Virus record (IMG/VR): IMGVR_UViG_3300042514_002691
Span: 1-33,514 of that record
From: a virus
DNA: 33,514 bases
Direction: 5' to 3' (one strand)
Both the position numbers and the translations under genes were made by a program. Under the pieces are notes generated by a model. That model saw nothing but the letters and a program-made list of their open reading frames with translations, did not search any database and was not told the origin of the DNA. This document shows positions 1 through 33,514 of this stretch, piece after piece. Each line of letters opens with the position of its first letter. The first letter of the stretch is position 1.

Positions 1-348
1 GCGGCGGCTTTTTTAGAAACTGAAGGTATTGGTGTGAAGATTGTTTCTATTATCAATCCTCGTCGTTTATATCGTCCTCATGATACTGCTTGGGATACTT
101 GTTCTGAACCTGATAACGGTTTTTTAACTGATGCCGATTTTGAGCAATTGTTTGGTGGAGATGCCTTAATTGGTGTGACAGGTGGCGCTGCGGCGATGTT
201 AGAACCGATCATGTTACGCAGTAATTCTAAGCGTGATTCTTTCGCCTGGAAGCGTGGGGAAACTACCGCTAGTGCGGGTGAGTTGATGGCTTTTAATGGT
301 TTGACTGCGGAAGCGTTGACTAAGCGGGCTATTGAGTTGGTGCATTAA
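1..348 (+). CDS. C-terminal fragment of a transketolase-like protein (host gene end)
   Basis: The frame is open from base 1, so the gene starts upstream and only about 115 C-terminal residues are present; the GTG at 34 is not a real start. The last part (GELMAFNGLTAEALTKRA) resembles the end of the transketolase C-terminal domain, which typically finishes with a glycine-rich turn and a 'GLTAEAI' helix. Cyanobacteria carry a transketolase-like family besides the Calvin-cycle enzyme, and this fits that better than TktA. If complete it would be a thiamine diphosphate-dependent sugar-phosphate enzyme. It is read as a host chromosomal gene because nothing in it looks viral. The exact subfamily (transketolase versus phosphoketolase-like) cannot be settled from the fragment. 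Confidence 0.7.
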   Translation, partial: AAAFLETEGIGVKIVSIINPRRLYRPHDTAWDTCSEPDNGFLTDADFEQLFGGDALIGVTGGAAAMLEPIMLRSNSKRDSFAWKRGETTASAGELMAFNGLTAEALTKRAIELVH

Positions 349-383
349 GGGTTAAAAAATAAATTTTTCGACCGTAACGTAGA

Positions 384-425
384 TAGAATAAGGTATATTT
401 TCAAATGAGATTTTATCTTATTCTA
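384..425. terminator. Hairpin between convergent genes
   Basis: TAGAATAAG (384-392) and CTTATTCTA (417-425) form a perfect 9-bp stem with a 24-nt AT-rich loop. On the plus strand it is followed by a T-rich stretch (433-437). It sits between the stops of the transketolase-like gene (+) and the adenine methylase (-), so it probably serves as a shared terminator. No other gene is visible in 349-469. The left prophage boundary could lie here, but no att duplication can be shown from one end. Confidence 0.5.
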
Positions 426-469
426 TTTGCGGTTTTTATGTTACAACAAGATAAACACATTCTATAATT

Positions 470-2035
470 TTAGAACTGTGAAAGAAGATTGATAACAGAT
501 GTATCTACCAGTTTATGAGATACCTGCTTATGAACATATTTCATAATAGAATCAATAATTTCTTGTTGTAGAATTTCACATAATACTTGTTTATTACCTT
601 GTTTTAGTTCTACTAGTAATTCTTGAGTTTTCAAAGAGATATATTTTAGAGTATCCTCATCTGGTAAAATTACAGGAGTTTTTAAAATATACCTAGCAGA
701 ATTATTTGCAGATGGATTAATATCTTTTAACCAAACCCAAAATACTGGCGAGTTACAATAAGCTAATAGAAAATATAAATCAACTGAAGATTTAGGAAAA
801 ATTCCTACTATAGATTGATCAAAAAGACTTTCCTCAATTAATGCAGCCGTAGGACGTTTAGATGTCACCATAGGAAAGCCAATTCCTGTTTTAAAATAGT
901 AGGATGAGTTTTGAAATCTTGATTTTTTATTTGTTTTATAATGTTCAACTGCATCCTGACTCCAATCTACATACCATTGAGTTGGTTTCATAAAATTATA
1001 ACCACCGCCTTTGAGAATAGGAATAAAATGTTTTGATCCTTCTATTCCAGTTAAAGGATTTTTTAATGTAGAAGGTTTAGTTTCAATAGAACTAGAATTA
1101 ACGACTAAATAATCAGCAGAACCTTTGACTAAAGCAGATGCTTTCCGCAGAAAAACTCTATCATTTCCTGAGTAGAAACCTGTCACACAGTCAGCAATAT
1201 CAGCCATTTTAATTATATTATTTGACAATTTATTAAAAACTGATTCATTAGCCGATATAGGAATAGATAGAGATTCATTATCAAAAATATCTTTCTGAAT
1301 GATATTATTACCATTAGATTTCATATTAGGAGATTCTGTAAAATCTCCTAAAGAGTCAACAAATCTTACTGAAAAAGAATGGTTATATTTTGGTTTTTCA
1401 GCACGTATAGAAATAATAGAAAGACCAGCATAACCAAATGAAATACCAGGAAATAAAGATGAACGAAAGACATCTATACTTTCAATTGTAAATTCTTCGA
1501 GAATATAACGTCTAATAGTAATATAACTGTGAAGATACAAAAAAGTGTCAGGAATAATAAATACAAGTCTTCCTTTCTGTGCAAGTAATTTGAGACAACG
1601 TAGGAGAAAAACAGTATATGTCTCTTTAATATAAAATCCCGGATATTTTCTTTTTAATTCTGTACGACGTTCATATTCTTGCCAGCCTCCATAGGGAGGA
1701 TTTCCTAAAATCTTTGTAAATTTATGATCAAAAGATTCGCAAAGGTCTAAATCTGGACAAAATATAGTATCCCTTTCTCGTATTTCTACATTTTTTAAGT
1801 TACTAAACTTTAATTTGAGGTTTTTTGCGTGTTCAGGATGTAATTCATAAGCGATAGATGATATATCTTTATTAATATCAAGTGCTGCTGCTAAAAGATG
1901 TCCTTCTCCTGCACAGGGTTCAAGTAGTTTATCATTCACTTCTAGTCTCAATAATGAAACCATATATGAAGATAAAGCTTGATCTGACGTAAAATAAGTT
2001 TGGTATTTATCTCTATATCTTGTTTCTCTTACCAT
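470..2035 (-). CDS. Type II N6-adenine DNA methyltransferase (Eco57I/TaqI-like)
   Basis: This is a 521-residue class I SAM-dependent methylase of the N6-adenine gamma type. Motif I is LLEPCAGEG (residues 37-45, SAM binding) and motif IV is NPPYGGW (112-118, catalytic NPPY). The region 120-215 has the usual motif V-VIII pattern, including an FIIPDTFL stretch. The C-terminal 250 residues should hold the target-recognition domain. Length and order match M subunits of type II systems such as TaqI or Eco57I. The start overlaps the end of the upstream ORF by 7 bp, which implies one transcript with the putative nuclease. It would methylate adenine in the sequence cut by its partner enzyme. The specificity cannot be read from the sequence. 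Confidence 0.88.
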   Translation of the reverse strand: MVRETRYRDKYQTYFTSDQALSSYMVSLLRLEVNDKLLEPCAGEGHLLAAALDINKDISSIAYELHPEHAKNLKLKFSNLKNVEIRERDTIFCPDLDLCESFDHKFTKILGNPPYGGWQEYERRTELKRKYPGFYIKETYTVFLLRCLKLLAQKGRLVFIIPDTFLYLHSYITIRRYILEEFTIESIDVFRSSLFPGISFGYAGLSIISIRAEKPKYNHSFSVRFVDSLGDFTESPNMKSNGNNIIQKDIFDNESLSIPISANESVFNKLSNNIIKMADIADCVTGFYSGNDRVFLRKASALVKGSADYLVVNSSSIETKPSTLKNPLTGIEGSKHFIPILKGGGYNFMKPTQWYVDWSQDAVEHYKTNKKSRFQNSSYYFKTGIGFPMVTSKRPTAALIEESLFDQSIVGIFPKSSVDLYFLLAYCNSPVFWVWLKDINPSANNSARYILKTPVILPDEDTLKYISLKTQELLVELKQGNKQVLCEILQQEIIDSIMKYVHKQVSHKLVDTSVINLLSQF

Positions 2036-2463
2036 TGTAGATATCCCATTAAATTAGATTTCTGAAGATCACTTACTGTTGTACTTAATAAATCATTTTG
2101 CCAATCAATATTTGAATTTATCCAGTTTTGGATATCGAAATGTGTAAAATCACCAATTTTTTCATAAGCTTCATCACCACAATACGCATTCCAAACATGA
2201 GAATTTTTTAAAGTTCTAAAGTAATTGTTATTCAAATCTTCTTTAGCACGAACAAGCAGAATATTATTATATTCATCTTCTAAATTACAATAAATAGTTG
2301 CTACCATAAGCAGTCGATTAGTATTTCCTTTCTCATTTGAGCCAAATCCACTTTTAAAATCTATATTGAATCTTTTACCTCTAATAATAGCATGAAAATC
2401 CACAAGTGTTGAATCCTGCAATAAAACTTTACAATCTTTGCGTTTTACCCAGGTAAAATCCAT
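2029..2463 (-). CDS. C-terminal part of a split putative restriction endonuclease
   Basis: This is a 144-residue reading frame between the upstream ORF (35-bp overlap) and the methylase (7-bp overlap). The segment FNIDFKSGFGSNEKG (from about residue 32) contains a D-x-K element of the kind found in PD-(D/E)xK nucleases. Its position next to an orphan-looking M gene suggests the catalytic half of the cognate restriction enzyme. The frame joins smoothly to the upstream ORF if one base is removed from the A4 run at 2455-2458 (T4 on the coding strand), giving a joined segment GFTWVKRKDCK. It is therefore probably not an independent gene. No named nuclease family is recognised with certainty. Confidence 0.55.
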   Translation of the reverse strand: MDFTWVKRKDCKVLLQDSTLVDFHAIIRGKRFNIDFKSGFGSNEKGNTNRLLMVATIYCNLEDEYNNILLVRAKEDLNNNYFRTLKNSHVWNAYCGDEAYEKIGDFTHFDIQNWINSNIDWQNDLLSTTVSDLQKSNLMGYLQW

Positions 2464-2905
2464 TGTCTATTGAGAATAGAGTCATTAATTGATCAAATTT
2501 GGTATCACCAATACCAATGCACAACTTGGACACAATCCTCAAAATCTTAACATTCAACACTTCTGCATGAAAATCTAACTCAAGACTTATTTCACCAGAA
2601 TCAACTAGCACCCAGACTTTTTCATAATACTTGATAAGTTCATGTTTTTGTTCTTGAGAAATGGACAAAGTATCAATATATTCTTCAATATCTCTTTTTA
2701 GACTTTTTCTAACTTCAGAAAAAAGTGGTGGTACAAAAGAGGTTAATTCTGCTGCCTTTACATCAACTAAAGAAAATTCCTTAATTAATTGGCTAAAAAA
2801 TATCCTAAAGAAACTAAAATGAAAAACTCTAACTCCCACGAAACTTAATTCTACAATTTCCCCAGGGTGATCATAAAAAATGCCCGTCGCCGTGACATAT
2901 AGCAT
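2429..2905 (-). CDS. N-terminal part of a split putative restriction endonuclease
   Basis: This 158-residue ORF is the first after a good minus-strand promoter (2964-2992) and ends in a different frame from the next ORF. Its sequence is helical and charged, with no recognised domain. The last residues before the frame break (FSIDNGF) run naturally into the downstream ORF, so both probably derive from one gene of about 290 codons, a usual size for a type II nuclease. The start at 2905 (ATG after GGCGAG) is the first in frame. Alternatives are a true two-subunit enzyme or a sequencing error in the homopolymer. Confidence 0.5.
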   Translation of the reverse strand: MLYVTATGIFYDHPGEIVELSFVGVRVFHFSFFRIFFSQLIKEFSLVDVKAAELTSFVPPLFSEVRKSLKRDIEEYIDTLSISQEQKHELIKYYEKVWVLVDSGEISLELDFHAEVLNVKILRIVSKLCIGIGDTKFDQLMTLFSIDNGFYLGKTQRL

Positions 2906-2963
2906 ACTCGCCAGTTATCCCAAAGATTTTAAGTTGCATTTTTTTTAACTTTAACTTAATCCT

Positions 2964-2992
2964 ACTATATACTTTTTATATACCGCCGTCAA
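2964..2992 (-). promoter_or_regulatory. Promoter of the restriction-modification operon
   Basis: On the minus strand there is TTGACG (2992-2987), a 17-bp spacer and TATAGT (2969-2964), close to a sigma-70 consensus. The predicted start lies near 2957, about 50 nt upstream of the ATG at 2905. The -35 box overlaps the last codons and stop of the C5-methylase gene. The -35 and spacer belong to the 28-bp repeat described separately. Confidence 0.65.
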
Positions 2993-3004
2993 TCCCCAAA
3001 AGTA
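2977..3004. repeat. Direct repeat copy 1 (28 bp, promoter/operator-bearing)
   Basis: The 28 bases here match 5572-5599 at 25 of 28 positions in the same orientation. Both begin TATATACCG and end CCCAAAAGTA. In both places the reverse strand supplies the -35 box and spacer of a minus-strand promoter. The copies bracket the four-gene methylase operon. Confidence 0.75.
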
Positions 3005-4005
3005 TTAAAAGTATTTTTTATCTCCTCGCAAATTACTTTAATAAGTAATGGTGGTACAGAATTGCCAATTACATGAACATCCAAGGCGTTTTTGCCAGAA
3101 AATTCATAACTTGGCGGAAAAGTCTGCAATCTAGCCAAACACGCCACGTTTAAGCCTTTTACAACGCCATTTATGCTTACATCTATTAACTTTTCCCTAT
3201 TCGCACCCTTTCCATCGCTTCCTAAAGATGCTTTTAAAGTCCAAATTGGTGAATCTTCCTCACGGATTTTATTCACCCCACTCCTTACGCCAACTCTTTC
3301 TACGACTACCTTGGCATTACTAAAGCCTTTATTCCTTAAACTTAGAGAGTTAAGTTGTTTTCTGGTTAAACTAACTTCTTTTAAATTAGGGATTAAATCT
3401 TCAATTGCTGAGTACCATCCTACCCATTCACCATTATTTTTACTATGCGTAAAACTAATCCTTACGGCAGGGAAATTTCTATAGTTAAAAATAGTAATTA
3501 ATCTTTGGCGAGTTTGTGGCACGCCATAGTCAGCACAGTTAACTATCTCCTCAAAACTTATTTCATAGCCTAATTCCTTAAGGTAATTTTTAAATTTAAT
3601 ATAAACCTCGCTTTTAGCATAAGCCCTAACGTTTTCTAAAATTACATATTCAGGTCTAAATAAAGCATAAAACTTCCTTGTCTTCCAAATGACTTTTGCA
3701 CTTTCGGAATTAGGATTTTTATTTAGTTTTAATTGGGAATACTCCTGACATGGTGGCGAAGTTTGGATTATTAAAATCTCATTATTCTTTTCCCTTGCCT
3801 CTTTTAATGGAATATGTTTTATAACACTTAGGATACTTACCTCTCCTATATCTTGGCAAATTACTTTACCTAAATTCTTCTCATATAATTCCGCCACTTT
3901 CTTATCCCACTCAATCCCCAGCAAAGGTATAAACCCAGCTTGGATTGCTCCCAAAGTTGAGCCGCCACCGCCGCTAAAATGCGAAAACCATAAAAACTTT
4001 TTCAT
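2989..4005 (-). CDS. C5-cytosine DNA methyltransferase
   Basis: This is a 338-residue cytosine-5 methylase with the conserved motifs in order: motif I FSGGGGSTLGA (about 10-20), motif IV SPPCQ with catalytic Cys86, motif VI ENV (124-126), motif VIII QTRQR (164-168), a target-recognition region around 175-285, and motifs IX/X (LQTFPPSYEF and GNSVPP). It transfers a methyl group from SAM to C5 of cytosine in a specific duplex site. No partner nuclease adjoins it, so it looks like an orphan phage methylase protecting viral DNA from host restriction. Its ATG overlaps the stop of the 76-aa gene (TAATG), implying translational coupling. Confidence 0.93.
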   Translation of the reverse strand: MKKFLWFSHFSGGGGSTLGAIQAGFIPLLGIEWDKKVAELYEKNLGKVICQDIGEVSILSVIKHIPLKEAREKNNEILIIQTSPPCQEYSQLKLNKNPNSESAKVIWKTRKFYALFRPEYVILENVRAYAKSEVYIKFKNYLKELGYEISFEEIVNCADYGVPQTRQRLITIFNYRNFPAVRISFTHSKNNGEWVGWYSAIEDLIPNLKEVSLTRKQLNSLSLRNKGFSNAKVVVERVGVRSGVNKIREEDSPIWTLKASLGSDGKGANREKLIDVSINGVVKGLNVACLARLQTFPPSYEFSGKNALDVHVIGNSVPPLLIKVICEEIKNTFNTFGD

Positions 4006-4235
4006 TATTTCAAAACCCTACTTTCTATTTCTTTGCTAATCTCCAAAACTTTCCAGCGGCACTGATTTAGGTATTTAAAGGATTTATAATAATTTTTATA
4101 ATCCTTACTTTTCTCCTGCGCCACAGATTGTTTTTCCAATATTTCTACGCTTTCTTTTATGTTATAAAGCATCTGCCACAATACCTCTATATGAAGTATT
4201 TTTATTGTGTTTAAAAATGGGTCATACATTACCAA
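4005..4235 (-). CDS. Small coiled-coil protein in methylase operon (76 aa)
   Basis: The family is not recognised. The product is a 76-residue, helical, Lys/Glu-rich protein with no cysteine motif or membrane segment. It overlaps the 3' end of the Dam-like gene by 14 bp, and its stop codon overlaps the start of the C5-methylase (TAATG), so it is translated as part of a tightly packed operon. A role as an accessory to one of the methylases is only suggested by position. Confidence 0.6.
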   Translation of the reverse strand: MVMYDPFLNTIKILHIEVLWQMLYNIKESVEILEKQSVAQEKSKDYKNYYKSFKYLNQCRWKVLEISKEIESRVLK

Positions 4236-5142
4236 TAATTAACTCCTTAACTTTACCTCTTTCCGCGCCTTTACTATTTATCGTACCATTTCTCCAAACT
4301 TCATTAATTTTAAATTCATCCCCATTGTACAAATCTAAAATAAAACTATTGTGAGAATTGCAAAGTAAAAACTTTATTTTATTTTCATTGTATTCCCTAC
4401 ATACGTCTCTTAATTTAACTTGCTCATCTTCCCCAAACGGGCTTTTGTTATAACCATTAAAAGTCCCATGATAAGGTGGATCTAAAAATACAAAATCGCC
4501 AGGTTGAGGCAAATGACTAATATTAAAGAAAGATGTATTAACTACCGCTACATTATTACTGTTTAAGGCTAAATTACTGTTAGTTAAAAGTTCAGGTTGG
4601 TAAATAGTTTGTCCCGGCAGTCCGAAAGGAACATTAAAACTGCCGCTTTTATTAACGCGGTACATTCCCGATCTACAAGCTTTGTTTAAGTAGATAAATT
4701 TTGCAGCATTATAAACATCACTCTTAAATTGCTTATTTCTAACTTCTTCAAAAAACTCTTTATTGTGAGCTTCTGCGAAATCCTTTAAAAGAACTTGTTT
4801 TAATTTACTTAAATTATCCTTAACTTCTTTGTAAGTATTAACTAAGTCTTTATTTAAGTCACTTAAAAGTGCGCGGTTAATTAATCCTATATTTTGTAAA
4901 TGGAAAAACATTGCGCCGCCACCTAAAAATGGCTCAAAATAAGTATTAAATTCGGCGGGGATTAATCCTAATTCTTCGTATTGAGGAATTAATCTAGTTT
5001 TGCCTCCTACCCACTTAAGGAATGGTTTAAAATTTTTATCTTTAACTATTTCTGTTAAACAATTAAAGTCATGTTCGTATTTTAATTTTGCATTATTGGG
5101 AAGGACGGTTATAGCTTGAGGGTTGTTGTATGCGATCTTCAT
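4222..5142 (-). CDS. Dam-like N6-adenine DNA methyltransferase (D12 class)
   Basis: This 306-residue adenine methylase has motif X KWVGGKT (43-49), motif I FEPFLGGGA (69-77), the conserved YLNKACRSGMYRVN block (151-164) and the catalytic motif IV DPPY (221-224). This alpha-class (D12) order is that of Dam and phage T4-like Dam enzymes, many of which methylate GATC. It has about 40 extra N-terminal residues compared with typical Dam. It starts in an ATGA overlap with the preceding 127-aa gene. If GATC-specific it would also mark the GATC inside HIP1 sites. The likely role is viral DNA protection or methylation-dependent regulation; the specificity is inferred. Confidence 0.93.
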   Translation of the reverse strand: MKIAYNNPQAITVLPNNAKLKYEHDFNCLTEIVKDKNFKPFLKWVGGKTRLIPQYEELGLIPAEFNTYFEPFLGGGAMFFHLQNIGLINRALLSDLNKDLVNTYKEVKDNLSKLKQVLLKDFAEAHNKEFFEEVRNKQFKSDVYNAAKFIYLNKACRSGMYRVNKSGSFNVPFGLPGQTIYQPELLTNSNLALNSNNVAVVNTSFFNISHLPQPGDFVFLDPPYHGTFNGYNKSPFGEDEQVKLRDVCREYNENKIKFLLCNSHNSFILDLYNGDEFKINEVWRNGTINSKGAERGKVKELIIGNV

Positions 5143-5522
5143 AGATTTAAAATCTTTTGAGACAATTCATTCATTTCGCTAACCAACTCTTGATATTTTT
5201 TAAAGTCTGTAGAATTATTAATTTGCGAAAACTCTTGTTTGAATTTTTGAGTTAATTTATCCAACTTGATAATTAGCTTTTGCTTCTCCCATTGCTCCTC
5301 AGAATAAGCTTTACCGGAACACATATTATTTACTAAATCCAGTACACCATCAGATTTAAAAGTAAACTTATACTCCCAATTTGTATCTTCATTATTAGCA
5401 TAGATAAACTTAGTGCCTACTTTAGTAACTATTAATTTAATATCTATTGATTTTTTATCAATAGGTTTATTTGAAGGCATCCAGTAAATGTCGCCAATGT
5501 TTATTTTTTTTAATCCTTCCAT
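5139..5522 (-). CDS. Hypothetical protein, first gene of the methylase operon (127 aa)
   Basis: The family is not recognised. The first 60 residues look like a small beta-rich domain (INIGDIYWM, then LIVTKVGTKFIYANN), and the C-terminal half (about 75-127) is a predicted coiled coil. The start has a good ribosome site, GAGAGG, about 6 nt before ATG 5522, and lies about 30 nt after the predicted transcription start. The stop overlaps the Dam-like start (ATGA). As the leader gene of an early-type operon it could be regulatory or anti-restriction, but nothing proves this. Confidence 0.65.
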   Translation of the reverse strand: MEGLKKINIGDIYWMPSNKPIDKKSIDIKLIVTKVGTKFIYANNEDTNWEYKFTFKSDGVLDLVNNMCSGKAYSEEQWEKQKLIIKLDKLTQKFKQEFSQINNSTDFKKYQELVSEMNELSQKILNL

Positions 5523-5534
5523 AGTTACCTCTCT

Positions 5535-5563
5535 TTATACATTTAAAAGTATAATTATATAAT
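5535..5563 (+). promoter_or_regulatory. Putative promoter of the portal gene
   Basis: TTATAC (5535-5540), a 17-bp spacer and a perfect TATAAT (5558-5563) give a plus-strand promoter with a start near 5570. That is downstream of the ATG at 5566 and supports translation from the ATG at 5614. Its -10 overlaps the -10 of the opposing methylase-operon promoter. The -35 is weak. Confidence 0.45.
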
Positions 5564-5587
5564 ACATGGTTTATATACCGTCGTCAA
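5559..5587 (-). promoter_or_regulatory. Promoter of the methylase operon
   Basis: On the minus strand there is TTGACG (5587-5582), a 17-bp spacer and TATTAT (5564-5559). The predicted start is near 5552, about 30 nt before ATG 5522. The -35 and spacer are the second copy of the 28-bp repeat. Its -10 occupies the same bases as the plus-strand TATAAT. Confidence 0.65.
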
Positions 5588-5599
5588 GTCCCAAAAGTA
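5572..5599. repeat. Direct repeat copy 2 (28 bp, promoter/operator-bearing)
   Basis: This is the second copy, 25 of 28 matching 2977-3004. The core TATACCGTCGTCAAGT differs at one position from the arm TATATCGTCGTCAAGT of the inverted repeat at 32099-32151. Confidence 0.75.
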
Positions 5600-5613
5600 A
5601 AAAAATAAAAATT

Positions 5614-6915
5614 ATGCCTAGTATTAATTTTTTCCAAAGAGTAAAAAACATTTTCACGCAAATCCTTGCAAGGATAAGAAAACCGCGAGGGTTTACAGGA
5701 TCTTCTGAGTCTTTACGTTTGGGGTTAGCTTCTAAGAGAAATTTAAGCTTAGGATTACCGGAAATTCCCGTTAGAACAATTATGGGGGATGGCTATTTAA
5801 CTCACCAATTGATCGAGATGTCAATATGGAATCCAGAGGTACGACACTCTAGTAGTATTTTAGCTAGGGATGTTTTTATTAGAGAAAATGGCGAAGTTCG
5901 TAGTTGGAAAGTTAACCCTAAGATGGATGACGTAGAAGTAGATAAAAATTTAATTAGTGTAAGTAAAGAAATGGCATCAAGGCAATTTGGAAAAGATTTA
6001 GTTCTAGGAGGTAATGCCTTAGAGCCAGGCGTAAGGAGGATGCTGAGGTTTGGCGATAGTTTTGCAGAATTAGGATTAAACTTCGACAGTAAAAATAAGA
6101 AAGATTACTTTATAGAAAAAATCCAATACCTCCCAACTTTCTCTATGTTTGTGGATGTAAATAGTGAAGGGGAACTAAAAGGAACTTATTCACAAAGGAA
6201 AATGATTAGCGAAAGTCCTGACGATAGGGTATTTCCTGATTGGAAAATATTGCATTTTAAATATGAAGAATTAGGAGCTTCAGGAAGGTATGGCGACTCC
6301 TTATTTTTACAGTCAGTTGAAGCTTACGAATACTTAAAAGAACACCGTCCAGATGTCGCCCAAGCTGTCCGAGCCGCCGCAATTTCTCCTTGGCTTCATC
6401 TCATGCCCGAAGGCGCGGATGAAGAATACAAAGAAGCTTATATGCTTGAGCATAAATCGCAATTAGCACAAGGCTTAATTTCCAACCTTTACTTGTTAAA
6501 TAAAGCTGACGTAAGAAAAGCTTATAGTAATGGTAATGAAAGTCTTAAGGGCGTTTTTGATTATTGGATGAAGCTTAGGGAAGAGTTAGTGCCGCCTGGC
6601 GTACCGCTATGGTTTTTCCCAGGGTTGGGAATGGAATCAAACTCAGGTAAGGATATAGCTAACCAACCCGCATTGATGTACTCAAGAAATATCCAAGCTT
6701 TGCGAGGGTTGGTCGGAACTCAGGTTAAGTGGTGCATTAGCCTAGAGTATTGCATGAAATTCGGGTATGAATCGTACTATGAAAATGTCATTAAAAGGGG
6801 TGGCTTTGAATTAGATTGGGGAATTTGGGCAGTTAACGGACAAGAGTTTTTAATGAAAGCTCAAAACCAATCAACCCAAAATCAACAGTTAAGTGCGGGC
6901 GCAGGGAAGGAATAA
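5614..6915 (+). CDS. Phage portal protein
   Basis: This protein of 433 residues (449 if the ATG at 5566 is used) should form the dodecameric portal ring at the head vertex, through which DNA is packaged. Portal-like features are the loading and genome-entry core with a WKILHFKYEELGASGRYGDS segment (about 215-235), followed by an SVEAYEYLKE helix and a long helical C-terminal half. It precedes the protease-capsid fusion, as usual in tailed phages. The start at 5614 is preferred because the first 16 codons from 5566 are made of the promoter/repeat sequence and the natural-looking N terminus is MPSINFFQRVKN. Neither start has a clear Shine-Dalgarno sequence. No terminase gene lies upstream, which is unusual. 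Confidence 0.8.
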   Translation: MPSINFFQRVKNIFTQILARIRKPRGFTGSSESLRLGLASKRNLSLGLPEIPVRTIMGDGYLTHQLIEMSIWNPEVRHSSSILARDVFIRENGEVRSWKVNPKMDDVEVDKNLISVSKEMASRQFGKDLVLGGNALEPGVRRMLRFGDSFAELGLNFDSKNKKDYFIEKIQYLPTFSMFVDVNSEGELKGTYSQRKMISESPDDRVFPDWKILHFKYEELGASGRYGDSLFLQSVEAYEYLKEHRPDVAQAVRAAAISPWLHLMPEGADEEYKEAYMLEHKSQLAQGLISNLYLLNKADVRKAYSNGNESLKGVFDYWMKLREELVPPGVPLWFFPGLGMESNSGKDIANQPALMYSRNIQALRGLVGTQVKWCISLEYCMKFGYESYYENVIKRGGFELDWGIWAVNGQEFLMKAQNQSTQNQQLSAGAGKE

Positions 6916-6925
6916 TTAATAAAAA

Positions 6926-6959
6926 AATCCCTTAACTTCTGGTGCTGAGTTAAGGGATT
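6926..6959 (-). terminator. Intrinsic terminator of the zinc-ribbon operon
   Basis: A perfect 12-bp stem, AATCCCTTAACT (6926-6937) with AGTTAAGGGATT (6948-6959), has a 10-nt loop. Read on the minus strand it is followed by seven T, so it should end transcription arriving from 7445-7010. It could also attenuate portal transcription on the plus strand, where no T tract follows. Confidence 0.8.
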
Positions 6960-7009
6960 ACCATAGTAAATAGTGAGGAGTGACTCAAGCTAAGAACCAC
7001 GATAATATT

Positions 7010-7246
7010 TTAGCATAAATAATCGGGGTTTACGTTAAATTTTCCGTCCGATAAATCTTTTCCGCAATTTGGACATTCAGCATAACTCCCGCTAAAACCG
7101 TAATTGCCAAGAGATCTGTTTAATTGTAAAGTTTTTATTACTGTCGGAACTTCAGTTTTTAAACTTCCATAAATTTCTGCTGGCGTAGGATTGGAATCCC
7201 CAACCCATCCGCAACTAGGGCATTTTATGTATTTTATTTCTGGCAT
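7010..7246 (-). CDS. Small zinc-ribbon protein (78 aa)
   Basis: The protein has two CxxC knuckles, C9-P-S-C12 and C58-P-N-C61, separated by 45 residues, typical of a zinc ribbon. It has no other domain. Its specific function is unknown; phage zinc ribbons often bind nucleic acid or polymerase. It is transcribed against the surrounding structural genes, probably with the 35-aa gene upstream, from the promoter at 7482-7511, and ends at the strong terminator 6926-6959. An AGG lies about 12 nt before the ATG. Confidence 0.7.
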   Translation of the reverse strand: MPEIKYIKCPSCGWVGDSNPTPAEIYGSLKTEVPTVIKTLQLNRSLGNYGFSGSYAECPNCGKDLSDGKFNVNPDYLC

Positions 7247-7337
7247 ACTTTTTAATTACCTGACTATCCTAAAATTTCTACCGCGACAATTTTTATTACT
7301 TGTCCAAGTTTGCAACATTCTTTGTTCGGAACATTCC

Positions 7338-7445
7338 CTAATCGGGATATCCGCCGCAAGCAGATTTTACTTGATCGCATTTGTTATTCCAATCTTCTTC
7401 GCTAGACGCGGACTTCATCAATTCAATTACTTCTGTTTTAGTCAT
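7338..7445 (-). CDS. Very small protein of 35 aa upstream of the zinc-ribbon gene
   Basis: The ORF (MTKTEVIELMKSASSEEDWN then NKCDQVKSACGGYPD) starts with ATG preceded by GAGAGGA at a spacing of about 8 nt, and follows a well-formed promoter. Promoter, ribosome site and acidic amphipathic sequence together make a real gene likely. The family is not confirmed; similar short 'EVIELMKS...DW' proteins seem to occur in cyanobacterial genomes (memory, unchecked). It ends abruptly after GGYPD and might be a truncated version of a longer protein. Confidence 0.6.
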   Translation of the reverse strand: MTKTEVIELMKSASSEEDWNNKCDQVKSACGGYPD

Positions 7446-7481
7446 CTTTATATTCCTCTCTTACTCTTTAACTTCATTCTG

Positions 7482-7511
7482 GTTATACCACACCTTTCTA
7501 TCGTCGGTCAA
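7482..7511 (-). promoter_or_regulatory. Promoter of the small minus-strand operon
   Basis: On the minus strand there is TTGACC (7511-7506), an 18-bp spacer and TATAAC (7487-7482) preceded by TGG (extended -10). The sequence TTGACCGACGATA resembles the TTGACGACGATA motif at the other minus-strand promoters with one extra base. The start should be near 7475, 30 nt before ATG 7445. Confidence 0.55.
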
Positions 7512-7574
7512 TAGGTAAATTAAAAAATATAAATTTAGGATATACTGATATAAATAATTACTTACTTTATAGAT

Positions 7575-8099
7575 ATGCCTAAGCGTCAAAAACAAATAGA
7601 TTTAACTTCCCAATCTGCGGAATTTATAAACCTCACCATAAGCCCCGGTGACACTTTTACATTCACACTCCAAAATATCCAACAGTTTTACGGATCGTTG
7701 GGAATTATTTTTATAGGCGACACACAGCAAAGACTGGGCTTATTCCCCAGTGGCTATTACTTATTTAAAATCCCCGCGGCTGGCAGCAAATTAGATTTAG
7801 TAATTAGCGCGGGGCAAACTATGGCCATGAGTGGACAAATCCCAATTGCCTATTCGGGAGAGATTCAGCTTATTACGCCATTGAGCCAAATTGATTCATT
7901 TAACTTTTCCGCCAATATTACGCCGGCGGATAAAATTCAAGTTATTACCGCATCATCAGTTGCCCAACATACTTATAGATTTTTAGGAGTATTAAGTGCT
8001 GCGCCAACTACAAGTTTGGCTCAATATCAGATTTATTTTAACTCAACCTTGACTAAATTTTTTGTTTACGACGGCGAGGGTTGGGTAGAAATAGTCTAA
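7575..8099 (+). CDS. Putative virion protein, fibre-like (174 aa)
   Basis: The protein is beta-rich with few charged residues and repeated short strands. Its C-terminal part (APTTSLAQYQIYFNSTLTK then FFVYDGEGW) resembles the 'y.Nt..nkf..ydG..W' ending common in phage fibre and appendage proteins. There is no signal peptide or enzyme motif. It lies between portal and capsid genes on the same strand, separated from portal by the minus-strand island. The upstream region 7515-7574 is AT-rich with a TATACT near 7543, which may be a -10. A head decoration or fibre role is inferred from composition and context. Confidence 0.5.
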   Translation: MPKRQKQIDLTSQSAEFINLTISPGDTFTFTLQNIQQFYGSLGIIFIGDTQQRLGLFPSGYYLFKIPAAGSKLDLVISAGQTMAMSGQIPIAYSGEIQLITPLSQIDSFNFSANITPADKIQVITASSVAQHTYRFLGVLSAAPTTSLAQYQIYFNSTLTKFFVYDGEGWVEIV

Positions 8100-8103
8100 A
8101 AAA

Positions 8104-8292
8104 CGTCAAGTAAAAATGGAGTTTTTAGGGAAACGTCACACAAATCGCGTCAAGCGTTTTCTTCTCTAATAAGGATTTTACCTGACGCTTTTACAAAAAT
8201 ACCCCTTTTTACCTGACGTGGGCTTAAAGTTAAAAATCCTCCAAAGTGCTTTTGTATAAGCCTTTGGAGGATTTATTGTAATTTACCTGACG
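8104..8292. repeat. Cluster of TTTTACYTGACG motifs
   Basis: In 190 bp there are three direct copies of the core TTTACCTGACG (8176-8188, 8207-8218, 8282-8292) and two inverted relatives (CGTCAAGTAAAA 8104-8115; CGTCAAG 8148-8154). The inverted pairs nest: 8103-8116 with 8206-8219, and 8147-8154 with 8181-8188. An exact 13-nt inverted copy (8176-8188 form) also occurs inside the reductase gene at 9051-9063. The purpose is unknown: protein-binding array, iterons or RNA structure. Confidence 0.55.
8234..8274. terminator. Strong hairpin between convergent genes
   Basis: AAATCCTCCAAAG (8234-8246) pairs perfectly with CTTTGGAGGATTT (8262-8274). The stem is extended by GCTT/AAGC after one bulged base, leaving a 6-nt loop. 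It lies between the ends of the 174-aa gene (+) and the reductase gene (-) and probably terminates both. Confidence 0.75.
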
Positions 8293-8295
8293 GGT

Positions 8296-11200
8296 TTATT
8301 TGCCTACTTCCTTAAATAAGCACTTATCCGAGTCGCATCCGGCCGGGCCAACTTGAGAATCTTCCACTTCCGCTGCGCTTAACCTTATTTGCAAAAGTTT
8401 ATCAAAACTACTATTTTTACGGCGAGCTAAAACCTCTCCCCATAAATCTTCATATTTTTCCTTAGAAATTGGCTCAAATGGCAGACGAGGGAAAGTTTCG
8501 CCACTGTCAAATCTTGCCAAAAGTGCCGCAGAACTATATCCGCCACAATTTTGGATGTTCTGGTAAAGGAGTTGTGCATATTCCCCAATTTCCTCTTGAC
8601 GTATTTCCAAAGTTGCTGAAGTATTGTGAGTTGCGTAGTAATTTTGTACTTGTAGGTAAAAGTCAAATTGGGCTTTTGCGCTAAATTTGCTTATATCTAC
8701 ATCTTCCCCGATGTTATCCGCCCAGCTAGTTTTTGTGGGAATTTCTACCAACCATTCCGTAACTCTTGGGTCAAATGGATCGTTTAATAAATTACCCTCA
8801 GCATCTTTACAAGATTGGGAAGGAATAATACCGTAGCCATAGTCCATACAAGCTAAAGCTACTGCGTCGTCTCTGCCAAAAGTAATCCGACGGATAAATC
8901 TAGCAGCTTTTGGAGGATGCCAACCAGGAGACGCGCCAGTTAAGAGACTCTTAGTCCCGCTTGGTTGCACCGTAGTACATCTATTGGGGCGTTTAAGCGA
9001 ATGTGCATGACAGTATTCCCAAACTGCTTTATGGGCTTCATCTTTAAAAAGCGTCAGGTAAAATTCTTCCAAGGCTTTAAAAAGTAGTCCGTTGCAAACG
9101 CCGGGGTGTTTTATAGCAAATTTCCCTTGGCTTTTATTCCAATCGTTAATAATTTCAACTACCTCATCTGGGAATGTTTCTATCCAATTTTCTAAATCCT
9201 TTGATGTGATAAAGTCTCTGTCTGAGTATTCCTCCCTGCCGCCTTCCCACCAGCGCAACCAACTTTCCCCAAATAAATTAACGAAAAAGTCAAATAAGCC
9301 AGTAAAGCTAACGCCAACAATAGGGTCTAACTCCCTAGATTTTTGATATCTCTCGTCAGGGAATTTGTCATTTAATAGTACGGCTGCAATTAAACCCGCA
9401 GCCCTAAATGAGTCTCTTAAACTATTTAAGTCTTTTCCATCTAGCGTGTTTAGGTGTACTTCAGCGAGATCGCAGAAAAAATTGTTACCCACAATTTCTC
9501 CGCAATTATGCGCGACAAAGCCCTCTACTACACCCCAGTGCGTTATTGGTTCAGAAAAATCATAAACTTTTACAATCCCTTGTTTTTCTACTACCGATAT
9601 TGAGGGAGAGGTTGCCAAGAGAGTTTTGGCAAATTTATCAATCTTGTACGAATGAATAAAGTTGATTTGGTTGAAGAATGAAAGTCTCCCTTTGTATTGC
9701 TGAATATTTACGTCGTAACTTTCTCTACATTGGTAAATACCGTTAGGAAACGATACGGTTGACGGTCGGTTGATGGTAATATAAGCTTCTATGCCAAAGT
9801 CTGCTTTTAAAGAATCAACAACCTGTTCGCCCATTTCTCTACAGGTCGTCTTTAAGGTCACTCTGCCGTTTTTTAGAACACTGCCGTTAGCTGAATAAAG
9901 TCCAGACAAGAACGATGCTTTTATGTCTAAGTCCCAGCCTTTATAAGTGGATGGGAGTGCGCGAAATGGAAGGGTGTAAAGAGAAAAGTCGTATTTGTCA
10001 ATTAACTCATTCAGTCCGTTAACATAAATACGCCTTTCGCCATGTTTCTTGCATTTCAAACCTTCCGTTTCTTGGAAAAATTCTAGGATTTCTTGATCCT
10101 TTTTACCTATGTTGACAGCAACACCTAGTTGCCCTTTTTTGTCGCCTTTCAAATCAGATAAATCAGATAATTGACCATCACCTTGGACAAATCCTAAACA
10201 AACGAATATTTTATTCTTATGCTCTGGCACTTTTAAGAATGGCATTAATCTGTCACCCGGTCTTAATTCAGATGCGTCAACTCTTTTGCCATCAATATTT
10301 AAAAAAGAGTGATCTGGAGTGCAGTGAATACTTCCATAAGCCCCCATTCCTACCCTTACGGTTTCCTTTTCACCTGAACACCATATATGAGATAGAGAAA
10401 CATTGCCCTCTGCGTTAATTATCTCTACATCTTGACCGTCCAACGACTCGAATGTTCTGTAACCATCTTTAGTTAATATTTTCATATCCCCACGAAAACA
10501 AGGGTTGGTAGCGTACCTAGACATCCTTTCTTCCGCTTCAGCAATACTCAACAGCCCTAACTTAGCTAAAAAATTTAATGCTTCATTTAAGGACTTATTG
10601 TATAAGTCTAAAAACTTATTTTTTAAATCCTTATTAGAGAGTAAATCCACGTTAGCTCTAGCTACCGCTTCGCCAGCCCATTGAATTGCACCTTCACCGC
10701 TGTGGAATTGTTTTTGCACACTTTTTTTGACCTCTTCTAAAGTTGGGCGACGGTGATAAACTAACGTATGATTAGCCATTCTTAAGCAATCTTTGTCAGG
10801 ATCTATTTTCCAGTTACCCTCATTGTCTTGTTGCCACAAGTTATCTTTAGCGGTCGCAAACTCTATATCTTCTGGCGAACCCTGTCTCATGCCCGCCGAC
10901 CTTCTTATATTTCCGGCTACAATTGTAACACTAGCCTCATCAATTAACTTGCATAACTCTAAAGCGGTAAGTTGGCGACCTATAGCCCCGTTTAAAATCT
11001 TAGCTAATTTTCCATACATCCCAGCTAAAGCTATGGGATTAGCTGTTCCGCCAAAACCCCGTAGTTTTTCCCCACTACTTCTTACCGCACCTAAGCAAAC
11101 GAAAACTTTAACGTTTTTCGCTAAATCTTCCCTTGAAGACAACTCTAGAAGTGTAAGGTAAGAGTCTACCCAACCCTTACGGCTATCTCCAACAAAAATG

Positions 11201-11679
11201 TTAACTTGTCCGCGCGCGCCGCTAACGATAGTGTCATCGTGCCTGTTTTCTTTTTTTACAGTGCCAGGTAAATTAACAATCTCTACGCTTAAATTATTCC
11301 TTATAATAGGAAGATTTTTAATATATTTATCTTCCAACACTGCGCCAGTCCCGCATCCCTGCATAGCCAAATTCATCATTAAGCTTAATGCTTCCCAGTC
11401 TGTAATGTTTGTGGATGAGCAATTATAAGCACCGTAAACGTTTTCTGGCTTTTTTAACCAGTCTGTTCCGCCACACCACAGCCACCTTCCACTACTTAAT
11501 ACTTTAAATTCTTCCTGCGATCGCCTAATTAAGTCACCCTCAGCCTTAGTTAATTTTCCCAGAGAAATTAATGCCGTAATTGTCCGGTCACAAACATCTT
11601 GCCATGTCTCTTTTTTACTTCTTGAATAAGTGCGGTAAAACACAGGTTTTGCGGACGGAGCATAAACTTCGTTAAACAT
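8296..11679 (-). CDS. Adenosylcobalamin-dependent (class II) ribonucleotide reductase with intein
   Basis: The 1127-residue product contains a 332-residue intein, leaving about 795 residues of monomeric class II ribonucleoside-triphosphate reductase. It makes dNTPs through a B12-generated thiyl radical. Seen features: Cys87 in AYNCSST and Cys736 in NNFFCDLAEV (candidate active-site redox pair), the NP|CGEI loop with the predicted catalytic Cys726 after splicing, QPSGTKSLLTGASPGWHPP in the C-terminal barrel, and the C-terminal shuttle pair C1115-x4-C1120. It is transcribed against the virion genes. Phages often carry such enzymes to raise dNTP supply, and dCMP deaminase at 32754 fits the same role. 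The start at 11679 has only a weak AAGAAA ribosome site. Confidence 0.93.
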   Translation of the reverse strand: MFNEVYAPSAKPVFYRTYSRSKKETWQDVCDRTITALISLGKLTKAEGDLIRRSQEEFKVLSSGRWLWCGGTDWLKKPENVYGAYNCSSTNITDWEALSLMMNLAMQGCGTGAVLEDKYIKNLPIIRNNLSVEIVNLPGTVKKENRHDDTIVSGARGQVNIFVGDSRKGWVDSYLTLLELSSREDLAKNVKVFVCLGAVRSSGEKLRGFGGTANPIALAGMYGKLAKILNGAIGRQLTALELCKLIDEASVTIVAGNIRRSAGMRQGSPEDIEFATAKDNLWQQDNEGNWKIDPDKDCLRMANHTLVYHRRPTLEEVKKSVQKQFHSGEGAIQWAGEAVARANVDLLSNKDLKNKFLDLYNKSLNEALNFLAKLGLLSIAEAEERMSRYATNPCFRGDMKILTKDGYRTFESLDGQDVEIINAEGNVSLSHIWCSGEKETVRVGMGAYGSIHCTPDHSFLNIDGKRVDASELRPGDRLMPFLKVPEHKNKIFVCLGFVQGDGQLSDLSDLKGDKKGQLGVAVNIGKKDQEILEFFQETEGLKCKKHGERRIYVNGLNELIDKYDFSLYTLPFRALPSTYKGWDLDIKASFLSGLYSANGSVLKNGRVTLKTTCREMGEQVVDSLKADFGIEAYITINRPSTVSFPNGIYQCRESYDVNIQQYKGRLSFFNQINFIHSYKIDKFAKTLLATSPSISVVEKQGIVKVYDFSEPITHWGVVEGFVAHNCGEIVGNNFFCDLAEVHLNTLDGKDLNSLRDSFRAAGLIAAVLLNDKFPDERYQKSRELDPIVGVSFTGLFDFFVNLFGESWLRWWEGGREEYSDRDFITSKDLENWIETFPDEVVEIINDWNKSQGKFAIKHPGVCNGLLFKALEEFYLTLFKDEAHKAVWEYCHAHSLKRPNRCTTVQPSGTKSLLTGASPGWHPPKAARFIRRITFGRDDAVALACMDYGYGIIPSQSCKDAEGNLLNDPFDPRVTEWLVEIPTKTSWADNIGEDVDISKFSAKAQFDFYLQVQNYYATHNTSATLEIRQEEIGEYAQLLYQNIQNCGGYSSAALLARFDSGETFPRLPFEPISKEKYEDLWGEVLARRKNSSFDKLLQIRLSAAEVEDSQVGPAGCDSDKCLFKEVGK
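9505..10500 (-). other. Intein with LAGLIDADG homing-endonuclease domain, inserted at the reductase catalytic cysteine
   Basis: The intein spans residues 394-725 of the precursor. Block A starts CFRGDMKIL (Cys394), block B has IHCTPDHSF (T454-x2-H457), and block F/G ends VYDFSEPITHWGVV...GFVAHN with H724-N725. The +1 residue is Cys726. All splicing residues are present, so splicing should be intact and would restore TNPCGEI. The middle has two dodecapeptide motifs, LGFVQGDG (495-502) and SGLYSANG (592-599). The second has Asn598 where an acidic residue is expected, so DNA cleavage may be lost. Confidence 0.92.
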
Positions 11680-11716
11680 TTTCTTAGAGGAGTAAAGATT
11701 TATACTTGTTTATAGC

Positions 11717-11741
11717 ACATTCCCATAAAGAATGTTATAAT
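11717..11741 (+). promoter_or_regulatory. Promoter of the capsid operon with operator-like inverted repeat
   Basis: An extended -10, TGTTATAAT (11733-11741), predicts a start near 11748, before the GTG at 11775. The -35 region is weak (TAGCAC 11713-11718). An inverted repeat ACATTC (11717-11722)/GAATGT (11730-11735) occupies the spacer, a typical place for a repressor or activator site. The rest of 11680-11774 holds the divergent start of the reductase gene. Confidence 0.5.
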
Positions 11742-11774
11742 AAGCACTAATCAGTTTTTTTAACCTTAAAAAAA

Positions 11775-14186
11775 GTGTCAGAGAAAAATGCAAGGTTAGA
11801 ACTTAAGGATGGTGAAATTGCCGTAGGTCAAGCTACGCGATATTTTAATTTGGAAATTCTTCCCAACTTCTCAAAATCTTTAAATTTAAATAAGGATATG
11901 GAGGAAGAGGAGAGTGGGGAAGAAGTAGTAGGAAACTTAACCGCAAGTTTTGTTTTTTCTTCCGAATATCCAATCCTTAGATACGATTACTGGGAAGATG
12001 AGAGATATTACGAAGTTCTTTCCCATGAGCCAGGCTGTTGCAATACTCAAAGGGTTACAGAAGGTGTCTGCCCAATTCTTTGGAATCATAATTGGGATTT
12101 GCAACGCGGCATAGTAATGGGGGTAAATTTCTCCCAAGGTAAGGCTATTTGCGATGTCCAGTACGACGACAACGCAGAGGGTAGAGACTTATATAACTTA
12201 GTCCAAAAGGGTACTCGTAAAGGTGTTTCGTTCATGTACCAAGTACAGGATGAATACACCGAACTTCCCAAGAAAGAAGCCGCCGCTCTTATTGAAAAAT
12301 ACGGACTCGCAGACAGGGGTTATTACCCAGTCAGGATAAGTAAAAATTGGGAAATATTTGAGATATCCCATGCAAGCGTACCTGCCGATCCGACGGTAGG
12401 AGTAGGCAAAAGCCTACAGCGCAATGGAAAAGATGAGCCTAAAATTATTCAAATTAAAGGTAAAAATATGCCTCCACTAACACCTTTAGAAGAAGTTAAA
12501 TCTTCAACTCCCGACCCCGTTCCTGCGCTAGAGGAAAGGGAGATTGTAGCCGTAGCAGAGTTGAAGTCTCAAGGCTTAGATTTAGAAGCCGTTAGAAAAT
12601 TAATTCTTGAAACAGTAACTCCAGTTCGGGAAATGAATTTAGTTCTAGAACAAGAAAAATCTCAAGCCTTAGCAGAAAATTCAAGCTTAAAACAAGAATT
12701 AGACCAAGAACGCGCCGAGAGATTAAAAGCCCAGCAATTAGCTGATACCCTTAAAGATATTTCGCAGTTAATTGGCCGCCCCGGATCTGAAGTCGTCCCC
12801 GCCGTTAAAAATACCCCAAAGTTTGCCATGCAAGGTTTAGCTAAAGAATTTATTGACTTATTTAACAGTTCCAAAGCCGAACCTACAGAAGTTCGCCACG
12901 ATGGAATGGTTGCAGTCCAACGGAATCATAATGTTTTAGCTAGATTCATGCACGATCACTTCCGTGAAGAGCAAGCCACTAAGGGTTTGCGTAATTGGAA
13001 ACACTCTCCTTTGGTTAAAGAATTAGAAAATCACTTTAAATCTTCTGAGGGTGGCGGATTTCTTTCTGGTCGTGCGGCCGGGCCAACTATTGGATCGAGC
13101 GGCAGCATTGGCGCAATTTTCTTGGATGTTCTCTCAGCTTTAATGAGAGAAACTCACAACTCCAATAATATTTGGTGGCAGTTTGCTTCCACTATATATG
13201 ACTCAACATCTGCGCCCAATAAATCCATCCTGATTCCTCGCGCTAATAATTTAGCCGATCCTACAGATGTTAACGACTTCCTGATCAGCACAACCGACAC
13301 CTATACCAGCATTAATTATTCTCGTGGTACTTCTACGGATTCTCAAGGCTTGGAAATTACCACAGTCCCATTAACTATTGCTCAATGGGGTCTAGGTTTG
13401 AGCACAGGAGTAGGCAACCGCCCTGTATTTATTCCAGAATTTACTGAAGCTACGTCATTAATTGACTTAATGGCAGTGTTGGATAAAGTATTAATGCAGC
13501 ACTACTTCAAATTTGAAGATTTGATGGTGCGTAAGGAATACTTTAAGACAACTAAAGTTTATTACAACGATAAGGGTGAAGTAACGTCCGTTCCGGCTAA
13601 CGTTGCCGCAACAGATGACGGTACTTTAACTGAAGACTTCCTGTCTTCTGTTTATTCCCAGCTTTACGCCGACCAATGGCCAACTTTGCCTAATAACAGT
13701 TACATTTTGACAGTTCCCCCTAAATCCTTAGACAATCTAAAGAAATCTTTAGGCAAGCTTTACTCTCCTGTAACTGAAGAACAACGCCAGAATATTTCTA
13801 ACGTTCTCCGTGCGGCTTCTGGAATTGAAATCGGACAAAGCTCAGGTTACGTCGGTCAATATTGCGGCTTTGAAATTTTCTCAGGCAATACATGGGGTGT
13901 TGGTGCGCCAGGTGGATCTGATCCAACCGTAAACACAACTACTTTTGGCGCGGGTGCAACCGTTACTGAAGACTGTTTCGTATTTAGCTACGGTGCGGTC
14001 GGTCGCGGTATTGCATTACCAATGGAAGTTCGCGCTTCTGGTACAACTCCATTTAACATGGGAGAATCTTTTATCTGGATTAGCCGTGAACAAACTGGCG
14101 TTATTGACTTGGATGCAGCTTTAGCTTCCCCAGCAGGACAACAAACTCGTTGCGCTAAATTAAGAGTTGCGCGTAGGGCTGTTTAA
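11775..14186 (+). CDS. Prohead protease fused to HK97-fold major capsid protein
   Basis: This is a single 803-residue polypeptide. Residues about 50-215 are an S78-type prohead protease: WNHNWD with candidate catalytic His105, KGVSFMY with Ser152, and the closing EISHASVPADPTVGVG block. Residues about 255-330 form a Glu/Lys-rich coiled coil, equivalent to the scaffold or delta domain. Residues about 345-800 are the major capsid protein, including the N-arm, a helix-rich P domain and the terminal 'FVFSYGAVGRGIALPMEV' region. In many phages these are two genes; here the frame is uninterrupted. The GTG start has only a weak ribosome site; Met42 (11898) is an alternative. The cleavage point is probably between 330 and 390. 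Confidence 0.88.
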   Translation: MSEKNARLELKDGEIAVGQATRYFNLEILPNFSKSLNLNKDMEEEESGEEVVGNLTASFVFSSEYPILRYDYWEDERYYEVLSHEPGCCNTQRVTEGVCPILWNHNWDLQRGIVMGVNFSQGKAICDVQYDDNAEGRDLYNLVQKGTRKGVSFMYQVQDEYTELPKKEAAALIEKYGLADRGYYPVRISKNWEIFEISHASVPADPTVGVGKSLQRNGKDEPKIIQIKGKNMPPLTPLEEVKSSTPDPVPALEEREIVAVAELKSQGLDLEAVRKLILETVTPVREMNLVLEQEKSQALAENSSLKQELDQERAERLKAQQLADTLKDISQLIGRPGSEVVPAVKNTPKFAMQGLAKEFIDLFNSSKAEPTEVRHDGMVAVQRNHNVLARFMHDHFREEQATKGLRNWKHSPLVKELENHFKSSEGGGFLSGRAAGPTIGSSGSIGAIFLDVLSALMRETHNSNNIWWQFASTIYDSTSAPNKSILIPRANNLADPTDVNDFLISTTDTYTSINYSRGTSTDSQGLEITTVPLTIAQWGLGLSTGVGNRPVFIPEFTEATSLIDLMAVLDKVLMQHYFKFEDLMVRKEYFKTTKVYYNDKGEVTSVPANVAATDDGTLTEDFLSSVYSQLYADQWPTLPNNSYILTVPPKSLDNLKKSLGKLYSPVTEEQRQNISNVLRAASGIEIGQSSGYVGQYCGFEIFSGNTWGVGAPGGSDPTVNTTTFGAGATVTEDCFVFSYGAVGRGIALPMEVRASGTTPFNMGESFIWISREQTGVIDLDAALASPAGQQTRCAKLRVARRAV

Positions 14187-14193
14187 GTTTTTT

Positions 14194-14215
14194 ACCCTTA
14201 ACTTAAGTTAAGGGT
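14194..14215. terminator. Perfect 22-bp palindrome after the capsid gene
   Basis: ACCCTTAACTT followed by AAGTTAAGGGT is perfectly self-complementary. On the plus strand it is followed by AACTTTT, and on the minus strand by six A. It could reduce read-through after the capsid gene, protect the mRNA 3' end, or bind a dimeric protein. It shares the arm CCCTTAACT with the terminator at 6926-6959. Confidence 0.5.
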
Positions 14216-14246
14216 AACTTTTAAGATTAAATTTAAGGATAAGAAA

Positions 14247-14492
14247 GTGCCAGAAGAAAACGAAAATATTCCGGTTGAGGAAACTAAAAAACCTCCAACC
14301 AAAACTAAAACGCCAGCGGTAGAAGCAAAAGTAATAAAAAAAGCAATGGGCGTTTATTCTACAGAATACTTCAAAAGAAACAATATTCCCTACTGCCAAA
14401 ATTGTGGGGCGCAATACCAAACTAACCAGACAGACGAACCTGTTTGTGCAGAAAATTTTTCCAAAGATAATTGCCCAAGGCTAGGAAATTAA
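14247..14492 (+). CDS. Small protein with cysteine knuckle (81 aa)
   Basis: The N-terminal 30 residues are Pro/Lys/Glu-rich and probably disordered. The C-terminal half has C50-x2-C53 and C67-x8-C76, a plausible zinc site. It starts with GTG after AAGGA at 9 nt. It lies between capsid and neck genes and could be a small capsid-associated or assembly protein; no family is recognised. Confidence 0.6.
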   Translation: MPEENENIPVEETKKPPTKTKTPAVEAKVIKKAMGVYSTEYFKRNNIPYCQNCGAQYQTNQTDEPVCAENFSKDNCPRLGN

Positions 14493-14497
14493 TTAAG

Positions 14498-15133
14498 ATG
14501 ATTTTAACCGTACAGGAATTGAGAAATCTTTCGCCATCGCTGTCCGTCCTTGGTAATCTAGAATTAGAAGGACTTATTTTGCGATCTCAATCTCTGTGCG
14601 AATCATCCTTGGGCGCAAATCGGGAATTGGTAATTAAGGATTATGTATTAGAAAGGGTTTTAGGTTTAAATAAAATAGCCTTAGTTTATGCTCCCGTAAC
14701 GGCAATTAATTTAGTAGAAGTTAGGTATAATAATTTATTTGTTAGTTTTGGTGATATCCCAGTTAGCCAAAATTGGGAAGTTTTACCATCAGAAAATTAC
14801 TTTTTAATTGGAGATTGTTTAGAACTTAATAATTTTAACTATATAAATGCCAATATTATTAGAGGTATACGAAGGAGTCGTAGCAATAACGTAACTCAAG
14901 AAATAAGAATTACTTACAGCGCAGGTTTAAATTTTTCCGCAACTTCCCAATCCCAAGAGATATTAAAAATTAAATCTGTAATTGCAGCTATCGCAGAAGT
15001 TCTATATAGAGAGCAGAAGATAATTAAAGAAGAGAGTTCGCAGGGAGCGAAAATAGTCTACCAAGATTTTAATGATTTAAAACCATTTGCTAATCTTTTG
15101 CCGTTATTTTATAAATATAGACCTCGGACTTAA
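14498..15133 (+). CDS. Putative head-tail connector (adaptor) protein
   Basis: The 211-residue protein starts MILTVQELRNLSPSLS at 14498, with AGGA about 11 nt upstream. Nine further in-frame residues upstream would overlap the previous gene and are rejected. The helical N terminus, a central beta-rich insertion and a long helix near 160-190 are compatible with gp6/gp15-like adaptor proteins that bind under the portal. The position directly after the capsid region supports this. The assignment rests on gene order and fold impression rather than a signature motif. Confidence 0.6.
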   Translation: MILTVQELRNLSPSLSVLGNLELEGLILRSQSLCESSLGANRELVIKDYVLERVLGLNKIALVYAPVTAINLVEVRYNNLFVSFGDIPVSQNWEVLPSENYFLIGDCLELNNFNYINANIIRGIRRSRSNNVTQEIRITYSAGLNFSATSQSQEILKIKSVIAAIAEVLYREQKIIKEESSQGAKIVYQDFNDLKPFANLLPLFYKYRPRT

Positions 15134-15134
15134 G

Positions 15135-15539
15135 ATGTTAAATAACCCTAATTTAAAAATTAACTTACTCGCAGGTAATGGGAGCTTTACAGAAGATGAT
15201 TACGGCAACCCCATTGAGGAGAAAACTAATGTAGAAGTTTTTGCTAGGGTGGCGCAATCCAAAAACCCTATTCATTATCAAATGCCAGGTATCCAAATTA
15301 CTGATATTTTTCTTAAGGGTAATATTTTAACTTTAAACAATAATAATATTTGGATGCCTTCAACTCTTCCTCTAGTTTTTGACTTAGAGATTGAGGCTAA
15401 CGCTGTCTTGGATTTAGGCGATAGAGAATATGTAGGTAAGTTTAAATTCTTACCCATAGTACAGCCTATTTTTTCGTCTTTAACTATGAGGTTTGGAGAG
15501 GTTATTTTTGGATATTTAAACCTTTCCCTGAGAAATTAA
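15135..15539 (+). CDS. Putative head-closure (stopper) or neck protein
   Basis: The 134-residue, beta-rich protein starts at ATG 15135, one base after the stop of the adaptor gene (TAAGATG). The more upstream start at 15087 would overlap the adaptor and is rejected. No named motif is seen. In siphovirus order the gene after the adaptor is usually the head-closure protein, and size and predicted beta-barrel character fit. Function is inferred from position. Confidence 0.5.
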   Translation: MLNNPNLKINLLAGNGSFTEDDYGNPIEEKTNVEVFARVAQSKNPIHYQMPGIQITDIFLKGNILTLNNNNIWMPSTLPLVFDLEIEANAVLDLGDREYVGKFKFLPIVQPIFSSLTMRFGEVIFGYLNLSLRN

Positions 15540-15566
15540 ATGTAATTTTTTATACCTTGTGATATA

Positions 15567-15983
15567 ATGGTAAAAACAAACGATTGGGAAAAACTTGTAA
15601 ATTTACCCAAATCTCAGGTAGCGACTTTTAAGTGGGACGTTGATTATGCAGCTAAACTGCATGAGGGATGGACTCTTAAGAGTGGTGAATCCGCACCAGC
15701 AAGGCCTTGGGTTTGGGTAACTGCCGATAGCTTTAATTTTAAGGAAGAATTTTCAAGAACAATTCTTAACTCTAGTAAAAGTAAGAGATTAGGGGATGCG
15801 ATTAAAAACTCTTTTTTTGAACTTAGTAGTAATTTCGGCAACGAGATGCAAGATTCCATAAAAAGTCCCATTTGGAACTGGCCACGATACACCCTTCGTA
15901 AAAGTGGTGACTTGGTGGGAAGTCCACGAGATATCGTAGATTTAGGCGGCTTAATTAACTCTTACTCCCTTACCGTTAGATAA
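15567..15983 (+). CDS. HK97 gp10-like neck/tail-completion protein
   Basis: The 138-residue protein contains YAAKLHEGWTLKSG followed by SAPARPWVWV (about 28-52). This matches the 'YA..vH.G......ARPw' signature of the HK97 gp10-like family of neck or minor tail proteins. The rest is a helix-rich region. It sits between the stopper-like and tail-terminator-like genes, exactly where gp10 homologues occur. Its role is joining head and tail. Confidence 0.7.
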   Translation: MVKTNDWEKLVNLPKSQVATFKWDVDYAAKLHEGWTLKSGESAPARPWVWVTADSFNFKEEFSRTILNSSKSKRLGDAIKNSFFELSSNFGNEMQDSIKSPIWNWPRYTLRKSGDLVGSPRDIVDLGGLINSYSLTVR

Positions 15984-15985
15984 AA

Positions 15986-16360
15986 ATGACCTCAAAAGAA
16001 CTAAGGACGGAACTTTTAAATTTGCTCACAGGACTTGTGGGGACATATAAAGGCGGAGTTCCTATTCCTAGTATTTGGGTATCCGGTAGCGGAGTAAATC
16101 CGCCATCTAGTAGTAACGGATTAGAGATTTTGATTAACCACATCCCATCTGGCGATCCTCGCTCATCTTCTGCTGGGATGAAATATCACCCTAGACTTTG
16201 GGAAATCACCCTTAAAAATTGGGCAGCAACGCCTAATTTAAGTTTAGCGGTAGAGAGGATTAGAAGGGCTTATGTAACTTCAAGATTTACGAATACCCCG
16301 GCAGATGAAAAGGTGATTGAACAGGCAAGAATTTATATTGCCGACAGGGTGATGATTTAA
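15986..16360 (+). CDS. Putative tail terminator protein
   Basis: The 124-residue protein follows the gp10-like gene after 2 bp and precedes the tail tube gene. The size, an N-terminal helix (SKELRTELLNLL), and alternating strands with a late helix (LAVERIRRAYVT) fit tail-terminator (lambda gpU-like) proteins, which cap the tail and stop tube growth. No diagnostic motif is visible, so the call relies on gene order. Confidence 0.5.
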   Translation: MTSKELRTELLNLLTGLVGTYKGGVPIPSIWVSGSGVNPPSSSNGLEILINHIPSGDPRSSSAGMKYHPRLWEITLKNWAATPNLSLAVERIRRAYVTSRFTNTPADEKVIEQARIYIADRVMI

Positions 16361-16383
16361 TTTTTTTAAAGGAAAAAATAACT

Positions 16384-17097
16384 ATGCCTTTAGCTTACAA
16401 CACTACATCTTTAGAGGGTTTTAGTGCAGGAATCTTACTATTGCCCAAAGGCACAAGAACTGTAGTCGCAAGAACTCTTACGTCTACAGTAGCCGTCGCT
16501 GTTGGCGCGACCGTAATTACTTGTACTGCTTCTGTAGCGACAGACTTAAAAGCAGGTATGGCACTATCCTTCTTCAAGGATGGGGATAAAGCGCGAACTT
16601 ATGTCCTCATTTCGGAAGATGTGACCGTAGCGACTACAGCGACTAACATTCCCATCTTTAGTTCAAAATACGCGATCGCTACCGCAAGTACAGCAAGGGT
16701 TGTTGATGATTTGCTCCCCATGTACGGGATTCAAGAGTTCCCCTTGGCCGCTCAAACAACCACAGTGGACACAACCAATACTTTAAGTGGCACTGGAACT
16801 GAGAAAAAGGCCATCCGTAGCGATAGAACCATCCAATTCTCTGGCGTAGAAAACCATTACGATTCCCCAGTTGGCGGAGATCCTGCGCTACAGCTTATTA
16901 AGCAAACCCAAAGAGATGGCGGCTATTTTGGACGCGAATTGTATTTCTACGCTGTCTATCCAGACGGCGAAATTATTGAAGCGGCTATTTTAATTACGGA
17001 CTACAGCCAGCCCGGTAGTTACAACGAAGTTAAAAAGTATTCCTTTACCGCTCACTTGCAAGGGACTTCCTTTACTTGGGTCGACCCTTACTCATAA
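16384..17097 (+). CDS. Major tail (tube) protein
   Basis: The 237-residue, Ala/Thr/Val-rich beta-protein is located immediately before the chaperone and tape measure genes, the canonical place for the tail tube subunit. Its composition resembles other long-tail tube proteins, and an insertion-like threonine-rich stretch (25-110) may be a surface domain. AAAGGA lies 11 nt upstream of the ATG. Hexameric rings of this protein would stack around the tape measure protein. A HIP1 octamer lies within the gene at 16672. Confidence 0.72.
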   Translation: MPLAYNTTSLEGFSAGILLLPKGTRTVVARTLTSTVAVAVGATVITCTASVATDLKAGMALSFFKDGDKARTYVLISEDVTVATTATNIPIFSSKYAIATASTARVVDDLLPMYGIQEFPLAAQTTTVDTTNTLSGTGTEKKAIRSDRTIQFSGVENHYDSPVGGDPALQLIKQTQRDGGYFGRELYFYAVYPDGEIIEAAILITDYSQPGSYNEVKKYSFTAHLQGTSFTWVDPYS

Positions 17098-17115
17098 TCA
17101 GGATACTAATTTTAA

Positions 17116-17346
17116 ATGAAAGTCCTTGCAGATATATCTAAAAACATTGTTGCGTTATTTAACTGCCGACTTAATTCTAGCGAGACAAAAATTTTATGTG
17201 GCGCGGCGTTTTTTAGGGGCGGATTATCTGGAGAACTTTCATTATTCTCAGAAACGGGGGAAGAATTTAAGATAAAAATTCCCCCAGAAGTTAAAGACAA
17301 CAACACAACCATAATTAACACAAACCTGGAGATAGAATTGTGCTAA
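17116..17346 (+). CDS. Hypothetical protein between tail tube and chaperone genes (76 aa)
   Basis: The family is not recognised. It is a short beta-rich protein with two cysteines and no zinc motif. An AGGA lies about 12 nt before the ATG, and its 3' end overlaps the next gene by 7 bp, so it is translationally coupled to the tail chaperone. It may be a small tail accessory protein. Confidence 0.6.
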   Translation: MKVLADISKNIVALFNCRLNSSETKILCGAAFFRGGLSGELSLFSETGEEFKIKIPPEVKDNNTTIINTNLEIELC

Positions 17347-18266
17347 AAGTAAAACCTTCCAATTCCAAGAAAAAAAAGGCAGAAATCGTCGCTGTCGGTA
17401 CAGAAAATCACGGCTATTTGTATTTGCAAAGATTGGGCTATGTAAAAGCCGGTGAGTCGTTACAAGTTAAAAAATATTCGGCTACTAAAAAACAAGTTAC
17501 TGGCGTAATTAATGCCGTAATTAAAGGTATTGCTAAGGATAAAGATATAAGCAGGGAAGAAGCTTCGGAATACATTTTTGGTAAGGAAGTTGACGGGACT
17601 AGAGTTTTTCCCAGTGATCAAGATACAGTATTAAGTGAGTACGAAGAAGAATTAAGCGAATTAAACAAGAATGAAGTTCCAACTTTAGAAATTTGGAATT
17701 TTGTCGCCAAAACCATCATGGGAGGTTTTTACGTCGAAGGTAATCCCGAACCCGTATTTGTTCCGGGACGACTCGCTTATCATGTAGAACTACTAGAAAG
17801 TGTCTTAATAAATAGTGAAAAAATTAAGATCGAAGAGTTAGGATACCCTCTTCCTGATGGGACAAATATTAAATTCGGTGATGTAATTCTGGTAGTTAAA
17901 GGAAATCACGATTCTGAAGTCCAGGACGTAGTGATTGAGAAATCTCCCGGAAAAATTAAAGACGGAGAACTTGGATTCTTGTACGATAATTTTGACCGCC
18001 AGTATGTCCTAGGTTGCGAGAATTTAAGCTTTGCTGACATTGCAGGACTTCCCCAAGAATTAATCCAAGCCGTCTTTGAGTTTTACCAATCCGAAAGCCT
18101 CAACATTATAGAAGATCCTGAAGGTGAAAAAAAAGCACTAACTCCACTGGAGGAAGTGAAGAAGATGGATATGGAAGTGGAAGCGGACAAGACATTGACT
18201 GGTACACCATCTACCTCCAGATCCAAAAGCACGGAATCCAAGACAGTAGATTTAGTAGCTGGGTAA
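17340..18266 (+). CDS. Tail assembly chaperone, short form (gpG-like)
   Basis: The 308-residue protein starts with GTG after GGAGA at 9 nt. It lies between tail tube and tape measure genes, where lambda gpG and its analogues are found. The main body ends near residue 265. Beyond it the zero frame encodes a low-complexity Ser/Thr/Lys tail of about 43 residues that looks like the default end of a frameshifting gene. It would bind the tape measure protein and recruit tail tube subunits and is not part of the virion. Confidence 0.7.
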   Translation: MLKVKPSNSKKKKAEIVAVGTENHGYLYLQRLGYVKAGESLQVKKYSATKKQVTGVINAVIKGIAKDKDISREEASEYIFGKEVDGTRVFPSDQDTVLSEYEEELSELNKNEVPTLEIWNFVAKTIMGGFYVEGNPEPVFVPGRLAYHVELLESVLINSEKIKIEELGYPLPDGTNIKFGDVILVVKGNHDSEVQDVVIEKSPGKIKDGELGFLYDNFDRQYVLGCENLSFADIAGLPQELIQAVFEFYQSESLNIIEDPEGEKKALTPLEEVKKMDMEVEADKTLTGTPSTSRSKSTESKTVDLVAG

Positions 18267-18562
18267 ATTTCCTCCAACTTCCGCCTTTTGTAATTTTAGA
18301 CACCCTATCAAGACTGGAAAAAATTGATAGGGTCAAGTCTAACGAAAAAAGCTTTGCAACAGCAAGGTTGGCGGAAGTGGTTTATGGGTTCTTGGGCGGT
18401 AAAAATATTTCGTGGACTGATTTTTTACCGTTCAAGAATGAAGTTAAAACCGACAAGGCGGGCATTAGTGAAGAAACAAAATCTTGTATTAAGTTTGCCT
18501 TTGAGAATAGTTTAGTTAGTCCTCAAGTTCTAGCCTCAATCAGTTTATTATTAGAAGAGTAA
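17340..18562 (+). CDS. Tail assembly chaperone, frameshifted long form (gpGT-like)
   Basis: A -1 shift at 18128-18134 joins the first 265 codons to an open frame of 142 codons running without stop from 18134 to 18562, giving about 407 residues. The extension reads like a folded protein (DIDWYTIYLQIQKHGIQ, then WVNFLQLPPFVILDTL and AEVVYGFLGGKNISWTDF). It ends 5 bp before the tape measure ATG. The frame relation is exactly -1, and the part from 18368 alone would have to start at a TTG without a ribosome site. This is the usual G/GT arrangement of long-tailed phages. Confidence 0.75.
18128..18134 (+). promoter_or_regulatory. Slippery heptamer for -1 ribosomal frameshift
   Basis: A AAA AAA in the zero-frame phase X XXY YYZ lies inside an eight-A run (18127-18134), 44 codons before the zero-frame stop. 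The alternate frame downstream is fully open to 18562. No long stimulatory hairpin is obvious; CTCCA/TGGAG follows closely. Confidence 0.7.
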
Positions 18563-18567
18563 ATTAT

Positions 18568-21500
18568 ATGGAATTACCACAATTAGTTGTTGAGTTAGTT
18601 GGTGATTACTCCAAGCTAATGGAAGATATAAAGAAGGCTAGGGTTGAGGCTATTAAACAAGCTCAATTTCTAGAGAAAGATCTTAATTTAACTATAGGCG
18701 TTAATGATGACTCGCTAAAAAACCTTAATAAACATTTTGACTTAAAGGTAACTCACTTTAAGCAAACACAAACTTATTTTAAAAACAATCCTTTAAAAGT
18801 TTTTGTTGATGACGGGGAATTAACTAACTTAAATAAGGAATTAGATAAATTAGGGCAAAGAAAGGTTACAGCTAATGTTAGCGTTAACAATAACGGCAGT
18901 GGAAATAAAAACAATACTGTAGGAGATGTCGTAAAGGGTGTAATTATGTCACCTGTGAATATGGCTGCGAATATAGCCATGTCGCCGTTTAGGGCTGTAG
19001 GAAAAGTAGCTGATGCCATAGGTAAAGGTATTGATAATATTGCAGTTGGATTTACTGAAGAAATCGGTAGATCGATGTCTATTAAATTAACAGGGAAAAG
19101 TACAAAACAGTTTGCTAAAAAAATTCAAGATGGATTTAGGCTAGTTGATGAAGAAATTATAGGAAAGTCCCAGGTCTATGAAACTTTTTTTGCAGAATTA
19201 ATCAGTAGCGGTAGTTTCGATAAAGCTAAATTTGCTGCCGGAAAAAGAACTAAAATGCAAAAACAGCTTAATAGGCTAGGAGATTTACAAGTAATCGCAA
19301 ATCTTGAGGAAGAGTATAAATCTAATAAAAACACTCCATCCTCTATTGAAGCTGTTGACCGAATTTTGTCCGAAGAGCCTGAATTAAAGAAAAAGTTTGA
19401 AACAATTTCTTCCAAAAAATCAAGCTTGTCGTTGGATGAACACAAGAGGAGATTTATTCCGACAATCATAAAAGAAGCTCAACCCACTGACTTGTCGAAC
19501 AAAGTTATTCTCCCTTTGATGAAAGAAGTTCAACCAATTCTTAATTTTATACAGGGGATGCAGTCCTATCATACAAGCAAGCTGTCCGAATCTCACTACC
19601 AAGCAAGAAAAGCAACCTTCCCTATACTAGAGCCTGGACAAAAGGTGGTTTCTGTAATCGGGGGTGCTGAGGATAAGTTCGGACAGGGTGGCCGCGCACT
19701 CGCTACTTCCTTAGAACCTATTGTTGGGAAGAATATAAAATTGTTACCAGTGGAAAATTTGGACACAGATGTTAGCAAAAGGACTGCTGAAATAGATAAG
19801 TGGACTGATGACGTATTAATAAAAAAACTTCTCCCTGGGATGGGATCGTTATCTCCAACTATAAAGAATGCGGTAAGACAGATCGCCTATTCGCTAAATC
19901 CTCTAGGATCGGACGTAGCCGCCGCTCAAGCTTTAGCTCACACAAGGCTGGCTAGAGAACAAGGAAACGACGCTTCGGCTATCAGCTTCTCTCTTGGTGG
20001 CGCAAGTGCTTACAGGTATGCAAAAGCGGCGGAGTATGAAGGGACTAAGACAAAAGCACTAGCTATGGCTTATCCTTTTTCAAATTTATCAAATGCAACA
20101 CCTAAAGGTTTTGCATCTGCAATTTTAGAAAAAGATCCCTTAACTTTCCCGTTTAAAATAGGTGTTTATAATCCGAGCAGTGCAATGAACATCCTTGATG
20201 ATTCAGGTCTAAGATCGTCAGGGGCAAACGTTCATGCGACACATCACTTATTTCGATCTCCTGGTTTTGTCGAAAAATTTAATGACACTGTAGGTAGTAG
20301 TTTACCTACAGACAAGACATCAAGAGATACTATGTCTGACTTGCAAAGACTCATGTTGCAGGTTCACCAAGTAGTCATTTCTACGATGCACGCTAAGGAT
20401 TTAGCCTCTAAGGGGCAATACAGTCAAGGTGTAATAAAAAACTTATTTGATTCTAAATACCTTTTTGGACAATTATCCAACGAACGGATGCCGGAACAGG
20501 TGAGATCAATGGCAACCATACTTCGAGGTCAGGCTGTGGACGCTGGCACATTAATGCTATCAAATGCAGAAAAAACAGAACGTCCTACAGGGCAATTGAA
20601 AGATTTGCCCAATGATGAATCTCATCCTGGATATCAAAGATATAAACAAGAGGCATCGGTTATCAATCAATCTATTGAATCTTTTAAAACTAGAACGGTT
20701 GTACCAGGAGCTTACTTCGCAGGTGGTTTGAAAAGAGAAGATGTTGCTGCAAGAAACCAAGAACTTTCACAAAAAACTATCCCTTGGTTTAAATCACAAA
20801 AACAGTTCGAGGAATACGGAAGAGAAATAATTAAAGGGCTTGAAATTGTTGCAAAACTGCAAGAAGAGTTTGTTAGAACTCACGGCAATATATCGCCAAA
20901 ATTTTTAGACAAGATTGATTATTTGCCTACCGAAAATCTCAAAACCGACGTTATGGAAAAGATTAAGTTCCCGGATAATGTTACCGATCCCGGATTTATG
21001 AGGTATGTGGATGAAGTTAGTGGCATTAATGAGTCTATTCAAACTTTTAAAGAAAATAAAGCAATCCCTGATAAGGGTTGGTGGGCTGGCGGACTGAACG
21101 TTGGCAAAGTTGCGGAACGCAAGCGAGATTTGTCTATAGCAACAATTCCTTGGTTTGAATCACAAAAACAGTTTGAAGAGTACGGAAAAAAAATCGTTCA
21201 AGGATTTAAAGTAATTCTGTCGTTACAAGAAGAATTTATTAAAACCAAAGGAAATATATCGCCTGACTTTTTAGATAAAATTGAGTATTTACCGACAATT
21301 CCAGGGTCAGAAAAAATACCAAAGTATGCTTCTGAGCAAAGTCCTGAGTTTCGCAATTTATCGGAATACTTTGAAGAAAATTTAAACTTAAAAAAACTAC
21401 CGATTTCGGATGCTATGAGAGAACACCCAGCGTCAATTTTAGGGTTTAATAAAATGCTTAAAACTATAGCTCCGATGATGCCGGACGCTAAAGAAATTAA

Positions 21501-24500
21501 AGCTGTAGGTCATGGATGGTCTGGAGCTATGGCTTTGATAACCGATAAATTGGTTTACAAAACTGATTTAGATCCTGAAGGTGCAAAAAAAATAGCATCA
21601 AAACAGGAAGTTAAAGCTTATGAAAGACTACAGGGCAGATACGCCCCGTTACTTTATGCGGCGAACGAAAAAGAATCTATGATTGTAGAAAAAATAGAAG
21701 GGAGGGACTTGAAGAAAATTATGGAGGACTATGCAGCACCCATAAGAGCCTCGAAAGAAGAACAAGCAAAGTTAAAGAAAGAGACAAAACCAAGGATAGC
21801 GAAATTAGAAAATGAATTAGAAAACGAAAAAAACCCTGAGAGAAGGAAAGAAATAAAAAAAGCTATAGAGGATTTAGAAAACGCCAACAAATTATTAGAC
21901 AGACAAATCCGAAAGGATATAAAGCAATTTAATGAAATATTTTCACAGTTCTATCGTTATGTCGGAAGTTTGGGTAGGGCTATGCAAGACATGGGTGTTG
22001 TTCATAACGATCTAGCTTCCGCCAATGTATTTTTTAAAGACTATAAAATCGATCCAGTAACAAACAAAGTAGATCCTGGGAAAATATCAGCAATTGATTT
22101 AGGTATATCCACAACTATGCCCTCTGCCAAGCAGAAAGCTGAGGATGAGGCGACAACTATTCAAAGAGCTTTAATAGACGTTTCATTGTGGGGAATATTA
22201 GATGCTAACAAAATAAGGAACAGTATAAAGAAAGGGTACAAAAAAGCCCTGCCCATACCCGAAGCTAGGCAAATAGATCCTTCGTTACTTATACCGCTAA
22301 ATCCTGCTAAAGAAATACCGATAGGTTATTCGGGCAAATCGTTACTGCAAGAAACTGTTGGGGATTTACCACAATTTAAACCAACGGCCATTTTACCAAC
22401 TTATACTGTTGAAAAATCTTATACTCCAACTCCAGTAAGCACAATCCCCAAGGGATATCAAGTAATTAAAGTTAACCCAGTTACTCAATCTACATCCGTA
22501 AGCGCAACCCCCAACGGATATCAAGTAACTAGAGTTAACCCAGTTACTCAATCTACATCCGGTAAAGATATTGAGGTGTCAGAAAAAGCCAAACTTGCGG
22601 TAAAATCAGCGCAAGAATTAGCCGCTAAATTTAATGCTAATTTCGCTAAACTAAGATCCCTGTTAAAAGATGCAGAAACAACTGGTAACTTCGCTCCAGT
22701 TATTGAGTTATCTGCGGCGATTAAGCAGTATGGAGATAAAGCCAAAGCTGATATAACAAAATTAAGAAATAGTGCAGGAATAGATCCTAATTTTGCAAAA
22801 AGCAGAGAGAGTTCACAACTAAGCAATTCTTTATCACAAATAACTTCTGTTCAAAATAAAGCAGCGAGAATAAGTGCGTTGCATGGAGGAGTTAGAATTG
22901 GCGAAAATATAGGAGCGGGCGTAAGTGAAGGTGTAAAAAATAGCATAGGTGATTTACGCACTGCGGCTGAAAAATTAGCAGATATAGTACCTGACGTAGT
23001 TACAGAAAAATTAAAAATGCAATCTCCATCTAAAGTAATGGAGGGGTATGGCGAAAATGTAGGTGCGGGCATGACCGAAGGTTTGGAAAGTTCATTAAAA
23101 GATTTACGTACATCTTCTGAAAAATTAGCAAATACAGTAATAGATACAGTAGAAGAAAAATTAGAAATTAAATCACCCTCAAGATGGGCTATTAGAACTG
23201 GTCAAAATATAGGCAATGCTATGGGGACGGGTGCGGACGAATCCTTAAATAGATTTAAAACAATCATCGCCTCGAAAATAAGCGAAATGAGGAAGGGGAT
23301 AGAGGGTATTTCTCCAACTAAATTTAATTACGCTACTTTACCTAAGCCATTCCCTAGCACTAGCTCCTTTCCAATTCTTCCTACTTCTTACGAACCTTCT
23401 ACTAGAACAATCTCAAGTGCCGTAATACGTGCAGCAATAGAGAATGAGCGCAAAAGAAGACGCGCTGCGGGAATGATAAATGGCATACCCGATCCTTGGA
23501 ACACTCCTGCGGGTCACGGACTCCCCAACATTGTAAGTACAAACCAAAAGAGAGTTTTTCCCATAACTCCCGATCCTTGGAGTTCACCACAATCTCATCA
23601 AAACCCACCATTATCCTATACCATCCCTGGCACAACAAGAAGCGGCACAAGCCCTGGACTTCCAAACACTTCTTCTATTCCCCCAGCTTATTTACCCCCC
23701 CAAGTTCCTCAATCCATATCCTTCCCAATATCTAATACAACACCAAGGGGTATTGCGCCCCAACTACCCCCATTCCTACCAAATGGTATTCCCCAAGTTC
23801 CACAATCTACGATAGAAAATGGCGTAAAGAAAAATTCCCAGTCATTTGTAAGACTTGGCATAATGTTGGGCAAATATGTAGGTGAAGGTTTCACTAAGGG
23901 TCTGCAATTCTTAGAAGGTGGTAACAATGGCATAATTCCATCGCTCATTAGACAAATAAACAGAATTAAAGAATCTGTAGAAAATGGCACAATTACATCT
24001 GACGTAGAAAAAGATAAAGAAAGATTAAGCCGAGGCTTTAGTAAAGGATTAGGAAGTATCCCAGGATTTAAGGAAGCTAAGGAAAGATTTAAGGGTTATT
24101 TAGATTTCCTTAAGGAAATCGCCAATCCTAACGTATCGGCAGCATTAGGCGAGGGGTTAGCTAACGGTATTGTTGCAGCTAAGGAATTATTTGTAGATTT
24201 CCTTAAGATGCCAGAAAAAATTAAGGAAGGGTTCATCCAGGCTAAGGTGGCTTTTGATAGTTTTGTAGAGGGAATGAGTAAAGTCCAGAAATTTGGCGAG
24301 ATGATGGACTTTGTTAAATCTTCTATAGGTAATGTTGTTAAAGTCCTAGCTTTGTTGGCCGTAGGGAAAATTATCTTAGATTTAGCTCCCGCAAGCATAG
24401 AAGTCGCCGCTAACTTTGAGAATTTAGAAAGACGGATTAAGTTCACTTCTGGAAGCATTTCAGAGGGTGCTAAAAATATTGCATTTTTAAGATCGGAAGC

Positions 24501-27500
24501 AAAAAGACTCAACGTTGACTTAAGCCAAACTTTAGAAAGTGGCAGTAAATTCTTCCAGGCAACTAAGGATACTCCCATAGAAGGCTATCAATCTCGCCAG
24601 ATCGTTAGCGCAGTCACTCAAGCTTCGGCTGTCTATGGTTTAGATTTAGACAAGCAGCAAAGGACTTTTACCGCGCTTGAGCAAATGTCTGGAAAAACGG
24701 TTGTATCTCAAGAGGAATTAAGACAACAACTCGCTGAAGCAATCCCCAACGCTTCGCAAATCGCCGCAAACGCTTACGGAACAACCACCCAGTCCATGAA
24801 CCAATTATTAAGTACAGGCAGGGTTTTAGCTGAGGACTTTTTGCCAAAATTTGCTCAACAATTAAAAGCGCAAACTTCATCAGGTGTAGGAGATGCCGTT
24901 AATTCTTCAGTGGCGATAACTAATAAATTCAATAATTCCTTAATTGAGTTACAGGAAAGTATTGGTAAAACTTTACTGCCTTTCAGAAACTTTTCTTTAA
25001 GTGTTTTTGCGTCTGGTATAGATTTAGTAACTAAGAATTTCCAACTCTTAAAAAGTGTCTTACTGATTACCTTAATTAAATTAGGAAGTCCTGTTTGGTT
25101 AATGTTTGCGACGTATTTAAAAGGAATTTCCTCTTCTGCGGGAGGGGCTAAGGGTGCATTGCTGGGGATGGGTCAAAGTATTGCAACTTTAGCCGCTCAG
25201 ATGTTTGTTTTATCAATGGCGATGAAAGCTATTGATGAAATAATGATGAATTTCAAGGATAACAGCGGCGCAATTGGCGAACAGACTAGAAACGTTACTC
25301 AGTCTATTAATGAACAAAGAAAATTATTAAATCCATCCTCTAAAGTTAGCCGTGATGACTTTTCAGCATTTAGAGAAAGATTTACGCTTAACCCATTTGA
25401 TAACGATACAAAAAAACTAATAAAACAAATGAAGGATAGTGCCAAACAAACAACTATTGGGCAACAAAACACTTTCGATATTTTGAAAGATAGTAACTCT
25501 CCTGCTATACAAGATGCTATCCAAGAAATTCAAGCCATTGATAAATCTTTGGATGATATTAAAATGAAGCGTCGGGCTGTTATTGCTAACAATCCTGGCG
25601 ACATTCAACAATTAAGAGAACTGCAAGAACAAGAAAAAGAATTAAGTCAAAGAAGAGAAAAGCCCTTAGAATTGTTTGGCGGAACTAAAGCTAATTTAGA
25701 CAAACAAGTAGAAACTTTAAAAACTTATTTGGAGTATTGGGAAGAACTAAAGAAAAATCCCAAACTTTATCAAAGTGAAATTGAACAAATTAATAAAATA
25801 ATTAAGGTAACTGAACAAGATTTAGCCACAGTTATTCAAGAACAAGACAAGATGACTAAGGCTATTAAAAATTCCTTAACAGAAATGCAAAAATTTGCAA
25901 TTGAAATAAGGAACTTAGAAGCTAAGTTTAACGATCTAAGACAATATAGAGATACAGCATTAAGTTTAGAGAAAACTAATTTATTTAATCTTGGCAGCAG
26001 TGGGGACGTTTTACCAGGGCAACTGGAATATACGAACAACTTAAAAACTCAAGCCACTCTGACTGGTAAAATTGCCGATAATTTAAAACAAATCCAAGAG
26101 ATGTCCGCTCAATTGGAAGTTAATGATTTAGATGGAGTCTTAAACGCCCTTAATTTAAATAAAAGAAGCGGTATAGACACCTTAAAGGCTGCACAAGAAA
26201 GAAGTATTGATGGAAGTAAAGAAAAAGAGATTTTAAGTGGCTTTATAAAAGTTAAGGAAATGCAAATCCAAACTGTTGATATGCAACAACAAATTGCAGA
26301 GCAGAAATATAACTTAATCCAAAGCCTCTACCAACAAACAAAGCAAGTCACCGACTATTATCGCGCAGCCGTTCGAGAATCTCAAGCTGTGGGTATTGAA
26401 TTTGAGAAAGCACAAAAGACCTTTGAAAACTCTAAAGTACAGAATAAACTTAGAGAGGCTTTAATTGGTGCTGGGGACAATATCTACACTCAGTTTATTG
26501 AGGGAATTATTAATGTAATTTCCCAAACAACCGAAATAGAGAAACAACAACTAGAAGCAAGAAAACAGAGGATTGACTACCAGAATAACGTCCAAGATAT
26601 TCAGCTACAAGCTATAGAACTACAACGGAGTTTACCAGGAAAAATTATCCCGATAGATTCTAGTATTGCCGATAACTTTAATCTCAGTCTTAAAAACGTA
26701 AACAGGACGGTTGATGAAATTAATAAGAATATAAATAACTTATCTAACAGTGTTGTAGACGCAACTAAAAAAGCTGAAGATAGTATTAAAGACTTAAGTA
26801 AAACTAGCAACTCATGGATAGAAGGTCTTGGTACTAAGTTTGCAGATTTAGTTAAGTCTTTTGAGAACGGCTTTGATCGCGTGGGGACTGCGATCGCTGA
26901 TATGGGAATAAAAACCTCCAACTGGTTAGCTTCCCTGTATACCGGACAAGGCTTGTTACAAAATTTAGCGGGCGGTGTTCAATCGGCGGTTAGCACGGTG
27001 TTTGGGGAAAAAGCTGGGCAACAGTTAGAGCAGGGTGCTAAAGAGTTCGTTAGTAATCCGTTAGGGGCTGTCAAAAAGTTCTACGGATTGGATAATTTAC
27101 AGACTGTTAATCAAACTTTGCTTAGACCTACGCCGGGGCGCGTAACATCTAAGTACGGAATGCGTACAGACCCATTGGACGGCACTAGAAAAATGCACAA
27201 CGGTGTTGATTTTGAAGACGCTACAGGAACACCAATTAAAGCACCACTGACAGGCACGGTTATCACATCTAAAGGTGGTTGGAATGGTGGTGCGGGCAAT
27301 ATGGTCGAAGTTGAAACCATCACCGCAGAAGGTAAAAAAGTTGTAAACCGCTTTTTTCACTTATCTGAATTACTTAAAAAGGTTGGGGACGTTGTACAGC
27401 AAGGTGATGTAATAGGTAAAGTTGGAAGCACTGGGCGTGGCACAGGATCGCATTTACATTGGGAGGTAACGATCAACGGTCAAAGGATAAACCCAACTAC

Positions 27501-30500
27501 CCAGTTAGGTAAAACTTTTAAAGTACCTGGGATTAAATTGGATACAACCAAAAAGGTTGTTGATACCACACAAGACAACAAGATGCTGAACAGGGTAGCA
27601 GATTGGCCGATGCCTCAACAACAGCCAACAAAATCAATAATACTAACCCCTGGACACAGACTAGACATCAAAACAGGTACAGGCGGAACAAATCAAACAG
27701 GAAGTTTAAACTACAAAGGCGAAAATAGAACTATTGAATCTATTGGGACTGAGCAAGCCGTCAAGGTATTCGAGCGAGTCTTTGCTCAAAAAGGGTTTAA
27801 ACTCATTCAGCCACCCCCACTACCGTCAGCTAGAGGGGATCAAGCCAGAAAAGATTATCAAACGGAACTTGCTAAGTTAGAGAAAAGCAAAAATGCTTAT
27901 GCGTTAGAACTACATTTTGATGACCCTAAAGGGGGTAAATCCGGCGTAATTCCAGGGGGTAAATACGATCCGTCTGGTAAATATTTGAATCCAATGGATG
28001 TTGGTTTAGCAAACAAATTTGGAGCATTTAGTTATTTTTGGGGTGTGGGTGGTAAAGACGTTAGAAAAAACCCTGATGAACACTTGGGAGCTATTGACAA
28101 GGGAATTTCTATACTAGAGTTGGATAGATTAAATTCAACTCTTACAACCTTGATTGAAGAAGGTGTGAAAACAGGCGATTTTAGTGCTTACGAAAAAGCT
28201 ATTACACCTTACGCATTAAAAGCGGCAGAAGGTTTGATATCGGTAATCGAACCCATTGCTAAACAACGCCAATCAGTTCCGCTTGTTCCAGGGCTAGATC
28301 CACGTATAGATACCAAGTTCCTGCAAAGCGTTAGCGAAATAGCTCAAAGCGTAGGAGCAAACCCTGAAGACCTGCTTAAAACGATGCTGTATGAAACAGG
28401 TGGTACACTTTCGCCATCTGCTAGGAACAAACGCACAAACGCAACAGGTTTAATTCAGTTCATGCCCGCTACGGCTAGAGGACTGGGTACAAACATAGAT
28501 GCTCTGTCTCAAATGAGTCCACAAGAGCAATTAGTCTTTGTTCAGAAATACTTAAAACAGAACAGTAGAGGGCAAAAGCTAGACTCCTTCCGAAAAGTTT
28601 TATCTACCGTTTTTGCGGGAAATCCTAACGCATCATTAGGAGTAGGGGATGGTGATATTACGCTAGGTAATTACCTCCCCAAAGCAGAAAATCGGTACGG
28701 CAATACAGCGCGACAATTGGTGCAGATTGTTATGCAAGGCGGAAGTATTCAACCCAACCAAATGCAGGAAGCGGTAACACAAGCTAGTAGACTTAAATTA
28801 AACACCGCTGCCCAACAATATCAAACTAATCAAACTAACAGCAACCTAAATCCTGAACAAATCAGAGAAAATGAGCTAAAACAAAGGCTAGAGGCTTACA
28901 GGCTTATTATGTCCTCTCAAAAAACCGCGATAGGAGACATCAGCAGTACGAAAGATTCTACTCTAGGGACTAGAATAACGGTGTTAAAAGGTTTATCTCC
29001 TAACATGAGTAATGCGGATATGTTTAGTCTCCAATTTAATGAATTACGCCGCAAATTAGAGAAAGATGTTGAGTTGTTAGAGCAAATTGTTAGAGAAACG
29101 GATGGAGCGATCGCGCAAAAACCGGACTTACAAGCCGCATTTAATCTGGCAATGAAGAGATTTCCTAATGATCCGAGATTAGCCGCAGCCGCAATCCAGA
29201 CAAACGATCTAAGTTTTAAAGCTACAGCTTTTAAAAATGCAGAAGCTAAAAATAGCTTGAAATTTTTAAAATCCAATATTGATAGCATCCTCAAAGCGTC
29301 AATGAAAGATTTTGACAAAAAAGAGTTTTTCAGATTAAGCGAGCGGGATATATCGCAACAATCAAAAGTTATTGAACAACTACAACAACAGTTACAGTTA
29401 GTTCAAAAACTTGAGGAAATTGACCCGCTAAATCCGTTGGTTTTAAAAATTCCATCACTTCAAAGAAATATTAGCTTACTAGAATTAACCCGTGACCAAT
29501 ACCAACAATTACTAGACCTCCAAAGACGTTATTATGATGGCGGAGGTAAGGGCGGTAACATGAGTGAAGCAGCTTTTCAGAAGGAATTTAAAGCCATTCT
29601 CAATGTTAATTCTGTTAAAAGAGAGGGCGTTGATCTTAACTTTAATTATGCCGATACAGTTAAGCGAATTAAGCAAGCTAACGACGAATTAACTAAATCG
29701 CAAACTATCCAAGCCTCGCAAATGAAATCATTGCAACTAGACAATGAACGGTTTGCGATTGACAATAAGGATGGGATGGTTAGTTTAGTCAGCTTAACCA
29801 ATGAATTAACAATAAAAACTAACGAGCTAACTAATGCTTACAAGAAACAATTATTGGAAATTCAAGGTAACACCTTACTTAGTCCACAAGAAAAATTAAT
29901 AGAACGACTAAAAGCTTTCCGTAATTACGGAAAAGAAAAATCTAACCTTGACGCAGAAAATTCTTACCAAACTAAGCTCGCGCCGATTACAAATAGAGGC
30001 ATTGAACTCGGCAGGATGGAAAAATTAAATTCATCCGGTAGTGCAATTTCTTCCGAGATAATAAGAGGTCGGGGTTTGTTCGGAGTTAGAGACAAGGAAT
30101 TGCAAAAAGCACAGCTTTTATCACAAATTAAGATGGATTTTGAGAAGGAAAAAAACGAAATAGCTAAACTAGGATTATCAAGTAATTATTCAGCAGAAGA
30201 AATATCTGTACTTAGTGAAAATTTACTTAAGCTAAACGAGTTAAAACTAGACAATGTTGCGAAAGAATTTAATATGTTCACCGAGGCTATTAGCGGAATT
30301 AAAGGAGATTTTGACAATATCCTAAAGGGATTTTTCATGAACGACTCTGTTAATAAAAACGCTGGCGATTTACAGGATATTAATAAATCCCTAGATGAGA
30401 TTGCTAAGAAACGCCGCGACATTATAATGAATACGTCCGGTAATATTCAGGAAGTAAGAAACGCATACCAAAATTCTGGCAATAACAAACAACTAAAAGA

Positions 30501-31362
30501 ATTAGATAGAGCGCAGAGAGACTTAGAAAAGAAAAAGACGGAGTTGAGTAAAAGAAGTATAGTCGATGCTTTTAGCGAGATTGCAAAAAGTATTTTAAGC
30601 AATTTAGCTGCTGTTGCAAGTAAGGAACTGTCTAACCAACTATTTGGTAAATTAACTGAAATTATTTTTGGCAATAAAGCTAAAGACGTGGGCGCGATCG
30701 CTTTAAATAACGCGGGAGCTAATCTAAGTGTGTCCGCTACAATGCTACAACAAGCGGCTTTAGCCTTGCAAAATATTATGGGCGCAGGTAGCAAAGATGG
30801 CGGAGTGCTAGATAGTATTTTTGGAGCGTTTGGAGAGAGTAGTTTTGGAATACTCGAAGGCAGTAGCGCAATCCCATTTAGTTCTAGCGGAGCATTTGAC
30901 TTTAGCGATGGTTTTAGCTTAGGTGGTTTAGACGGCGGATTAGACTTTGGTTCAGCTACGCTCCCTAGTTTTGCTAAAGGCGGAATGGTTGGGGATTTAT
31001 TAAACAAGGAAAGGGCGATAAGTGGGTTTAACCCACGCTTAATTATCGCTAACGAAGGTGAACGGGTTTTAACTCCAAAAGAAACTAAGTTATGGAATCA
31101 ACTAAACAGTAGTAATAAATTGGAGAGTTTCAGTAGCGGCGGTATGATAGGTGAAGGTTTAGGGAATATTAATAACGTAGGAAGAAGTGGAGATACGATT
31201 AACATTACGCCTAACGTGAACATTAATAATAGCGAGGGTGGCAACGGCAACATTAACAAAGCCTTGTTTGAAAAAGCTTTAGAAGCAAAAATCCAAGAGA
31301 CAATCAAGCAAGAGCGTCGTCCTGGAGGTAGCTTAAACAGAGGTGGTTTATATGATAGGTAA
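18568..31362 (+). CDS. Giant multidomain tape measure protein (4264 aa)
   Basis: The gene follows the chaperone by 5 bp with GAAGAG before its ATG. Visible regions: hydrolase-like domain (about 360-575); two tandem repeats of about 120 residues (685-915); kinase-like domain (972-1235); three IGENIGAG...SPSK units (1442-1560), a repeat type common in tape measures; Pro-rich linker (1585-1750); tape-measure core with RRIKFTSGS and VSQEELRQQLAEAIPN (1932-2230) and hydrophobic segments near 1925 and 2165; coiled coils; M23 peptidase (2850-2980); amidase_3-like domain (3020-3220); lytic transglycosylase (3225-3350); coiled coils to about 4060; and a glycine-rich end with AKGGMVGD and ANEGERVLTP, typical of tape measures. 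It sets tail length and probably opens the cell wall during infection. It is intact, with no frame break over 12.8 kb. Confidence 0.9.
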   Translation: MELPQLVVELVGDYSKLMEDIKKARVEAIKQAQFLEKDLNLTIGVNDDSLKNLNKHFDLKVTHFKQTQTYFKNNPLKVFVDDGELTNLNKELDKLGQRKVTANVSVNNNGSGNKNNTVGDVVKGVIMSPVNMAANIAMSPFRAVGKVADAIGKGIDNIAVGFTEEIGRSMSIKLTGKSTKQFAKKIQDGFRLVDEEIIGKSQVYETFFAELISSGSFDKAKFAAGKRTKMQKQLNRLGDLQVIANLEEEYKSNKNTPSSIEAVDRILSEEPELKKKFETISSKKSSLSLDEHKRRFIPTIIKEAQPTDLSNKVILPLMKEVQPILNFIQGMQSYHTSKLSESHYQARKATFPILEPGQKVVSVIGGAEDKFGQGGRALATSLEPIVGKNIKLLPVENLDTDVSKRTAEIDKWTDDVLIKKLLPGMGSLSPTIKNAVRQIAYSLNPLGSDVAAAQALAHTRLAREQGNDASAISFSLGGASAYRYAKAAEYEGTKTKALAMAYPFSNLSNATPKGFASAILEKDPLTFPFKIGVYNPSSAMNILDDSGLRSSGANVHATHHLFRSPGFVEKFNDTVGSSLPTDKTSRDTMSDLQRLMLQVHQVVISTMHAKDLASKGQYSQGVIKNLFDSKYLFGQLSNERMPEQVRSMATILRGQAVDAGTLMLSNAEKTERPTGQLKDLPNDESHPGYQRYKQEASVINQSIESFKTRTVVPGAYFAGGLKREDVAARNQELSQKTIPWFKSQKQFEEYGREIIKGLEIVAKLQEEFVRTHGNISPKFLDKIDYLPTENLKTDVMEKIKFPDNVTDPGFMRYVDEVSGINESIQTFKENKAIPDKGWWAGGLNVGKVAERKRDLSIATIPWFESQKQFEEYGKKIVQGFKVILSLQEEFIKTKGNISPDFLDKIEYLPTIPGSEKIPKYASEQSPEFRNLSEYFEENLNLKKLPISDAMREHPASILGFNKMLKTIAPMMPDAKEIKAVGHGWSGAMALITDKLVYKTDLDPEGAKKIASKQEVKAYERLQGRYAPLLYAANEKESMIVEKIEGRDLKKIMEDYAAPIRASKEEQAKLKKETKPRIAKLENELENEKNPERRKEIKKAIEDLENANKLLDRQIRKDIKQFNEIFSQFYRYVGSLGRAMQDMGVVHNDLASANVFFKDYKIDPVTNKVDPGKISAIDLGISTTMPSAKQKAEDEATTIQRALIDVSLWGILDANKIRNSIKKGYKKALPIPEARQIDPSLLIPLNPAKEIPIGYSGKSLLQETVGDLPQFKPTAILPTYTVEKSYTPTPVSTIPKGYQVIKVNPVTQSTSVSATPNGYQVTRVNPVTQSTSGKDIEVSEKAKLAVKSAQELAAKFNANFAKLRSLLKDAETTGNFAPVIELSAAIKQYGDKAKADITKLRNSAGIDPNFAKSRESSQLSNSLSQITSVQNKAARISALHGGVRIGENIGAGVSEGVKNSIGDLRTAAEKLADIVPDVVTEKLKMQSPSKVMEGYGENVGAGMTEGLESSLKDLRTSSEKLANTVIDTVEEKLEIKSPSRWAIRTGQNIGNAMGTGADESLNRFKTIIASKISEMRKGIEGISPTKFNYATLPKPFPSTSSFPILPTSYEPSTRTISSAVIRAAIENERKRRRAAGMINGIPDPWNTPAGHGLPNIVSTNQKRVFPITPDPWSSPQSHQNPPLSYTIPGTTRSGTSPGLPNTSSIPPAYLPPQVPQSISFPISNTTPRGIAPQLPPFLPNGIPQVPQSTIENGVKKNSQSFVRLGIMLGKYVGEGFTKGLQFLEGGNNGIIPSLIRQINRIKESVENGTITSDVEKDKERLSRGFSKGLGSIPGFKEAKERFKGYLDFLKEIANPNVSAALGEGLANGIVAAKELFVDFLKMPEKIKEGFIQAKVAFDSFVEGMSKVQKFGEMMDFVKSSIGNVVKVLALLAVGKIILDLAPASIEVAANFENLERRIKFTSGSISEGAKNIAFLRSEAKRLNVDLSQTLESGSKFFQATKDTPIEGYQSRQIVSAVTQASAVYGLDLDKQQRTFTALEQMSGKTVVSQEELRQQLAEAIPNASQIAANAYGTTTQSMNQLLSTGRVLAEDFLPKFAQQLKAQTSSGVGDAVNSSVAITNKFNNSLIELQESIGKTLLPFRNFSLSVFASGIDLVTKNFQLLKSVLLITLIKLGSPVWLMFATYLKGISSSAGGAKGALLGMGQSIATLAAQMFVLSMAMKAIDEIMMNFKDNSGAIGEQTRNVTQSINEQRKLLNPSSKVSRDDFSAFRERFTLNPFDNDTKKLIKQMKDSAKQTTIGQQNTFDILKDSNSPAIQDAIQEIQAIDKSLDDIKMKRRAVIANNPGDIQQLRELQEQEKELSQRREKPLELFGGTKANLDKQVETLKTYLEYWEELKKNPKLYQSEIEQINKIIKVTEQDLATVIQEQDKMTKAIKNSLTEMQKFAIEIRNLEAKFNDLRQYRDTALSLEKTNLFNLGSSGDVLPGQLEYTNNLKTQATLTGKIADNLKQIQEMSAQLEVNDLDGVLNALNLNKRSGIDTLKAAQERSIDGSKEKEILSGFIKVKEMQIQTVDMQQQIAEQKYNLIQSLYQQTKQVTDYYRAAVRESQAVGIEFEKAQKTFENSKVQNKLREALIGAGDNIYTQFIEGIINVISQTTEIEKQQLEARKQRIDYQNNVQDIQLQAIELQRSLPGKIIPIDSSIADNFNLSLKNVNRTVDEINKNINNLSNSVVDATKKAEDSIKDLSKTSNSWIEGLGTKFADLVKSFENGFDRVGTAIADMGIKTSNWLASLYTGQGLLQNLAGGVQSAVSTVFGEKAGQQLEQGAKEFVSNPLGAVKKFYGLDNLQTVNQTLLRPTPGRVTSKYGMRTDPLDGTRKMHNGVDFEDATGTPIKAPLTGTVITSKGGWNGGAGNMVEVETITAEGKKVVNRFFHLSELLKKVGDVVQQGDVIGKVGSTGRGTGSHLHWEVTINGQRINPTTQLGKTFKVPGIKLDTTKKVVDTTQDNKMLNRVADWPMPQQQPTKSIILTPGHRLDIKTGTGGTNQTGSLNYKGENRTIESIGTEQAVKVFERVFAQKGFKLIQPPPLPSARGDQARKDYQTELAKLEKSKNAYALELHFDDPKGGKSGVIPGGKYDPSGKYLNPMDVGLANKFGAFSYFWGVGGKDVRKNPDEHLGAIDKGISILELDRLNSTLTTLIEEGVKTGDFSAYEKAITPYALKAAEGLISVIEPIAKQRQSVPLVPGLDPRIDTKFLQSVSEIAQSVGANPEDLLKTMLYETGGTLSPSARNKRTNATGLIQFMPATARGLGTNIDALSQMSPQEQLVFVQKYLKQNSRGQKLDSFRKVLSTVFAGNPNASLGVGDGDITLGNYLPKAENRYGNTARQLVQIVMQGGSIQPNQMQEAVTQASRLKLNTAAQQYQTNQTNSNLNPEQIRENELKQRLEAYRLIMSSQKTAIGDISSTKDSTLGTRITVLKGLSPNMSNADMFSLQFNELRRKLEKDVELLEQIVRETDGAIAQKPDLQAAFNLAMKRFPNDPRLAAAAIQTNDLSFKATAFKNAEAKNSLKFLKSNIDSILKASMKDFDKKEFFRLSERDISQQSKVIEQLQQQLQLVQKLEEIDPLNPLVLKIPSLQRNISLLELTRDQYQQLLDLQRRYYDGGGKGGNMSEAAFQKEFKAILNVNSVKREGVDLNFNYADTVKRIKQANDELTKSQTIQASQMKSLQLDNERFAIDNKDGMVSLVSLTNELTIKTNELTNAYKKQLLEIQGNTLLSPQEKLIERLKAFRNYGKEKSNLDAENSYQTKLAPITNRGIELGRMEKLNSSGSAISSEIIRGRGLFGVRDKELQKAQLLSQIKMDFEKEKNEIAKLGLSSNYSAEEISVLSENLLKLNELKLDNVAKEFNMFTEAISGIKGDFDNILKGFFMNDSVNKNAGDLQDINKSLDEIAKKRRDIIMNTSGNIQEVRNAYQNSGNNKQLKELDRAQRDLEKKKTELSKRSIVDAFSEIAKSILSNLAAVASKELSNQLFGKLTEIIFGNKAKDVGAIALNNAGANLSVSATMLQQAALALQNIMGAGSKDGGVLDSIFGAFGESSFGILEGSSAIPFSSSGAFDFSDGFSLGGLDGGLDFGSATLPSFAKGGMVGDLLNKERAISGFNPRLIIANEGERVLTPKETKLWNQLNSSNKLESFSSGGMIGEGLGNINNVGRSGDTINITPNVNINNSEGGNGNINKALFEKALEAKIQETIKQERRPGGSLNRGGLYDR
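19645..20292 (+). other. Alpha/beta-hydrolase-like region of the tape measure protein
   Basis: Residues about 360-575 begin with a hydrophobic strand ending in a glycine turn (VVSVIGGAED). ISFSLGGASAYRYAKAAE (472-489) looks like a nucleophile elbow followed by a helix, with Ser475 as the candidate nucleophile. The canonical first Gly of GxSxG is Ser473 here. A late histidine cluster (H556, H559, H560) could supply the catalytic His. A lipase or esterase fold is inferred; it may be inactive. Confidence 0.45.
20620..21312 (+). repeat. Coding tandem duplication in the tape measure gene
   Basis: Residues 685-804 and 805-about 915 are diverged copies about 120 residues apart. Aligned landmarks are HPGYQRY/DPGFMRY, FAGGL/WAGGL, TIPWFKSQKQFEEYG/TIPWFESQKQFEEYG, LQEEFVRTHGNISP/LQEEFIKTKGNISP and FLDKIDYLPT/FLDKIEYLPT. 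The unit matches no domain known to me and sits between the hydrolase-like and kinase-like regions. Confidence 0.85.
21481..22272 (+). other. Protein-kinase-like domain of the tape measure protein
   Basis: Residues 972-1235 show kinase landmarks in order: glycine loop GHGWSG (981-986), strand VYKTD with Lys998, helix C KQEVKAYE with Glu1014 or Glu1019, hinge-like IVEKIEGRDL, catalytic loop HNDLASANV (His1146, Asp1148, Asn1153) and the metal-binding DLG (Asp1177). A charged helical insertion lies at about 1060-1120. The HND form recalls the RIO/APH/ABC1-type kinase-like superfamily more than classical Hanks kinases. All main catalytic residues are present, so activity is possible; the substrate is unknown. 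Confidence 0.75.
22438..22563 (+). repeat. 63-bp tandem direct repeat in coding sequence
   Basis: Two in-frame 63-bp units (22438-22500 and 22501-22563) encode variants of GYQV-KVNPVTQSTS and GYQV-RVNPVTQSTS. The stretch AGTTAACCCAGTTACTCAAT is identical in both. It is a recent duplication in the linker after the kinase-like domain. Confidence 0.85.
27115..28617 (+). other. Three successive murein-hydrolase domains in the tape measure protein
   Basis: M23 peptidase: MHNGVD (H2877, D2881) and SHLHWE (H2962, H2964), the complete LytM zinc and catalytic set. Amidase_3-like: ILTPGH (H3030), Glu3057 or Glu3062, ALELHFD (H3116) and ILELD (E3184). Lytic transglycosylase: MLYETGG with Glu3276 and ATGLIQFMPATA (3292-3303). 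Together these could cut peptide, amide and glycan bonds of peptidoglycan. The M23 and SLT calls are firm; the amidase call is less so. Confidence 0.8.
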
Positions 31363-31462
31363 TTTATCTTTCATTAACCTCAATCTTGATTACTCTCGTA
31401 GGAGGATTGAGGTTAATATCCCCATCTACAACACCTTTAATGAAAAATACCAAGCTCATTAG
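31352..31462 (+). CDS. Possible small protein overlapping the tape measure stop (36 aa)
   Basis: An ATG inside the last codons of the tape measure gene is preceded by GAGGTGG at about 7 nt, a strong ribosome site for a coupled gene. The product is a short beta-like peptide without a recognised domain. The same DNA holds a competing minus-strand ORF and a 13-bp inverted repeat, so only one of the two may be real. Confidence 0.3.
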   Translation: MIGNLSFINLNLDYSRRRIEVNIPIYNTFNEKYQAH

Positions 31463-31516
31463 AATTATTAATCCTACGCACCCCTTAATTTCCTCATTCC
31501 TCTTCTTAATGTCCAT
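31364..31516 (-). CDS. Possible small single-span membrane protein (50 aa)
   Basis: The ORF starts MDIKKRNEEIKG, followed by a hydrophobic stretch CVGLIILMSLVFFIKGVV (13-30) and a short C-terminal tail. The charged N terminus, one transmembrane helix and tail look protein-like. AGGTAAGG lies just before the ATG. It is antisense to the end of the tape measure gene and to the 36-aa ORF. A lysis or host-membrane role would be a guess. Confidence 0.4.
   Translation of the reverse strand: MDIKKRNEEIKGCVGLIILMSLVFFIKGVVDGDINLNPPTRVIKIEVNER
31373..31417. repeat. Perfect 13-bp inverted repeat after the tape measure gene
   Basis: ATTAACCTCAATC (31373-31385) and GATTGAGGTTAAT (31405-31417) enclose a 19-nt loop containing TAGGAG. 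There is no T tract after it on the plus strand. It may be an mRNA stability or processing hairpin, or a binding site. Confidence 0.6.
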
Positions 31517-31540
31517 AACCTTACCTATTTTTTAAATTTT

Positions 31541-31882
31541 ATGCCAGTATACCCCACAGCACCACAAAGTTTTGTTTTAACTTGGGAGAATCCCCTATCC
31601 CTAAAGCAAAGTCCCGCCACAAACGCAGATAGGCGTAAGGGCGGGACTGAATTAAGGGGGACTAATTTTCAACTAAACTTAGTTAGGGAAATGCAAGAAG
31701 CTAAAGTAATGGCAGTAACAAGGGATGATTATGAAGAAATTGAAGAGTTTTTAACTTCCAGAAATGGTGCGCCATTTAACTTTAACTCCCAATTATGGAG
31801 TTGTTTAGAGTGGAATTGGATATTTAAGGGTAATGACGTTTTTGAGCTTAATTTAAGCTTAAAACAGGAGTTTCGTCCTTAA
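31541..31882 (+). CDS. Minor tail protein, lambda gpM-like
   Basis: The 113-residue protein follows the tape measure gene, as gpM follows gpH in lambda. The segment DYEEIEEFLTSRNGAPFNF, then a tryptophan-rich stretch ending in VFELNLSLKQEF, mirrors the gpM pattern 'FLeehgg..sF.W.....' and its terminal strand. It would act at the tail tip during initiation. There is no clear ribosome site before the ATG. Its stop shares TTAA with the stop of the convergent minus-strand gene. Confidence 0.6.
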   Translation: MPVYPTAPQSFVLTWENPLSLKQSPATNADRRKGGTELRGTNFQLNLVREMQEAKVMAVTRDDYEEIEEFLTSRNGAPFNFNSQLWSCLEWNWIFKGNDVFELNLSLKQEFRP

Positions 31883-32088
31883 TTTTCCTCTTTATTTACA
31901 ATTCTTTCCCATTGTTCTAAACAACTCTTAGCAGCATCGCCAACGAATGTATGTGACTTCCCATTAGTTTGCGTAAGAACCACATCCTCTTTTATGTTGT
32001 GTAAACTACAAATGGTGTAATAATTAAATCTATGAACATTACCGTTCTTTTCTGTGACAATAATCCAAGGCTCTTTTTTGGCTTTCAT
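31879..32088 (-). CDS. Small protein behind an inverted-repeat control element (69 aa)
   Basis: The family is not recognised. Residues 8-50 look like a small beta sheet (PWIIVTEKNGNVHRF, SHTFVGD) and the end is helical. The ATG lies 3 nt after an eight-T run that follows the inverted repeat 32099-32151, and no Shine-Dalgarno sequence is present. The gene may be controlled by that element, either by attenuation or by a promoter inside it. Confidence 0.55.
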   Translation of the reverse strand: MKAKKEPWIIVTEKNGNVHRFNYYTICSLHNIKEDVVLTQTNGKSHTFVGDAAKSCLEQWERIVNKEEN

Positions 32089-32098
32089 TTTAAAAAAA

Positions 32099-32151
32099 AC
32101 TTGACGACGATATAAAAGAATTTTTACACACTTCCTATATCGTCGTCAAGT
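32099..32151 (-). promoter_or_regulatory. 16-bp inverted repeat: terminator/attenuator or paired operator
   Basis: ACTTGACGACGATATA (32099-32114) and TATATCGTCGTCAAGT (32136-32151) are perfectly complementary with a 21-nt loop. On the minus strand the stem is followed by eight T (32099-32092), an intrinsic-terminator form. Each arm is also a TTGACG -35-like motif nearly identical to the copy at 5575-5590. On the minus strand, TTGACG at 32149-32144 has a weak TAAAAA -10 at 32126-32121. Confidence 0.7.
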
Positions 32152-32179
32152 AGTAAGTTAAAAGTTAAAAAACAAGGGT

Positions 32180-32359
32180 TTAGGGCGTGAATACTCTGAG
32201 ATAAATCCCGTAAATAGCAAAGATTGGGTAAAAGGCGATGAGTGCAAGTAGGTAGAAGAATGATTTTATCGGGGTTGAGATTAAATTAGAAAAATCATTC
32301 AAGGCTGCATGGAAAGTAAAACCTAATCCAAAAATAAGGTAAGCGTAAAAGTAAAGCAT
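32180..32359 (-). CDS. Small membrane protein with two predicted helices (59 aa)
   Basis: The ORF starts at ATG 32359, with AGGAGG about 13 nt upstream and only 6 bp after the stop of the DNA-binding gene. Residues 1-20 and 33-54 are hydrophobic and aromatic and joined by a short polar loop, so a helical hairpin in the membrane is expected. It belongs to the dCMP deaminase-regulator operon. Its function is unknown; membrane-acting superinfection exclusion or lysis would be possibilities without direct support. Confidence 0.65.
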   Translation of the reverse strand: MLYFYAYLIFGLGFTFHAALNDFSNLISTPIKSFFYLLALIAFYPIFAIYGIYLRVFTP

Positions 32360-32365
32360 AAGGTT

Positions 32366-32761
32366 CTATTCTCCTCCTAAGAAAAAGTTTAATCCGTCTT
32401 TGTCTAAAACAGTTTTAAGTTTCTGGGAATATTTCTTTAAAAAATTCCTCACTTCTTCATATTTTACAACAATTTCCCTACCCTTCCCTAAAGGTTTACC
32501 TTTTATTTTTCCTGTCCTATGCCAAGAAGATGTTGTGCTACGGCTTACTCCTAATAATTTTCCTATCCTGGAAAGAGATAGATCATCAAACTCTCTTGCG
32601 TAAGATATTTTTAAAACCTTAAACCTTGATCTAACGGCTTCTGGAGTTCTATTAAATCCCTGTTTTTTTAATATTAGAGATATGTCTTCAGGGCTGTGGA
32701 ATCCTACATATTCCTCTAATATTTCATCTTCCTTTTTACTCCATCTCACCCAACTAGCCAT
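32366..32761 (-). CDS. DNA-binding protein with Myb/SANT-like and helix-turn-helix parts
   Basis: Residues about 5-53 (WSKKEDEILEEYVG followed by TPEAVRSRFKVL) resemble a Myb/SANT-like DNA-binding module. Residues 60-82 (LSLSRIGKLLGVSRSTTSSW) form a clear helix-turn-helix, followed by a basic GKIKGKPLGKGR segment and a helix (YEEVRNFLKKY) as in excisionase or MerR-like 'helix-turn-helix 17' proteins. The start overlaps the dCMP deaminase end by 8 bp. It is a candidate regulator of this element, possibly of the TTGACGACG sites, but this link is inferred. Confidence 0.7.
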   Translation of the reverse strand: MASWVRWSKKEDEILEEYVGFHSPEDISLILKKQGFNRTPEAVRSRFKVLKISYAREFDDLSLSRIGKLLGVSRSTTSSWHRTGKIKGKPLGKGREIVVKYEEVRNFLKKYSQKLKTVLDKDGLNFFLGGE

Positions 32762-33281
32762 AATTTAACCCACCTTCCATAAAGATAGAAGCAGCTTTTT
32801 TGGCTATATTTTCAGAAAGTTGAACTTGCTTAATTGTAACTAAACCTTCGTTAACAAAAGAATCTCTAACTAAAGCTTTTTCTCCACTATTAAAAGAAGT
32901 TTCATAAAATACTTCTTTAATTCCAGCGGAGATAATTAACTTCAAACAAGATAAACAGGGTTCTAATGTTACGTATATACTTGATCCATCTGTAGATATA
33001 CCATACTTTGAGGCTTGAGCGATCGCATTTGCTTCTGCGTGTACAGCCCTTGATGGTAGTATTTTACTAGCATCACAGCTATTTAAGCCTGGATAACAGT
33101 ATCCTTGGGTTATACAATGAGCCGAGCCTGACGGTGAACCATTATAACCTGTGGCTACAACTTGCTTATTTTTAACAATTACAGCACCAACTGGAAAAGC
33201 AAGACAAGTTGAGCGAGTTGCGGCTAATTTAGCCAACATGAGGAAATATTCATCCCATGTTGGTCTTTGGTAAGTAATCAT
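32754..33281 (-). CDS. Deoxycytidylate (dCMP) deaminase
   Basis: This 175-residue zinc-dependent deaminase has VHAEANAI (zinc His81, catalytic Glu83) and EPCLSC (Cys109, Cys112). The N-terminal AATRSTC and VGAVIVKN...ATGYNGSPSG blocks are typical of dCMP deaminase/ComEB proteins. It converts dCMP to dUMP, the precursor for dTMP. Together with the ribonucleotide reductase it suggests the element adjusts nucleotide pools for its AT-rich DNA. A HIP1 site lies inside the gene at 33019. Confidence 0.9.
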   Translation of the reverse strand: MITYQRPTWDEYFLMLAKLAATRSTCLAFPVGAVIVKNKQVVATGYNGSPSGSAHCITQGYCYPGLNSCDASKILPSRAVHAEANAIAQASKYGISTDGSSIYVTLEPCLSCLKLIISAGIKEVFYETSFNSGEKALVRDSFVNEGLVTIKQVQLSENIAKKAASIFMEGGLNYG

Positions 33282-33284
33282 TAT

Positions 33285-33514
33285 TCACCTATCCTGGATG
33301 TATTCAATACCGTTTGTTAAACACTCACTGGCTTTTTGTAATTCCATACCTAAATATCCTGCATGATCTGGACACACCGAAGGGGATGCAGCACAAATTT
33401 CTTTAATCATTTTCAAAGGATTTTTCCCAGAATAGCAACCGACAATTTCACCACTTCCAGGGGTTGTATGGGTAACAACTATCTTATCATCTGCTATTTC
33501 TATTAAAAAATTAC
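33285..33514 (-). CDS. DUF4346-like protein, C-terminal part (cut by window edge)
   Basis: The minus-strand frame is open from the window end to a TGA at 33285-33287, 3 bp before the dCMP deaminase ATG. About 75 residues are visible: a strand pair (FLIEIADDKIVVTHTTPGSG), then DHAGYLGMELQKASECL and a final EYIQDR. The 'DHA.YLG.EL.KAE.sL..G..YiQD' pattern is that of the cyanobacterial DUF4346 domain, as I recall it. The function is unknown. It is the upstream member of the deaminase operon. Confidence 0.6.
   Translation of the reverse strand, partial: NFLIEIADDKIVVTHTTPGSGEIVGCYSGKNPLKMIKEICAASPSVCPDHAGYLGMELQKASECLTNGIEYIQDR

Follow-up and report, generated by a model that had tools for sequence, protein, structure and literature searches.

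A tape measure protein (TMP), which sets the length of a phage tail and aids the entry of DNA into the cell, carries in its interior a domain that is predicted with near certainty to have a protein-kinase fold, and this domain lies in a cassette that is exchanged between phages. The protein is encoded in the window, by which we mean the whole stretch of 33,514 nucleotides analysed here (IMG/VR virus record IMGVR_UViG_3300042514_002691), by an open reading frame (ORF) of 4264 residues (18568–31362; plus strand, as are all features below). It lies downstream of the head genes, with a protease/capsid ORF upstream, and is identified as a TMP by PHROG tape measure families (best E 3.1e-29) and by the Pfam family TMP_3, which matches residues 1944–2132 (24397–24963, E 2.2e-19), referred to as the TMP body in the following. 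Residues 1–92 (18568–18843) form a conserved head that is common to phages with different cassettes. Behind it lies the exchangeable cassette (18844–23975), delimited by the breakpoints of identity with L145-type contigs, which contains a hydrolase-like region (residues 308–622, 19489–20433), the kinase-fold domain (residues 961–1229, 21448–22254) and SPS-motif repeat units (22898–23251); the latter are common to several cassette types, with patchy matches of 88–93% to L004, L008, L011 and others. Beyond the body follow a peptidase M23 domain (residues 2875–2976, 27190–27495, E 2.6e-25) and an SLT-like lytic transglycosylase segment (28408–28563, E 0.00053; its 20 bits fall short of the cut-off, 21.3); an amidase that had been suspected by eye in the C-terminal half found no Pfam support. 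Among 50,697 phage records, the best matches of both the capsid and the TMP head come from two Cylindrospermopsis phages (40.6% and 34.0% identity to their TMPs over head residues ~1–100), so the host is likely a cyanobacterium.

A kinase-like domain with an intact catalytic set had been proposed for this TMP in a preliminary description, at 21481–22272. This proposal is borne out by fold prediction, sequence profiles and invariant residues, and the limits of the domain, taken from structural alignment (residues ~961–1229, window ~21448–22254), are close to those given then. The single sequence is nevertheless a poor query, and its weak scores are what speaks for a coiled-coil segment of the TMP resembling kinase motifs by chance. 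The intact domain stays below every curated cut-off in Pfam. Over the scans with and without the coil, the window domain reaches 13.4–17.6 bits against 31.7 for the canonical Ser/Thr kinases (PF00069) and 12.8–16.4 against 23.2 for APH (PF01636), and with the coil removed it scores 13.4 bits against 22 for RIO (PF01163). In the first searches of PDB sequences, a tail fibre ranked above the kinases, matched through the coil (E 0.0085; E 0.38), and an AlphaFold2 model of residues 932–1301 from the single sequence was uninformative (pLDDT 44). Against this explanation stand the profiles obtained without the coil or with homologues, in which kinase-fold families match as had been anticipated. When the 49-residue coiled-coil insert (residues 1063–1111, 21754–21900; long helices in the model) is removed, six of the 24,736 Pfam models match with E <1, and all six are families with the kinase fold; the best of them, Pkinase (E 0.0027), is still below the curated cut-offs. 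Among 16 homologues scanned at E <= 0.1, APH is matched by 14 (best 1.6e-6), Pkinase and Kdo by 13 each, and Kinase-like and RIO1 by 11 each (best for RIO1 4.3e-5). The PHROG family phrog_4098 also matches the domain (E 5.7e-5); we had considered this family a DnaJ fusion, which is wrong, as its sequences, read by eye, have an APH-like part behind a nucleotidyltransferase.

The predicted structure and its matches speak against a chance resemblance as well. With 16 aligned sequences, AlphaFold2 predicts a kinase fold (pLDDT 81.3, pTM 0.74), two of the five models being worse (pLDDT 62.5 and 51.8). Every one of the top 1000 Foldseek chains aligns at Z>=5 and 544 of them at Z>=8. All of the 50 structural matches listed are kinases or kinase-fold phosphotransferases. 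Among those listed, PRPK is the best (Z 13.3 over 191 residues, rmsd 3.2); PRPK and Bud32 (Z 12.1) are followed by WaaP, RIO1 (Z 11.3) and APH, with WaaP, APH and RIO1 within about 2 Z units of PRPK, and identities in the PRPK, Bud32 and RIO1 rows are 15–18%. As far as prediction goes, the chance explanation is thereby refuted, and we regard it as extremely improbable.

The residues named in the preliminary description are in their places: Lys998 in KLVYKTD (from 994), Glu1014 in KQEVKAYE (from 1012), HND at 1146–1148, Asn1153, and Asp1177 in IDLGIS (from 1176). In the model, Lys998 lies in the third strand and Glu1014 in helix C, HND follows the long helix E, Asp1177 comes after the next strands, and two further helices (model residues 253–269 and 279–291) come after the DLG site. 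The expected placement of the catalytic residues thus stands with respect to their kinase-like order in predicted secondary structure. In six lineage representatives, five of which are 37–60% identical to the window domain, 66 of the 311 covered columns are invariant, among them G983, G986, K998, E1014, E1041, H1146, N1147, D1148, N1153 and D1177. These include the entire catalytic set (K998, E1014, H1146/D1148, N1153, D1177), and HND is unbroken in all 16 aligned rows. The segment from H1146-N1147-D1148 to Asn1153 (22003–22026), conserved in the alignment, corresponds to the catalytic loop, and D1177-L-G (22096–22104) to the predicted metal-binding site, in which Gly1179 is replaced by Ser in L225 and L231. 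We infer that the domain is likely a catalytically active kinase.

Two scans agree in finding the kinase domain in 26 IMG/VR contigs and one fragment. The survey for further instances of this fusion that had been suggested at the outset is positive, with all 26 kinase ORFs also carrying the head of the TMP, the TMP_3 region or both; heads and bodies numbered 20 and 13 in a first pass, and the last three ORFs were assigned by reading further along their contigs. The literature searched yielded no description of a TMP-kinase fusion. In other collections, tblastn of the window domain (E<=1) found no match in 50,697 phage or 72,556 plasmid records, the kinase copy of L228 found none among the 50,697 phage records at E<=0.1, and a pattern search of genome_contigs gave 82 matching stretches, none of which was confirmed as a relative. 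In 386 genomes from the phylum of G001 (via Leptolyngbya sp. PCC 7375), a screen run without a positive control, A4 (E<=1e-3) and A7 (E<=1e-4) gave no match; six weak matches from a plain protein search of 386 genomes of this kind (E 0.001–0.01) were discounted, as they fall on the coil and the helices next to it. Other TMPs were scanned as 21 segments of at most 1750 residues from 20 of the 26 clusters, the window type, the isolates L009 and L010 and the short fragments L159, L167 and L187 being set aside; as 25 of 40 families were listed for these segments, a kinase of another family may be present there.

The kinase adjoins the hydrolase-like region at the same place in six lineages, and this region lies upstream of the kinase in 10 of 10 records examined. 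In an alignment of nine sequences, it shows an SxSxGG motif at Ser473/Ser475 and invariant Asp523, His556 and His560; the invariance of the serine is in part a matter of selection, as the ten records were picked by their SLGG motif. Abhydrolase_6 matches weakly (E 0.18, one of nine members), and against PDB profiles residues ~308–622 match nothing at E<=5. At the level of motifs, the region may represent a hydrolase. The kinases are a conserved TMP-borne family beside a hydrolase-like region, in an exchanged cassette.

This conservation bears on the idea that recombination brought in an inert passenger or a pseudokinase. Ratios of dN/dS, given only where a pair has >5 changes and its synonymous sites are not saturated, show no sign of constraint within the window group (1.5 from 7 changes) or between L225 and L231 (1.2 from 22 changes), and these values, together with the Ser at position 1179 of the latter two, would fit such a passenger. 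However, all lineages keep the catalytic set, the domain recurs in six lineages at one place next to the same hydrolase-like region, and dN/dS is 0.13 for L220 and L227 against L234 and 0.17–0.54 within the L219 type, which suggests constraint in these two lineages. An inert domain therefore appears very unlikely.

Exchange of the cassette is directly visible in contigs from several samples. Left flanks that are 99.3–99.7% identical over ~8.3 kb switch at TMP residue ~92–93 to unrelated, kinase-less cassettes, and such unrelated cassettes sit between flanks of 98.4–99.8% identity; the L149-type cassette has no recognisable enzyme. TMPs of the kinase type and of the L145 type differ by hundreds of residues. 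Chimaeric assembly was rejected as the cause of the cassette differences, as every type was recovered from more than one sample, although L143 and L144 stem from a single one. Near-identical phages without the kinase imply that it is dispensable, and the pattern suggests that TMPs may bear enzymes as exchangeable cargo. It also bears on a role of the kinase inside the producer cell or towards the virion itself, for instance in phosphorylating TMP or tail proteins in assembly, storage or ejection. ATP is available during assembly and the domain belongs to a structural protein, yet the kinase is absent from phages that are 99% identical on either side of the cassette, so that tail assembly in this group does without it; we hold this role to be decidedly unlikely.

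Alternatively, the cassette could vary as a host-facing part of the TMP that acquires a new membrane partner or escapes a TMP-directed defence, with the kinase as a binding module or passenger. The exchange does begin at residue ~92–93, the L149-type cassette is without a recognised enzyme, and in lambda-like phages and Bas14, whether a phage escapes SNIPE or requires ManYZ is reported to depend on TMP regions around residues 100–150 and 300–400 (PMC13190303). Such variation, however, needs no invariant catalytic residues, and these are kept in six representatives at 37–60% identity. We consider this explanation unlikely.

We instead propose a delivered TMP cassette whose kinase phosphorylates a host component, a reading that we regard as an even call. 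Directly behind the conserved head, the cassette would carry as cargo the hydrolase-like region together with a Bud32/RIO/APH-type atypical kinase. Built into the tail, the TMP is expelled with the DNA towards the host envelope and inner membrane and would so deliver the cassette there. The inside of a siphovirus tail tube measures ~4 nm, which a folded domain of 270 residues should not fit, and the domain must then travel unfolded, probably in an extended state, and would refold once it has left the tube. The kinase would then, within minutes of the onset of infection, phosphorylate a host component, most likely a protein, to the benefit of the phage, for example by blunting a membrane-located defence or host gene expression. 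For the lambda TMP, ManZ is reported to label it at the inner membrane in the course of injection, and an association with the host defence SNIPE is described (PMC13190303). More generally, and with somewhat less than even confidence, TMPs may be delivery vehicles with a fixed head and body and a slot for interchangeable enzymes that are injected to reprogramme the host. A conserved kinase in such a slot makes cytoplasmic effector delivery by TMPs directly testable, and natural, near-identical phages with and without it offer a ready comparison. If the proposal is true, phosphorylation becomes part of the earliest contact between phage and host, in what is probably a group of cyanophages.

Several known systems are similar in part. 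Bud32/PRPK (the KEOPS kinase) and RIO kinases are among the closest solved folds in the matches listed, and a Bud32-type chain also has HNDL in its catalytic loop (by alignment), whereas the TMP kinase has a coiled-coil insert, is embedded in a TMP and is only 15–18% identical. The best match in the viral structure library is a RIO-like kinase of Synechococcus phage S-CBWM1 (A0A3G1L3P9, Foldseek E 3.6e-5), which, unlike ours, is a stand-alone protein of 286 residues outside any TMP. The cyanophage kinases of MinS1 (ORF19) and PaV-LD (ORF037R) were likewise set aside as instances of the same case, being annotated as separate genes.

TMPs with cell-wall hydrolase domains resemble the window TMP in its M23 domain and SLT-like segment. 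Such wall hydrolases act during entry; a kinase, by contrast, depends on ATP, and this suggests the cytoplasm or the producer cell as its site of action. Kinase-PolyVal (PF18762; Iyer et al. 2017, PMC5512222) is likewise a domain of the kinase superfamily within a large phage protein of several domains. Its C-terminal subdomain is described there as lost and an insert as lying between the catalytic His and Asp, while the TMP kinase has an unbroken HND and helices after the DLG site; the PF18762 profile hits no part of the window at E<=1, and the TMP kinase is not of this family. The polyvalent proteins are predicted there to be injected with the DNA, with a suggestion of cassette recombination, and are reported to be scarce in cyanobacteria; 'tape measure' does not occur in the text of that paper. 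The window TMP likewise unites unrelated enzyme domains (kinase fold, M23, SLT-like) in one phage polypeptide. Phage polymorphic toxins share an exchangeable module between conserved parts, and the MuF toxins of temperate phages are described as multidomain proteins with variable effector parts (PMC5576092), unlike which the exchanged part in the window is internal, behind the TMP head. Virion-delivered phage enzymes are already known, and a kinase delivered inside a TMP would be a variant of them.

The kinase region lies in a virus contig of 33,514 bases, in an open reading frame of 4264 codons (18568–31362) that encodes a tape measure protein; the product carries a TMP_3 domain (Pfam, residues 1944–2132, E 2.2e-19), a peptidase M23 domain (Pfam, residues 2875–2976) and an SLT-like segment slightly below the Pfam cut-off, and is also matched by PHROG tape measure families. 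Among 50,697 phage records, two Cylindrospermopsis phages are the top matches for both the capsid region (31.6% identity) and the head of the tape measure protein, i.e. its residues 1–92 (40.6% and 34.0%), and on these sequence matches a cyanobacterial host is likely, if unproven. The window further encodes a single 803-aa frame (11775–14186) combining a prohead protease match (PF04586) with a capsid-like region, a B12-type ribonucleotide reductase (8296–11679, minus strand) with LAGLIDADG and intein-splicing domain matches, and three DNA methyltransferases from neighbouring genes, each belonging to a separate family (Eco57I/N6, C5 and D12; 470–5142, minus strand).

All kinase residues pointed out in the preliminary description are present in the tape measure protein. 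Searched alone against Pfam, the window sequence matched APH, Kdo and Pkinase weakly (E 0.008–0.02, none reaching the cut-off), and in two early sequence searches of the PDB the top match was a tail fibre, aligned via a 49-residue coiled-coil insert in the domain (residues 1063–1111). With this insert cut out, all six Pfam families below E 1 were of the kinase fold; for the copy in contig L168, treated likewise, a single family remained, RIO1 (E 0.06). A profile of 16 aligned kinase-domain sequences retrieved kinases from the PDB sequences (best E 0.00079; RIO2 at 0.0019, a Bud32 chain at 0.0053), and one of the 60 best matches listed was a non-kinase by name (2h9z, E 0.38).

From the same alignment, AlphaFold2 predicted a kinase fold (pLDDT 81.3, pTM 0.74), with an order of secondary structure elements that agrees with the kinase plan; the five models had pLDDT values of 81.3, 80.6, 76.7, 62.5 and 51.8. 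Foldseek against the PDB returned PRPK-TPRKB (E 2.0e-4) and Bud32 (E 9.9e-4) as the only hits below 0.001, and VIA-align ranked PRPK first (Z 13.3, rmsd 3.2, 191 aligned), followed by Bud32 (Z 12.1), WaaP (11.7), APH(2'') (11.3) and RIO1 (11.3). The domain almost certainly adopts the kinase fold first proposed for it, and it is likely to be catalytically active.

The first relatives in viral contigs were seven loci nearly identical to the window domain, and a screen of tape measure proteins with the common head added two more at about 62% (L168, L171). A DNA pattern for HNDLAxxN[V/I]xF matched 27 viral contigs, 26 of which encode the kinase domain; in the other (L239) the match is due to chance. 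By type, the 26 comprise seven of the window type, two of L225/L231, ten of L219, five of L220 and one each of L235 and L243. Another scan, with the 16-sequence alignment, recovered 27 loci, namely the identical 26 contigs and a fragment (L269), so the family looks small within this viral collection.

The proposed fusion to a tape measure protein recurs throughout: all 26 kinase frames carry the head and/or the TMP_3 region. The head profile matches 20 (E 7e-9 or better) and the TMP_3-region profile 13 (E 3e-20 or better), jointly 23; the remaining three (L219, L224, L229) were incomplete in the stretch examined, and longer stretches of their contigs (L257, L259, L268) all contain the head. 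PHROG tape measure families match each of the four divergent kinase frames examined (L226, L228, L235, L243). A region that is hydrolase-like at the level of motifs precedes the kinase in all ten records examined; across nine aligned copies, Ser475, Asp523, His556 and His560 (numbered as in the window) do not vary.

Other segments were also seen in these proteins. Residues 1684–1996 of the kinase-bearing L228 protein strongly match the final part of phrog_21, a family of portal proteins (E 1.6e-58), possibly another shared module, and two of 21 aligned tape measure segments show a weak SprT-like match (best E 0.01), possibly a further cargo domain. In the window, the stretch that separates the kinase from the hydrolase-like region upstream of it (about 20650–21300) seems by eye to hold an internal duplication; a blastp self-comparison gave no separate pair among those listed.

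Within the kinase domain, 66 of the 311 columns covered in six representatives are invariant, catalytic positions included, and Gly1179 is replaced by Ser in L231 and L225. dN/dS is 0.13 for L220 and L227, each against L234, and 0.17–0.54 among the pairs listed of the L219 type; constraint is not evident for the window against L230 (1.5, 7 changes) or L225 against L231 (1.2, 22 changes).

The kinase and the hydrolase-like region belong to an exchangeable cassette right after the head (18844–23975 by comparison with L145-type contigs). Six contigs of two other types (L145–L150) are 99.3–99.7% identical to the window over about 8.3 kb, ending at 18842–18844, and then diverge; the left flank of L151 behaves the same over 4.9 kb, that of L143/L144 (the L011/L012 contigs) is 99.8% identical over 5.9 kb, and the left breakpoints agree to within about three bases. 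Identity resumes at 23975 in the first alternative type (L143–L147; 98.4–99.3%) and at 26314 in the second (L148–L151; 99.1–99.8%), and the more distant L152 has a 90.6% left flank and no right-hand match. With phmmer, no match to the kinase was found in L143–L152, nor in L011, L012, L014 and L016. The first type has, by eye, a different hydrolase-like sequence (GTSGGS; Abhydrolase_3 at E 0.12); in the second we recognised no enzyme. The window's head occurs in 18 contigs, in 17 at 80% or more and in L188 up to a contig end 21 residues into it; seven have the kinase cassette and five each the other two. SPS-motif repeat units are common to different cassettes, and the closed tape measure proteins of this group span 3765–4264 aa, with one open frame of at least 4504. 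A second variable slot of the same protein lies over the M23 peptidase (27060–28275). In L006, L008 and L146 a different sequence of roughly 0.64 kb takes its place, and L004 lacks 27637–28261 within it.

Near-identical phages do without the kinase; its function is therefore accessory, and this speaks more for cargo directed at the host than for a role in assembly. As a kinase needs ATP, one retained in a tape measure protein would be best explained if the cassette part reached the cytoplasm, or if the kinase acted in the producer cell. We lean slightly towards delivery into the host, in line with the injected effector envisaged in the preliminary description, and consider the chances even that host-directed phosphotransfer is its main role.

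The literature searched, which took in a minority of subscription papers and no bioRxiv preprints, showed no fusion of a kinase to a tape measure protein, and 'tape measure' occurs nowhere in the text of PMC5512222. From the polyvalent-protein kinases (PF18762) treated there, the domain is set apart by the absence of that family's defining traits. For the tape measure protein of lambda, PMC13190303 describes a position at the inner membrane while DNA enters and an association with the defence protein SNIPE.
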